This document shows, piece after piece, positions 1-64,000 of a DNA stretch of 64,000 nt. Numbering within the stretch: the stretch's first letter is position 1; the number at the start of each line of letters is the position of its first letter. Source of the DNA: Tilletia caries (lineage: Eukaryota > Basidiomycota > Exobasidiomycetes > Tilletiales > Tilletiaceae). The position numbers and the translations under genes are program-made. Under the pieces are notes generated by a model that ran no database searches, was not told where the DNA came from, and worked only from the letters and a program-made list of their open reading frames with translations. The stretch spans positions 1,674,001 through 1,738,000 of the forward strand of contig JALUTQ010000041.1 in assembly GCA_032718865.1 (NCBI GenBank). The letters are read 5' to 3'.

Positions 1-120
1 GCAGCTTCTTCCTTCCTAACCACGGCTTTTTAACCACTGACGACTCCCCAATTAGCTTCTCAATTCCTGCTTCCCCGTTCATACCCTACCGCGGACTCGA
101 ATCTCGATGTGCTATCATAT

Positions 121-162
121 CACATATACAGCTTGATTTCACACATATACAGCTTGATTTCA
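121..162. repeat. 21-bp perfect tandem duplication
   Basis: Two back-to-back identical 21-bp copies (121-141 and 142-162), each beginning CACATATACAGC. They lie in otherwise featureless DNA (1-463) downstream of the Crypton-1 gene, where I see no gene. Confidence 0.85.
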
Positions 163-463
163 GGAGCTGACTTCTCGCTCCACAGCCCACGCTCACACAT
201 CCTTCCGCCATCCTTCCGCAGCACAGGACCGAGGCCTTAACTCAGGCGGACGCATATCTACTCGGCGAGCTAGCTACGCGGTCTCTCACCGCACCGATCC
301 TGGGACGGGATAGGATAGAGGGACAGAAGCAGGAGGCTAGCTTTTACTCGGCGATGCAGTCAGTGGTAGGCAGGTAGGTAGACAGTTCCAAAAATACAAA
401 TTCCTAGTTGGTGATGATAGATACACAGATACACACACTTCATCGTCATGATACAGATTTCCA

Positions 464-982
464 TCATACAGATTCCGATCCAGGTGTCAGCTGTCCCTTT
501 GCCGCCGCGATCCATTGCGTTCTTGTGGCCGGCTTGGTGAAGATTTCCGATAGGGTTCTGAGTCCGATGTCTTTCTCATGCTCGCTCCGCTTGCGCATCG
601 TGTCGAGAATCCGAGCTGCATGTCGTCCTTTGCTGTGGTCGCCTCCGCTCACGTCGATCACGCCCTGTACAATCTTCCTGATCCTCTTCATCATCGTGCG
701 AGCAGAATTGCCCTTGGTGCAAACGTCGTCGTGCCGCTCCGCCAGCACCTTCAGAGGCTCTTGCCCGCCGGACCCGTACAACCATTCCACCCACAAGTCC
801 TCCACCGTAGATGGCCATGACAGTGTGCGCATAGCCGCTGCTGAGGGCAGACCGGGTGGACCAGCAGCAGATTCCGAAGATGCGCCGGACGCGACGGAGG
901 GGAGACTTGAGGTTGTCGGCGGCAGAAAAAGCGAAGGAGGAACAGGGGCAGGAAGCAGCCTGTGAACAGAGGCTGGACGCAG

Positions 983-1014
<32 letters not shown>

Positions 1015-4000
1015 AGGAGTGGTTGTTGTTGCTGCTGCTGCTTCGAAGTGCTTGTACCTAGACCAGAAACGCAAGGCAAGACAGATATCAGCAGCTGCTA
1101 CTTCAACGAGTGGTGACAGAGGGAGGAACGACTTACTCGAGATAGGACTACGGTGCAGCTGCTCTCCAGCTCCTCCAGCTCTACCTCGGCTCCACTATGC
1201 TGGCTCATAAGCTGACCGAGCTTGCCCATCATCTCTCCCAGAGCAGCACGAGTCTCCTGTGCTTCGCGTCGTACCTCGCCCCCAAGTGCCGTGATGTCGA
1301 CGCGCATTGAGGCCAAGGCATTGCTGATTGTTGGTGTGATAGTGTGCAGGCTGAGCTCGAAGGGGTCGGGGGTCGAAGCGGTCTTCTGGCGCAGCGAAGC
1401 CGACCACGAGGCAAATTCGGCGGAGGAGAAGGGAACGCTGGACCAAACAGCGAGGGTGGGGTAGAGCGGCTGAAGGAAGGCGGCGTCTTGAAGAAGGACG
1501 GTTCGGAGGTGGACGATGAGATCCAAAAAAAAGAGGCCAGCAGTCTTGTCCTCGTGGGCAGGCGCTCGACCAGCCAGAGACGGGCGCCAAGTGTCCGCCC
1601 AGGGAAAGAGGAGAGAAGCAAGGTTACTGGGCGGCTCCAGAAGGGTGCGTGGGAGCCAATAGTCGCCGCCGTCCTTATGAAACCCGGCGAGAACACGAAC
1701 TGGAGGAAGGCTTGCATCAGTCATGTATCTTTCAGTGCACACGTCGGTTGCCCATCGTCCGTGCTGTTTGATCGTGTGATCAGAGCATCCTGCAGCTGCT
1801 GCAAACCGAGCTCCTCCATGGCGCATTGCGTGCGTGAAGTTACTGCTGATGATGCCGACATCGTCGAAGGCTTGACGAAGGAGCACGCATTGCTTCTCGG
1901 CTGTGAGACCAGTAGTCCTCGTTGCCGGGATGCTGGGGTCGATGAGTAGACGGTCGTCGTACCATTCGCTTCTGCTGGAAAAATCTGGAGGGCTCTCTTC
2001 CCGTACGTGGTATCGCTCAAACAAGTAGAACGCTAGGGCACTGACTGGGCAGCGCACCACCTCCTTTGCCCGCGCAACGACTCCTCGCTCTGGTCTGCCG
2101 TTATTGTTGGTCTTCCCTTCGAAGATAGACTGGACAACGGCGACGCACCTCTGAGGCTCCGACTGCGGAAGCTGCGGGATGAGAGATAGAGGGAAGGAAG
2201 GAAGGTATGGGGCGTTCAGCGTTCAGCTCCATGAATACAACACTGCAACAGTCAACACCAAGCCATAGGATCCGATGCCGAAGACGATCGGCAGCTATCT
2301 GCTCTCTACCTTCAACCAGGATACGCGCACGCCACGCGCACAACGCATCTGCTCGCTGCTGCTGCTCTCTTCCTGCTGCGCGCTTCTTTATGCTGCTACC
2401 CCCTTTCTCCTTCTGCCGCTTGCTGATCTCGAGTCCTCTGCTGCATGGTGGTTGGGTGGTGGGTGGGTGGGCATGCTGCGATGGTGGTTGGTGTTTGTGG
2501 TTGTTTTGAACCAGCAATGGCCGATGGGACAAGGAAGAGTCGAGAACAAGAAATTTCCACATCACACTCACTTCAGAAATATAGAAGTGCCTCAACTTGG
2601 CGTTCCGCATGTCTCCCGCGCGTCCCATGATCGCACGCTGCCATAGGAACTCGAGACGGGCGCGGTATGCGTTGGGACGCTGCTTGACTGCTTGCGAGAG
2701 GAACCACTTGGACACAGAATGGAACTCATCCTCGCCGTATCCGTTACGAAGTGTGAGCGCGTAGTCGTCGTCGTACTTGAGCCCGCGCAGAGCCACGCGA
2801 CTTCGAGCGATAGCGTCCAGGTAGGCGCGCACAAGTAGGCCCTCGCGAGGAGAGGGATGGTGGTTCTTTCCGGCTAGCTTCTGACATTGCCAGAGGTTGG
2901 TGATGGCCTTGATGTTGGTGTCAACACCCTCGTGACCGAGCCGCGGATTCTTGCGAAGAACATAGCAGCTGCACACACACACAAGGAGTAATGAAAGACA
3001 TCAGACAACAGGTGCATGCGAACATCACCACACCAAGCTTACTTCAAGAAGGTAACGAGCTTCTGCTCCGTCACCAGCGGCTCCTCATCTGCGACGGTCG
3101 CATCTTCGCTGGAGTTCAGTCGGTTCAGCACTTTCCAGAAAGCCTGTGACACTCGAAGTAGCGTAGAAGAAGCTCTAATCAGCATGACTGCATAACCACG
3201 CTTGCAATCCATGGCAGACCCATTAGACACTCACCAGGAAGCGTTGCTGTGGAGGAGTCCAGAGCGCAACAGTGCCCGGCTCGAGGCTGGTGAGCTTGGT
3301 CTGCACCGCAAGTCGGACACTCTCGCTGACGAAAGGCTCCGCCGCCTTGCTGACATCGTCATCGACTCGTACCGCCAACGTGTCCTTCTCCGCCTCGGTC
3401 AGTCCGATCTTCTCGTCAATCTTCCGTAGCTGTTCAACGAGATCAGGAGAGATAAAGCCGGGATGTATTGCGGTTGCGTTGCTGACCGCTTCAGCGCCAG
3501 GACCGAGGCCGTCGGGTCTGATCGAGACTGTGGATGGTGCCGCGTACCCCGGGGTGCGGAACAGAGCGAGATTATCCGCATCGGCACGCTCACTGATTGT
3601 GCCAATCGCCTTCGTCAGCACAGCTCCAGCTGGGAGTGCCTGTGATTGACTGAGCAGAAACAAAGGATAAATGAACCATCAGCTACTGAAGTGCAAACCG
3701 GTATCAGGAACTTTAAGTGGACCGTGGCCCGTGGGATAGATTCATTCCACTGCTCAACTGCCCACAGCTTCAACTCCTTTATGAAGCGATCTGGAGCAGA
3801 GATAGAAAGGAGAAATGGGACGACTCACCCAGCTGCAAGAGGGAACTGCTTCTTCCACTGGTAAAGGGTCTTGCGTGCTACCTTCAAGTTCTTTTCCGCC
3901 TCTTCTACCGTGCGCCTCTTCTTGCCGCCGGGCTTGTAGAAAGCATAGTGCACCGCAATCATCTTGTTGGCGTCAGTGTATATGACGCCGTCCGCGGTGC

Positions 4001-4148
4001 GCTTGATAACACGACCATATGCCTTGGCGGTAAGTGTTGCAGGGCCAGTTGTTTGAACAAGAGCAGACGCTGGGCTCTCGCTGGAGCCCGGGAGTGCAGC
4101 CAAAGCTCCAGGACTCGTGCTCGCTGTTGGGACGGACACTGGCGGCAT
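464..4148 (-). CDS. Crypton-1 tyrosine recombinase with GCR1_C domain, apparently intact
   Basis: Crypton DNA transposon recombinase, which would cut and rejoin DNA through a tyrosine. Six exons on the minus strand join in frame: 4148-3829, 3649-3235, 3143-3043, 2968-2572, 2150-1137 and 1057-464 (2841 nt, 946 aa). All introns have GT donors and AG acceptors. The N-terminal exon carries a helix-turn-helix-like segment ending TLYQWKK. Exons 4-5 hold the recombinase: HAMRHGG (the HxxR box), HGRW, and ERYM with the presumed nucleophile tyrosine. The last exon has a low-complexity linker (the CTG tract reads as alanines) and then a GCR1_C-like DNA-binding domain (VEDLWVEWLYG). Crypton-2 and Crypton-3 share exon borders and motifs, which supports this model. 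The start is the first Met of the exon carrying the conserved N-terminal motif. Element ends were not resolved. Confidence 0.8.
985..1014. repeat. (CTG)10 trinucleotide repeat inside the last Crypton-1 exon
   Basis: Ten perfect CTG units. Read on the minus strand in the frame of the GCR1_C exon they encode a short alanine run in the linker between the recombinase and GCR1_C domains. The other two minus frames would give Gln or Ser runs, which are not the coding frame in the spliced model. Confidence 0.85.
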
Positions 4149-4249
4149 CGAGACGACTGGATTGGACGGGAATGCTGCTGGATGCTGGGAGATCTGCTTC
4201 TCTATCTTTTTACGCGCTTCCTGCTGTTTTTGTCACCCTTCCCTCTGAC

Positions 4250-4490
4250 GGGTTGCGGGGAAATTTTCACGTGGACACAATTGTGGCTGAGTGGCCAGAC
4301 CGTGGCCACCTGGCCACACTGCTTAAATTCGGGTGACAGTTACTTTGGAACCCTCAGAGTTTTGGGGTGTTTTTGTTCTGGACGCGGATGGACACGGCTT
4401 TTTTCCGAAGCCGGTCACGCGGTCACGCTGCGGACACAAGTTACCCAGAACGGACACCACAAACCACCACCAACCCTCACCTCCGGGAGA
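4250..4490 (-). promoter_or_regulatory. Upstream region of Crypton-1 with repeated GGTCAC and GGACAC motifs
   Basis: Just upstream of the Crypton-1 start the sequence repeats short GGCCA, GGTCAC and GGACAC words, for example a doubled GGTCACGC near 4410-4425 and GGACAC near 4390, 4432 and 4452. Similar words lie upstream of Crypton-2 and Crypton-3. They may be binding sites for the element's own HTH or GCR1_C domain; this is inference from recurrence only. Confidence 0.35.
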
Positions 4491-5743
4491 TCCAGCATCA
4501 AGGTAAAGAGCAGCTCACTTCGCCGACTTGAGAGATCAGAGACGTGTACTACAGAGCCTATCACTGACCAGTCTTCCTTCTTCGCTCCCCTCTCTACCTT
4601 ACCCTCTTCATCTGCCCCTTCCCACAGGCTCTGCTACCCACCTGCAGACCTGCTCGTCGATGTCTCCCTTTCGGTTTCCCTCCCCTTGTTGCCGTCGCCT
4701 GGCTCGCGTTGGTCGTTAAGCACGCCTTCGGCCTGTCCGCACCGTCGATCAACGCGGTGAGTACCTCACTGCCTCTCCCATAACACCGCACACTAGCTCA
4801 ATCACCTTTCTCTGTCCCCAATCGTTTCTCTGATACCGAACAGGTCAAATCTAGTGATGCAAGGTAAATCAGACGCGCGTCGTGCTCGACCTAGTTGAGC
4901 AGTTGTTGACACCCTCTGTCTCTTTCTCTTTCTTCGCATCACAGCTTTCAGACGTGCATATATTCGGCGCAGCGGATCAGTTGGAGGGATGGGGAACGAT
5001 GAGGTCGGAAACGAACGCGTCGCCATTGATCAATGCGAGCGTCTCTGAGGGAGGGGGGTTCGTTCTGGGTTCTGCCGTGGAGGACGTCGCGCCAGTGATG
5101 GAGCGCGCGTCCTTCTATGCAGAGTTTTAAGGGAGGGGGACTTCATGTCATTTTGGAAACAGGACCAGCCATACATCGTCATAGGTAAGTCGCTTTCCTC
5201 CCTCTCCCTTCCCTTCACACCACTCCACCGTTACGCATGATCCATTGACCAGTTGCGTTCATTCTGACACAAACTTTATGTCTCTCTCTCCTCTCTTCAG
5301 CATTCCTCTCTTGGCTCGCTCTCCCGCCCGCCTCTCAGCCACTCCCGTCTGTGTTCATCTCTCTCCCACTTCGACATAAATCTGCTTTCACTTTTTTCTT
5401 CGCGACTAGACCCAGCTCGACTGCTCGAGAGGAAGCATCACCGATTCGATTGCTGAGAGATGGGACGGCTACAACAACACTACACAGTGAATGAGATACA
5501 ACCGGAATCACGAGGAAGGAACTTGAATCACGAGGGAAGGACTTTCAGTGCGTTGTGACAAGAGGAAGGGACACTTTAGAGTGCGTGCGTGCGAGGCGGC
5601 ATTCGAGTTTCGACGGACGTTTCGACGGACGCTTGGTGAACGGAAATTAAAGGGAAGAGCCGGCTGATGCTTGATGATTAAAGGGGAGGGGGGAGGAAGA
5701 TTGAAGTATGTATAGATGGACGGAATTTGCTTCTTGGAAGCAG
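4491..5743 (+). other. Intergenic stretch with plus-strand splice-like signals, no convincing ORF
   Basis: Between Crypton-1 and Crypton-2 I find no recognisable protein. Consecutive plus-strand donor and acceptor pairs are present: GTGAGT near 4757 to CAG near 4845, GTAAAT near 4863 to CACAG near 4944, and GTAAGT near 5184 to TTCAG near 5300. They may mark a spliced transcript. The longest open piece (to 5130) resembles nothing I know. It could be a non-coding transcript or chance. Confidence 0.25.
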
Positions 5744-8700
5744 TCACGAGCCTGAGACTGAGCTGCTGCTCGGAGGCAAGAACGCTCGAACCCACGCCAG
5801 TCGTGTCTCGTCCTTTGCAAGGTGTTGATCGGCCAAGGTTCGGAGGCCGTATTTTTCGTGCTTGAGGTGATGGTCAATTGCTGCAACTGCCTCTGGTCTT
5901 CTCCAGCCTTTCTGAGCCACCAGCTCTTCCAACACCGCAATCACCCGGCGCCAACGACAGATTTGCTTTCGAGCAGCGGCTCCCTTCGAGGCAAGACCTT
6001 CATCCTTTGCGAGCAGACGAGCGCAAATACCCATGTATCCATCTCTGCCCTCGTACCACTCCCTTGCAAGCTCATTGACTGTCTTGACCGTCGCTGCAAG
6101 GCAAAGGATGGTACGAGGGAGAAGAACTGGTGCAACAGGCAGAGAGGGACAGGACGCGGTGGCAGGCGGGACGAGGGGTGTTGTAGGCGGGACGGGGGAT
6201 GATGTTGGTGCAGGTCCGGTAAGTGTGGCAGCTGAGGAGGAAAGCACCGGAGGTGATGAAGGCGAAAATGAAGTAGGTGTGGTTCCTGTGAGCTCGAGAC
6301 TCTGGGATCCAGAAAGCGGGAAGAAAGGGAAGACGCAGCTGGGAGGGTTGCAGCCGACAGTGGAGGGCCGGAAAGAGCAGGGGAAACGGTGCTGTTGGAC
6401 AGAAGGCAAACAAGAAGCTGGATGGTTTGCTGCTGCTGCTCGTGTTGAATGGTGTGGGGTGACTCGAGCTGCGCGGCAGGAAGAGACGGAAAGTGAAGGA
6501 GCGGAAAGTATTCGTTTCTGGCTCAGCATCACCACATTCCTCCATACTCCATTCTCTCTGCTCCCATAACCAAACTCACACTGGAAGATGCGCTTGCAAG
6601 AGCGGTGATGCTGCTCATGATGACTTGCTGTGTCATGGCTCGAGCCTCGTCTGCTCGGTCACGCCGCTCGATAGAACTGGATAAGGTGGCGATGGCAGTT
6701 TCGAAGCTGAGGCGAAGACGGTCGTTCTCCGCCTGCTGCGTGGAGATAGCCTGCTTAAACGCCTCCGTCGTCTCGGCGACACTACTTCGCAAGTCTGCAA
6801 GCGCATGGCCCAGGCGTGGTATGAGCTCCGTGACTGTGACCTCTAGAGGGTGCGGTGTGCCAGCGATCGTGGTGGTGAGGGCAGAGCGAAAAGCGTGGAA
6901 CTCCGTCGACGTGAATGGTTCCATGGACCAGATCGGCAGAGAGGAGTAGGTTATCGACAACAACGCTGCATCTTGAAGCAGAACTAGACGCAGCCACCGC
7001 ATCATCTCGAGGAAGGCGAGTGCGGCCTCATCCTTCTCTCCACCCTGCCTGTCTAGCTCGCACAGCGGTCTCAGCCTCGTCGACCTGCGGCCAGCTTGCG
7101 AGCGAGGTCGTTTGGGGGGTCGAGAAGAGTCCGAGGCAGGTAATGGTCGCCTCCACTGATGCTAAAGCCCGAAAGCGCGCGTACGGGCTGCACCGCAATG
7201 CCTGTGAGGTAGCGCTCAATCAACTGATCCCCTGAAGCAGTCCATCGACCATGAATACGAATGCTTGACTCCGAACATCCGGCTTCGTGCGCGTGGCGAG
7301 CTGCTGCTCCGCGCATGGCGTGAGTGAGCTTGGACTTTGGAGGAAGAAATGTTGAGCTCCTCGAACGCCTTGCGCAAGATCTTCGCTTGGTTACTCCAGG
7401 TCACTCCCCCACGTCCGTCCTCATCCACCAGCAATTGAAGATTGTACCACGCCGCCCTAGACGAGAAGTCCGGGAAGGGCTCATTCTTGACGTGAAAGCG
7501 GTCAAAGAAGTAGAACGCCATCGCGCCTATTGGACAGACATCTTCATTCTTGTGACGTGCTGCAATGCCGAACTCCCGGCGGGCTTCGGTGTTGGTCTTG
7601 CTGTGCTTGATGCTCACATCAACTGCCTTAGAGGCCTGCGGTCGGGACTGTGGAACCTGAGAGCATTCATTAGCATTCACAGAGAGAAGATGATGCGAGT
7701 CAGCATCATGTGTTGGTGAGAACGAGTCAGCTTCATGTGTCAGGGGAGGTGGCTTCTTCATTCCTGTCTGCTCCCTCTCAAGCTTGAGAGCGTGTCTCAA
7801 GCAAGCTCCATACAACGGTGCGCTGAAAACATGACTGGTCAATGGTACTCAGGTATGCACCTTGGAGAGGGAAACTACGTTGGGAGGAGTGCGAGTGCAG
7901 AATGGGGATTTGGGAGGAGTGCGAGAAGAAGAGGTCAAGGGAGAGAATGGACTGAGGATTGACTCACTGAGTGAAGGTAAAGCGAGGAGAGCTTGGCATT
8001 CCGCAGATCTTCCGAACGCCATGGCGTGATGCATCAGGAAATCGAACCGTGCGCGAGCCCAAGAGCCCTGTGCGTCCACCACGGCTTGTTCAAGATACCA
8101 TTTGCTGATCTTGTGCTGCTCGTCCGGATCGTAGCCATCCCGCAGCGAGTGCTTCCACGCGTCGTCCAGCTTCGCTGCAGCCAATGCACTCCTCCCAGTA
8201 CGCAATGCCTTCGTGAATGCCTTGATCAGCGCCCCATCACGCGGGTGAGGGAAGCTGTTGTGACCTTGCAGAGTCTGTGTCTCCCACAAGTTGACCATTG
8301 CCTTGATGTGTGTTTCAACACCCTCATCTCCGATTCGAGGGTTCTTGTGAAGAACAAAGCAGCTGAGAAGGGTCGAGCAATGATCATCAGTGCATCGTAT
8401 GTTCAAGGGGCGATGGTGGGGCCATACTCACTTCAAATACGTGACCAACTTCTGTTCCGACACCAGTACCTCCTCCAGCTCATCTTCACCCTCTCCAGTC
8501 TCTGCCGAGCGAGGCCTCTGTGCGCTTCCGCCCTGCTGGCCTTCTTGTCGTTCTTGTCCAGCTCTGATACGATTGAGACACCTCCAAAAGACCTGTAAGC
8601 GTGGACGTAAGGCGCAATGTGCCAGTCAGCTCAGGCTTCTAGATCTATGTGACAGCCGCGCGCGTATCATGTCTCTTCCCTCCATCTCATTCGTCCCTTC

Positions 8701-9179
8701 ACCGATCATACCATACGCACAGCAGCCAGCCAGCCCGAAGGGAAACAGGAGAAGCAAGAGAAGGAGAGAAGTGGGAGGTGGGAGAGGTGGGGTAGAAGAA
8801 AGAGGGAAAGGAGACAAGAGCTGGCTCACCAAGAGGTTCCGCTTGTAGCGGTCCCAATTCTCCTTGACCTTAGGCGCCAGTGTGCTTTGCTTGAGGTGCA
8901 GTGTGAGGTCGATCGTCTCATTGATGTAGGGCGCCGCTCCAGTGCCTGTGTCGCTGTCGAGTGTGGTAGCATGAACAGCGGCCACTTCTTCGTCTGTAGC
9001 AAGAGCTCCTTCCCTTGCTAGCTGCTCAACCAGTTCAGGGGGAAGAATGCCAGGCCCACGGCCTCCAAATGTCTCTTGAGGCTCCGCCTCGGGGCCCAGA
9101 CCGTCCGGACGAGTGAAGGCATTAGAATCATTGAGAGACGGCCGGGAGGCAGAAGCAGAGGCTGTTTGTGTTCCGTTAC
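5744..9179 (-). pseudogene. Crypton-2 tyrosine recombinase, 3' part, frameshifted and split by an LTR element
   Basis: The downstream part of a Crypton gene homologous to Crypton-1 and Crypton-3. Exon 2b (9179-8830) holds the TRPDGLGPEAE motif; exon 3 (8592-8432) ends LVSEQKLVTYLK; exon 4 starts at 8362 (CFVLHKNPR). Next come the recombinase exon (about 7830-7030), with THAMRG, IHGRW and ERYL motifs, and a final exon with a GCR1_C-like domain (ELAREWYEG). Relative to Crypton-1 there are at least two frame breaks: one near 8010, before the conserved NAKL segment, and one near 7325, before the HAMR box. The copy is therefore probably dead. Exon 2 is interrupted at 9179/15974 by an LTR retrotransposon; across the insertion the frame is continuous once one copy of the 5-bp duplication is discounted. 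Confidence 0.75.
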
Positions 9180-9476
9180 TGTAATAGCAGGTGCTATTAG
9201 GCAAGTGAAAGCGAGGTGAATAATGGGAGAAGCTATCTACAAGAGAGTGGCGAGCAGGAAGATGATGAGGACAAGAGAGGGAAAGCACTCGGCCGAGAGA
9301 GGAAAGGCGAGAAGAAGAAAGGGAAAGGAGATAAGAGAGAGAAACGGAGATAAGATAGTAAAGCCACATGGTTTGCCACGTGGATTTACTATCTATGGAA
9401 GCGAGCAGCATTGAGAGAAGAGAAATGAGAGAGGAGAAAAAGAGAGCGGGAGAGGATGAGACCACCGTCTATCACA
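9180..9476 (-). repeat. 3' LTR (297 bp) of the nested element
   Basis: Ends TG...CA and is identical to the right LTR except for one extra A. It contains a perfect 8+2+8 inverted repeat at 9182-9199 (TAATAGCAGGTGCTATTA) and a second near-perfect inverted repeat at 9354-9393, whose arms carry CCACATGG and CCACGTGG. Both recur in the other LTR. Confidence 0.95.
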
Positions 9477-12400
9477 TCCCCCCCTCAAGCAGCTCGTCCG
9501 TCTCGGGACGAACTACCAGCCGTGACAGCGCATCAGCGTTGGTGTGCGAGCTTCCCGGCCGGTGTACAAACCGAAGATGGGCAAGATGCGGCATCAGAAG
9601 AGCGCGGCACCTCGAGATGACCGGCCCGTACTTTGCCCCGGCCGTGCTCGTCAACATAGCGCCTAGGGGCGCGTGATCCGTGACGACGGTCACATCGGCA
9701 CCCTCAAGAAGATGAAGGAAGCGGCCGAACGCCCAGGCCAAACAGCAAAGCTCGAGTTCGGCGGCCACCAGCTTCCGCTCCGCTGGCGCCGTCAACCTCG
9801 AGAGAAACGCAACCGGTTTCTCCACCAGTACGACCTCGCGCCCATCCTCCAAGCTCAGACGACGAGGGCGTCGATACGGCCCCCGCAAGTCCTCAACCGG
9901 AACGATCGACATCGAGAAGGTGCCCGGACCTGTCTCGTACTCCCGCATCGCGCGCGGAGCATGCCGTTCACGAGGAGGCAGCGAGGGCGAGACCTCAGGA
10001 GGAGAAGCAGGGGAAGCCGGGACAGGAGACGATGAAGTGGCAGGAGGCGATCCAGCACGGTGATTCTCGAAAGGATCTGGCACCGCCGGTGTAACGTCCA
10101 GCTGGCTGACATCGAACTCATTACCAATCCCAATTCCCTCAGGAAGAGCAAGGCGGACCCGATGTGGAGACAGCACCTCCAACACCTCGTACGGGCCCTG
10201 CTTCCGCGGCGCCAGCTTGTCGTGCAAGGCACCAGGCATCGGTCGATCGTCCAAACGGACGTACACGCGCGCCCCGGGCTCTAGAAGGGGAAGAGCCGCT
10301 CGCGAGCGATCGTAGTTGCGCTTCTGGGCCGCACGCGCCACCGATACCGCCTCCCTCGCCTCCGACAAACGAGCATCGGCGGCGGCCAGGCGCTCCGCGA
10401 AACTCCCGACACCAGAGTGCTCCTCGGAGTCGAACACCGCGTGCACCAGGTCGGGGTGGGCCACGAACACCAAATCAAACGGGCGCTCGCCGGTGGTCAC
10501 GGACGGAGTCGAGTTGATGGCGAGCTCGGCTGCCGGAACGGCACGGCGGTCCCAATGCGCTCTGGACGTGACGCAGAGGGATTGCAGAACAAACTTGGCG
10601 GTTTGAATAGTGCGTTCGACGGGGTTAGCCTGGTGATGGTGAGGAAGGGAGGGTCGGAGCTCGGCCTGCAGAGAGGCAGCCAACCGACGCATCACATCAC
10701 CGGTCAAACGCGCCTCCGAGTCTGGAACCAGGCGTCGTGGGCGCCAACCCATCCGCAGAACACGATCGCTCAAGATGGCCGCGATGTCCTCCGACGTCAC
10801 CGACGAAGAACATGGCTCCATCAAGACCATGCGCGAGAACAGGTCAAGAACGACCAGCACCGCGTCGTGGCCCGCCCTGGAACGGGGAAAACCCAACAAC
10901 AGATCGATGGAGATCGCCTCGAAGGGCAGAGCAGCATCCTTCCCAATCTCCAACTCTCCCGTTCTGCGCATCACCTTTGTGGAGATGCACGCAGCGCAGT
11001 GCCGCACCCACGCCCGGACGGCGACGGACAGGCTGGGGCGCCAGAAGTGGCGGGGAACGCGCAAGAAGGTCTTCGAGAACCCGAAGTGCCCAGCAGAGTC
11101 GTGGGCGGCGCGAAGGATAAACGGCACGCCAGCATCAGGCAAGGCCAGCACTCCATCGACTCGACGAACGAGAACGCCGTCCTCCACGAGCCATTCATCG
11201 GTGGCCCCCTCGCCGGCCTCCAACGACCGCACGATCGGCCCGAAAAGGCGATCATTCAGCAGCCAGGTGCGCCATCTCTCCTTCGACACCGTCGGCGGTA
11301 GCAAACGCGCGTCAAGAGGGAACATCTCGGCGGCGCCTGGTCCATCATCGCGTTCAAAGACCTGGTGCAGCACGGCACCGAACCCTTCTTTACTGGCGTC
11401 CACATACAGGATGTATGGGCGAGTCGGATCGGGGTGTGCGAGGACGGGAGGAGTGGCGATGGCCGCCTTCAGCGTGTCAAACGCCAACTGCTGCGCATCA
11501 CCCCACGAAATCTCGACGCGAGCAGCGGACGCAGCGACCCCGTCCGAACCTACCAACTGATAGCGCTCACCGACCTTCGCGTACCGCCAACCTTGTGTCA
11601 GCTGTGACAGAGGCGCCGCCACAGAAGCGAAGTTCGGCACAAAGGCCCGGTAGTATCCGAAGAGCCCGAGCGCGTGGTACAGGTCACGGAGGGTGCGCGG
11701 TCGAGGCAGATCCAACACGGCCTTCGCCCTATCGCCCCAGACGGCCACACCCGCAGCAGAAACCTTTCGCCCAAGAAGCACTAGCGACGACACCGCGAAG
11801 GTGCACTTCGCAGGGCTAAATCGGAGACCCGCCGAAGACACGCGCGCCAGCAAGGTGTCGAGCGCAACCACATGCTCCGTCATCGTGTGGGTCGCGACAA
11901 CAACGTCGTCGATATACACAACGGCATCCTTCCAGCGAAGTTCCCCCAACAACGCGTCCATTAGGCGCTGGAACACGGCCGGGGCGTTGCGCAACCCGAA
12001 TGGCACCGTCTTATACTGGAAGAGGCCTCGGTGGCAGGTAAATGCCGTCTTCCACCGATCCTGCTCCCGGACACCCAACTGGTGGTACCCACGCAACGCA
12101 TCAAGCGAACTGAAGACGCGCTTTCCGGTGAGTGAGTTGAACACGGAGTCGGTCGTGGGCAGTGGGTAGGAGTCCGGGATGGTGTGCGCATTGAGCTGAC
12201 GATAGTCCACGCAAAACCGCCATTTGTCATATTGGCGAACCATCAGAACGGGGAACGATACCGGACTCGTGCTGGGTTCGATCACGTCCCAGGACAGCAG
12301 CTGGTCAATGGCCGAGTCCATGGCCCGACGCTTCTCAGGACTGGCCCGACGCGGAGCCTCAGGGTGTAAGGCAGCATCGTCACGCAGATCAATCGGCATC

Positions 12401-13161
12401 TCGTGTCCGATCACCCGACCAGGCCGCCCGTCCAGCGCAAACGCTCCGCGATGCCGACGGAGGACGTCGACGACCTCCGCATCCGGCTCACCACCGACCC
12501 CGACGCCCACCTTAAAGACGTCGTCCACCATCACCGTCGTCGGCTCGGGAGACGAAGGAGGGGGAGATGGAGCCGCGTCATCCGCGCTGATGTCGAGCGG
12601 GCTCACATCCACATCCGCGAGCGGCGCCAACGAGGCATCGGCGAGATGCACACCAGCCGCGGCAGGGGCGATGGGCAGGAGCTCAAAGGTGTGAGAGGTG
12701 TGAACTTGCGCGTCGCCGACGTGCGCAGCCAGGGCATCGGCAACAGGGGTGCGGCGCTCCACGACTGCGTCAGTGGTGCCGACGTTGGTAAGGAGGATGT
12801 GGGTCGCGGAGCGTCCAGTGATCGCAACCGGGCCGGCCAGCTGCACGGTCTCCGAGGCGTCGACCGTCAAACGGGGAAACACGGTGTAGTCCACCCCCGG
12901 CGCCAAACAAGCCACATCCACGGGTACCCAGGCGTGCGAGCGGGCCGACACCACCACGTCGCGCACCACGCACAATTCAGCAGCGTGGTGTAAGGCGCAG
13001 GCATGTGCTCGCGCACAGAGAAGGTGGGCACCGCACCATCGTGAGCGACTGTCGCTGCGCCGTTGGCGGAGTCGATGACGACGCCGTGTGTACTGACAAA
13101 GTCTTGTCCGAGACACAGCCCCGGCGCAAACGCCTCCAGGACGTGGAAGTCCAAGGAGCAT
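9472..13161 (-). CDS. Pol polyprotein: RT, RNase H (N part), integrase, RNase H (C part)
   Basis: Long open frame of 1229 codons; true translation probably enters from the upstream protease frame near codon 60. Reverse transcriptase spans about residues 295-500 with YIDD at 416-419. The first RNase H strand follows (YVDAS, Asp588), but the domain stops about 20 residues later. Integrase comes next: zinc-binding H687, H692, C722 and C725; catalytic Asp753, Asp814 and Glu849; a QGPYEV module at about 988-993. Only after a Pro/Ser-rich linker (1030-1095) does the rest of RNase H appear (about 1104-1213): FLSRLTAPAE, Glu1137, VVTDHAPL with Asp1162, and NADALSRL with Asp1210. In ordinary Ty3/Gypsy pols these pieces are contiguous before the integrase. 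The frame has no internal stop and ends in the LTR. Confidence 0.9.
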   Translation of the reverse strand: MLLGLPRPGGVCAGAVSRTRLCQYTRRRHRLRQRRSDSRSRWCGAHLLCARAHACALHHAAELCVVRDVVVSARSHAWVPVDVACLAPGVDYTVFPRLTVDASETVQLAGPVAITGRSATHILLTNVGTTDAVVERRTPVADALAAHVGDAQVHTSHTFELLPIAPAAAGVHLADASLAPLADVDVSPLDISADDAAPSPPPSSPEPTTVMVDDVFKVGVGVGGEPDAEVVDVLRRHRGAFALDGRPGRVIGHEMPIDLRDDAALHPEAPRRASPEKRRAMDSAIDQLLSWDVIEPSTSPVSFPVLMVRQYDKWRFCVDYRQLNAHTIPDSYPLPTTDSVFNSLTGKRVFSSLDALRGYHQLGVREQDRWKTAFTCHRGLFQYKTVPFGLRNAPAVFQRLMDALLGELRWKDAVVYIDDVVVATHTMTEHVVALDTLLARVSSAGLRFSPAKCTFAVSSLVLLGRKVSAAGVAVWGDRAKAVLDLPRPRTLRDLYHALGLFGYYRAFVPNFASVAAPLSQLTQGWRYAKVGERYQLVGSDGVAASAARVEISWGDAQQLAFDTLKAAIATPPVLAHPDPTRPYILYVDASKEGFGAVLHQVFERDDGPGAAEMFPLDARLLPPTVSKERWRTWLLNDRLFGPIVRSLEAGEGATDEWLVEDGVLVRRVDGVLALPDAGVPFILRAAHDSAGHFGFSKTFLRVPRHFWRPSLSVAVRAWVRHCAACISTKVMRRTGELEIGKDAALPFEAISIDLLLGFPRSRAGHDAVLVVLDLFSRMVLMEPCSSSVTSEDIAAILSDRVLRMGWRPRRLVPDSEARLTGDVMRRLAASLQAELRPSLPHHHQANPVERTIQTAKFVLQSLCVTSRAHWDRRAVPAAELAINSTPSVTTGERPFDLVFVAHPDLVHAVFDSEEHSGVGSFAERLAAADARLSEAREAVSVARAAQKRNYDRSRAALPLLEPGARVYVRLDDRPMPGALHDKLAPRKQGPYEVLEVLSPHRVRLALPEGIGIGNEFDVSQLDVTPAVPDPFENHRAGSPPATSSSPVPASPASPPEVSPSLPPRERHAPRAMREYETGPGTFSMSIVPVEDLRGPYRRPRRLSLEDGREVVLVEKPVAFLSRLTAPAERKLVAAELELCCLAWAFGRFLHLLEGADVTVVTDHAPLGAMLTSTAGAKYGPVISRCRALLMPHLAHLRFVHRPGSSHTNADALSRLVVRPETDELLEGGM
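9477..9490 (-). other. Polypurine tract candidate
   Basis: Read on the minus strand, the bases just before the 3' LTR are GAGGGGGGGA, the expected place and composition for plus-strand DNA priming in an LTR element. Confidence 0.75.
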
Positions 13162-13589
13162 TCAACCGTCACCCGGGAGCCGGGCGCGCCCCGGGCATCA
13201 ATGAAGAATGTGAGTGTGCACCAACCAAGGGATGACGCGGGACCCAGACCCTGAATCCGCATCGGCTGACCCTGCACCGTACCTCCCAACAACTCCAGCA
13301 GATTTCGATCGATGACAGACAAGGAGGCGCCCGTGTCCAAGAGCGAGGACAAAGGGGCGCCGTCGGTGTCATTGACACGGATCAGAGTTGTGAGTGGCAC
13401 ATGACGGCGATAAGCTAGGCCGGTCCCCACCTCCGGACCAGGCTGCAACACCACCGTCTGACCCCTACGTCTCGTCTTCTGACGCAGGGGCTTCGTATCT
13501 CGATCAACGGAAAACGTGCGGGCGGTAAACAGGTGGGGGGGCTGGGTACGATGGTAAGTACCTTCCCACCCGTCGGCGCCGGCTCCGTC
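12867..13589 (-). CDS. Retroviral-type aspartic protease frame of the nested element
   Basis: An open frame from 13589 downward contains a retropepsin-type core: LLDTGASLSVID (active-site DTGA) followed about 75 residues later by LCLGQDF and HGVVID. The protease would cleave Gag-Pol. The frame overlaps the pol frame at 12867-13161 and differs from it by one register (-1). The protein sense appears to pass from this frame to the RT frame near 12980-13010, so either ribosomes shift there or one base has been lost or gained. I see no classic slippery heptamer at that point. Confidence 0.75.
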   Translation of the reverse strand, partial: DGAGADGWEGTYHRTQPPHLFTARTFSVDRDTKPLRQKTRRRGQTVVLQPGPEVGTGLAYRRHVPLTTLIRVNDTDGAPLSSLLDTGASLSVIDRNLLELLGGTVQGQPMRIQGLGPASSLGWCTLTFFIDARGAPGSRVTVECSLDFHVLEAFAPGLCLGQDFVSTHGVVIDSANGAATVAHDGAVPTFSVREHMPAPYTTLLNCAWCATWWCRPARTPGYPWMWLVWRRGWTTPCFPV

Positions 13590-14088
13590 TCAGTCAAACA
13601 ATCTCTCATGTTCAGCAGGCTAGGTAGAGAATCTGTAAAAGGGAGAACGTGCTCATTAGGCCGTCCTATCTCTACAGGAGGGAGAGTCTGTACTCCCCTT
13701 GAAAAGGGTCCATGGGGTCTCAGGTCCGGGGGTGGTCCGGGTCCCCGGCCATCTCCGCACATGGCCTCCGCGTCGTCGTGGTACGCCGTGGGGAGGTCCT
13801 GTCTTGGACCAGAGGAGGACGCAACCCTCTCCCCACGGCCCTTGAATCCACCATCAGCGAGATGGTGCGGGTTGCTGTGAGTCGCTTGTTGCACCGACTC
13901 ACCGAGACGATCGTACTGACCGTCTCTACTGCTTATCGGCAGTGGATGGGTGCCGTCATCCCTTCTCAACTCGGGCCCGGTCTGAACCCCGTCAGGCGTG
14001 ACGCGGCAAACGCGATCGGGTGGCTCAGGCGGAACCGAGAGGAGGCATGGCCGATCAGGGACGGCCTCTAGTTTTACGACGTCGCGGT
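13590..14088 (-). other. Region between gag and protease of the nested element
   Basis: Between the gag stop and the protease frame, a different minus frame stays open (14227-13415, overlapping the gag end by 139 nt, -1 relative to gag). It could be a Pol leader reached by frameshifting, but I recognise no domain in it, and a second register change would be needed to reach the protease. Confidence 0.3.
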
Positions 14089-15576
14089 CTAAGCAAAAGA
14101 CTGCCCGTTGTCGATCTCGGGGAGTTCGACATCGTACTCGCCCACAGCGACCAGCGGGAAAGCGCGGGCGCCCTCCTTGAGCCAGACGTGCTCGAAGTCG
14201 AAGTGGGACTCGCCACACTGTCCGCAAGGCCGATTCAGGCGCATGATGGACCCGTTGTTGCGCCGGTACCCTCGCTTCTCGGTTGCGGTCGCCTCGATGA
14301 CTCGAGAAGGGTCGAAGCGATTGTCACCCGACGACGACTGCGAAGCAGGACGAGTCGGAGCGGGGGGGTGTCGCAGATCGGAGCGAGGAGGGCGGACGGG
14401 TGCCGGCGCGGTGAGTGACGGGGCTAGAGGAACAGATGTTCCGGATTGACCAGCCGACGACGGAATGATGAGGGGCGTGTTGCTGACCTCTCTCCACGTC
14501 GGTTCCCAGTCGCTGAGGGCGTCCTGGACATCTTCGGGGGAAACACCATCTTGCGGCAGACGGAGCATCGCCCTCATCGACGCCGGGAGGCCGGCAATGA
14601 CCTCCTGCGCGATGGAAGCCTCGGCGAAGAGATCTCCGAAGGCTTGACGATAGAGCTGGATCTTGTCGAAGTAGTAAGTCATGGCCCGCTCCGAACGTGC
14701 ATTCCAAACGCGGAGACGAGCCTGCTGACGCTGATCCGTCTTGTTGACGCGGAAGCGAAGACGCATGACGCGCACCCAGTCCGCGACAGTGCAGAGCTCG
14801 GCAGCGGCCGTGTTGGAAAGGCCGATGTGCCAAGTCTCGGCATCACCAGTGAGACACTGGGGGAGGGTGCATACGACGGCCGGCTCCCACAGCGGATCGG
14901 GGTTTGAACGAGCGATGTCCCGCAGCTTGCTCAGGAAACGTTCGAGCTTGCTTGTGTCGCCGTCGAACTCGCCCAAGGAGTCCTTCTTGCAGGTGAGTGA
15001 GCGAGTGCCACCCACCGTCGCCACCGACCGGACTGACTGAATGCTGTCTCCGGCACCCGAAAGCTTGGTAACCGACGAGTTATACTTGCCGAGGAGGGAG
15101 CGGAACTCGCTCTGGTCGGTCGGGCTCATCGAGGCGAGCAGGTCCTGCATCGTGACCGGGAGAGCGGGGCCGGAACGTGACGCCGAGGACGCGGATTGGT
15201 CTGAGGACGGGTCCGAGCCCATAGAGGTCGACGTCGACGTTTCCTGGGCAGCCGACGTTGACGAGGGTGCCGGAGCGGCAGACACAGCTGCAGAAGAGGG
15301 CCTCGGCGTGGAGGACCGAGGGGACGCGACCTCGACGCGGTCGATACGCGTGGAGATCTCGTCGTGGGATTGCTGGAGGGACTCGACCCGGGCCATCAAG
15401 GTTGTCTGGCCGTCGATGATCTCCCGGAGTTGCTGTCCGATGGTTTTCTCCACGACCGGGGCCTCGGACGGCGAGGCGACGGCAGCGGCAGGAATGTCCG
15501 TCGGAGCGTCGGACTCAGCACCCTGCTGGCGCTGCTTTCCGCGGGTGAGGGCGGGCGTGGTCTCTTTGGGCGGCAT
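14089..15576 (-). CDS. gag: Gag-like protein of the nested LTR element
   Basis: A 495-aa open frame beginning 101 nt inside the 5' LTR boundary. The N-terminus is low complexity (Ser/Ala/Pro) with a possible short coiled coil at about residues 45-80 (EKTIGQQLREIIDGQ). The central part resembles Ty3/Gypsy capsids (LGEFDGDTSKLERFLSKLRD; a tryptophan-rich downstream region). Near the C-terminus, CGQCGESHFDFEH is a variant zinc knuckle: C-x2-C is present, but the last ligands appear to be two histidines rather than His-Cys. It would form the particle shell. The next frame overlaps its end in -1 register. Confidence 0.85.
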   Translation of the reverse strand: MPPKETTPALTRGKQRQQGAESDAPTDIPAAAVASPSEAPVVEKTIGQQLREIIDGQTTLMARVESLQQSHDEISTRIDRVEVASPRSSTPRPSSAAVSAAPAPSSTSAAQETSTSTSMGSDPSSDQSASSASRSGPALPVTMQDLLASMSPTDQSEFRSLLGKYNSSVTKLSGAGDSIQSVRSVATVGGTRSLTCKKDSLGEFDGDTSKLERFLSKLRDIARSNPDPLWEPAVVCTLPQCLTGDAETWHIGLSNTAAAELCTVADWVRVMRLRFRVNKTDQRQQARLRVWNARSERAMTYYFDKIQLYRQAFGDLFAEASIAQEVIAGLPASMRAMLRLPQDGVSPEDVQDALSDWEPTWREVSNTPLIIPSSAGQSGTSVPLAPSLTAPAPVRPPRSDLRHPPAPTRPASQSSSGDNRFDPSRVIEATATEKRGYRRNNGSIMRLNRPCGQCGESHFDFEHVWLKEGARAFPLVAVGEYDVELPEIDNGQSFA

Positions 15577-15660
15577 TGTTGAGGAAACAAGCGGGGGTTG
15601 GGAGAAGGCGGAGGGTCTTGGGGTGGGTGGCTGGCTTCTGTCTGTCAGTTAGCGAGCAGT

Positions 15661-15677
15661 ATCCACTCTCATCACCA
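15661..15677 (-). other. Primer binding site candidate of the nested element
   Basis: Immediately inside the 5' LTR the minus strand reads TGGTGATGAGAGTGGAT. The leading TGG fits pairing with a tRNA CCA end. The following bases loosely resemble a serine tRNA 3' end, but I cannot confirm which tRNA. Confidence 0.6.
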
Positions 15678-15973
15678 TGTAATAGCAGGTGCTATTAGGC
15701 AAGTGAAAGCGAGGTGAATAATGGGAGAAGCTATCTACAAGAGAGTGGCGAGCAGGAAGATGATGAGGACAAGAGAGGGAAAGCACTCGGCCGAGAGAGG
15801 AAAGGCGAGAAGAAGAAAGGGAAAGGAGATAAGAGAGAGAAACGGAGATAAGATAGTAAAGCCACATGGTTTGCCACGTGGATTTACTATCTATGGAAGC
15901 GAGCAGCATTGAGAGAAGAGAAATGAGAGAGGAGAAAAGAGAGCGGGAGAGGATGAGACCACCGTCTATCACA
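15678..15973 (-). repeat. 5' LTR (296 bp) of the nested element
   Basis: Near-identical partner of the 9180-9476 LTR, ending TG...CA and followed by the GTTAC target duplication. The palindromic TAATAGCAGGTGCTATTA is at 15680-15697. Confidence 0.95.
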
Positions 15974-16488
15974 GTTACCGCTGGGATTCCACGTGGCAGG
16001 ATCTTCTGGTGTACGAAAGAAGGCAAGGTTCTGAGCTGCAGATCGTCCAGTTATGACGCGCATCTGCTATGCTACAGGAGAGCTAGTATCGAGGGAGCCG
16101 ATCCCACTTGAAAATCACAACGCGGTAAGAAAGTGTCAGCGTGCTCACGTAGGTCGCAGTCTGCATCTACTACGCACCTCCATGCCTCCGGAAATGTCTT
16201 CCTCCAGTCATAGAGGGTTGGTGCTCCCACCCCGAGAGCTTTGGCGCGGTCCTTGGCAGACACAGATCGCGTTGTGGGATCACCGAAAGCATACCACACT
16301 GCGCATCGTTTCTTGTTGGGAGTGTAGACTACCCCATCAGATCTTCGCTTCGTACCTCTCCCCCCTATCTGACTCCAGCTATTCTGTCCGGATGCTCCGG
16401 ATGGCATTGCAGCATCGCCGCGCGATGGCGACGCGCCGGATAGGCGCGGGTCCACTTCGAGATCGATGCGCGCCTGTCCCGAAGACAT
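15974..16488 (-). pseudogene. Crypton-2, 5' part (exon 1 and start of exon 2)
   Basis: Exon 1 (16488-16178) starts at an ATG giving MSSGQARIDLEVDPRL. It contains the N-terminal motif shared with the other Cryptons (DGVVYTPNKKRCAVWYAF, then TLYDWRKTF), probably a helix-turn-helix DNA-binding segment, and ends at a GTGCGT donor. Exon 2 begins at 16063 after a CAG acceptor (AAQNLAFFRTPEDPATW) and runs into the LTR element at 15973. The same open frame extends upstream to 16680, so an earlier start is possible, but the chosen start lies nearest the conserved block. Together with 5744-9179 this makes one gene, disabled by the insertion and by later frame breaks. Confidence 0.75.
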
Positions 16489-16699
16489 TCTGGGCGGGAC
16501 GGCGGGTCGAGAGGAGGATATGGGTGACAGAACTGTGCTGTTGGCTAGGAGAGAATCGAGGAATGATGAAAGTAGGATGGTGGACAGTGCTCTCTTCTCA
16601 TTCATCCATGGCGCAGGGCGCAGTAACAAGGGCAGTTTGGCAGGAACAATGGGTCTCATGCGGGTGACCACCGGACACAACCATGTGACCCCTGCCTGT

Positions 16700-16767
16700 T
16701 TTGGCGTGACCGTTCGGTTAGTAACAGATGGGGTTTATAGGGCCCAGGACGCCTTCCGGCCGTAAGG
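16700..16767 (-). other. Candidate 5' terminus of Crypton-2
   Basis: On the minus strand this reads CCTTACGGCCGGAAGG followed about 25 nt later by ACCCCATCTGTTA. Crypton-3 has CTTACGGCCGTAAG followed by ACCCCATCTGTTA at the matching place. The shared order suggests an element end or recombinase crossover site. Confidence 0.5.
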
Positions 16768-18480
16768 AAATTAACATTTATTCATGCTCGTCTCTTATTG
16801 AGCTCGAAAACTGTCAGAACAGCATGGCCTGAAATTCCTGTCCAACCTGCATTGAACGAATCAAAATCTTTCAGTCGCAGCGTCAATGTCGACGGGATCA
16901 GGAATGATGGACCTCTATATATAGCGAGTGCGCGAATCTTTACGGCCGGAGTCGTTCAAGCTTTGGTGACAGGTTTCGGACGACGCCGTGATTTCCGACG
17001 CCATAATTCTGGGTGTCTCAGTTGGGATTCTACGCATCACAGGTTCCTACGCATCACAGGATCCTACGCAACGCATCACATTTCACAGGATCCTACGCAT
17101 CACATACATAATTCTGGAACACATCTCTTGCAGGTCCGTCAATCTCGCGTCCCTACATAAATGACCACTTTCTTCCTCAGCTTTCTTCTCCTCCGCCCAA
17201 ACTAAGCATACGCCTCTCCAGATCTTTTTCGTTCGTCACCCATATACTCACAGCAGGCAGCAGCGCTCGCCGATATACTCACTGCATTTATGCACTCATC
17301 CCTTCTTTGATGGCCGACTGTCAAGCTTCTCCCTTACTGATTATTCCACAAGCTTCCTTGCTCACAGTTGTCAGTTTCTGCCTCCTTCTCACTGACGTCC
17401 TTCCTCTCCCTTTCTGGCTACTGGTCTCTGGTCTTCAACTCACCTGTCTCCGTCTTCTGCCCCATCAGCCCGATGAAATGCGTCAAGGTGAGCTGGTGAG
17501 AGTTGTTTGTCTGCTCCTCACCCATCACCTTCATCCACACACTCCATCGCAGATTCCGAACCTCGTTCGCCAAGACTCGTGAGTATACAGGCTGGCTGTC
17601 TCTATCACCCGCTCGCACCGCCGACCAACTTCCTCTCCTTCCGCAGTATACCATTACTGACCTCATTGCTTCTTTTTCTCTTTCACCGTACAGTTTTCTG
17701 ACCGCTCCCCGCTCCCCGCCTCGTTGGACGTTGATACTTGTAAGTTGATGCTAACTTTTCTTCCATTTTTCTAGCCTCGCTCCGTCTCCTGAAACTCTTC
17801 TACTGAACCCTTAAACCTTTCCTTTCACTAGACACTAACCCCTTTTGACCCCATCAGTGATCAGAATTATCAACTGACCTGACCTGGCCCATCCACTGAC
17901 ACGACCACTCTATCTTTGCTGTGCCCTTGCCTCTTTTCTGCTTCCGTACCTTCGCTGTTCGCATTATCTATTTCTGACCCTCAGCCCCGATTGATCACTG
18001 ACCAAGCTCTCCAGTTTCCTCTGCCCATTCTTCTCAGTCTTTACTAACGGTTTACGCTTCCCTATCATTGCTTCTTTCTCTTCTCCCTGTCTGCAGTCGT
18101 TCTCCGCGATCCGTCTCGTCTACTATGTCCCTTCCGTCTGCTTCTCCGGCCGCTTCCCTATTTCCTCCCGTCTGCTTCCCTATCCCCTCCTTCTGTCTCA
18201 GCTTCACGCCCCTTTCCCCTCAGTCTTATCTTTCATTGCGCTCGCAGCTATTCTCGGTCTTGTTTCTCTCTCTCTGCACGCAAGCAATCATATCATTCGT
18301 TGCTTTCTGCTTCTCTGGCACATATGGCCGTGCGGGATGATTCATTACGTGTGTGAAGTACCTTGATCACTTTTTCTCGCATCAATGCATCAATAAACAA
18401 TGAACATTGGACATTGACCCACATTCAACATGTTACATGAGCAATGATAATGATAGCTACGGTCAGAACCGCGTGGCGAA
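16768..18480 (+). other. Pyrimidine-rich stretch with dense splice-like signals; no gene assigned
   Basis: No recognisable protein. Plus-strand intron signals are frequent. The clearest is a 35-nt candidate intron at 17740-17774 (GTAAGT, GCTAAC branch point, CTAG); another is at 17579-17646 (GTGAGT to CCGCAG), with further CTGAC and CAG pairs to about 18100. Short open pieces (17307-17582, 18068-18340) are low complexity. This may be a non-coding or micro-exon transcript, or a long pyrimidine-rich promoter. Confidence 0.25.
17028..17110. repeat. Short degenerate tandem repeat, unit about 17 bp
   Basis: At least four imperfect copies of CCTACGCATCACAGGAT-like sequence follow one another. Nothing around indicates a function. 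Confidence 0.7.
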
Positions 18481-18488
18481 GCAGATGA

Positions 18489-18507
18489 AGGGTAGCGAAG
18501 CTACCCT
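18489..18507. other. Perfect 8-bp-stem hairpin
   Basis: AGGGTAGC, loop GAA, GCTACCCT. It is isolated in non-coding DNA; no terminator or element context is visible. Confidence 0.5.
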
Positions 18508-18980
18508 GAGCTTCTGCGTAGCCATGCTGGGCTGAGATCTGAGCATCCTATAGTATTTGTCGCGACGCACATATTCGCCCAGAACTCGACAACGACGCTG
18601 TTTCCGAGATTCAGACTGCACGCCCTAGTCTATCACACGCTCATCTATTGTTCTGTAATAGTATTCATTTGCGAGAAATGCAATCTACCTTACTTAGTAG
18701 ACTCGAACAGCTCTGATCACTTCCTCTGCCCGACCACGACCATGATGTCCGATACATGGGGAACCTCTGTCATTTTTTATTAGAATCGATGGAAATGATA
18801 GCTACAGTCGTGCTGAGAATGGCTGTGAAGGTTTGAGCGAGAACGAGCAGGAATTGGGCGAGATTCGTGAGTGACAAGTCGGCAGGAACGCAAACCGGGG
18901 AAATCACAGGTCCCCGAAAACAATTGCGGACAGTGAACTAGTGAGAGCTTGGGGCTAGAACACCTGTCAGTCATGGATTA

Positions 18981-19004
18981 TCTGGGGGGGGGGGACCCCC
19001 CGGC
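18981..19004. other. G-run/C-run inverted repeat
   Basis: Eleven G, one A and six C in a row, about 200 bp beyond the 3' end of the DIRS YR frame. Homopolymer lengths here may be unreliable. Confidence 0.6.
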
Positions 19005-19514
19005 AAGCGGCCACTACTACTGTCTACTGCGTATCGTTTTGACCAGAGACTGATTAAGGCCTGAATAATGACTTCCTCCAACGAGTGGCCACGGGAAAAC
19101 GGGCGGGAAACGGTGAAAATGCCGAAAAATATATAACCTGAAAATTGTCAGCGAGTTCGGGGAAAACTCTGGTTTCAAGGCCACGTCACGTATGAGATTT
19201 GGGGTTGAGCGCGAGCTCGAACGCCGTGTTCCGCCGCTGTGTGCGGTCTCCCAAAGCAGGCGAAGCAACGCACGCCTGCAGCGGAACACGCGTCCCCCAA
19301 ATCGAGCGAGAAGGGGTGAGGCCTGAGGTCGGACTGCAATCGAAGGTCCAACAAGCGCTCCGGGGGGCGTGAATGATGAGAACGAGGTTTGAATTCTGCG
19401 GGAGACCGGGGAGAAGAGCGGGGCAGCAGGAGATCATCAGCATGGCGGGGAAGAAGGGAGAGGCGAACCATGTGAAGACTGTGAAATGGAGAAAATGGGA
19501 AATGCTAATTGCGT

Positions 19515-21261
19515 TTAGCCATTGGTGGTATCGACATGCGCAAAGACCCGACCGGCTGACACGTATAGGCGGCGCAGATAGACCAGCATAGCGTCCGACT
19601 TCCAGCGACCATGTCTGCGGATGTCGAGCTCGGGTATTCCCGCGTTCAGATAGAAGGTCGTCCCACCAATCCGCAGACAGTGGCCCAGGATGGGCGGCCT
19701 GTCTGCCGCGGGAGAGAAGACTGTTTGACACACGGATGCAATGATCAGTGGTTAGTTCCCGTACGCCCCCTGAGTCCAGAAAGGCGAAAGCACCCGCGTC
19801 CTGTGGAACATCTCGATTAACATGCAGGTGCCACCGAACGGCCGCCACCGGACACAAAGCTGGGGACGTAAGTTGCTGGGACGCAATGAGATCCGATCCA
19901 TTCGGTCCTTGAGTCTTGTCCGTGAGCAGACGGAGGGTGACTGTAGGAGCCGCCGAGCCTTCAGCGGGGCGGACGGTCCAGTGCAGACGCAGATACCTTG
20001 CAAGACGATCACGGGGCTCAGACAGGGTCTCCACAGTTAGCTCACCAGGACGCGCCAGACCGAAGAAGGCGAAGGAGACGCAGGCCCAGACCGCTGCCAT
20101 TGCACGATCGCGTTCAATAGGCAACCCATTCCGAATGATGCCGAGGTCTGCGATCCGCACAAGAGGCCGCGACGGCATGGCCTCGGGCTGACAAAGACGT
20201 GCCGCTCGACCGAGTCGCCTCGACATTTGTTCGTCGATCTTTAAATCAAACCCGTGAATGTGATGCCAAAGGGAGAGACCGGCGCGGCGATAGGTGTATG
20301 TGGAGCGAACATCCTCCATGTTGTCCGCAAAATATCGCAGCAAAACAGCTTCAGGAATGGGCAGACGTTGAGCAGGTGGAATTCCGTTTGCTTCGCACCA
20401 CCGCAGGAAAACGCGGACCGCACTCCCGTAGTTTTTAAGGGTCTTGTTCACCACCGAGCACGCAATCGAGACTTGAATTTTCCACCGCTGGGCCGTCGTA
20501 AGATCCGCAAAACGAAGGCTCCTCTGCTCGGGAAGGGGCCCGACGCAAAGCAAAACGTCCTGGCGGGCAACGGCCGAGGCCAGGGCAGCCGAAAGCGCAG
20601 GAAAAGAAGGAATGGTAGGAGGTCGCGCCCCGAAACGACTTCGTCCTCGTTGTGATGCAGCGGGCTGGGCAGCGACCGGAGGACTCCGGAAGGTAATGGA
20701 GGGCGGTCGAGCTCCCAAATCTGCCGCAGGGGGTGGCGCAGGCTGCGAGGAAGATGCCAACGCGGAGGTCATCCCCAGCGAGGGAGAGAATGCGGGGAAA
20801 GGAGCGTGAAAGGACTGTGATGAGGACGAAGAGGGGGGAAGTGGCGGAAGGAAGGAAAAAGGGGCTGGTGGGAGCGAAGAGCGTGAAGTTGCCGTGAGGG
20901 GAAGAAAGGAAGATGTCAGAGATTTTGGAAACAACGGCGCGGCAGGGATAACACTGGCCGCGACCAAAGACGAAGAGAGAACAGGAATCGATGACGGTTG
21001 GGAAGGTGACAATGCCGGAGAACACAGAGAGGACGGTGAATTTGGCGGGTTGGAGACGAGAGGAGAAGGCAGAGAGACGTTGAGAGGAGGGAGGGCATGT
21101 GAGGTGGACGCCGCTGACAACTCGGGAGTGCCGGTCAGGTCCCCCTGCGGCGAAGCAGAGGGGAGAGACCGCCCGTCGCAGATCATGCGCGGGGCAGGAT
21201 CCCGACCAGAATGGGCCACGGATCCTGCAGCTCGATGGGGAAGGGGAATATCCGGAGACAT
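19515..21261 (-). pseudogene. DIRS tyrosine recombinase (YR), broken by a +1 frame change
   Basis: Recombinase that would insert the circular DNA copy. Residues 1-215 are Ser/Pro-rich. The catalytic domain then runs in this frame: a SAM-like core (NKTLKNYGSAVRVFLRWCE), then FFGLARPGEL with the first catalytic Arg, then a domain ending near VRELTTDHCI. The last box, HCLRIGGTTFYLNAG (HxxR), RRHGRW and a candidate nucleophile in MLVYLRRL, lies in another frame (19733-19515). Joining needs a +1 register change between about 19720 and 19745. The copy is probably inactive unless this is a sequencing error or a programmed shift. The original frame runs on to 19186 without recognisable content. Confidence 0.75.
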
Positions 21262-23500
21262 CTCCGCGGGAGACTGCGTCTGCGGGGTTCAGCTTGGTGG
21301 AGACATAGGAGGCGCTAATTTCGACGCCGACTGTCGCCGCGCACGCCACTAGTCGGACGAAGGTTTCGTTTACCTGCTCGGAGGCCGACCGACGCTTCAG
21401 CCACCCCAGGAGTACCCCTTTGTTGTCCCCAATAATCGACAGAACGCAATCGGACTCGCCTAGGGCGATCGCCGCCTGCACTAACGACTCCATGGCCCAT
21501 GCTTCGGCGACTCCCATGTCGAAGCCCTGCCGTTCTTTCCAGCCGGCTGGGAGAGGCAAAAACCGAGCGAAAGGTCCGAAAATGATGCCGAGGCCGGTAT
21601 CGCACGCATCGGAGGCGTAGAGCGTGGTGGTAATGCGAGCAGGACGGCGGAATGAACGGAAAATTGGCCCCGTACTGAGAACATCGGCCCAGTGCCGCAA
21701 CTCGCTCCGCAGGGCCGATGTCGTGTGTTGGAACACGTAAGGAGCGAACAGAGCACGGCGGAAGAGGAGAGTTTGGCGGAGGTGACACCGTTGACCCGGA
21801 GCGAACAGGCAGACCCGCAGAAGGGACCCGACCAGGCTGTCCATCGCCGACCGGCCCACACGTTGGGACGGGTTGTCCAGGATGGTTGCAACTTTACTGA
21901 GGTACTTGACCCGCTTTGCCTTCGGCAGAGTCATTGTCTGATCGTCCAGATTCCACTCAATGCTTGTGAGCGTGAGGCAACGAGAGAAAGAAAAACCTTT
22001 CCGATTCGAAGGGTGGAGCGGCCATCCGAGACGTTCAAACTCCGCCCGCACCTGACTTTCGCTGAGGCCGGACGCAGGGCCGGCAAGGCGAATGGCACCA
22101 ATGTCGTCCACCCAAGAACCGAAAACGATTCCGGGCAGGCGCATCGCCACGACGTCGCACGAACAGTCGACGGTACGCCCCAAAATTGCACAAATGCCCT
22201 TGTGGCCAAAGGGGCTTGATGCTCGCACGTAGTTCTGATTCGGTCTCAAGCGCACGCAGAGGTACGGCCTCTGAGAAGGGTGAGGACATATGTTGTAGAA
22301 TGCGTCTCTGATGTCCATTCCCATGACGTCTGCAGTGGGTGGAAGTGAACGATACTGCAAGCATGAGATAAACGGACGCAACGAGGAGAGTATAAGCAAC
22401 GTGATCGTAAGAACGGACGGACGAACGTAACGACGCGGGAATTAACTGGTGGGAGTCACGGGGAACGGGGAATGGTCAAGGGAACGAGGGCCAATTCGCA
22501 AAGGACGAACGATCACGATGTGGTCGAGTGTGACGAAGGGCGACGCGGAAGCTCGGTGGCCGAAGGCCATTGCGGAAGAACGAAGAGAACGTAAAAGGGG
22601 ATGCGAAACGGGACGGGGGTGGGAGTCGCGGAACTGCGGAACTCGTGAAGTGGGAGGGGAGAACCTCGTTGAGTCGAGGCAGAAAGCGACCCTAGCCACC
22701 TGACTGCGAGGTTCCCAGGTTTGAGGTTGATGGATGAGGGCAGGAGGGAAAACGAAGAGGGGAATCGAAGGGAGGGGACGAGAGGGAGGAAGCGGGGGGC
22801 GGTTCGAGCGTGGAGCGAGGAAAGTAGGGTTCAGGGTAGCGGGTAGAAGGAGAGGGCAGAGGGCGCCGGATAAAAGCGGACGGGGAGAACGGGGACGGGA
22901 TGGCAATTCAACTCACTCGTTCGATTTGAGCGGAGACCGTGAACCACCTGCAGAAGAAAGTGTTTCTCGGAACCAAGGAATTGACGGAAGGATTCTCGCG
23001 GGCCAGCAGTGATTGAGATGAGAGTGGGCGTTGTCGGTGGAAACGAGGATGGCCGAGGTCCTCGACGATGCGATTCTTCGCTGGCTTCTCCGCGGTTGCT
23101 GGCGTGTGTATGACGCTGAGAGGGGCCGACCTCCAGGGGCCAACGGCGGCCATTTCATCGTCCGTGAAAGGTCCGAACGCCCTGCCGAGGCCAACCTCTG
23201 CCATAATCCATTCTTGTACGATGGGGGCCTCTACCTCCGTGTATCGATTGTCGGGAAGGAACGTTGTGGGCGGGGCGAGAGGGAGGCCGAGCCAGAAACC
23301 ACACTGGATCTGCAGGGGAATGTCAGCGTACTCCACCCGCAGATCTTCCGGAAGCTGCGCAATTGCCGAACTCCACTCCTGGTGACGAAGAGGCGTCACC
23401 ACCGCAGCGTACGCCTCTCTGACGGTCGTGTGTCGCGCAACCTCAGATCTGTGAGGGGCCGGGAGGAGAGAGGCTGAGGGCGGAAAAGAACTGCTGGAGG
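21200..23500 (-). CDS. DIRS-type reverse transcriptase-RNase H, with one intron
   Basis: Copies the element RNA into DNA. The first exon (about 23500-22917) ends in RT motifs (NRIVEDLGHPRF, then WFTVSAQIER). A 562-nt intron (22916-22355, GTGAGT to TTGCAG, phase 0) leads to the second exon: MGMDIRDAFYNI (first catalytic Asp), SSPFGHKGI, and GSWVDDIGAI with the catalytic VDD. RNase H follows: YASDACDTGLG (Asp), then IGDNKGVLLGW and NPADAVSRG (Asp). The same frame stays open to 20435 but is then antisense-like shadow over the YR gene. The start is uncertain because the frame overlaps the gag 3' end and extends upstream to 24788 without RT content. Confidence 0.8.
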
Positions 23501-24801
23501 GAGGAGCTAGAAGGGTCGGGAAAATGATACGTGGAGGTGGAGGGGACGGAGAAAGATGGGAAGGCCGAGGCAGGGCCAGAGGAGCCAAGAAATGGCTGCT
23601 GTGCAGACCCCGCAATTGCCGCAGCGCAGACGTTTGTACACGAGCGATGGTCACCACCGCAACGCGAACAGTAGTGACCGTACGGGCAGTGATATGATGT
23701 CGCATCCGCCGATCCAGAGGCCGGACCGCCTCGTGACCGGCCGGTAGAGCAGGCGAGGTTGCAGTTGTAGTTGAGGCAAACCTGCCGCTCCTTTCCGGAA
23801 AAAATCCATCCGTTTCTGGAGCGCACGAGGAGGGGGCTGGCTGGCGACACACACATCCTCCATCGATGCGTGGTTGTGAAAGAGCAGCACACCGGGCACC
23901 AAGATGGGATTGGAGGAGCGCTGGGGGCCGAACCAGAGAGCGAATGAGAGCCGGAAGAGGAAGCGGTGCGAGGGGCTTTTCTCTTGGGAGATGGTGGGGC
24001 AGAAGGAGGTGCTGCTTGAGCAGGATAAGACGGCGCTGGAACCGACAACGACTGACTGATGCGCATCCGGTCTGGGTACGCCGCGCCTGCCAGTCGAGCC
24101 CACGGGCTCGCGAAGGCCCCTGCAACCTCGACCGCGGCTCCCACGCCGTCATCTCGTCTGACTGCGCCCGCAGCGAGACCAAGAAGGGACTGGTTGATGA
24201 GGCGAATGTCGAAACCGATCTTGGAAGAGGTTTTACGGGCCGCTGCGTGTGTTGCCCGGACTCTATGGTCGTACTCCCGGAAGATGTCCCAGTTTCCTCT
24301 GTGAACAGCACCAGCGACCCGAACGAGATGTCCCGCGTAGACTGCTGCCTCCTTGTGGCCGGAAGGGGAAGCGTGCTGGAGGAGGACCAGATAGGCGGCA
24401 CTCGCTTGGATCCATTCGGGGAACGGAAGGAACCTGTCCGTGTGGACCCATTCGTCGAGGACACGGGCTGAAGCCGGGTCGAGAGGCAACTTGAAATCGG
24501 GACGGCCGCCACGAGAATGGTTGACCAGGCAGACGACAGTGAGGAGAGACAAAGGGACGGGGTGACCTGCTCGGTACAAGTCGATGAGGTCTTGAGGGAT
24601 GGGGTACGGGCTGTTTGCGAAGGGGTACACCAGAGGAACCACAGCAGAAGCAGCATCGGCAGGATTGAAATCAAGAGAGTTGTAGTCCGCTGTGGGTGGC
24701 GCCGCCATGTCGGCACCTCCGGCCGGAACTCCGTTTGAATCCGCGTTTCCCGCCGCCGCGTTGTTGTTGGAAGATGCAGAAGACGCATTGTTGTCCGACA
24801 T
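23443..24801 (-). CDS. gag: DIRS Gag-like protein with cysteine/histidine-rich region
   Basis: A 452-aa open frame; the start at 24801 (MSDNNASSASS) is preferred over the in-frame Met at 24840 because the extra residues look untranslated. The N-terminus is Asn/Ala-rich, followed by a folded middle (LSLLTVVCLVNHSRGGRPDF, EWIQASAAYLVLLQHAS) of the type seen in DIRS gag proteins. The C-terminal third has many Cys and His (WCPVCC, CLNYNCNLAC, CPYGHYCSRCGGDHRSC), probably zinc fingers that bind nucleic acid. The RT frame overlaps its end. Confidence 0.7.
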   Translation of the reverse strand: MSDNNASSASSNNNAAAGNADSNGVPAGGADMAAPPTADYNSLDFNPADAASAVVPLVYPFANSPYPIPQDLIDLYRAGHPVPLSLLTVVCLVNHSRGGRPDFKLPLDPASARVLDEWVHTDRFLPFPEWIQASAAYLVLLQHASPSGHKEAAVYAGHLVRVAGAVHRGNWDIFREYDHRVRATHAAARKTSSKIGFDIRLINQSLLGLAAGAVRRDDGVGAAVEVAGAFASPWARLAGAAYPDRMRISQSLSVPAPSYPAQAAPPSAPPSPKRKAPRTASSSGSHSLSGSAPSAPPIPSWCPVCCSFTTTHRWRMCVSPASPLLVRSRNGWIFSGKERQVCLNYNCNLACSTGRSRGGPASGSADATSYHCPYGHYCSRCGGDHRSCTNVCAAAIAGSAQQPFLGSSGPASAFPSFSVPSTSTYHFPDPSSSSLQQFFSALSLSPPGPSQI

Positions 24802-27283
24802 GTGGTGATTTGGGCAGCAAAGGAGACAGCAAAGGAACACGAGATCGTTCGACTGAGGTCTGAGCCTGGCGAGAGCGAGGGAGAACGTCGTGGAGAGAGA
24901 GAGGAGAGCTCAGGCAGAGAATTTTCCCTCAGACTGCGCAGGCAGCCGCCTGCGGCCTGCGCCTGCCTAACCTCATTTCATTTCACTTCTCAGTACTCAG
25001 TTTTCAATGAAAGATGAGAAAAATATGGAGAGCGGCGCCGAGTCTCGGCCGGCCGTCTGTCGACCCGTTTCGCGCCGACTCTGTCAGCACGATTCACGAA
25101 CACAGCCAAAGCCAAATAAGGTCTATACACTAATCACGACTCACTAATTCGCAGGCTCAAACGGAGCCTGCTTGGGAGCAGCTTCCTATACATTTAAAGG
25201 AGATGTCACGGCGACCGACCGCTGCCACGTGGCGACGACGTATTTTCAAAATACCCTCTCCCTAAATCGCTTTTCACTGCTAGGCTCTAATGCTTGCACC
25301 CCTCTAACCCAATCAATACAAAGGCTCCGAAGTCGTCATCCGCGAGCTTCACGTTCACCGGACAAGTGGCGAGGTTCTGAATTCCAAACGCGCTCAGAAG
25401 CATATAGTGTAAGCGTGAAGGTGAAGACAGAGGAACAGCATTTTCTTTCGTTCCTAACAGGTGGTTTCGCAGCAGAAGGAACCGGGAACGTGCGAAGACA
25501 CGGGGGTTGAAAGGGCAGGAATTCGAGAAATGTATGGCATGGGCTCCGAGAGGCGAGAAAGGAATCGAAGTTGACATGTAAAGCTGCTGGAAGCTCCATA
25601 TGGACTGTCTGCCGTCTACGGGCTCCATCACAGCTGTAAACTGGGCTGGGAGAGAGGAGAGAAAGAGAATAAGAGGTGCCGGACAATACAAGGTGATCAT
25701 CTCCAGCGACGGATCAAACTCACTTAGCCGACTGGCGAGGTCGCGTCACTCGAGCAACGTGCCGGAGTTGGAGGAAGTGTAGGGAGCGGCGGACTCCGCA
25801 ACGTTGAGCAATATGACGGAGTCGGGCGAGAATGAGGACGGCAGGGTCAGGTGGCTGTAGAGGCAATGTTCAAGCAAATGGGAGCGGGTCAGAAAATAAA
25901 GGACGTCAGCGTCAGGTGGCTGCAGAGCACATGATCAAGCAGAGAAGAATAGAAAGAACAAGTGAGCAACTGCAGTCCGCAATCGTGAATCGCCATGGAC
26001 AACAGAGGAAATGGTCGAATGAAATGTACTTAAGGGCAGGCGAAATGACTGTCCTTGGAGACGTTGGCGTTGAGTAGAAGGAGGGATCGTTTCAGTATTA
26101 GCAATTTCGCATCTTCAGTCGGACGTGAGTCAGCGTTGACCCTCACCTGTACTATGACCGCAAGCCGGAAGGGAAGGACGAAAAGTGAGAGGAGGAAAGG
26201 CGAAAAAGAGGATAGTAATGGCGATTGGCGGTGACGTATTGCGACCTGGCGACTGGCGTGCGGCGATGCGTGTTTCACAGAGGATAGGACAGCTGCTGCA
26301 GTTAGAAAATGGATGAGAGAGACTGGGAGAGTAGGGACTGAAGAGAAAAGACTGCAGGGCGCCAAGGCAACGGCTTGGGGAAATAATTTCAGCACGGCGA
26401 ATCTCAGTGACAAGAAGTGGTTGTTGTATGGGGCTTTACTGCTGACGTTGATTCCTAGACGCAAAGGGAGGAAAGCAAAAGATAAGACAGAGCGGGCGGA
26501 ATCGCAGAAGAAGATGGGGGAGGGAAAAAGAGAGAACGCCGACATAAGCATTAGAGAGAGATGCCGTCGAGATACCGAGAGAGAGAGACAGGGGACGCAG
26601 AGACAGCGTTGGAGAGGGTGAAGGGAGAGGGACCAGCGAAACAGAGAAGGAACTGACCTTCCAAATGTGAGGTGGCTGCGTTTGATAATCAGTCGGAAGA
26701 AGTGCAATTGTGGTGGCCGGGAAAAGGAATGAGACAGAGATAGAGAAGAGAAGATGCGTCAGAGGGCAGAGGGCAGAGAGTAAAGAGGAGCATAAGTCAG
26801 CTAAGAGAAGCTAGAACGGCCAGGACATACAAGAGAGGTGAGTGGTGACTGGTGAGCGACAAGCAGCAGCGGAAATTTGCATTGAAAAACGAACTGCACT
26901 CAAGTTGCGCGTACAGATCCATACGTCCAGCAGATCTGTCATCTGCCTACGAGGCGATACATACCTACCAAATCTGAAGAGGGGAGAGGGTCAATCCAAG
27001 TCCGGAAGAGATCAAGGCCGTACACATGTGACATGGTAGTGGCGTGGATCGATTGTTCGATGCTCTGGAACAGAAACCCGCTGCATACACACGAGATCTG
27101 CGAGCCGTAATTTCCAGCAAAAAGGGCGTTGCGCGTTCTCCAAACGTCTTTTGGCCTCCCTTTGACCACTCTCCGAGACTCCGACCGCGCGTCGCCGAAG
27201 GCGTCTATTAACTTGTCTCGAATATCGTCGCCATCGCAAATCGCAATTGTCCCTCCCGTTATCGTCACCGCCGTCCGCAGGGG
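24802..27283. other. Intergenic stretch, no gene recognised
   Basis: A GC-rich 5' flank of the DIRS element (to about 25100) passes into purine-rich DNA. None of the small open frames resembles a protein family. Minus-strand splice-like signals occur, including a 34-nt candidate intron at 26113-26146 (GTGAGG, CTGAC branch point, AAG). A 42-bp block is repeated at 25836-25877 and 25901-25942. Confidence 0.4.
25836..25942. repeat. Imperfect 42-bp direct repeat with 65-bp period
   Basis: Copies at 25836-25877 and 25901-25942 share GGACG-CAG-GTCAGGTGGCTG and end CAAGCA. On the minus strand each reads as a CAG acceptor followed by CCACCTGAC, so it may be an exon-edge duplication. Confidence 0.6.
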
Positions 27284-29937
27284 GCCAGCGACAGTGTTGG
27301 GCATTCCGGGCTTCGGGCGGGCTTCGGGCGGGTAGTGTCGGGTAACGTGGGAAAATTGGACTTTCCGTGCCCGCCCGATCAGACTTTTTTTTGAGTTGCG
27401 CCCGACTGGGCTGAAAACGGGTACCCGAACGGGCGGTGAGCGGGAAAAGAGCGCAGCCGACAAGGAGGCGATAGCTGTATTACTACTCATCATCCACTAC
27501 ATTGGAGGGAATAGCACCAAGTCCTCCTTCAAACCAAGAATCAAGACACATGATAGCAGTGACAGTATCGCCTCCAAGCCGATTACGGCGCTTGGTGATC
27601 AACTCCCCTCCGCGGGAGAAAGCTGCTTCGGAAGGCACTGTGGTAGCAGGGATCGCGAGAATATCCCGAGCCATTGCTGCAAGACTGGGGAACCTGCTCT
27701 CGTTGGATGCCCAGTACGTCAAAACATCGGTTGGTTTGCTGGTGATGATGACGTTCTCCGCCAGGTGCATCTCGAGTTGTTTGCGAGGAGTGACCATTAT
27801 TGTCGTTCTGCTTGAGGAATTGATCTTCTTCAGGCGCTTCTCGTAGTTGGAAGTTGGCTCTGCCGTACTGAAAGCTTGTTGAACATCTGCGGAGTTGGCC
27901 AGTTGGGATAGCGAGCCTCAAGATGGAATCCCAATGAACTGACCACGTCCCGCACATTGTGTATGCCGTCTGCTTCGATCACATCTTTCTTCATCGTTGG
28001 ATCGAGTACGGTGGCCCAAAGAGTAACGTCCGAGTCGATGAGATGGGGACGGTACTCCTCCAGGCGCGTTTGAAAGAGCTTGAGAACCTCGGATCCCCAC
28101 GGAGACAGAACAGCTGACGCAGCGAGATCGTTGAGCTCGTATGTCATGAGAACGAAGCCTTCCGCGGCGACGCTCATCGTTGGAAACTTGCGGCCTTGGA
28201 GATGCTCGGAAACGTCCTTGAAGATGGCCAGTATCCTCGTAATGTCTCGTATGGCCACCCACACTGGCTCTCCCCACGCATGATCTCGATACGCCCGTTC
28301 GCCGAATAGCAGACGCAGAGCAGGCTCAAGGTGCAGAAGACTGAGCAGCTGTCCCAGCGTCGAGTTCCAGCGCACGTCCATGACCGTCTTCGGCATCTTG
28401 TATTTGATACCAGCAGTCTCGCATGCCTTGATCAGAGCCTGCTCCGTAGGTTTCGACCTATGGACCAAAGAAACGAACGCCCGGCACTTCGCGAAGATGA
28501 GGGTCCGGTCTGCATCATCGAGAGAGTGCTTGACGACGAGATTGACGAGATGGGCCGCACAGCGACCTCCGAAGAAGTGTTCGGGAGCTACACGGTTGCG
28601 CAGATCCACGGAGATGTTGTATGCTGATGCGGTGTTGTCCGTGACGCATGCGACCACCTTCTCGTCGATGTCCAGCTCCTGCAAGGTTCTCCATATGAGA
28701 GCGGCGGCATTGGCAGCGGTGTGGGGGGGACTGGGGACGGGGCAAAGTCGAGGAGGATTGCATGCAGGGTCCAGTTGCTGTCGATGAAGTGCCCAGTCAG
28801 GGACTGGAATTGATCACCGTTGCCTGCAGTCCATCCGTCCGTCGTGAGAGCGATGCGTCCTGGGAGGGTGGCAAGGTATGTCTTGATGGCGACTTTGGAA
28901 CTGCTGAAGTCGGTGAGGATCGACCGCGTCATCGTCTTCCTCGACGGGCACATATAGTCCCCCGGCAACGCGTCCAGGAAAGCTCGGAAATCCGGGTTGT
29001 CGAGAACGCTCAGAGACTGCTGGTCCCGAACGAGCCATCGCTTGAGGAGGTTGTGCAGGCGTGTCTTGGATGCGGCGGGGAGCTTCGTCTGCGCAAACTG
29101 CAGCAGCTGCTGACCGCGCTCGAGGCTCTTCGGACGACATGGGCACGTCTCCAGGTGTCTTCCCATAGAAGTAGTACCTTCAAGAGACAAGAGCAAGGAG
29201 GCATAGAACATCAGGACCACATCAGATTGAAGCTTGAGGGATTGGGGATACAACTCACCGGTCTTGGAGCTGGATATGTAATCCAGAACCCCCTTGCAAT
29301 GCACGCATCGAACCTTCTTGATCTCTGGTTCATGTGTGAACTCGTCCCAACAAGAAGCGCGCTTGACTCCTGCTTTGGCTGGTATACCAGCAGGATCATC
29401 CAGAACGATGGGTTCCGAGGCAGAAGCGCCGGCGGCTGGGGGTGGGATGGGGGTACCGCGCGCTTGCGCGCTAGAAGGTGCAGGATTGGGAGAAGAAGAC
29501 ATAGAGAAATCGCTCGTTGAGGGTGACTTGGCGGAAAAAAGAAGAATGAGAAGAAGGTATCACTTGAAGGGGTAATCGAGAGGATGATGGGGAGGATGAG
29601 GGAAAGATGTAGTATGAGTATGGACAGAGTGAGAAATGAGAGTGAAGGATTCGACGTGTCGCGCGGACTTAAGCCGGAGATAGACGCGACGCGTCGCGTC
29701 GTTTGACACTCAATTCTCTTCGGGCGATTTCGGGTACCCGGGCCAGCCCGCCGCCCGCCCGTTCTAACAAGACCAGTATAGATATTCGCCCGACACAGCA
29801 TTTCTTGACAGTTTTTCTACCCGAGCCCGGTGCCCGTACGGGTACCCGTTCGGGCGGGTACCCGATGGCCAACACTGAAGATGAGGTACAGGCGCAATTT
29901 CTTGTGAGGGTACCCGATGGCCAACACTGGCCAGCGA
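27284..29937 (-). mobile_element. hAT transposon, left copy, with GCCAGCGA target duplication
   Basis: The element begins CAGTGTTGGGC at 27292 and carries hAT transposase on the minus strand. Its 8-bp target duplication GCCAGCGA is at 27284-27291 and 29930-29937. The sequence matching the other copy ends CCAACACTG at 29877. It is followed by 30 bp that are the reverse complement of the right copy's flank (29950-29979), then a second 22-bp terminal end (29908-29929), then the duplication. So the right end of this copy has been rewritten from the other element. Confidence 0.9.
27483..29502 (-). pseudogene. hAT transposase (BED finger and hATC dimerisation domain), left copy
   Basis: Cut-and-paste transposase. 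Exon 1 (29502-29259) begins MSSSPNPAPSS and contains the first half of a BED zinc finger (CWDEF, CVHC). An 81-nt intron (29258-29178, GTGAGT to GAAG) separates it from the second half (MGRHLETC). The RNase H-like catalytic region follows (ALTTDGWTAGNGDQF, then CVTDNTASAYN), and the hATC domain (AIPATTVPSEAAFSRGG) ends the gene. Two lesions are seen: a seven-base homopolymer near 28718-28730, where the other copy has five, and a frame break near 27870, before the hATC exon, that both copies share. Confidence 0.8.
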
Positions 29938-29971
29938 GCGGATGTTGCTTCACAAGAAATTGCGCCTGTAC

Positions 29972-32575
29972 CTCATCTTCAGTGTTGGCCATCGGGTACC
30001 CGCCCGAACGGGTACCCGTACGGGCACCGGGCTCGGGTAGAAAAACTGTCAAGAAATGCTGTGTCGGGCGAATATCTATACTGGTCTTGTTAGAACGGGC
30101 GGGCGGCGGGCTGGCCCGGGTACCCGAAATCGCCCGAAGAGAATTGAGTGTCAAACGACGCGACGCGTCGCGTCTATCTCCGGCTTAAGTCCGCGCGACA
30201 CGTCGAATCCTTCACTCTCATTTCTCACTCTGTCCATACTCATACTACATCTTTCCCTCATCCTCCCCATCATCCTCTCGATTACCCCTTCAAGTGATAC
30301 CTTCTTCTCATTCTTCTTTTTTCCGCCAAGTCACCCTCAACGAGCGATTTCTCTATGTCTTCTTCTCCCAATCCTGCACCTTCTAGCGCGCAAGCGCGCG
30401 GTACCCCCATCCCACCCCCAGCCGCCGGCGCTTCTGCCTCGGAACCCATCGTTCTGGATGATCCTGCTGGTATACCAGCCAAAGCAGGAGTCAAGCGCGC
30501 TTCTTGTTGGGACGAGTTCACACATGAACCAGAGATCAAGAAGGTTCGATGCGTGCATTGCAAGGGGGGGTTCTGGATTACATATCCAGCTCCAAGACCG
30601 GTGAGTTGTATCCCCAATCCCTCAAGCTTCAATCTGATGTGGTCCTGATGTTCTATGCCTCCTTGCTCTTGTCTCTTGAAGGTACTACTTCTATGGGAAG
30701 ACACCTGGAGACGTGCCCATGTCGTCCGAAGAGCCTCGAGCGCGGTCAGCAGCTGCTGCAGTTTGCGCAGACGAAGCTCCCCGCCGCATCCAAGACACGC
30801 CTGCACAACCTCCTCAAGCGATGGCTCGTTCGGGACCAGCAGTCTCTGAGCGTTCTCGACAACCCGGATTTCCGAGCTTTCCTGGACGCGTTGCCGGGGG
30901 GACTATATGTGCCCGTCGAGGAAGACGATGACGCGGTCGATCCTCACCGACTTCAGCAGTTCCAAAGTCGCCATCAAGACATACCTTGCCACCCTCCCAG
31001 GACGCATCGCTCTCACGACGGACGGATGGACTGCAGGCAACGGTGATCAATTCCAGTCCCTGACTGGGCACTTCATCGACAGCAACTGGACCCTGCATGC
31101 AATCCTCCTCGACTTTGCCCCGTCCCCAGTCCCCCACACCGCTGCCAATGCCGCCGCTCTCATATGGAGAACCTTGCAGGAGCTGGACATCGACGAGAAG
31201 GTGGTCGCATGCGTCACGGACAACACCGCATCAGCATACAACATCTCCGTGGATCTGCGCAACCGTGTAGCTCCCGAACACTTCTTCGGAGGTCGTTGTG
31301 CGGCCCATCTCGTCAATCTCGTCGTCAAGCACTCTCTCGATGATGCAGACCGGACCCTCATCTTCGCGAAGTGCCGGGCGTTCGTTTCTTTGGTCCATAG
31401 GTCGAAACCTACGGAGCAGGCTCTGATCAAGGCATGCGAGACTGCTGGTATCAAATACAAGATGCCGAAGACGGTCATGGACGTGCGCTGGAACTCGACG
31501 CTGGGACAGCTGCTCAGTCTTCTGCACCTTGAGCCTGCTCTGCGTCTGCTATTCGGCGAACGGGCGTATCGAGATCATGCGTGGGGAGAGCCAGTGTGGG
31601 TGGCCATACGAGACATTACGAGGATACTGGCCATCTTCAAGGACGTTTCCGAGCATCTCCAAGGCCGCAAGTTTCCAACGATGAGCGTCGCCGCGGAAGG
31701 CTTCGTTCTCATGACATACGAGCTCAACGATCTCGCTGCGTCAGCTGTTCTGTCTCCGTGGGGATCCGAGGTTCTCAAGCTCTTTCAAACGCGCCTGGAG
31801 GAGTACCGTCCCCATCTCATCGACTCGGACGTTACTCTTTGGGCCACCGTACTCGATCCAACGATGAAGAAAGATGTGATCGAAGCAGACGGCATACACA
31901 ATGTGCGGGACGTGGTCAGTTCATTGGGATTCCATCTTGAGGCTCGCTATCCCAACTGGCCAACTCCGCAGATGTTCAACAAGCTTTCAGTACGGCAGAG
32001 CCAACTTCCAACTACGAGAAGCGCCTGAAGAAGATCAATTCCTCAAGCAGAACGACAATAATGGTCACTCCTCGCAAACAACTCGAGATGCACCTGGCGG
32101 AGAACGTCATCATCACCAGCAAACCAACCGATGTTTTGACGTACTGGGCATCCAACGAGAGCAGGTTCCCCAGTCTTGCAGCAATGGCTCGGGATATTCT
32201 CGCGATCCCTGCTACCACAGTGCCTTCCGAAGCAGCTTTCTCCCGCGGAGGGGAGTTGATCACCAAGCGCCGTAATCGGCTTGGAGGCGATACTGTCACT
32301 GCTATCATGTGTCTTGATTCTTGGTTTGAAGGAGGACTTGGTGCTATTCCCTCCAATGTAGTGGATGATGAGTAGTAATACAGCTATCGCCTCCTTGTCG
32401 GCTGCGCTCTTTTTCCCGCTCACCGCCCGTTCGGGTACCCGTTTTCAGCCCAGTCGGGCGCAACTCAAAAAAAAGTCTGATCGGGCGGGCACGGAAAGTC
32501 CAATTTTCCCACGTTACCCGACACTACCCGCCCGAAGCCCGCCCGAAGCCCGGAATGCCCAACACTGCTCATCTT
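29972..32575 (+). mobile_element. hAT transposon, right copy, with CTCATCTT target duplication
   Basis: 2588-bp element (29980-32567), starting CAGTGTTGGCC and ending CCCAACACTG. It is flanked on both sides by CTCATCTT (29972-29979 and 32568-32575), a perfect 8-bp hAT target duplication. It lies in inverted orientation only about 40 bp from the left copy's original insertion point, which suggests local transposition. Confidence 0.93.
30355..32375 (+). pseudogene. hAT transposase, right copy, frameshifted
   Basis: Same gene as the left copy in the opposite orientation: exon 1 30355-30600, intron 30601-30681, then the catalytic region and hATC domain ending at 32375. Compared with the left copy it has extra G residues near 30563-30569 (seven against five) and near 30895-30901 (six against five), both shifting frame. 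It is in frame near 31130, where the left copy is not. It shares the frame break before the hATC exon (near 31990-32000). Neither copy encodes an intact transposase as assembled, but every unshared lesion is a homopolymer length difference. Confidence 0.8.
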
Positions 32576-32599
32576 CCACCAGGCGTCCCTTGTTCCGCT

Positions 32600-32619
32600 G
32601 GCGTCTGCGAACAGACGCC
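32600..32619. other. Perfect 8-bp-stem hairpin beside the hAT copy
   Basis: GGCGTCTG, loop CGAA, CAGACGCC, 25 bp beyond the target duplication. The role is unknown. Confidence 0.5.
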
Positions 32620-32767
32620 GCGGCTTAACCTCATATCTGAAAATGAGCTCAGAGACCTGCCAGCAGAGCAGAGAGGACGAGAGCGCTGCCATCTTTGGAC
32701 TTGCCGCGGCCGCCCCGGCAGGCTGCTTCTCAATTCTCATATCTCATGTGCCTATCAGCCCCTCCAG

Positions 32768-32775
32768 ATATAAAA
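32768..32775 (+). promoter_or_regulatory. TATA box candidate of the membrane protein gene
   Basis: ATATAAAA, 180 bp upstream of the likely start codon, followed by a pyrimidine-rich leader. The hAT right end lies only 200 bp upstream of it. Confidence 0.5.
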
Positions 32776-32954
32776 GGGAAGCAGTTCTCTCCGGTGGGCG
32801 TTCGCGACTGACCCGTCCTTGTCTTTCTCCCTCACCTTGGCTAAACTCTCCCGGTTTCCCTTTCAGCGGGCAGGCTCGCTACACTTCTGATACCTCCTTT
32901 CTTCAAACTTCACCGATCACCCGTCTTTGCCACTGCCCACGCCCAGTTTCCAGA

Positions 32955-34226
32955 ATGTCTTCGTCATTTGACGACCCCTCCTCGTCAATCCTCGACTCGG
33001 CGGTCCCCTCTTCCGGCCCTGGGTACGCTGACGGCACTGACGGCACTGACGGCACTCGTGGACAGGCTTGGTCGACTCCGACAGATGCAAACCTAAGCGA
33101 CACATCAAGCAAACTGACTACTGTGCCCGGTACTCTGGCGACAAATCATACGGCCTCAGCTGGTGCTCATCCGATCAGATTCCAGCAGCATCTGATCGAA
33201 TCTGGCAATATTATCGGTGGGGTGCCCACGTCTCATGATGCGGAACCTTCTGCAGCGATGTTGACGGCGTACCTCGTCTTCCTCGCCATCCTGGGAATCC
33301 GGTCTCTGTACAGACGAAGTGCGGGATCCGTCGACTTCTGGGTACTCAGCTTCCTCATGGTGCGGGTCACGACGTTTGCGATTCGAACCGATCTCTCGGA
33401 CGAGGATCCCACCCATCCGGAGACAGGCAAACTGATAGCAGAAGGAATCCTGATGCTGCTCGGACCTCTGCTACTCATGAGTCCGCTGCTCACGGTGATC
33501 GTCAACATTGCCATGCCTATCATCGATGCACTCAAGGCCCGGGACTACGTGGATCGATTGAGTGAAGGAGAAAGTCGTCGGCCGGGTGGTGGCTTGGAGG
33601 TTGTTCTCATCCACCTGCCACAAGTTTTCCAGGCCATCCTCGGTCTCGGCGCCGCGTTGACGGCCGTCGTCGCACTCCGTTTCCACGAGGCACTCCAGGG
33701 CCACCATGAAGCGCGGAAGGAGGTCCATTACATCAAGTCGGCCACCTCGGTCGTGCTGAGTGCAGTGACCATCTTCACCCTGCTCATCATCATCGTCCTT
33801 TGGGCCAAGCTCGTCTCGGCGGGCAAGAACGAGTTCTACCTTGCGACCTACACCGGACGCTCGCGCAAGGCGAAGGCATACAGGCTCCAGGCCTTCATGG
33901 CGACTACAATCGCGATCGTGACGGCCGTCTTTATGATGTACCGGGCGATCCAGAGCGAGGTCGCGATCGACAACCGGGTGAACAACTTCAATCTGTTCTG
34001 GTGTCTGTACGTGGCGCCCGAGGCGTTCGTCGCTCTCCTCTTCGTGCTGTACAGCTTCCCTACGCTGTCCAGGCAGGAGGAGACCGTCACTATTCCAACT
34101 ACGGAGGCAGAGGAACGCGGATGCAACAGCAGCAGCAACGACGGGCCGGCGCCATCGATGCGTACGGTGGCCAGGAACGCGTCGATCTCAAGCACGGCGC
34201 GCAGCTCGCTCGGATACTACATCTAA
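32955..34226 (+). CDS. Predicted seven-helix membrane protein, function unknown
   Basis: 423 aa from the ATG at 32955; the frame is open back to 32643, but that part looks like a 5' leader (TATA-like box, pyrimidine-rich). Residues 1-95 are Ser/Thr/Asp-rich, including a small TDG repeat, and probably face outside. Seven hydrophobic segments follow, at about 101-119, 127-143, 161-190, 218-242, 263-285, 309-330 and 346-367. The C-terminal 55 residues are polar and Ser-rich. The plan resembles fungal seven-helix families such as RTA1-like or DUF-class proteins, but I see no diagnostic motif, so no function is given. No intron is needed. mtr3-like follows 235 bp downstream on the same strand. Confidence 0.7.
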   Translation: MSSSFDDPSSSILDSAVPSSGPGYADGTDGTDGTRGQAWSTPTDANLSDTSSKLTTVPGTLATNHTASAGAHPIRFQQHLIESGNIIGGVPTSHDAEPSAAMLTAYLVFLAILGIRSLYRRSAGSVDFWVLSFLMVRVTTFAIRTDLSDEDPTHPETGKLIAEGILMLLGPLLLMSPLLTVIVNIAMPIIDALKARDYVDRLSEGESRRPGGGLEVVLIHLPQVFQAILGLGAALTAVVALRFHEALQGHHEARKEVHYIKSATSVVLSAVTIFTLLIIIVLWAKLVSAGKNEFYLATYTGRSRKAKAYRLQAFMATTIAIVTAVFMMYRAIQSEVAIDNRVNNFNLFWCLYVAPEAFVALLFVLYSFPTLSRQEETVTIPTTEAEERGCNSSSNDGPAPSMRTVARNASISSTARSSLGYYI

Positions 34227-34461
34227 GTGATGAACGACCAACAGCAATCCCATCCAGAAAGCGGCTGGTCCGCTGCAGATACACAGAAGCAGCACTCTGC
34301 AGCATGCAGCAGGCGTGAGATCATTTGCTGTCCATGTGAGGAAGCCATGTTGAGGCAGAGAGACCTCGAATGACGAGTTGAGAAATTTTGGAAGTTCGCA
34401 AGAGTCCACAACGACGGCAGCGACGAGCGCAGACACAGAAAGAAAGATAGTTCAAATCACA

Positions 34462-35591
34462 ATGGCGAGCAGCGCTGACAGAAGAAGAGTGAAGGGACCC
34501 GAAGGCAGCCAGCCGCCCGTGTTCGCGTCGCCAGCCGCTGTCGACGAGCGGCGCAGGATCCTCAGACAGAAGCAAAGCGGAGCGGCCACAGACACGGACA
34601 CGGACGACGCGGAGGCCACGCATGTCGACGAGCACGCGCACAGGATCGAGCGCGGCGTGGCACCGGTGTGCACGGGGAGAGGCGCGCATGACCTACGACC
34701 CATCTGTGAGCGAAAGACTGTCTGTTCCGCGCGCGCCTCGATGCCAACTTGCTCACGCTTTGTTTTCAACCCTTGCGATGCTCAGATCCAGAGCTGAATG
34801 TCGAAGTCAGGCTGGCGCCATATGCGCTACCACGCCGAGCGCGGCCAGGCAAGGTGAGCAAGTCATAGACTACGGTCCTTCTTGGTCCCCGTCTTGCTGA
34901 TCCATACGCCTTCCCCTTTCCCCTCTTGCGTAGGATGTGGAATCAGCCTCGCTCTCTGCTCTAGTAACCCAGGCTCTCCTTCCCTCGATCCGACTCGACC
35001 TGCTGCCCAAGGCGACGCTCGATATCTTCATCACCGTCCTCGAGGCCGATGCGCTGGACGAAGGATGTGCCGCTGCGAGCGCGACGCTGGCAAGTACGGC
35101 CCTGGCTGATGCTGGGGTGGACCTGTACGGACTTGTGGTGGGGAGCACAGCGGTGGGTTTTCCAGGTCAAAAGGACCCCCCCCTCCCGGCGAGCCTACAG
35201 GGCAGAAACGTTTGCTGACCGTATCGTCCACAGGCATACTACCCTCGCAGCAGATGCGGGTATGGAAGCAGATCAACCGTCTTCCAAAGCCAAGAAGCAG
35301 CCTACGATCTACCTCGACCCAACCCGAGCCGAGGCAAGCGCAGCCCAAGCCAACGTCACCCTATGTACCATGCCCGCCCTCGGAACCGTGACGGCGCTCT
35401 ACCAAGGCGGCGGCACGCTCACCTGGGCACAGACCGAGCAAGGGCTCGATCTTCTGCACGAAGCTTCCTCACGGATTCACTATGTGGTCGCACAGGCGAT
35501 CTCGGATCGGTTCCTGGCACGTCAGAGCACAGCCGGTGGGGCCGCGGCGGGAGGGGACCAGGGCGACGTGCAGCCTTATCGACTGCAATGA
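34462..35591 (+). CDS. mtr3: Mtr3-like exosome subunit (RNase PH fold), short N-terminal part
   Basis: Ring subunit of the RNA exosome, which degrades and trims RNA in nucleus and cytoplasm. Exons: 34462-34705, 34786-34853, 34934 to about 35152, and a last one ending at 35591. The first three join in phase. Family motifs: YPELNVEVRLAPYALPRR, TLDIFITVLEADALDEGC, LASTALADAGVDLYGLVVG, and at the end CTMPALGTVTALYQGGG and HEASSRIHYVVAQAIS. The usual early strands of the fold (the GSAYVE-type segment before the PELNVEVR block) are absent; only about 80 Asp/Thr-rich residues precede it. The join to the last exon (acceptor near 35233) does not fit the expected phase, so the gene may be damaged or have another splice pattern. 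Neighbouring NT-C2 debris suggests a duplicated locus. Confidence 0.6.
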
Positions 35592-35664
35592 ACAATAACA
35601 TCTCATTCGCGACTTCGAGGAAAGGGAAGCAGGACGAAGCTCTTGAATAACGCCTTCGACGGAG

Positions 35665-35740
35665 GACCCTGTTGGGTTACCATCGTGAACGGATCCGACG
35701 AGTCTGCCGCCGAGGCCAAGGTCGAGGAAGAGACACACAT
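35665..35740 (-). pseudogene. Fragment of an NT-C2 gene paralogue
   Basis: About 65 bp match the plus strand at 60855-60918 at roughly 85% by eye. Read on the minus strand it encodes DSSDPFTMVTQQG, against DPSDPFKMVVQQG in the NT-C2 gene. It lies downstream of mtr3-like in the convergent orientation. Confidence 0.65.
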
Positions 35741-36087
35741 TGACTGCTCAGGATTCTGCTAATATATGTATGTAACTATGTAACATCGTCACAGTGAGTG
35801 ATTGAGAAGAGCCTGGCCGCTTGCCCGCGGTATGTAATCCTTCACTTGAGACTCCGTGAGCGGGAACGCGAACGGGAATGGTGCGAAATGCGGGTGTGAC
35901 TTGCGAGGAAGGACCTGGAGAAGGAGAATTAGAATGCAAAGTGCGGCCGGCACAAGAGGGACCGAGAGAAGTCAAATGGAAGCGAGTCCGCAACTGGATG
36001 ACAGGCGAGGCGAGTGCGAGTACGAGCAAGCCGACCCGGACGGGGCCCTTCAGAGCTGAACGCTGAATACTGAATGGAAAGGAAATC

Positions 36088-37255
36088 CTAAAGGAGATGC
36101 TTCTCCAGGTTGTCGACATACTGGCGAATTTCGCTCAGGAGCTTGTGGGACTTGCGGGAGGCCACCTTACGGAGAGCGAGACTCCCGGCCGCTCCCGCCG
36201 CTCCGCCAACAGTGCTGGCACCAAACAAAGTGACGGCAGCGGCGGCGAAGTCCGCGAAGGCCACCCCGATAGGCCCGCCGAAGACAGTTCCTGAAGCGGC
36301 CGCGTACGCAACCGCCGAGATTCCGGGAGCAGCGTAGAGTGCCGCACTTGCCCCTGCAGCCGCTCCGCACAGCGCGCCCGGACTGGACAGGAAGCCCTCC
36401 GCATCAATGTCCTCCGCATCCATGTTCTTCAAGAGCTCATCGAGGCGTTCGGTGCTGTCGATCAGCACCATTTCGCCCGCCGTGCGCTTCACGCATCTGG
36501 ACGGACATCCCGTTGGTGAAAGCTGCTTCGGCAATGATGACAACGGTGATGCGGGGCTGAAAGACCAGCATTTGGCGGTGTACGCATCGTAGTTGGGAGC
36601 CTTGTCCTTGTAGCCGTGCGCAGCGGCGATGGCGTGGAAAAGAGTAATCTTTGATGTTTTATCGGTCATCTTGATGTGGCCCATGTTCTGAATAGGAAAG
36701 GAAAATGATCAGTACGCATTGCACATTCCCCTTCACAGTGATGTCCAGTAGTGCCAAGCGTATCCGCACCGTGGCTTTCTTTTCCTTTCCGCCGTCGGTC
36801 CACGAATCCGGCTGTACGCGACTGATTTTGATGTGATGAATTCCGGGGACCTTACGCTTGCGGCTGCTGGAGCCCAGAAAAGAAGAGGAAGTGGTTGCCC
36901 GAAAAGGATTGAACTGGGCGGGTTCGTCTGCCCAGCGGTCAAGACGACAGGTCAACTTTCGCATTCTCAACTCGTCGGTGGGGCGGTCCTGGTAGGGGAA
37001 CCCGAAGGTGAGGAGCACAAACTCATGTCCTTTGAAACCTGGGCAGCGACGCCATTCGCACTCGAGCAGGCGTCCGTCACGCTCCCACTTGACGTGTGGG
37101 CGATTATTATCGCGGAGGTGGTTGAAGATCCCGGAGATATTCATCTTGCGGACGTGTCTAGTGGGCGGAGAGCTGATTATGCCTCGAATAGTAGGGGTAC
37201 CATCCCCGCTGACGTCCTCTGCTGTCCATATTGCAGATGGAGGTGGTTGGTCCAT
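36088..37255 (-). CDS. Unknown protein with long Gly/Ala-rich hydrophobic C-terminus
   Basis: I do not recognise the family. Two exons, 37255-36737 and 36687-36088, join in phase 0 across a 49-nt intron (GTGAAG to TTCAG) to 372 aa. The N-terminal ~175 residues look globular and basic, with several Trp and Cys (HVKWERDGRLLECEWRRC, CRLDRW). After a linker, residues about 270-350 form an almost continuous stretch of Gly and Ala with Val and Phe (GALCGAAAGASAALY, GGPIGVAFADFAAAAVTLFG), resembling glycine-zipper membrane-inserting segments. The last 30 residues are charged and helical. Start and intron are inferred from frame; an additional intron is possible. Confidence 0.5.
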
Positions 37256-37446
37256 CTTTCTGCTGAGTAACGGGTGGAAAAAGGGCAGGGGGCGGGCTCG
37301 ATGTAAATAAGGGGGAACAGAAACGGGAGAGAGTCAGACAAGGCGTGGACCTTACATATCAGGGAAGCGGCCAAGCTTTCCGCGACCCACTCGTCCTTAT
37401 AGTCGTACATCGTAGCTCATATGCAGGTACGTACCTGGTTTCGTGG

Positions 37447-37516
37447 GTGGAATGTGAAATGTGGAATGTGGAATGTGAAATGTGAAATGTGAAATGTGAA
37501 ATGTGAAATGTGAAAT
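37447..37516. repeat. Ten-unit heptanucleotide repeat (GTGAAAT/GTGGAAT)
   Basis: Ten 7-bp units in tandem. Immediately to the right lies a dispersed repeat shared with 59835-59952. Confidence 0.9.
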
Positions 37517-37527
37517 CCCACGACCAA

Positions 37528-37645
37528 GTTATGAGACGGCCTCTGGGCGTGGTCTATGGGTCTTGTCTGTCTCTCTCTTGCAGTGGTCGGTTGTGAAGTC
37601 TCTGCAAGTCTCCTTTCCTCACGGAAGGTCACATTCTCACAACTG
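37528..37645. repeat. Dispersed repeat copy A (about 118 bp)
   Basis: Nearly identical to 59835-59952 in the same orientation, starting GTTATGAG and ending CACAACTG. It includes a pyrimidine tract with CTTGCAG, like an intron 3' end. Confidence 0.85.
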
Positions 37646-40600
37646 GTTATGAGCTCAATTACTCTGGCCACGGAGCGACAACGGAGCTAGGCGGACAAGA
37701 TCATCGTCAAGGTTCCCTTTCCCTCTTTTCCCCTGCGTTGCGCTTGCGGGGCGTTGCGCCTCAGCGTTCAGCGGCCTCGGCAAGTGGCCGTTCTTCATCT
37801 GGCGGAGTTCAGCACTCGGACTGCCAGCAAGAGTCATGGCATCACCGGTGGGACGCAACTCGGCTCTGTCGTTACTGGCGCGGCAACCGAGGATCAGGCT
37901 CGGCGCGCGCGCGAGGTACGGCGCGCGCGCGAGGTACAGCGCGCTTGGCTCGCCAGGCACCTCCGGAATCGGCGGCGGCGGAGGACGGAAGGGGAAGCTC
38001 AACGGAGTGTGGACGCCGACAGCTCAGCGGTGAGCTCGGCGCGATTGTTGGTCGCATCCAACCAGGCGGAATCGGCTCGGACACTGTCGCTGGCGCCAGG
38101 ATTCGGGCGATACCGAATGATGCGACACACGAGGCTCACCCATCGCTGCGTGGTCTCGGACGAGCGCAAGAAGGTCAACGTCGGCGGCGACCTAACGCCA
38201 ACTCGCGGCAGTCGTCGGCAGACGCAAGACAGCGGCTCGGAACGTACGATCGGCGGCCCATGCGACCAAATGGGCGCGCGCATCGATGCGGAGACGAAGG
38301 GCAGCTCTGCTTACGCGCAGGCTGACCACGGTTCACGTCTCCGGTACGGCGCGAGGAGTGACTCCCTCGTTGCGGTACACCTGAACAGCTTCGGAGAGCC
38401 AGGCTACGGCATCGGACTAGTCACCCAGTGACGACGGCATCGGACTCGAAGCAACAAGGTAGAGCAGACTGCGGCACAGTCTGTTGGCTCGGTCGGACGC
38501 GTCCCTTCCACCAACTGTGGGATGCGGAACATCGGGCGGGAGATGAACGTCAGCACATTCCGTCCTCTCCAGGCAGCGAGCAGGAAACGTCAACGCGACG
38601 TTGAGCTCGGCTGAGATCTCGATAGCGGTGGTCTTGGCGGCAGAACGCATCGGCAGGGTCATTCCCTGTAGGCGGGCAGCGAGCATAAGGCCACGATAGA
38701 GTCGCTCTCTACCGGTGGCAGCTCGGCTGCACGGAGGTTGAGGCGGGTCGGTGCTACAGGACGCGGAAGTCATGAATCCGCGTGCTATGGCTTTCGACAC
38801 GCGGCTCCGGACCCAGCGGCAAATCAGCAACAGCCTCTGTGCTGGGTGTGTTGGCACTGATGGCTCAAGGCACCCGTGGTAAGACGCAAGTGTACCACGG
38901 ATGGGAAGGGGAGAGGTTCGAGAAGGATCATGCCAACTCGAAGTCTTCTGCTTCCGGACACGACGCTCACTGGTCCGAGCGGTCACTCAACCTCACATGG
39001 CGATGTGTCGTGCCGGGATGACGATCATCACGCGAGCGGCGTGCTGGGTCAGTAGTCATACCGTGTCTGGTTCACGACCAGACCTGGTCCCCATACCCTG
39101 CTTGCGAGCTTTGGTTCGTACTGCTTGGCAGGATGGGGACATTGCCCCCAGGCTCGTGCGTGACCTGGTCAGCAGGGCTGAAGATGGCGGAGTTGGAAGC
39201 GGCGGTGGTCAGCTGAGAAGCGCTGTAAGACACGGAGGAGGGGGCGGTAAGCCTTGCGCTACCCGGTGCGGGAGCGAAAGGCTGGCTTGGGGGAACTGGA
39301 GTCGGTCGAGTTGGAGAAGCAGCGGCGAGCTGTCGCTGGGCTCGGGTTTGCGCGGTGCCCGATCTTTTGGATGAGCTCTGCTCATTCACGGTGATCAGCA
39401 CAACGCACAGGAGCATGCACCAGCTCTTTGGACTAGCGTCTCCCGGCTCTCTTAACTTCAACATGCCACCCAGCGGCGGACGACGACTATCAACCCTTGC
39501 GCGCAGCGGCGCGGCGGCTTGCGACGCCGCTGCACGACGGCTACAAGGGTTGGGCGGCGTTGTGGGTCACTCTGTCGGACCCAGAGGCTCACGGGCGGCG
39601 GAGGAAGTGTCGATCGGAATTCGGCGCAAGCTCTGTTCCGACGATATCCAGCTTCCTCTTTCGTCTTGCGGCATCATACGTCAAGAGCAGAAGCACGCGG
39701 GAGGCGGAGCTACCAGTGTTCTGCCCCCGAGCGCGTGCTCTGCAATGACGAACGATGATGAGGATCAAGCCCTCAGGAGCGGTTCACAGTTCACACAGCA
39801 CGATCGATCTCAGATACGCGTCCACGGCAATCAACTGGCACGCGACCAGCCAAAGGCCGCTCCTGCACGCCGCAGGAGAGAAGATTGGTGGGTGGTGTGA
39901 GGTGTCTGTGGTTCATTGCGGGTTCGACGTCTTGCGGTGGGGTATGTGGGTTTGGCGGTGCGGAATGCGCGGTTGCCAGCGACGATCGTCTTGCGAGAAT
40001 GCGAGACAGCAAGCGGCGCTGGGTCATCGGTCATCGACGGCGATACTGCCGTACAAATACACAAGGCTGGTGGTCAACACCAAGCTGGGGCTCCACGTCT
40101 GCCAAACCACCACCACACGACTGTCACCACGGTCAATCCTCACCAGCTTCAGCAGTTTGGCATCTTTGCCCGGTGTTTTCCTCTCTTGGGTCCGCCAGCA
40201 CGGCGTGAAGACTCCCCGGTGTCCGGCCTTAACGTTTCAAAACGAACATCCGAGCACCGTGCCGTACAGTCGCGACAGGCTAGCGGAGCAAGAACGAAGG
40301 GAAGGCACGGTCGCATCGGCAAAGACCCGTCGCTTGGGCTTCATTGGTCATCTTTTCTTCTCAAGACAGCTTCAAGCACCACAGCACAGTCACAACACCG
40401 ACATGCAGCTCACATCCTCTGTCCTGACCCTATATACTTATCACTCTCTTCCTTAACCCTTCCAGGTCCTTCTTCCTCCAAGGCCGCGAAGGACAACCTT
40501 TCACTTTTTTCCTTTTCTGTGTCCCTCCTTTTCAGCCAGAACCAGCGTCAGCAACAGCAAGGATGAAAAAATCAGGTGCGTCCGATCTTGCCATCAGTTC

Positions 40601-40890
40601 CCATTTTGTATTACCATCCAAGTCCGAACAGCTATCACAAGCCATGGGCCGTCGCTTCTACCTCTCTTTCCAGCGCCCGCCGAGGGAAGCCAATGCGGTC
40701 TGCGATCATCTGCTCGGCATCAAGCAGACCTCCTCGCCCGCAGTCGTATTACCGCTCAGTCACGCGTTACAGAACGACTTCGACTAGCTCGGACAGTGTA
40801 TACCAGTAACGATAAAGATGTGAGTCCATACCACTTGCTGAGCGGGTCCTAATATGCAGAGTCGCGTGCGGTCATATGCGCAATACCAGT
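37646..40890. other. GC-rich stretch with no gene I can support
   Basis: Many overlapping open frames on both strands reflect high GC, and none resembles a known family. A doubled GCGCGCGCGCGAGGTAC block is seen near 37898-37940. From about 40390 the plus strand becomes pyrimidine-rich with short open pieces. This may be an old, decayed element. Confidence 0.4.
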
Positions 40891-40929
40891 TCAAAAAAAG
40901 GGTTGCCATTTGGGGAACTCACGTATATT

Positions 40930-41318
40930 AGCTCTGTGGGAGATTGGGAGGGTGATTAAAAAGGAGATGTGATCGTCAGTATCCACGCCTCCCTGTAAAG
41001 AGATTGAAAGAGAACAACAACTATACTTACACCCATCCACTCGGGAAAGCGGCACCAAGCAGTTCCGAGCCAGACACCGACACCGCCGGCAAAGCTGAGC
41101 CAGATACCGATGGTTGGTGCAAAGACGTTCCATACGGTTGTCGAAGACGTGAATACAAGGGGCATGAAGCATGCACCGGTGAAGATATCATCTGGGTAGG
41201 GGAGCGAGCCAAAGGCAGCCATGAAGATACCGAAGGCAATGCCACTTGAGCATCTGGTTGGGACTTGGGAGCACCGGCCTTTTGACGTAGGGCTTGTACT
41301 GCAGGGAGGAATGTCATT
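40930..41318 (-). CDS. Possible small membrane protein or gene fragment
   Basis: Minus-strand reading from MTFLPAVQALRQ (41318) passes, after a small frame or splice change near 41230-41250, into a hydrophobic segment (GIAFGIFMAAFG, FTGACFMPLVFTSS, APTIGIWLSFAGGVGVWLG) that would make two or three membrane helices. It ends at a GTAAGT donor near 41025; a CTTTACAG acceptor near 40998 could add a short tail. I do not recognise the family. It lies beside the O-mannosyltransferase remnant and could be part of the same decayed block. Confidence 0.3.
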
Positions 41319-41499
41319 TTAACGTCAATGTCAGCGATAACACACTGGATAGTCATAGTCTGACAATGGCAGACTCACAACGTCGTAACTACCGATGGTG
41401 GAGACTGGAGACAGTGCCAAGCTGAGGTCTGCTCGAAAGCGAGGGGAGAGGGCGGAGAGACCAGACAGGAGTGAACGCTGAACCAGGAAAGATCATTGA

Positions 41500-42452
41500 T
41501 GAAGCATCCACGTGAGCGCGACGGCTAAACCTTTCTGGTGGAATGAGGCATCGTCGAAGACAGCAACCGTGTGCACGGGACCATGACGAACAAGCCGACC
41601 CATTTGACACTGTGCAAGGAAGGACATGGTAAGCGCGATGTGCGAAGATCGGTCTCTTCGGAAGGTGAGCGCAGACGTACCTGGTGACTGCGCCGTTTGA
41701 CGCGCGTGTGAAGATGATCCAGAACCACCACATGACAGAGAAAGTCCTGGTGGAAATACGCGGGATGGTTCAGTGTATGCGCCTTGAAGGTCAGGAAGGG
41801 GAAGGAGACATACTGATTCTGGTAGGAGTGGAACTTGACCATACCATGGAAGGTGAAGTAGAGCAGTACGAGTCGAGGAGAATGAAGCGAGAGATGACGA
41901 GCCATGCGTTGTCTGGATACCATCACAGGGGGAAAGAGGCAGGAACAAAAGGCCAAGGGGGCCGGTCGCGCGTGCTGGAGACAAGCGAAAAGGGATCAAC
42001 GTACCGCATAGGACCATGATGGCGATCAAATGGCGCGCGCCAGTTCCCGGATGTGGAGTAGGCGACGGGGACCATGGTAACGCCGTAGAGAGCCATGATG
42101 ATGCGTATCGTAACATGGTTGACGTCTGCGGGATATGTGGCCCCGGAGTCGAGCTCGTGGTTTGCATCGTAGCTGGAGACGAGGCCTGCGAGACCGACGA
42201 GCATTTTTCCTGCCCATGTATGCGCATGTAATGAAGAGTGTGAGCATGGAAAGCGCATCAAAAGGAAGAGAGAGAGAGGAGATACTCACCAAGAGGCGGA
42301 TGCACGTCGAAGTTGAACTGGTGAGGGTCGCTGGTTAGGACTTAGGAAGGAAACGATGTTAGTCTCCTTTTCCTCTTCCTATCTTGCGTGAGGTTAGTAT
42401 GATGCTCGCTGCTGGTCTTACCAGGTGACAAGATGGTCAGCCTGAGTACGAG
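41500..42452 (-). pseudogene. Protein O-mannosyltransferase (PMT) remnant
   Basis: The family transfers mannose from dolichol phosphate to Ser/Thr in the ER membrane. Recognisable pieces on the minus strand: FNFDVHPPLG (exon 42330-42290), joining in phase across an intron to KMLVGLAGLVSSYD and SGATYPADVNHVTIR (exon from 42209), then DNAWLVISRFILLDS, LLYFTF, and SVKWVGLFVM. These are in the correct PMT order, but at least three register changes are needed between them (near 42045, 41860 and 41700). The N-terminal region, most membrane segments and the MIR domains are missing. It is best read as a decayed fragment. PMT subfamily cannot be assigned. Confidence 0.65.
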
Positions 42453-43057
42453 CTACGGAGCGAAAGAGAAAGAATAATGAAATCATTGTACCAATGAAGT
42501 GTTAGACTGCTGGGCGGGATGGCAGGCATGGAAAAGCGCGACCAGAAGGGAAGGGAGCGCAAGTAAGAAAAATAAGGAGCGAGGATCAGCACAATTGGCA
42601 GACAAATTTTTCCAATCAGCTGAGGCAGCTATAACGAATCGGAGACTGCGCTGCTGAAAGAAATGCTGAGGTAGGGTGAGTGGGTTGTGAGAATTTGTGG
42701 TATAGGCATGGCTGCGCGCGACTCAGGGTGGCGCAGCCACCCTTCGTCTCGCCCGCCAGGCTGACACCTGGCAGTATCTCTATCCTTTGTGGTTGTGCAA
42801 GGAAGATGTAGGAAGGAAAGAGTATCAGTGATGGTGGGGTGCTTCTTTTGGTTCGTGTTTGGTGAGCGGAGTTAAGTTTGTGTGATTACATAAGCAGAAA
42901 AAGTCAGAAACAGCTTCCACAGTATCAACCACACAACTTGACGAGCTGTAAGTTGGCAGCCTGAAAGAGTTCAGGATTTGGACCCTATTCGTTCTGGCCT
43001 CCAGGACGTATTTCCTTGGGAGGGAATATTTTTTTTCTATTGATGTTGGTTCAGACG
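42453..43057. other. Intergenic stretch before Crypton-3
   Basis: AT-richer sequence with no open frame of note and no recognised repeat. Confidence 0.5.
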
Positions 43058-43110
43058 CTTACGGCCGTAAGAAAACAGGTTCCAGTAACCCCATCTGTTA
43101 TAAGGGGACA
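43058..43110 (+). other. Candidate 5' terminus of Crypton-3, with 14-bp palindrome
   Basis: CTTACGGCCGTAAG (43058-43071) is a perfect palindrome, followed by ACCCCATCTGTTA. Crypton-2 has both words in the same order at its 5' end. Palindromic cores are typical of tyrosine-recombinase crossover sites. Confidence 0.5.
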
Positions 43111-43267
43111 CCAAACGGAAATAAGCAGGTGGTCAGTGGTGGTCAGGCGGTCAGGAAGTGTGGAGGTCAGACCACTCGTCCAGTTCCCGTTAACCGGGAA
43201 TGCGATTCCACTGATGTAGTACAGATGACCACCATGTTCAGGAGCCACTCACTGCCTTCCTAAAGCC

Positions 43268-46200
43268 ATGGCGGGCCCAAGCAGTTCCTCATCCGACTCT
43301 CCGTTGCCTCAGAATGTCCTCTTTGTTGCTGCCGATCCTGGGGAGGTGAGTATTGGCATTTGGCATCGATATTCCTCCCTCCAGCTGGATGCAAATTGCT
43401 GACCTGACTCCTCTGGGCTCCGGGCTCTCTTTTTTACCCTTCGCATAGTTTCTTGTTCCCTTTTCTCTTCCTAAGGATGGTCGCAGCCTCCGAACGCTGC
43501 CCAATGGAGTCAACTGTACGCCAGAAAAGCGGCTCATTGCGGTTCATTACGCCTTTCATAGCAAGACGAAGCGCCCACTTCCTGAATCGACGAAGAGCAT
43601 GGGCCTGGGAAAGACGACACTGTACCGATGGAAGACTGAGTATAATTCTTGGTTGAAGTCAGTAACAGTCTGTGTGACGTGACGATATGCGATGCGTTAT
43701 GTTCGCTGACACTGGGCTTCCCGAATCTATCATGATTTTTCCCTTTTAGAGCACCTCAGTCTGCTGCGCTCAAAGCACACGTCGCTGCTCTGCATCGGCG
43801 ATCTGATGCCGAGAATCTCGCGCGTTTCCTCGACCTTTCCCCTTCGGTCAACAATCCCAGTCCTGACGGGACCAGGCCCACCACACGCGCAGATGGTCTG
43901 GGCCCAAATGCAGAAGCCCATGATCCTGACGCGGGTTTGCTTCAGCCTGGTCAGCTGCCACTTGAGCAGCTGGACAACATTTGCCGTGTTGGTGGGGCTG
44001 AGCTTCCCACAGATGAGGAGGTGGAGAAGCTTGGTGAGGTCGATGACGATCTGAACGAGGAGGGAGGTGCTCTGGTGGGAGAAACCCTCACAACGCCGTC
44101 ACTCTACACAGGTCTTCCCAACGGCCAGGTACTCATAAAGTCTGGTCTGGTCCTCAGAAACAGTTTCTGGTATGTTCTCTCTGCCATTGTCCTTTCCCTC
44201 CCTCTGCACTCCTCTACCGTGAACAGCTCAAGATTCCCGTCCTTACGTCACCTTCTCAATCGATATGGTGAAGGGACTGACTTGTTACTTTCCATTCACT
44301 TTTCCTACCTCTCTCTGTCCGGCAGGCATTCTTTCGGGGTCTCGCTCGTCTTCGTCGCGCTGGAGAGTCCGGAGAGGAAGGTGGTGGAAGCAGCGCCAGC
44401 GACGTGCTGGTCACTGAGCAGAAGCTCGTTACCTTCCTTAAGTGAGTATTGATTTCATCTATGGATGCGAGCCCCTTTCTGCTTGTTGTCTGTGACCTCA
44501 TCTGCAGGCTGGCTGCAGACTGAACTGACTGTGATATGAATGCTGGCTGATGTGATTCTGCTTTGTAGCTGCTTGATTCTACGCAAGAAGCCCTGGTTGA
44601 CGGTGGAGACGATAGACACCCACATCAAAGCGATCACGGACCTCTGGAAGATTCAGCAACTCGCCGGAAAGAACTCTCATCCGTCACCCAGAGAAGGCGG
44701 TCTCGTCAAGGCATATCGCACAGCAGTCATCAAGAGCAAGGCTAAGCAGAGCGCCGCCAGCTATGAAGACAAGGCCAAGCACTCGCTCGTTGATGGCTAT
44801 GATGAGCGCGGCCACGAGCGCATCAGTCAGTGGTACCTAGAGCGCGCCAGCCAGAAGCTTGGCGAGGAGCGGCACGACTGTCTTCGGTCTCGCCTGGACT
44901 TCTTGCTTTCGCACGCGATCATGGGTCGGTCCGAAGATCTTCGGGGCGCAAAGCTGTCAGACATGTACAGCTACAACGTGAGTATTTTTGTGTGTCTGTT
45001 GTGTTGTGTTGTGCTCTGTTGCGTTGCGATGTGACTGTGGGGTTCTGATGTCCTTGTGATTGAACCGAACCGACAGGTTCCTTACTCCAGCCCGCATCCA
45101 TGTCATGCTCTCGTCATCACCTTCCTCGAGAGCAAAGCCAACACCGGCGGACGCAAGGAACGAGGCATCGCAATTCGCCACCGCAACGTCGAGGTTTGTC
45201 CCATTGGGGCACTGGCAATGTACCTGTTCTACAGGTTTGATGTGTGCTCCGAAGATCCTCCCGACTTCACTACACGGAGGCCACTGGTACGACAAGTTTT
45301 TGCTGGTGTCGAGCAAGGATCCTTCGTCCGGCATAGTTTGGGACCAGCAGGCGGAGCTCCTCCGCAAAGCCTTTGCAGAGTTGGATATCACCTCCTCCAA
45401 ACTCACTCATGCCATGCGCGGCGGTGGTGCGAGGTTTGCGAGCGCTTCTGGCTGCTCAGAAGACTCCATTCGCAAGCATGGAAGGTGGTGCGGCGATCGT
45501 CTCATGGAACGATACTTAACCTCTATCGCCATCACACCAGTTCGAGCACTGGCCGGCTTTTTCCACCCAAGGCGGCGACCATTGGCTCCCCCCGCTCCAT
45601 TCGCGAGCCCTCTCCTCAGCTGAGTGGTGCAAATTTTCCCCTGGTTGGAGGCAGCAGAGGAGGCATTGGAGAGCAGGAGTGGTTCAGATACAGACGATGC
45701 TGGGGTCGAGTTCTTGAGGCTGCTGAAATTCCTTCGCAGTGTACTGCTGCAGGATGCGGTCTACTTGGCGGCGAAGTTTACCACTCTTTCCCTTTGGCAG
45801 CACATTCACTTCAATACAGCAGCTTTCTCCTCCTTCGCAGCCGAGCTGCAAGGAGCCGTGGACACGACACCTTGCCCCCTCGACGCTCAGCTGTCAACGA
45901 TTGTCCCGACCATCAGCCATGCACTGGGTGACGTGCGCGGCCAGCTATACTCGCTCAAGACCAACCACGATGACTTCAAGAACCTCCTTGCGACCACCGC
46001 CCACCAAGTCAACGCGCTCTACGCAAGAATCTTCGAGCAGCCGCCGAACAACGACGGTCAGCGAAGCGCGCTGCTAAGCGCACACACTGCTCTGATGCAG
46101 AGCATCAAGAGCATGACGGACGCATCGCAGCAGGTTTGTAGTTCCCAGACTTTCATGTCCCCTTCCACTTGTGCGCTGGCTGGTTCACAATTCTGACTTC

Positions 46201-46766
46201 TCATCTTTCCTTCCTTTCCTACCGTCCTCAGATATCACAATCATTTTTCCAGTCCATCTCCTCCTTTTCCTTTCCCGTCGGATCCCACGACTGCTCAGGC
46301 CACCCTCACTCAAGCGACATCGACGTCGATGCTGCTCCTCCCTGCCCCTGCGCCCGGCCCCGTCCCGTTCCTCAACTCCTCCTCCACCACCAGCTCTGGT
46401 TCCTCCCCCTTGCCGTCCTCGTCCGCTGATGCGCTTCCAGCTATCACCACCATGGTGGAGCTGATGCGGGCATGGACGCAAGGCGGATCTGGACTTCGGC
46501 CGCTGTCGGAGTTCAGCACCGCTGGGCTCAGTGGTGCGGTCCAGCAGAAAGTCAGCCGTTGGCGTAGATTGGCGAGCGTGGTCGAGGAGATGGCGTTGAT
46601 TGAGACAGGAGCGGAAGGGAGGCGACGACGGCGCGGCACGGAGGAGGTGGCGGAGACGATGGACCGGGCCATCAAGAAGAGGAAGGTTGGACTCAGGAAG
46701 CTGGTTGACATGGTTGCGAAGGAAGATACGAAGGCTTCGTTTTTGGAGGAGCTGGAGTGGATCTAG
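43268..46766 (+). pseudogene. Crypton-3 tyrosine recombinase with GCR1_C domain, frameshifted
   Basis: Same exon plan as Crypton-1. Exon 1 43268-43345 (MAGPSSSSSDSP); exon 2 from 43476 with RLIAVHYAF and TTLYRWK; exon 3 43750-44169; exon 4 44326-44441 ending LVTEQKLVTFL; exon 5 44569-44977 (CLILRKKPW); exon 6 45077-46133 with the recombinase motifs THAMRGGGARF, KHGRW and ERYL; exon 7 46232-46766 with GCR1_C-like AVQQKVSRWRRL. In exon 6 the protein sense changes register near 45270 and again near 45560-45630, the first of the later changes at a run of five T. As assembled it would not make a full protein. The copy is more than a distant relative of Crypton-1, because exon borders are the same. 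Confidence 0.75.
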
Positions 46767-48735
46767 GTCAGGTTCTCCATCACTGTTTACTGTTTTTGTA
46801 TCTTATCAGGCCACGATTATGTTTTCCAAGTATCATAGGATGTTCATTGCGAGTGCACCTTGTCGTGAGGGCTCATTAAGAGGATCGTTAAGAGACACGG
46901 TGCATAAAAGAGGGAGACTGTAGAAGAGGAGCAGACAGGAGGAGAGCAAGGGCAGAGCCGCAGACAGAAAGAGAGCAAGGGGCCAAGGGCAGAGCCGCAG
47001 AGAGGGAAGAGGGAAGAGAAACGCTGGAGGAATCGGACAGACAGAATGAGGAAAAGAATATCAATAAGTTGGAGACTCTGCGAGAGTCGAGACTGCTCTG
47101 TGGCTGAGAGGATGACACGAAAAAGTGACAGAAGAAGGAGAGAATGATCAGCAAGAAGGAGAGAATGATTAGCAAGCACGATTAGCAAGCAGGAGTTAAA
47201 TATATTGATCCGTCGCAAACCTAGCATCCACGAAATTGCTGCGTGCAGAGGCCTGAGAGAGTGGCAAGGAGAGGGTGACAGAAGACGGGGTGACAGAAGA
47301 CAGGGTGACGAAAGAGAGGGTGACAGAAGAGAGGGTGACAGAAGAGAGAAATGTTAGCAAGAAAAAGGTGTTCATCCGCCGTGAACCTGTGGAAGGAGGA
47401 AAGGAACCGTGGAAGGCAAGCGCTGGGATAGCAGTCAGTGATTTAACTGGTTTCGATGTATATTGCAGAACGTAGCACAAGGGTAAGGGGGGGGGTGAGG
47501 TTTAATAATAACACACGCGAAAAATCCAGGGACTTTACTTAGAAACACTGAGGAGTAGAAGTTAAAGAAGAACACACTGAACAAAAGGGACGGAGCGACT
47601 GTCAGCGATAGTCTGCACACTGCAGGAAAAACGAAGCAGTTGCAGACGCACCTTCATTCCAGAGAGCAACGATCTGCGAAAGAGAGAAGAGAGAGAGAAG
47701 AAAGTAGAAACTGAGAGAGGGCCTGCAAAAATCGAGAATGTCAGTAAGCTGCTTCGTGAGCGTCAGCGCCGTGACGCGCTTTCTCACCCTCCGTGATTCT
47801 CTCGAATCCTATGAGCCTTGAGCCTGAGAGCTGCGCAAATAGAGTATAAGAGTATCAGTAATCAGACAATGTCAGTTCTATGCGAAGAGAGAGCGAAAGA
47901 GAGGAGAGCAGAAAGAGAGAAAGAGAGGAGAAGAAGAGAGGAGAGGAAGAAAGGGGACGATGCTGCTACTCACCGTTGTGAACTCGAAAAGAAGGGGGAG
48001 CCGGGGGCAGCTGCAGTTGAAGCGCCTGAGTGAAGCCGGAAGCGCCTGAAAACGGAAATCAGGGGAGGGAAGAGAAGAGAAGGAGAAAGATAGTAAGCAG
48101 ATGAATCATGGAAGCTGGAAGCTGGAAGAGAAAACGAAGAGGGGGATGAGTCAATGAGTGTACTCGGAAGCATGCATGATGCAACGTACTGACTGATAAG
48201 ACGCACAACGAGGACCGCAGCAGTGAGCAGTCAGCAGACGCGGCCTTGACCAGTGCTGGTGAAGTCGTGGCTCGTGAAGGACGGGTCGAGCTCTGTGTAC
48301 TGTGGATGAAAGAGGAATGGACGATCAGCTTCCTCCCTCCGAGCGTATTGTGTCGGCGCCCGGCGGTGATGCTCACCGTCCCTGAAAACCTATGTGTGGG
48401 GCGTGGGCGTTCCTGTAAACCTGTGGTGGTATGAGTGGGTGTCAGGAAACCAAGTGGAGGGACGGTTTCTGCGGTCAATCCCCGATTGTGGAGCTGACCA
48501 CGGACTGACCATGGGCAGACCGACCCTGGAACACCCCAATCTCTAAAGAGACTGGGGAATAGTCAAGTTATCACTATTAGTTATAACTATATAGTTATCA
48601 TAGTTACATAGTGAAGATAGTTGCCGAGCCTTGGTTGCGACAAGTGCGCAGTTGAGTAGTACACTGCCGGCAAATTCTAGCGTTAGAGTAACGCTAGCCG
48701 AAACTTCTCAGAGTGCTACGAGACCACTGTAGGAG
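46767..48735 (-). other. Purine-rich stretch with minus-strand micro-exon-like signals
   Basis: No protein recognised. On the minus strand, donor/branch/acceptor sets delimit very small exons: 47830-47788 (43 nt, between introns 47831-47973 and 47723-47787, the latter with TTACTGAC and TTTGCAG) and 47673-47652 (22 nt). This may be a spliced non-coding RNA or a gene of tiny exons. A 14-bp palindrome TAACTATATAGTTA lies at 48584-48597. Confidence 0.3.
47271..47348. repeat. Minisatellite, about 15-bp unit, five copies
   Basis: Imperfect tandem copies of GAGGGTGACAGAAGA. It is intragenic only if the micro-exon transcript is real. Confidence 0.85.
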
Positions 48736-48740
48736 GTAGG

Positions 48741-49362
48741 TGTCAGGGACAGCAAAGGGAAGCCTGTGGAAGGAGGAAGAAAGTGTGAACGAGGAGAAGG
48801 CGAGGAAGACGAGGAGTAGTGAAGTGAGGTAGTCCAGGCTTAGATTGATCAGTGAAGAGAAGTAATAGAACACAGAGGGAAATGGACCTCTTATATACAC
48901 GTTTGAGCTATGGGTGTACGAAGGGCTGTGAACGGAGAAGGTGGGAAGTCAGGAGTACGCGTAGGAGGGGAGCAGGGGCGAAGCGGGAAGAGGAGAGGCG
49001 GGAGACGAGTGGAAGAGATGGCGAGACTGGGCGAAGAGGGCGAGACTGGTGATAGGGCGGAAGCGGAGTGCCAAAAGGGACTGAAGCGGAGATGGCAGTG
49101 TGGTGATGAGACTGGGACCGGGTTGGATGATGGTCGCAGTCGAAGAGACGAGAATCAGGAGAGCGCGAGAGAGAGGGAGAAGCAGAAGGGGAAGCAGGGA
49201 AGATGGAAGCGGAGAAAGCAGAGAAGGTGGAAGCGGAGATGGAGGCGAGGATTATGGTGTTGGTTGTCGGAAGGTGAATGTTGAGGATGTTCTGGTTGAA
49301 GGTGTTGGTTCCAATGTGGTGACTTGTCGAGGCCGAGATGGTTCCAGGCTGTGATCCTCACA
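48741..49362 (-). repeat. 3' LTR (622 bp) of the chromovirus
   Basis: Ends TG...CA; pairs with 55026-55647. It contains the minus-strand TATA-like TATATAAG at 48890-48897. Confidence 0.95.
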
Positions 49363-49492
49363 CTATCCCCCTCTCAAGTGCCGAGCACCTGCGAGGCTGT
49401 GGTGTGGGAGAGTGCGCGGAGCAGGGCGGCGGTGGAGCGAGGAAACAGTGCGCTGGCGCCAAGCTGGAAAAAAAATTGCCTCTTTGAACGGC

Positions 49493-50520
49493 TCAATGGC
49501 CGCGGCCGCGGGAGCGCAAGACACGACCTTGAGCGGGAGGTTGAGACGCGAACGGAGCAGATGCCGTGCTTGTCGAGGGCGCTGCTGCTGCAGGTGCGGG
49601 AGCTGCTGGGTGCGGGAGGGCGGGCGGCGACGAGCGCGCGACGGGCGATGATGGTGCGGGGACTCGAGACAAGACGGCAGAGTCTTGTCGAGGCGAGATG
49701 GTAGTGCGCAGGGTGGACGAGGCCGGCTGCGATACACGCGCACGAGCAGGCAAAACACGATCTGGGAGAACAGAACGCGCAAATTGCTGCACGTCGCCGG
49801 GAGTTGCGCGGGGCTCGATGAGGACGCGGTCCCGGAGGTGGCGCACGTTGAAGGGCGTCGGGCGTAGGTCTGCCGGGACGGGGTAACGAGGGTAACGACG
49901 GTGGAAGGCCTGCAGGAGGGGCTCGAGGGATACTGGAATGTCGCTGAGAGAACGCCACGTGTCCTCCGAGGCAGGCTTATCGCGCCAGCGGAGAAGGTAA
50001 TGGTATCGGTTCCGAATCTTGCGCTGGTCAATGATCTGTTCCACTGCCTGCCATGCTTGATCGAGTGTGGGAGCAAGGGTGGGCGGGGCAGGGGGCGCGT
50101 CTGAGCTGTTGGAGCCGGCGAAGGGCTCAAGAAGCACAACGGGGAACACGGGGTGCAATGAGGAGAGCTGTGGAGGCAAGGTGAGCCGATAGGCAGAGCT
50201 GCCGATCTGCTCGGAGATCTCGAAGGGGCCAAGGCGACGATGATCCAACTTGTCCGAGGGACGTGTGGTTGGAATGTTGCGGCGGAGTAACCAAACACGA
50301 TCGCCCGTCTTGTACTGAGGAGCAGGCGTGCGATGCTGGTTGTAGTAGGAAGCCATCTGGTCTTTGGCCCACCTGAGTTGAGCGCGCACCTCGTGCCATG
50401 TGCGCTCGAGGTGCTCGGCAAGCTGCTCGGCAGCGGGAACGACTGTGGAGGAGGCGATGCCGGGAGCGAACGAGGGGTGGTATCCACGAGTGATGAAAAA
50501 GGCGATTGCTCGGTGGAGGC
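49493..50520 (-). CDS. Integrase C-terminus and chromodomain of the chromovirus (frame 2)
   Basis: Continues the Pol protein after a one-base register change at a run of five A (plus strand 50496-50500). Features in order: FFITRGYHPS, a conserved integrase core end; a GPF-type module (RRLGPFEISEQIGSSAYRL); and a chromodomain at about 50050-49892 (VEQIIDQRKIRNRYHYLLRW, then WRSLSDI), which in this family directs insertion to marked chromatin. A Pro/Ser-rich tail follows to 49493. It belongs to the same gene as the preceding pol frame; a one-base homopolymer loss, real or from sequencing, explains the break. Confidence 0.8.
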
Positions 50521-53500
50521 AGAGCGAGCGTTGTTGAAAGCAAAATCCGCAAGGGGCAACCAAGTCGCCCAATCGTCCTGATGGTAGGAGATGTAGCAAC
50601 GCAGGTAGGCATCAAGGGTTTGGATTGTGCGTTCGCTCTTGCCGTTGGTCTGGGGATGGTACGCTGTGGAAGGAGAGGCTTTGACGTCGAGCAGCTGAAG
50701 GAGGCGGCGCCAGAACTGGGAGATGAAGGTGGCGCCACGATCGGAGATGATGCGCTCGGGCAGGCCGTGTAATCGGAAGATGTTGACCAGAAACTGCTGG
50801 GCGAGGGTGTTGGCATCATCTGACTTGTTACAGGGGACAAAGTGGGCTTCCCCCGAGAAGTGGTCAACAACAATCCAAATGGAGTCAAAGCCATTGGAGG
50901 GCGGCAGGTCCACGGCATGATCCATGCTTATGAGCTGCCATGGCCGGGTGGGAACCTCGAGAGGTTGAAGTTGGCCGTAAGGGAGATGACGAGGGGTCTT
51001 GTTCCGGGCGCACGAGTCGCAACATCGCACGTAGTCGCGGACGGTGCGTCGCGACCCGGGCCAATCGAAGCTGCGGGAGACAAGATCGTGTGTGACTGCG
51101 TGGCCTCGGTGGCCGGCGGCAGGGCTGTCGTGGTGTTGAGCAATGATTGACCGGCGGAGGGACTGAGGGACAAAGAGGCGCTGCTGGAAGAGGTAGTTGT
51201 CACCGTCTTGGTGGAAGCGGGAGTCTTGAGACTCCACGGCAGCTGCAAACTCGGAGTCATTAGCACACAGTTCCTGTAGTTGAGCGAGTAGCTCACTCGA
51301 GGGCGCTTGAAAGGAGAGGACTGCTTGAGGACCGAGGGATGTTGAGGGAGGATGGGTTGCTTGAGGACTTGAGAGATTTGAGGGACTTGAGGGACTTGAG
51401 GGACTTGAGGGAAAGATGGTTGCTTGAAGACTGAGGGGATTTGAAGAAGAAGAGGAATGAATGTGTTGAGGAGAGGTAGAAGGGGAAGGATGGCGGAGAC
51501 GTTGAGGTGGGAGGAGGACTTGAAGGCGGTGATTGTTGTCCGAGGCGGCACCATAGTCGGGACGACGGGAAGGGGGGTCGGCAGGGTTCTTGGCGCCGGC
51601 CAGATGCTCGATGACGAAGTGGAATTCGGCAAGCTGCTCTTGCCAGCGGGCTTGACGGTCATTGAGTCGTTGGGCCTGCTGGAAGTAGACGAGGTTGCGG
51701 TGGTCGGTGAGGATGGTGAGCTGGCTGGCGCAGCCGTGGCACCAGTGTCGGAATTGGCGTAAGCCCTCGACAATGGCCAGCATCTCCTTGTCGTAGGCGG
51801 TGTAATTCTTCTCGGCCGGGGCGAGTTGACGGGAGAAGAAGGCGACGGGGTGTTGGACGTCGTCGTCGTCTGGTTGATGGAGGTTGGCGGCGAGGGCGAA
51901 GTCCGAGGCGTCGGTTATGAGCTGGATGGGACGGGTAGGGTCAAAAGAGCGGAGGAGAGGAGCGGAGAGTAAGGCATTGCGGAGGGAAGTGAAGGAGAGG
52001 TAAGCAGAAGTGGAAGGGCCGATGTCGAAGGGTGTATCCTTGTGGGTGAGGGCTGAAAGGGCGCCGGCATGATGGGCGTAGCGGGAGACGAAGCGACGGT
52101 AGAAATTGCAGAAGCCGAGGAACTGTTGGATCTGCTTGACGTTGGTTGGCAAGGGCCACTCCCGGATGGTGCTGAGTTTGTCTGGATCCATCTCGAGGGT
52201 ACCCTGGCCGATGAAGAAGCCGAGGAACTCCACGCGAGGCTGCGCGAAGTCGCACTTCTCCAGCTTGGCGAAGAGTTGAGCGGAGAGGAGGTCGGTGAGC
52301 ACGGCGCGAACGTGTGTCCAGTGCTCGTCCAGGGTGTTGCTGTAAATTAGAATATCTTCGAGGTATACGGCTGCATACCTGCCGATGTGTGTGCGGAGAA
52401 CGTCAGTGATAAAAGCTTGGAAGACTGGAGGAGCATTAGTCAGTCCAAACGGCATCACCAACGTCTCGTAGAGACCAAAGTGCGTGCGGAACGCGGTTTT
52501 CCATTCCTCACCGCTGGCAACCCGAAGAAGGTTGTAAGCGGCGCGGAGGTCGATCTTGGTGAAGAACTGAGCGCGGCGGGTAGAGTCGAGAAGCTGGTCG
52601 ATGCGAGGAAGAGGGTTTCGATTCTTGATGGAGATGGCGTTGAGGCCGCGGTAGTCCACGCACAGGCGGAGGCTACCGTCCTTCTTCTTGACGAACAGGA
52701 TGGGCGAGGAAGCGGGCGAGGAGGAGGGTCGGATGAGGCCGAGGCGGAGCTGCTCCTCGAGCCATTCGTGGAGTGTCTTGAGCTCCTTGGGCGAGAGGAT
52801 GTAGAGAGGCCCTCGAGGCGGGACCGTGTCGGGCTTGAGGGGGAGGGTGATGTCGTATGGGCGATGGGGAGGGAGCTGCTGAGCGGAGGACTTGGAGAAC
52901 ACGGGGGCGAGATCGTGGAGCTGAGGGGGGACCTTGGAGAGGTCAACGTCGTGGGACGGGGCGGAGGAGCTGCCGATAGCGATTCCCAGCGCGCTGGTTG
53001 AAGCGCCCGAAGGGAGCTGGTCGCTGGTACCGGAGGAAAGAACGAGGGCAAGAGCGCCCGAGGAGATGCCGTCCAGCCAGTCTTGATGAAAGGCTTCGGC
53101 GGAGACGATGGAGATGGTGCTGCTCGACAGAGCGGAAATCAGGGGATCAGCCTGAGCCGCAGAACCAAGAGACTCACTGGCAACACCAGGCGGACGCAAA
53201 CACCGCGCACGCGAGGAGTTGGAGGAGGAGGTCGTCGAGCAGGGGACGGTGCAGCCTTGAGGGGTTTTGCACGTGGAGGGGCAACGGTCGAATAGGAGGA
53301 GATGTCGTTGCCAGTCGATATGAGGGTCGTGACGGAGGAGCCAGGGGAGACCGAGAATGATGTCGAAGTTGCCGATGTCAGCCACGTAAAAGCAGATCTG
53401 CTCTACGTGTGACATCTGCTGAGTGCCGGAGAGGGAGAGAGTCGTTTGAAGCGAGTGTGTGACTGGAGGGAGAGGGCGACCGGCGACGTCTTCTACCGAG

Positions 53501-53931
53501 AGAGTCTGGTCGAGCTCGGTGAGAGAGCTGTCGAGGTCGTTTTTCTTGATGAAGGTTGGAGAGACGAAAAGGCCGAGGGCGCCGGAGTCGATAACGCATT
53601 GCGCGGTGAGGGTCTGAGACGAGAGAATGAGAGAACCGGAGACTGTGAAATGGGAAAGCGGATCAGAAAAGGAAGAGGGCATGGTGGGAGTTGCCTGCGT
53701 GGGCAACACCGGAGGCGCAGTTGGGAGCGGCACGAGGGTGAGCTGCCGCTGCGCCTGGCCGGGGCTCGCCGCGAGGTCGGGGCCGTCTAATCCCGCAGCC
53801 GAGCGTTTCCCGATACCGGATTGGCGGCGCGGGCAGAACGCGGGGCTGCTTGACGGGTTGCAGCGACCCGGGGAGCAGGTCGGGGAGGTCGAACAGGGCA
53901 GTCGCGTTTGATGTGGCCGGGCTGCTCGCAA
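50500..53931 (-). CDS. pol: Pol of the chromovirus: protease, RT, RNase H, integrase
   Basis: Open frame numbered from codon 1 at 53931; translation would enter by -1 frameshift at 53805-53811. Protease active site DSGA at about 115-118. RT about 370-620 with motif YLED at 523-526, where Y-x-D-D is expected. RNase H is contiguous: LITDASDF (Asp674), YDKEMLAI, TILTDHRNL and ADPPSRR. A Ser/Pro linker with a short tandem repeat follows. Integrase: His pair near 933-941, C971/C974, catalytic Asp1004, Asp1064 and Glu1100 (D,D-35-E). After codon ~1145 the protein sense leaves this frame; the frame itself runs on to 49363 without meaning. Confidence 0.88.
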
Positions 53932-55004
53932 TAGACGCAGAGGCCCATATCGAATCGTCGCTGTCGTTCTTCAGGCGTGAGAGCCTGGAACGCGGGAGCG
54001 CCGGGGCGGGGAGGCGACGTCAACGCGACGCGAGGAGCAGGTCGGCCCGGGGCGAAAGAAGGTCGAGGAGCGCCGGGGGAGAAGGAAGGCCGAGGAGCCG
54101 CAGAAGGGAAAGAGCTGCGGAAGGTACTCGCGATGGCAGAAGAGGAGTTAGCGTACGAGGAAGAGACGCCGCGTGATGTAAGTCGTTGTTCGACATCACG
54201 CTCCATCTTTCGCTCCATGAGACGGTTGTCGACGATGACCGCGAGCGCGATCATCTCCTCAAGTGTCTGAGGTTTGCCGCGCTGATGAACCTCGTCCTTG
54301 ACGTAGGTCTTGAGGCCGTTGTAGAAGTTGTCGGCGATGCGGCGGGGCGTGTCGTCGAGCTCGTAGCAATATGATTGGTACTCCGCGGCGTAGTTTGCCA
54401 CGGAGGTCTTTTGAACCAAGGTCTTGAGCTTGCGTTCGGCGGTAGCGCGGCGGTCGGGGTCGTCGAAGGTGGCATTGAAGAAGCGAAGGAACGTCTGCCA
54501 GTCGAGTAATTCGGGGATGACGAACTCGTATAAGGTCGAGTCGAACTGAAAGTTGGGGTCGAAGATGAGAAGTGGCTGAGGAGGGTAGGACGAGGCTCGG
54601 ACGATGTTTTCGGCCTTGATATACTGATCCGCATTGCGGCGAAGCAGGCCGAGGAACCACTTGAGAGCCGAGTCCTTGAGGAAAGAGGTGAAATATAGAA
54701 TTTTGGTGTGGACCGTGTTGTAACGAGCCTGGTCCGAGGCAAGATTGGCGAGGACATGGTACAGGAAGTCTTGGGACTCCCGGATGTCGCCGGCGAAGGT
54801 GGGTGGGGTGTGGAGTCGGGGTCCACGAGAATCGGCCGGTCGTAAGGAGGCGAGGGCGGCCGCAATCTGGGAGGTTGCTTGGGCAAGCATGGCCGACATG
54901 TCGACCGGTGGCGGAGGAGGGGGAGCTTGGGAACCTGGAGGAGGAGGCGGATTTGCCTCGGTGCCGGCGAAGGCGGGCATAGGGGTGTCTTGTACGATGT
55001 CCAT
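53787..55004 (-). CDS. gag: Gag of the chromovirus with CCHC knuckle
   Basis: 405 aa; the ATG is 21 nt inside the 5' LTR. The Pro-rich N-terminus is followed by a capsid-like region (PPTFAGDIRESQDFLYHVL, ALKWFLGLLRRN, DWQTFLRFFNATFDDPDRR), a Ser/Pro/Arg linker and a classical zinc knuckle CVYCEQPGHIKRDC. It ends at a TAG five codons after the GGGAAAC heptamer, where a share of ribosomes would slip into pol. Confidence 0.9.
   Translation of the reverse strand: MDIVQDTPMPAFAGTEANPPPPPGSQAPPPPPPVDMSAMLAQATSQIAAALASLRPADSRGPRLHTPPTFAGDIRESQDFLYHVLANLASDQARYNTVHTKILYFTSFLKDSALKWFLGLLRRNADQYIKAENIVRASSYPPQPLLIFDPNFQFDSTLYEFVIPELLDWQTFLRFFNATFDDPDRRATAERKLKTLVQKTSVANYAAEYQSYCYELDDTPRRIADNFYNGLKTYVKDEVHQRGKPQTLEEMIALAVIVDNRLMERKMERDVEQRLTSRGVSSSYANSSSAIASTFRSSFPSAAPRPSFSPGAPRPSFAPGRPAPRVALTSPPRPGAPAFQALTPEERQRRFDMGLCVYCEQPGHIKRDCPVRPPRPAPRVAATRQAAPRSARAANPVSGNARLRD
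53805..53811 (-). promoter_or_regulatory. Programmed -1 frameshift heptamer GGGAAAC
   Basis: On the minus strand G GGA AAC is aligned with the gag codons (TCG GGA AAC) in the X XXY YYZ pattern. Slipping back one base enters the pol frame before the gag stop. GC-rich sequence about 20 nt downstream could form the usual stimulating hairpin (CTCG-CGG-CGAG core). Confidence 0.75.
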
Positions 55005-55025
55005 GGCGAGGTAGACTGATCAAAA
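55005..55025 (-). other. Candidate self-priming site of the chromovirus
   Basis: The 21 nt between 5' LTR and gag ATG, on the minus strand, contain TTGATCAGT (55023-55015). This is complementary to ACTGATCAA in the LTR (55138-55130), which lies about 45 nt after the TATATAAG box (55182-55175), near where the transcript would start. No TGG for a tRNA is present. Confidence 0.55.
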
Positions 55026-55647
55026 TGTCAGGGATAGCAAAGGGAAGCCTGTGGAAGGAGGAAGAAAGTGTAAACGAGGAGAAGACGAGGAAGACGAGGA
55101 GTAGTGAAGTGAGGTAGTCCAGGCTTAGATTGATCAGTGAAGAGAAGTAATAGAACACAGAGGGAAATGGACCTCTTATATACACGTTTGAGCTATGGGT
55201 GTACGAAGGGCTGTGAACGGAGAAGGTGGGAAGTCAGGAGTACGCGTAGGAGGGGAGCAGGGGCGAAGCGGGAAGAGGAGAGGCGGGAGACGAGTGGAAG
55301 AGATGGCGAGACTGGGCGAAGAGGGCGAGACTGGTGATAGGGCGGAAGCGGAGTGCCAAAAGGGACTGAAGCGGAGATGGCAGTGTGGTGATGAGACTGG
55401 GACCGGGTTGGATGATGGTCGCAGTCGAAGAGACGAGAATCAGGAGAGCGCGAGAGAGAGGGAGAAGCAGAAGGGGAAGCAGGGAAGATGGAAGCGGAGA
55501 AAGCAGAGAAGGTGGAAGCGGAGATGGAGGCGAGGATTATGGTGTTGGTTGTCGGAAGGTGAATGTTGAGGATGTTCTGGTTGAAGGTGTTGGTTCCATC
55601 GTGGTGACTTGTCGAGGCCGAGATGGTTCCAGGCTGTGATCCTCACA
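55026..55647 (-). repeat. 5' LTR (622 bp) of the chromovirus
   Basis: Same length as the left LTR; followed by GTAGG. TATA-like TATATAAG at 55175-55182 (minus). Confidence 0.95.
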
Positions 55648-55652
55648 GTAGG

Positions 55653-55893
55653 CTCATGAGTTTTCCTGAGGGCTTAGGGCATAAATGGGAGCCACTAGGA
55701 GGGTTCCCCTCTGAGGCCCTCCCGAGTGTGGATCCAGGGGGACTCAGGAAGGTTGCTTACATAAGCCCCGATCCCAAGGGGCTAAAATCAAATTTCAAAA
55801 AATAAAAATTCCCGTCGCGGGGTTGGATCCCACGACCTGTCACCGCACCCACTTCCATACCCACACACTACCACCTATGCTATCAGCAATTGA
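55653..55893 (-). repeat. tRNA-like SINE candidate
   Basis: Minus strand: A-box-like TAGCATAGGTGG (within 55866-55887), then about 45 nt later an arm GTCGTGGG/CCCCGCGAC around ATCCAA in the position of the B box, then a run of T (55796-55810) like a Pol III terminator. About 150 nt of body follow to the chromovirus border. No clean tRNA fold or acceptor stem is present, so it is a SINE or tRNA relic rather than a working tRNA. Confidence 0.35.
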
Positions 55894-56666
55894 TACAGAA
55901 ATCATCCCATTTGTTACAATATATAGCAAAACTCATTTTCGTTACCCACGATAAAGGGCATTCTATCGCGCTGAGCTGGTGCAGTGGATGAAGATTTGAC
56001 GACGGCGCGCAACGGCACTGTTTTACTATGCACAGTTAAGAAGGTATGAAATTTACTGCTAGCCACTCATGAGTTTGAGACTCCAGTGTGACTCCTAGGC
56101 CTCGTTTCCCTAGGTCTCTGGGGCGTTTTTCTGTAGTCCTCTTAGGGCCTTGCGGCTCTAACATCTCGGGAGTCCCCGACTTCATTTGGCGGTGTACGCT
56201 CGATTCATTTCTCTCTTTGCCCAAATTCCGCCCGCCCTTTGATGGTGAATGGCTCATTTCAACTCGCAGTGGTGCTCCACTTTCGAGCGTCACGTGACTG
56301 CTGCAATTCCTGCACCCGCGGGTGCAGGATCGTCGCGTGGAGAGTGCTCCTGTTATGAGTTTTTGGATAGATATGATTACGCGATTACGTCTGCTGCTGT
56401 CCCACCCATCCATCATCCCCTTCCAGCCGGATAGAATCGGGACTCAGTCGACCAGACCGATCAGGTCACCTAACATACACGTGTATCTCTGATCCACGTT
56501 TCGTTCTAGGTCTCTCTCACTGATACAACTGCGCAACTCACGCAACTAAGCCGAGGATCCAAAAACGCTTTCCGTTTCTTTTGGGGCCTGCTTGGCTCAG
56601 CACATGTTGAGCACACGCCGGATCACTTGCCCGTCTGACTGGACGACGGTCAAGGCACGCATTGGA
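55894..56666. other. Intergenic stretch upstream of the DUF427 gene
   Basis: No protein, hairpin array or element end recognised. CTCATGAGT words occur at 56069 and in the SINE candidate tail. Confidence 0.45.
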
Positions 56667-57693
56667 ATGAGCAGGAAAGCCATGACTCGAGCCCTGGAAA
56701 ACGTTGAGTATGAGATGGACCGCGGCGTTGGATGAGAAGGAGGAGCTGATCCCTTTCTCCGCTCCCCAGGTCTGGTCATACCCGCGCCCTCCAGCTCTGG
56801 AGAAAGTGCCATACAATCTCAAGGTCGTCTGGAACCCGCCTCCTCAGAGTGGCGCGCCGGCTGTTACCATCGCCGACTCGAACCATGCATGGGCTGTGAA
56901 GGAGACGAGCCACCCGCCGACTTACTACGTACGTTCGGTTCCTATCACAGGATGCGATATGTTAGCTGAGCAAGGCCCATGCTTATGCTCACCGGTATCT
57001 GTCAATTGTCTCGGACAGTTCCCTCCGAACGACGTCAACAGAGAATTCCTCCGTGAAAGTCGAGCTCGTCACACGATGTGCGAGTGGAAAGGGTGAGGAG
57101 GCCTCTTTGATTATTTTTCTTAATCCCTTCCGCTCTCCAATGAAGGATCACTATCCGCTGACAAGCCCAAACAACCTCCCTTTTGAATTCTCGCGAAACT
57201 CCCCCAATGGAAAGCGTCGCCCACTACTGGGACCTCATCGCCCCCGAAGAACTAGCCCAGAAAGCCGACCGAGCCGAACCGGCCGTGAAGGCTCGGATCT
57301 GGAGCTACCCAAGCCCAACGCCACTGGCACGGGACCTCAAGGACCATCTGTGCTTCTACCCCTCGTCGCAGACGGATGCTGCGACGGTGGGCTCGTGGGA
57401 GTGCTTTGCGGACGGGGAGAAGGTCGTCGCGCAGGAGGGTGACTTTTATGGAGGTTCGTTGTTTGGTTTGATGGCAGGGCGTCTCCCCTGTCGTATCTTT
57501 TGTTGCGCCTTTTTCTGACGATATCTGCGTTTCTACCTTTGACTCCAGGCTGGGTAACGTCTTGGATCAGCGGAGGAAAGAAGGGGATGAAAGGAGGTAC
57601 GTCCGCTTCGACCAGGATACTTCACGTTTCGGTAAGCTCACACGTCCTTCTGATATTCTCATTCTTTCAGGTCCAGGAACGTGGGGATGGTGA
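56667..57693 (+). CDS. DUF427 domain protein
   Basis: Two-part DUF427 protein, biochemical role unknown. Six exons join in phase: 56667-56702, 56770-56928, 57019-57092, 57215-57453, 57549-57596 and 57671-57693 (192 aa). Family blocks appear in order: VWSYPRPPALEKVPYNLKV, TSHPPTYY, RHTMCEWKG, AHYWDL, IWSYPSPTP, DHLCFYPS, GDFYGGWVTSWI, and the end GGPGTWGW, which is the usual C-terminus. All introns have GT donors and AG acceptors, 67-122 nt. The start MSRKAMTRALEN is preferred because it splices directly onto the conserved first block. An ATG at 56710 read without the first intron is the alternative. Confidence 0.88.
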
Positions 57694-57920
57694 ACGGATC
57701 GCGCCCCCGGACTACCTAGCTTGTCAAAGTGCGGCCGTTCTTTCTCTTGGTTGCAATAATCTCAGATTACGCGTCCATTTCGGCACACTGGTATCGCATT
57801 GGAGGGAAAAAAGGGCTACATACAGTTTATGTTCCTGCTCGTGTATACATAAGGGTGAGAATCTAGAAAGTCGATGCGCAAACAACGGAAGCCGAGTCAA
57901 GCCAGTCCCGCCTCGAAACC

Positions 57921-59494
57921 TTAAGTCCGCCGGGATGTCTCCCCAGCCACGCTCTTGCTCCTCTTAACCGCGCCAGCGTCCGCCTTCTGACCCGTCTTCG
58001 TCTTCGAAGATCCCCCGATCATCCCCCAGCCCGCAGTAGCAAACTTCCCCTTCGACGACGAGCCCGCCGACGAAGCGGGCTTGGCCCCCTCCCCACCACC
58101 ACTCAGGAACGCGTGCGACCGGTTCAAGACCTGGGCAGCGGCGATCTTGCCAAACTCGGGTGAGGTCGCTGACTCGACAGCCTGGCGGGCTTTTTGGGTC
58201 CAGTGCGGGTTCTCCATCGCCTCGCCTCCGACCACCTTGAGAGGCGCCTTCTTGGGAGTCGCAGCGGACGATGCGGGTGTAGGTGCGGATATGGGCGTTG
58301 CCGAGGGCTGTGTCGCCGCCGGAGACGCGTCCTTCTCCTGAGCGGAAGTAGCTTGAGATACTCCGGTCTCCGGTGTCTTCGATTTGGTGTCGCTGAGAAT
58401 GAGAGGGGACTGCTTGGGCTCCACGTAGACGGGAGGGGAGGCAGGAAGGGGTGTGCTCATGGCAAGCTGCTGCACTTTGGCACCGTCCTGTGCCACGAGA
58501 TCCTCAATGGCCGCTGGCAAGTCGCCTCCCTTTCTCCGAAGGGCATCGTGAGCTTCCAGAGACGAGAAGCCCATCTGCAACAAGGCACTCAAAGGTTCCG
58601 ACTCGTCCGATGTAGCCTCAGCGGCCGGAGGAACCGTGTAATCCTTGAGTGTCGGGCTAGCATCAGAGACAACAGGAGGCGCGTGCTCGCCTTCTTTGGC
58701 AGCATGCTTTGCTGTTGTGGCACTCTGCTTCGATCCCGGCCTGAATCGGGAGTACATCGTCGCACCGCGTTGGAGGGCGTCGTCCGTCATCTCGCTAATG
58801 GAAGCACTCCATTCTGCAAGTTTTCCCTTGGCCGTTCCGGCTTCGGCGGTCTGAACCCCAGCGCCTTTCTTGCCGGCGTCCGAGTCTGAGTCTGAATCTG
58901 AACCTGAGTGTGAAGCCGTAGCGGCGGCGGCGTCTGCGGCAGCTGCGAGCTCTGCTTGGTCAGGAGTACTCTTGGTCCGCCGCAAGTCTGGCTTAGGGCC
59001 GTTGGCATCTTGTGGATCGGCAGTTTGGGCCACGGCTGCTGCTGCTGCCAGTTGAGCCTGTTCTCCGGCCTTAAGGAGCTCTTGTTGCGACTTTCCCTTG
59101 GCGAGCGTCTTGCCGTGTTCCTCGACGATTGTGAAGGGCACTACCGTATCGGCCTCGATGACCAGGAGGCCATCGACTTCGGTTGGGTGTGGTCCACCCT
59201 CAATACGAAGGGTACGGTCGCGATTAAGGAACCAGCCGGGCGAGCTGGAGAAGAGAAAAAGAAAAAAAAGGGAAGGAAGAAAGACGTGAGATTGAAAATG
59301 CGAGGGATGCTGGAACGCTGGTGCACTCACCTGACGACGCTTCCGGCCACAAGTCCCTGCAAGATTTTCATGGACTCCGCCACCTGCTTCTTCTCCTCCT
59401 TCTTACTGAGCTTTTCCTCCTTTGAGCTCCAGCATGCTCCCTCCGATTCCGACGACGTTCCCGACGCGAGCAATTTGCTGAGAGCGACGGGCAT
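57921..59494 (-). CDS. UBA-domain protein of unknown function
   Basis: Two exons, 59494-59331 and 59244-57921, join in phase across an 86-nt intron (GTGAGT to TCCAG) to 495 aa. The N-terminal ~110 residues are well ordered (MPVALSKLLASG, SMKILQGLVAGSVV, GWFLNRDRTLRIEGG, VVPFTIVEEHGK) but match no family I can name. A Ser/Asp-rich segment follows. A UBA-like domain lies at about 270-310 (LLQMGFSSLEAHDALRRKGG, then AIEDLVAQ), suggesting ubiquitin binding. The C-terminal third is Ser/Pro/Ala-rich and basic. It converges with the DUF427 gene, with 227 bp between stops. Confidence 0.75.
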
Positions 59495-59585
59495 ACTTGT
59501 TTTTCTGATCGCGGGTACTTTACTTCGGTCAGTGGTGGACGGAGGAGCAGCGCATGGTTGGGATCATCACTTTCACAACCAGACT

Positions 59586-59619
59586 CAGCATCAGCATCAG
59601 CATCAGCATCAGCATCAGC
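59586..59619. repeat. CAGCAT hexamer repeat
   Basis: Over five CAGCAT units about 90 bp upstream of the UBA gene start. Confidence 0.9.
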
Positions 59620-59834
59620 TACATCATCATCCCCTTCCGACATTGGTACTGCAACACGAACCTCCAAGCTCCTGTGTCTGGGTCAGGTCGGCATAGGAGG
59701 GCCAGCCGGCGCATCCCGGCGTGGCAACGGTCCATCACCTGGATTCCGTTCCGGCGGACATAGGCAGGAGAAGGACAGCACCACACTCGTTTATAAGTCA
59801 AGCATCAGGAGAACAGGATACTCGAGGTGGGAGA

Positions 59835-59952
59835 GTTATGAGGCGGCCTCTGGGCGTGGTCTATGGGTCTTGTCTGTCTCTCTCTTGCAGTGGTCGGTTG
59901 TGAAGTCTCTGCAAGTCTCCTTTCCTCACAGAAGGTCACATTCTCACAACTG
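59835..59952. repeat. Dispersed repeat copy B (about 118 bp)
   Basis: Partner of 37528-37645 with few differences. Its right end abuts the mtr3 fragment. Confidence 0.85.
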
Positions 59953-59957
59953 ACCAG

Positions 59958-60012
59958 CACGCACGGCCAGGCAAGGTGAGCAATAATCCCACAGACTACA
60001 CAGTCCTTCCTG
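59958..60012 (+). pseudogene. mtr3 fragment
   Basis: Matches the end of mtr3 exon 2 and the start of intron 2 (34841-34900): GGCCAGGCAAG then GTGAGCA, with related sequence for about 50 bp. It lies 387 bp beyond the 3' end of the NT-C2 gene, in convergent orientation. Confidence 0.55.
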
Positions 60013-60398
60013 CTTGAATAACGTATTGGAGATTGGAGAGGGGAAAAAAAAAAGGTGATATGATACATGACTTGAAAATAGGTCAAGGACGGGGAACAGC
60101 GAAGTAGCGGAGGTAGCGTGACGCGGAGTGAAGCGGGATTAACGGGGAGGTCCACAGAAAAGTAAGGCATTATCCTAAAACGATAGGATAGGAAAGACGA
60201 CCAGGAGGGTGGGCGTGTGGGTAGTAGTGTAGAAAGAAGGTCGAGGTCGTCATGATCTGAGACCGATCGTGGCCCTGCGATGAAGCCGTGTAGAGTATAA
60301 GGTGCAGGGCCGAATGGTTGCGAATTCGAAGTTTGGAGGAAGGCCCCTCCCCCTTTCTTGGTTCCATAAGTTGGAGAGTTTTGGACGACCTTGACCGT

Positions 60399-63300
60399 CT
60401 ATACCCCTAGCACGGTGTGCATATCCCTGTCCGTCATCATCGACTGCCGCGCATCTTCATAACACCTCTCTTCGTCATCATCGTCGTCATCATCATTATC
60501 ATCGGTCCTGTCATCCTGATCATCAAAGTCGTCGTCGTCACATTCGGAGGAGGCAACCGAGGCCGACCCGGAGCTCGAGCCGGAGGTGGAAAAGTGCGTA
60601 GCGGGCACGGCCAGCTTGCCGGGTTTGTTCTTGCTGTGTGGACGACAGAGTGGGTCGGAAGCAGCCAGATCGTCCGCCAGCCCAGCTGGCGTATTGAGCA
60701 GGACGGACTCCGAGGCGAGCGATATCAGATTGGGCGCCGCTCCCGAACGAGGCGAACCGAGCACGTCCTCAGGCGGGGATGACACCTTCGGATCGATCCT
60801 GAAGATCGCCATCGAACCCGGCAGCGAGCCTGCCCCGCGAACCTTGGGCGGAATACCCTGTTGGACCACCATCTTGAACGGATCCGACGGGTCTGCCGAG
60901 GCTAAGGCCGAGGTCGAGAGTAGCGTCGCTGGCCAGTTCGAACGGGTGTATACGCCTTGGTCGAGATTGGGGACGTCCAAGTCGGCCCGCCAGCCTGCCC
61001 CGCGCCATTTACTCTTGTCCGCACCGGCCAAAGGCCACTTGGACTTCTTCCCCGGTTGCGGCGAGCCGCCCGGTCCCTGTTGTTGTTGTTGTTGTTTCGA
61101 TCCTTTGTTCGATTTAGGGCTACTCTGAGATGCCAGCACGGTGGCGGTGGCGACAGCCGCAGCGGCCGTCGCATCCATCTCGTTCTGTTCCAAGCTAGCA
61201 GGAAAAGGAAGCTCAGAGACGGGCGACTCAGGCGTGTGCACCGGCGCAGCATGTCCCGAACTCGAAGTTGACGTCCGAACAACGATGGGCGGATTTAGAG
61301 CTAAGCCGTCCAGGTTGGGCCGGGAGGACGTTTCCGTGCCAGGGACGCGAGACGAGGTAGGCACGATGTCCAGCGAAGGGCGGGCCGAGACTTCTACAGA
61401 GCCCGGAATCGAGCCTGACAGGCTCTCGGTGGACGTCGGGCTGATCGGAGCTGGGACCGGGGGCAGATGACCCGAAGGTGCCGTCGGAGCGAACCGGATC
61501 GACGGACCCTTGGTCGACGTCGGCCGACCGCCGGGGACAAGGACAGAAAGGTCACCCGTGCTTCTGTTAAAAGTGCTCCTTGCCGCAGAGAGCAGACCCG
61601 GGGCGAGCTGCGGACCGGTCTGGCGGGTGATCACGGCCGTCGGGTCCTTCCGCTTGCTACTACTGCTGTGCGAGTTCTGCCGCTTCATCAGGACAGAGGC
61701 GAGGCCTTTGGTGCTCATGATGGAACGCATGGTGTTCGTCGAAGTCGCGGACGAGGTCCGGGCATGTCCCTTCTTAAAAGTAGAGGAGGATGAAGAGGAG
61801 GAAGCCGGCTTTTCATCCTTGACGATGGAGGCAGCACTGTTCCTCCGCCGCCGGTCGCCCGGTTCCGACGTAACACTGAGATCCGCCAGAGTAGTCCCGC
61901 TATCTGTGCGCTTCATCGAACTTCTGAGCACCGGCGACCGATCCGCAAATTCACCAACCGTCGAAAGCGTCTGAACACTCCGGGAACTGATACTAGCTCC
62001 ATCGTCTCCTCCACCGCCACGAACGGAGATCTGCATCGAGGGCCGTTCGCTCCCGCCCGTGCTCCGACTGCTATAACTCGACGAGCTTGGCCGACGTGCG
62101 AGGCCCGGAGGCAAGTTCGAACCCAAACTCCGGTTGTCAAAGCTGGTGCGGGCCGAGGACTCGCCCGAGCGCTGCGGCTGGGCGCCGGTGGCGACCTGCA
62201 GATATTCGACCGCATCCGCTTGTTTCTCCCCTGGGTCTGGCGAAGGGGGCGGTAATAAGACGACATGCTTTGGCTCCGGGCGGAAGAGGTCCCGCACGAT
62301 CTCGTCCGGCGAGAGCTCGGTGCCCTCGCCAATGCCGATCTCCTTCCGCTCGGCTGTGAGGCGCTGCTTGGCCTTCTGTTCCCTGGCGGCCTGTGGGTTC
62401 TTCAAGTTGGAAGAGGGGATGCGAGAATGGCCTGAGACGTTACGGGAACCGCTGAAACTGAAGGGGTAGTTCGGGCCTGAACGGAGAGCTTTGGATGCTC
62501 GGGAGGGTACGCCTAGGGCCGCATATTCGGCCGAGCTACCTGCTAGATTGACACTGCGTGCACTGCGAGTATCTAAGGAGCTTACGCTGGAACTTGCTCG
62601 TTCGCGGTAAGGTTCTCCTCCGATCGAGTGTGCATATCCCTTGGTGACAGTGCTGTTGTTGTATTGGACTGTGGAATCTACGCTGGAGTCGCCTGATGAT
62701 CCTTTGGACTGGACTGCCTCGACCTCCTTGCGGTCCTTGGTGTCGCGGGCTAAGACAGTCCCCGAGCCTGAAGAATGATCGTCGCGGGCGGAGGACATGA
62801 ACGGCAAGAGAGGGTAATCGGAGAGGCTCTGATCGGAGGAAGCGATGATGATGCCATCTTTGAGAGTAGGGACTATGTATTCTCGCGAGCCGCCGACGTG
62901 AACGATTTCTACTGTGATTTTGAGGGACGCATTGGTGCGACTCTCGCTGAGGAGGAAGCGGCGTGTCTCGGAGCGGAAGAGGGTTTGCTTCGGATCGATT
63001 TCGCGGTGATGATGATGATTTGAGTGGTGATGATGGTGATGGTGAGAGAGGTGGTGGTGGTGATGATGGTGATGATCGTAGTGGTGCTGATTGGCCTGAG
63101 CTGGACTCGAGTATGGTGCGAACTCGGCGAGATTCAGGTTCACGTATCCAAGGTCGGGAGGTGCCATGGTATGTGAGGTTTTCGAGTCGGTGTTGACTTG
63201 CTAAGGGGACAAAGGAACGAGAGGACAAAGGGCACAGGAAGGAGAGGACAAAGGGAGGGGTTAGGGGGGGGGGGGGATACATCAGACCGCAACCTGGGAG

Positions 63301-64000
63301 GAGAGTGAAGAAAGGGGAGGGGGAATAGCTCACCTGTTTTACAGTCAGCTTGACTTCGCATCTCCCAAGTTTCCCCCACATCTCTTCGTGTCGGTCATGA
63401 TCGTGGTGGGAATCGAGTGCCGTGCCTGATATGCTTCCCTTGAGACTGCGAGAGTCGTCCGCTCGATCGCGATAGGATGTGGAGCCGAGGGAGCTGCTGG
63501 CTACTGCTAGATTTGCGCTCTTGCTATTTGCGTGGTTGCCGCTTGAGTTGGTGGGTGCCCGTTCGACATTCATCTTGAGACCGACTTCGACGCGACGCTG
63601 CCATCGGACGGTATGGTCTTTGACTGTGATGGACTCTGTGAAGCCGCGCGCTTCTGGACGTGGCTGATGCCATGCAACCCGACTGCGTTTACTCGGCTGC
63701 TGCTGTGTCTGTTGCTGATGATGTCGTGGGTGTTTCTCCTGTCGCGGCGGCTGTTCCCCTTGTTGTGGCCGACTTTGCTTCTCCTCTTGTGAGAGTTGTT
63801 GTGAGGACGCTGTTGAGAAGTTGGAGGTGGAGGTTGTTGCTGATGCTGACAGATCGACTGCGCTTGCGTTGACACTTGTGACCTGGGACTGATCCGCCGA
63901 GGCCGGGTGTGAGGACGGGGCCGAGGTGGCCCCTGACTTGTTCTTAGCAGTAGCAGGCGAGGTGGCAGTGGCAGTGGTAGTGGTAGTGGTGGTACTGCTG
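60399..64000 (-). CDS. NT-C2 (EEIG1/EHBP1-type) domain protein, 5' end outside the window
   Basis: Large, mostly disordered fungal protein with an N-terminal C2-like domain. Exons seen: from beyond 64000 to 63334, then 63200-60399, joined in phase across a 133-nt intron (GTGAGC to TTAG). NT-C2 blocks: GFTESITVKDHTVRW, RCEVKLTV, then LGYVNLNLAEFAPYSS, RRFLLSESRTNASLKITVEI. A long His-rich insertion sits between the last two. The remaining ~800 residues are Ser-rich, with a Gln run and an acidic Asp-rich tail. Such proteins link membranes to the cytoskeleton in animals; in fungi the role is poorly known. A window-edge Gln/Ser-rich frame is open to 64000. Related debris is at 35665-35740. Confidence 0.8.

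What the first reader, a model, noticed from the sequence alone, without database searches (positions are those of the whole stretch)
9472..11420. RNase H split in two by the integrase in a recently mobile LTR element
In the pol frame the first RNase H strand with its catalytic Asp588 follows RT as usual. The remaining three quarters (Glu1137, Asp1162, Asp1210) come after the integrase and GPY module, 549 residues away. There is no stop in the frame; the LTRs differ by one base and the target duplication is perfect, so an element of this layout has moved recently. The second LTR element in the window has the normal order. Either the domain assembles from two Pol fragments or the permuted piece works in trans. 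I know of no described Ty3/Gypsy lineage with this layout.
Basis: partly seen in the sequence, partly recalled or inferred. Interest (0 to 1): 0.88.

Follow-up and report, generated by a model that had tools for sequence, protein, structure and literature searches.

The report
Integrase nested inside split RNase H
In smut fungi of the genus Tilletia, a group of recently active jumping elements has its DNA-inserting enzyme placed in the middle of its RNA-cutting enzyme, an arrangement that the searches made here did not find described.

Summary
The window's 1229-aa pol frame has strands 1-2 of RNase H (catalytic Asp588) after RT, then an integrase, then the rest of RNase H (Glu1137, Asp1162, Asp1210). 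It is no local error: among host-genome matches scored, 48 of 70 'second-part-only' RNase H matches have an integrase zinc finger within 4 kb, all upstream; 50 of 75 full-length ones have one, all downstream. Of 137 Tilletia proteins, 111 show the complete split order, none the canonical. Split elements form one group in an RT tree, beside canonical basidiomycete elements. Five of ten LTR pairs compared are identical. Catalytic residues are near-invariant and both parts evolve under purifying selection. Best reading: integrase is an inserted domain in the loop between RNase H strands 2 and 3, and the two parts refold into one nuclease. AlphaFold confidence fits this but no coordinates could be read; covariation was inconclusive; several copies have frame breaks in the second part. 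The layout was seen only in Tilletia, by a search of limited reach. Ten literature searches showed no description. New variant of a known kind.

The parts
9180..15973 (-). LTR retrotransposon carrying the split RNase H
   Evidence: LTR pair, 5-bp duplication GTTAC (read)
15678..15973 (-). 5' LTR (296 bp)
9180..9476 (-). 3' LTR (297 bp), one gap from the 5' LTR
9175..9179 (.). target site duplication GTTAC, left
15974..15978 (.). target site duplication GTTAC, right
15660..15677 (-). putative primer binding site directly after the 5' LTR, by position
   Evidence: its first seven bases TGGTGAT recur beside all ten LTR pairs (read)
9477..9486 (-). putative polypurine tract directly before the 3' LTR, by position; it codes the last residues of pol
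14089..15576 (-). gag-like ORF, 495 aa (weak Retrotrans_gag match, below cut-off)
12867..13454 (-). ORF with aspartic protease match, out of frame with RT in this copy
9472..13161 (-). pol ORF, 1229 aa
11770..12228 (-). reverse transcriptase (RVT_1, aa 312-464)
11353..11505 (-). RNase H part 1 (aa 553-603): beta1-beta2 with Asp588
10975..11118 (-). integrase zinc-binding domain (aa 682-729)
10615..10917 (-). integrase core (weak Pfam match aa 749-842; D753, D814, and E849 just beyond it)
10099..10269 (-). integrase C-terminal SH3/GPY module (aa 965-1021)
9877..10098 (-). variable linker (aa 1022-1095), mostly low model confidence, weaker constraint
9502..9876 (-). RNase H part 2 (aa 1096-1220): beta3 to the end, with Glu1137, Asp1162, Asp1210

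Best explanation
This is a Tilletia lineage of Ty3/Gypsy-type LTR retrotransposons in which the integrase coding region sits inside the RNase H domain, in the loop between strands beta2 and beta3. Shown: RT, then RNase H strands 1-2, integrase and the rest of RNase H lie in one frame; the order is the rule in this lineage; copies with it inserted recently; both RNase H parts are kept by selection. Inferred: the chain folds with integrase looped out on two flexible linkers, and the two RNase H parts close into one ordinary catalytic domain, within one Pol chain or between the two chains of an RT dimer. Whether protease later cuts the linkers, leaving a non-covalently held RNase H, is not known. 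The layout probably arose once, by one rearrangement in a basidiomycete element of the normal order.
For: Genome-wide order among scored matches: second-part-only RNase H matches have a zinc finger upstream in 48 of 70 (median 1372 bp), downstream in 0, none within 4 kb in 22; full-length ones have it downstream in 50 of 75, upstream in 0, none in 25 (from the capped lists). 21 of 50 own-genome matches, the window's own included, run collinearly from before part 1 past E1137. 111 of 137 Tilletia proteins show the full split order; 124 of 137 carry part 2, in each case after whatever integrase matches the protein has; 0 canonical. The same models read 115 of 120 relatives of a canonical element as canonical, median gap 6 residues between the parts, 0 split. 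RT tree: split rows one group, SH-aLRT 99. Catalytic residues: D588 74 of 75, E1137 76 of 76, D1162 75 of 76, D1210 75 of 75. dN/dS in L009/L011: RT 0.03, part 1 0.06, IN 0.06, linker 0.40, part 2 0.11. Model 2: confidence 93-94 for residues 41-60 (strands 1-2) and 77-95 for residues 541-660 (part 2). Model 1: best match Ty3 RT 4ol8_B, 414 of 452 residues, model range 1-988. Break site: part 1 aligns to Ty3 RNase H up to residue 377 and part 2 from 383 (the part 2 stretch is not significant alone). Five of ten LTR pairs identical.
Against: Model 1 has pTM 0.38 and its Ty3 alignment an rmsd of 16.3, so the placement of RNase H against RT is not fixed. Fold searches with model 2 were filled by integrases and could not test RNase H. 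No coordinates could be read, so active-site distances are untested. The Ty3 match of part 2 has an independent E-value of 30 (4ol8) or 6.7 (7q5b); its identity as RNase H rests on the Pfam match. Covariation between the parts was inconclusive: the strongest single pair links them, but of the top 30 pairs only 6 do (24 link part 1 to integrase), 47 of 149 control windows reach the strand-2/strand-3 score and 63 of 114 the strand-1/strand-4 score. Part 2 is broken in several copies, three of them with identical LTRs. No activity, transcript or processing data exist here.
Confidence: 0.82

Rival explanations
1. The protease cuts Pol on both sides of integrase; part 2 is then a separate small protein that joins part 1 non-covalently, perhaps on another Pol molecule (trans complementation). 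This is a variant of the best explanation, not its opposite.
For: Canonical Ty3-type Pol is cut between RT-RNase H and IN (recalled). Both linkers are poorly ordered in model 2 (residues 64-74 and 494-539), and the C-side linker is under weaker constraint.
Against: I sought no cleavage site. Nothing in the sequence data separates this from an uncut chain.
Confidence: 0.35
2. RNA splicing (or a protein-splicing step) removes the integrase region so that a contiguous RNase H is made from part of the transcripts.
For: It would restore the canonical domain.
Against: A GTRNGT donor occurs in the stretch aa 598-680 in 1 of 11 open copies, and the YAG sites listed (first six per copy) share no position and vary in phase. 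No Pfam match lies in the linkers of the window pol. Other donor forms were not tested.
Confidence: 0.04
3. Part 2 is dispensable or vestigial, or serves another role, and RNase H activity comes from the host or another element.
For: Of seven copies translated in three frames, part 2 is interrupted in five (L013, L016, L049, L050, L051), whole but out of frame with integrase in L020, and open in L052; L049-L051 belong to elements with identical LTRs.
Against: These seven were looked at because matches stopped short there; in the alignment of 14 long frames part 2 is open and in frame in 11. Catalytic residues are near-invariant in both parts and dN/dS is low. L005, with identical LTRs, has the whole order in one open frame. 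The breaks lie at different places in near-identical copies, as expected of homopolymer errors or fresh decay, and defective copies can be moved in trans.
Confidence: 0.06
4. Local assembly error or a single rearranged copy.
For: None beyond prior likelihood.
Against: Same order at 48 places of the genome and in proteins from five named Tilletia species.
Confidence: 0.005

Closest known systems
Ty3 (Saccharomyces) RT-RNase H and integrase, PDB 4ol8 and 7q5b
   Same: RT (strongly), RNase H part 1 (weakly) and integrase (strongly) align to Ty3; part 2 aligns at Ty3 383-438, not significant alone
   Different: In Ty3 the two RNase H stretches lie 5 residues apart and integrase follows; here 511 residues, including integrase, lie between them
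Canonical Tilletia family of locus L023, and Cutaneotrichosporon elements (P0158, P0162, P0183)
   Same: Nearest RT relatives in the tree (branch of 40 rows, SH-aLRT 98); L023 scores best of 11 canonical elements with the RT and part 2 models
   Different: Contiguous RNase H before integrase; L023 has part 1 at 465-512 and part 2 at 518-621. With the integrase models L022, and with the part 1 model L025, score higher than L023, so the kinship rests on RT and part 2
Dual-RNase H elements: plant Athila/Tat, oomycete Chronos and Archon, Odin, retroviruses (PMC5348765 and PMC9040795, passages seen)
   Same: Departures from the standard RNase H arrangement in the Ty3/Gypsy sphere
   Different: Those gained a second RNase H; here there is one, in two pieces
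RNases H2 and H3 (PMC3985635, passages seen)
   Different: There helices; here a whole integrase
Gmr1-type elements (order recalled: integrase upstream of RT)
   Same: Changed pol order within Ty3/Gypsy
   Different: Whole domain moved, none split; here RT stays upstream of integrase

Membership tests
Ty3/Gypsy superfamily by RT | RT most similar to Ty3/Gypsy RTs | tested here: met
   Best PDB sequence match is the Ty3 polyprotein, E 4.5e-79; groups among canonical elements, one of them named Ty3-gypsy (P0153). No Copia or Bel outgroup was in the tree
Ty3/Gypsy superfamily by RT | RT upstream of integrase (unlike Copia) | tested here: met
Ty3/Gypsy superfamily by RT | LTRs with TG..CA ends, PBS and PPT, short target duplication | tested here: met
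   For the window element; PBS and PPT by position only. 5-bp duplications read for 9 of 10 pairs
Canonical Ty3/Gypsy pol layout | Contiguous RNase H between RT and integrase | tested here: not met
Chromovirus | C-terminal chromodomain | tested here: not met
   No Chromo match at E up to 1 in the window pol; the second element of the window has one
Dual-RNase H elements | A second complete RNase H domain | tested here: not met
   Only two complementary partial matches in the window pol
Functional RNase H | All four acidic catalytic residues present and conserved | tested here: met
Functional RNase H | The four residues meet in one active site | tested here: inconclusive
   Model confidence and strand pattern fit; no coordinates; covariation inconclusive
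Functional RNase H | Cleaves RNA in RNA-DNA hybrids | not testable with these tools
   needs an assay

The most novel reading that the evidence does not exclude
The nesting is functional coupling rather than a tolerated accident: RNase H can form only if the integrase between its halves has folded (or been cut free), so template degradation, RT maturation and integrase assembly are interlocked in one chain. This would make the element an obligate single-chain RT-RNase H-integrase with a built-in order of events.
Probability: 0.15. Interest if true: 0.92.

Novelty: new variant of a known kind. Interest (0 to 1): 0.78.

Why it matters
RT-RNase H-integrase order is treated as a defining, nearly frozen trait of Ty3/Gypsy elements. 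A diverse and recently active lineage in which one catalytic domain is inserted into another would show that this order can change through the middle of a domain without loss of mobility. It offers a natural split RNase H, a test of whether RT and integrase must be separated by protease, and a caution for TE annotation: a tool that looks for one contiguous RNase H could score these elements as degenerate.

Tried and rejected
Assembly error or single odd copy: rejected. Splicing: no conserved donor or acceptor of the forms tested. Recent chimera with a foreign RNase H: not supported; distances in part 2 follow those in RT (r 0.72) and integrase (r 0.79), and part 1 against part 2 gives 0.50, with no value above 0.10 in 200 permutations each. 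Relatives in viral contigs: none confirmed (one scan). Fold searches with model 2: the 50 rows shown by each were integrases, or Ty3 and retroviral intasomes, so RNase H was not tested. Covariation between the parts: inside the RNase H block the best strand-2/strand-3 register was the expected one (i+j 625), but with integrase columns as control it was not exceptional (47 of 149 windows reach it), the strand-1/strand-4 test failed (63 of 114 controls reach it), and RHC partners make up 6 of the top 30 pairs, no more than their share of columns. Independent-pair tests had too few pairs; the printout was cut, and I saw only part of it. I count all this as no evidence. Spread outside Tilletia: (part 2 alone) found 124 proteins, 120 listed, all named Tilletia; one search found 235, 120 listed, all named Tilletia. 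The unlisted hits were not seen and the search needs shared 5-residue words, so absence elsewhere is not shown. The last protein search used a canonical relative (1761 hits, 120 listed). Literature: ten searches of an open-access library; no title, abstract start or passage that I saw describes the layout; listings were capped. Seen of papers: passages only of PMC3248453, PMC8556966, PMC9172201, PMC5348765, PMC5408684, PMC9040795, PMC3985635; the listing abstract of PMC10684912. The Gmr1 order and Ty3 Pol processing are recalled.

Rows dropped and limits: own-genome lists hold 150 scored matches each of 315, 322 and 200 candidates, and the pol search scored 38 of 521, so copy numbers are lower bounds. 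Alignments A1 and A2 hold 75 of the 137 listed proteins, chosen for length and coverage (fragments and very long fusions left out). The tree was given 80 sequences and kept 74; of the 120 proteins, 42 were given. It is a quick tree, midpoint-rooted, and it warns that the long-branched C_P0196 sits beside the split rows. Of the 120, the 5 not classed are two contiguous ones without an integrase match (P0150, P0151) and three with odd order (P0153, P0156, P0251), none of them split as here. The dN/dS used 10 pairs among 11 open-frame copies; in several, synonymous sites were saturated and no ratio was possible. Printouts were cut in the middle.

Full report
What is there. The window lies in a 38.1-Mb, 40-contig genome. 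Close relatives of its pol come from Tilletia: P0001 of T. controversa is 91% identical over 93%, and in the RT tree two host copies equal proteins of T. laevis and T. caries over the RT stretch used. The host is therefore most likely a Tilletia of the wheat-bunt group; I did not identify the species. The element spans 9180-15973 on the minus strand, with LTRs of 296 and 297 bp that differ by one gap, TG..CA ends and a GTTAC duplication. Its pol ORF of 1229 aa contains RT, then only the first half of an RNase H profile, then zinc finger, core and SH3 module of an integrase, then only the second part of an RNase H profile.

Where the break lies. Against Ty3 RT-RNase H (4ol8), residues 323-376 of the modelled piece (aa 552-605 of the ORF) align to Ty3 324-377, and residues 888-943 (aa 1117-1172) to Ty3 383-438. 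The first stretch has an independent E-value of 0.0042; the second, 30, is not significant alone but lies collinear and just where expected, and the Pfam match to part 2 is independent of it. The missing five Ty3 residues are one loop; here 511 residues sit in it. Both models put strands beta1-beta2 before and beta3 onwards after the integrase. A review of the superfamily notes that RNases H2 and H3 carry helices between beta2 and beta3 and that elsewhere insertions among the first three strands are relatively rare (PMC3985635, passage).

It is a lineage, not a copy. Own-genome searches with RNase H and zinc-finger profiles (150 matches scored each) give two clean classes: 75 full-length RNase H matches, 50 with a listed zinc finger within 4 kb, all downstream; and 70 matches to the second part alone, 48 with a zinc finger within 4 kb, all upstream at a median of 1372 bp. 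Five matches fall between the classes. One second-part match (C35:522619) abuts a first-part match and is better read as a decayed contiguous copy; no zinc finger was listed near it. In the pol search 21 of 50 matches, the window's included, run collinearly from before part 1 past E1137, 12 of them without a stop inside. In public proteins the order RT, part 1, zinc finger, core, SH3, part 2 is complete in 111 of 137 and never canonical; 13 lack part 2. The same profiles read 115 of 120 relatives found with a canonical element as canonical and none as split; 5 could not be classed. Eleven canonical elements of the same genome, the window's second element among them, have RTs 24-37% identical to the window's, against 70% or more within the split lineage.

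Origin. In an RT tree of 74 rows the 24 split rows form one side of a branch (SH-aLRT 99), in a branch of 40 (98) that also holds a canonical Tilletia family (locus L023 and 11 public proteins), three Cutaneotrichosporon elements and one unnamed long-branched protein (quick method, midpoint root, long-branch warning). One origin from a canonical basidiomycete ancestor fits best. Matches in one genome go down to 55% identity with the window pol, and split proteins are named from T. indica, T. walkeri, T. controversa, T. caries and T. laevis, so the change probably predates these species (inference).

Activity and selection. Ten LTR pairs of the lineage were compared: five are identical over 289-316 columns, the window pair has one gap, three have one or two mismatches (two of these alignments run past the LTR end), and one has a partner matching over 146 bp only. 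I read 5-bp duplications for nine of ten. One identical pair flanks L005, whose 1601-aa frame is open and has the split order. Catalytic residues of RT, RNase H and integrase are near-invariant in 76 aligned sequences. In the one pair with unsaturated and sufficient divergence (L009/L011), dN/dS is 0.06 for part 1 and 0.11 for part 2, against 0.03 for RT, 0.06 for integrase and 0.40 for the linker. Where finite in the more diverged pairs, part 2 gives 0.07-0.22. Against this, of seven copies whose matches stopped short or lay near such copies and that I translated in three frames, part 2 is interrupted in five (L013, L016, L049-L051), whole but out of frame with integrase in L020, and open in L052 over the stretch fetched. 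In the alignment of 14 long frames it is open and in frame in 11. The breaks differ among near-identical copies, so assembly error at homopolymers is possible; I restored nothing.

How it works. I infer that part 1 and part 2 refold into one RNase H with integrase looped out. Model 2 (aa 545-1222, 76 sequences, mean confidence 81) gives 93-94 for residues 41-60 and 77-95 for residues 541-660, with about 40 in the C-side linker. An isolated two-strand hairpin would hardly score so, and the 15-residue strand 3 has no partner of that length in part 2 itself; both are arguments from confidence and strand lists, since no coordinates could be read. The best structural match of model 1 is Ty3 RT, 414 of 452 residues, spanning model 1-988, but with rmsd 16.3. 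Covariation was tried and is inconclusive. Splicing is not supported. Cis folding, an RT dimer with swapped halves, and assembly after protease cleavage remain open.

Novelty. Ten full-text searches showed no description of the layout (listed under Tried and rejected with what I saw). [quoted passage not shown] the words RNase H and integrase do not occur in its main text (PMC9172201). Elements with a second RNase H are known but are a different change. I file it as a new variant of Ty3/Gypsy elements.

Noticed in passing
window 10615-10722 (aa 814-849) and alignment: The integrase of the split lineage has one residue less between the second Asp and Glu (34 instead of 35) than most canonical Tilletia elements aligned with it.
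   Followed up: partly
window about 11518-11604 (aa about 520-548): The split lineage has an extra stretch of roughly 25 residues between RT and RNase H part 1 that the canonical Tilletia elements aligned with it lack.
   Followed up: no
G000:C37:5990-18872: Three RNase H part 2 matches spaced about 6,348 bp apart on one strand, as in a tandem array of elements.
   Followed up: no
L013, L049, L050, L051 against L052: Related or near-identical copies have one-base frame breaks inside RNase H part 2 at different places, perhaps homopolymer errors of the assembly.
   Followed up: partly
window 48741-55325: Second LTR element (300-bp repeats 99% alike) is a canonical chromodomain element; its SH3-chromodomain part lies in another frame (ORF 49493-50599) than its RT and integrase core.
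   Followed up: partly
window 9472-9486: The last pol codons and stop overlap the polypurine tract and the first bases of the 3' LTR, so RNase H part 2 ends right at the element's own primer site.
   Followed up: no
window 19186-24788: Long minus-strand ORFs, partly overlapping, of which the three tested have no Pfam match at E up to 0.01; by eye they look like RT and recombinase pieces of another retroelement type.
   Followed up: no
L002 (G000:C39:83086-89727): The copy 99% identical to the window element has an open protease-RT frame, but its 5' LTR matches over only 146 bp.
   Followed up: partly
P0251: A fish protein (Coilia grayii) among the canonical relatives has its integrase matches upstream of RT, with a contiguous RNase H.
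   Followed up: no
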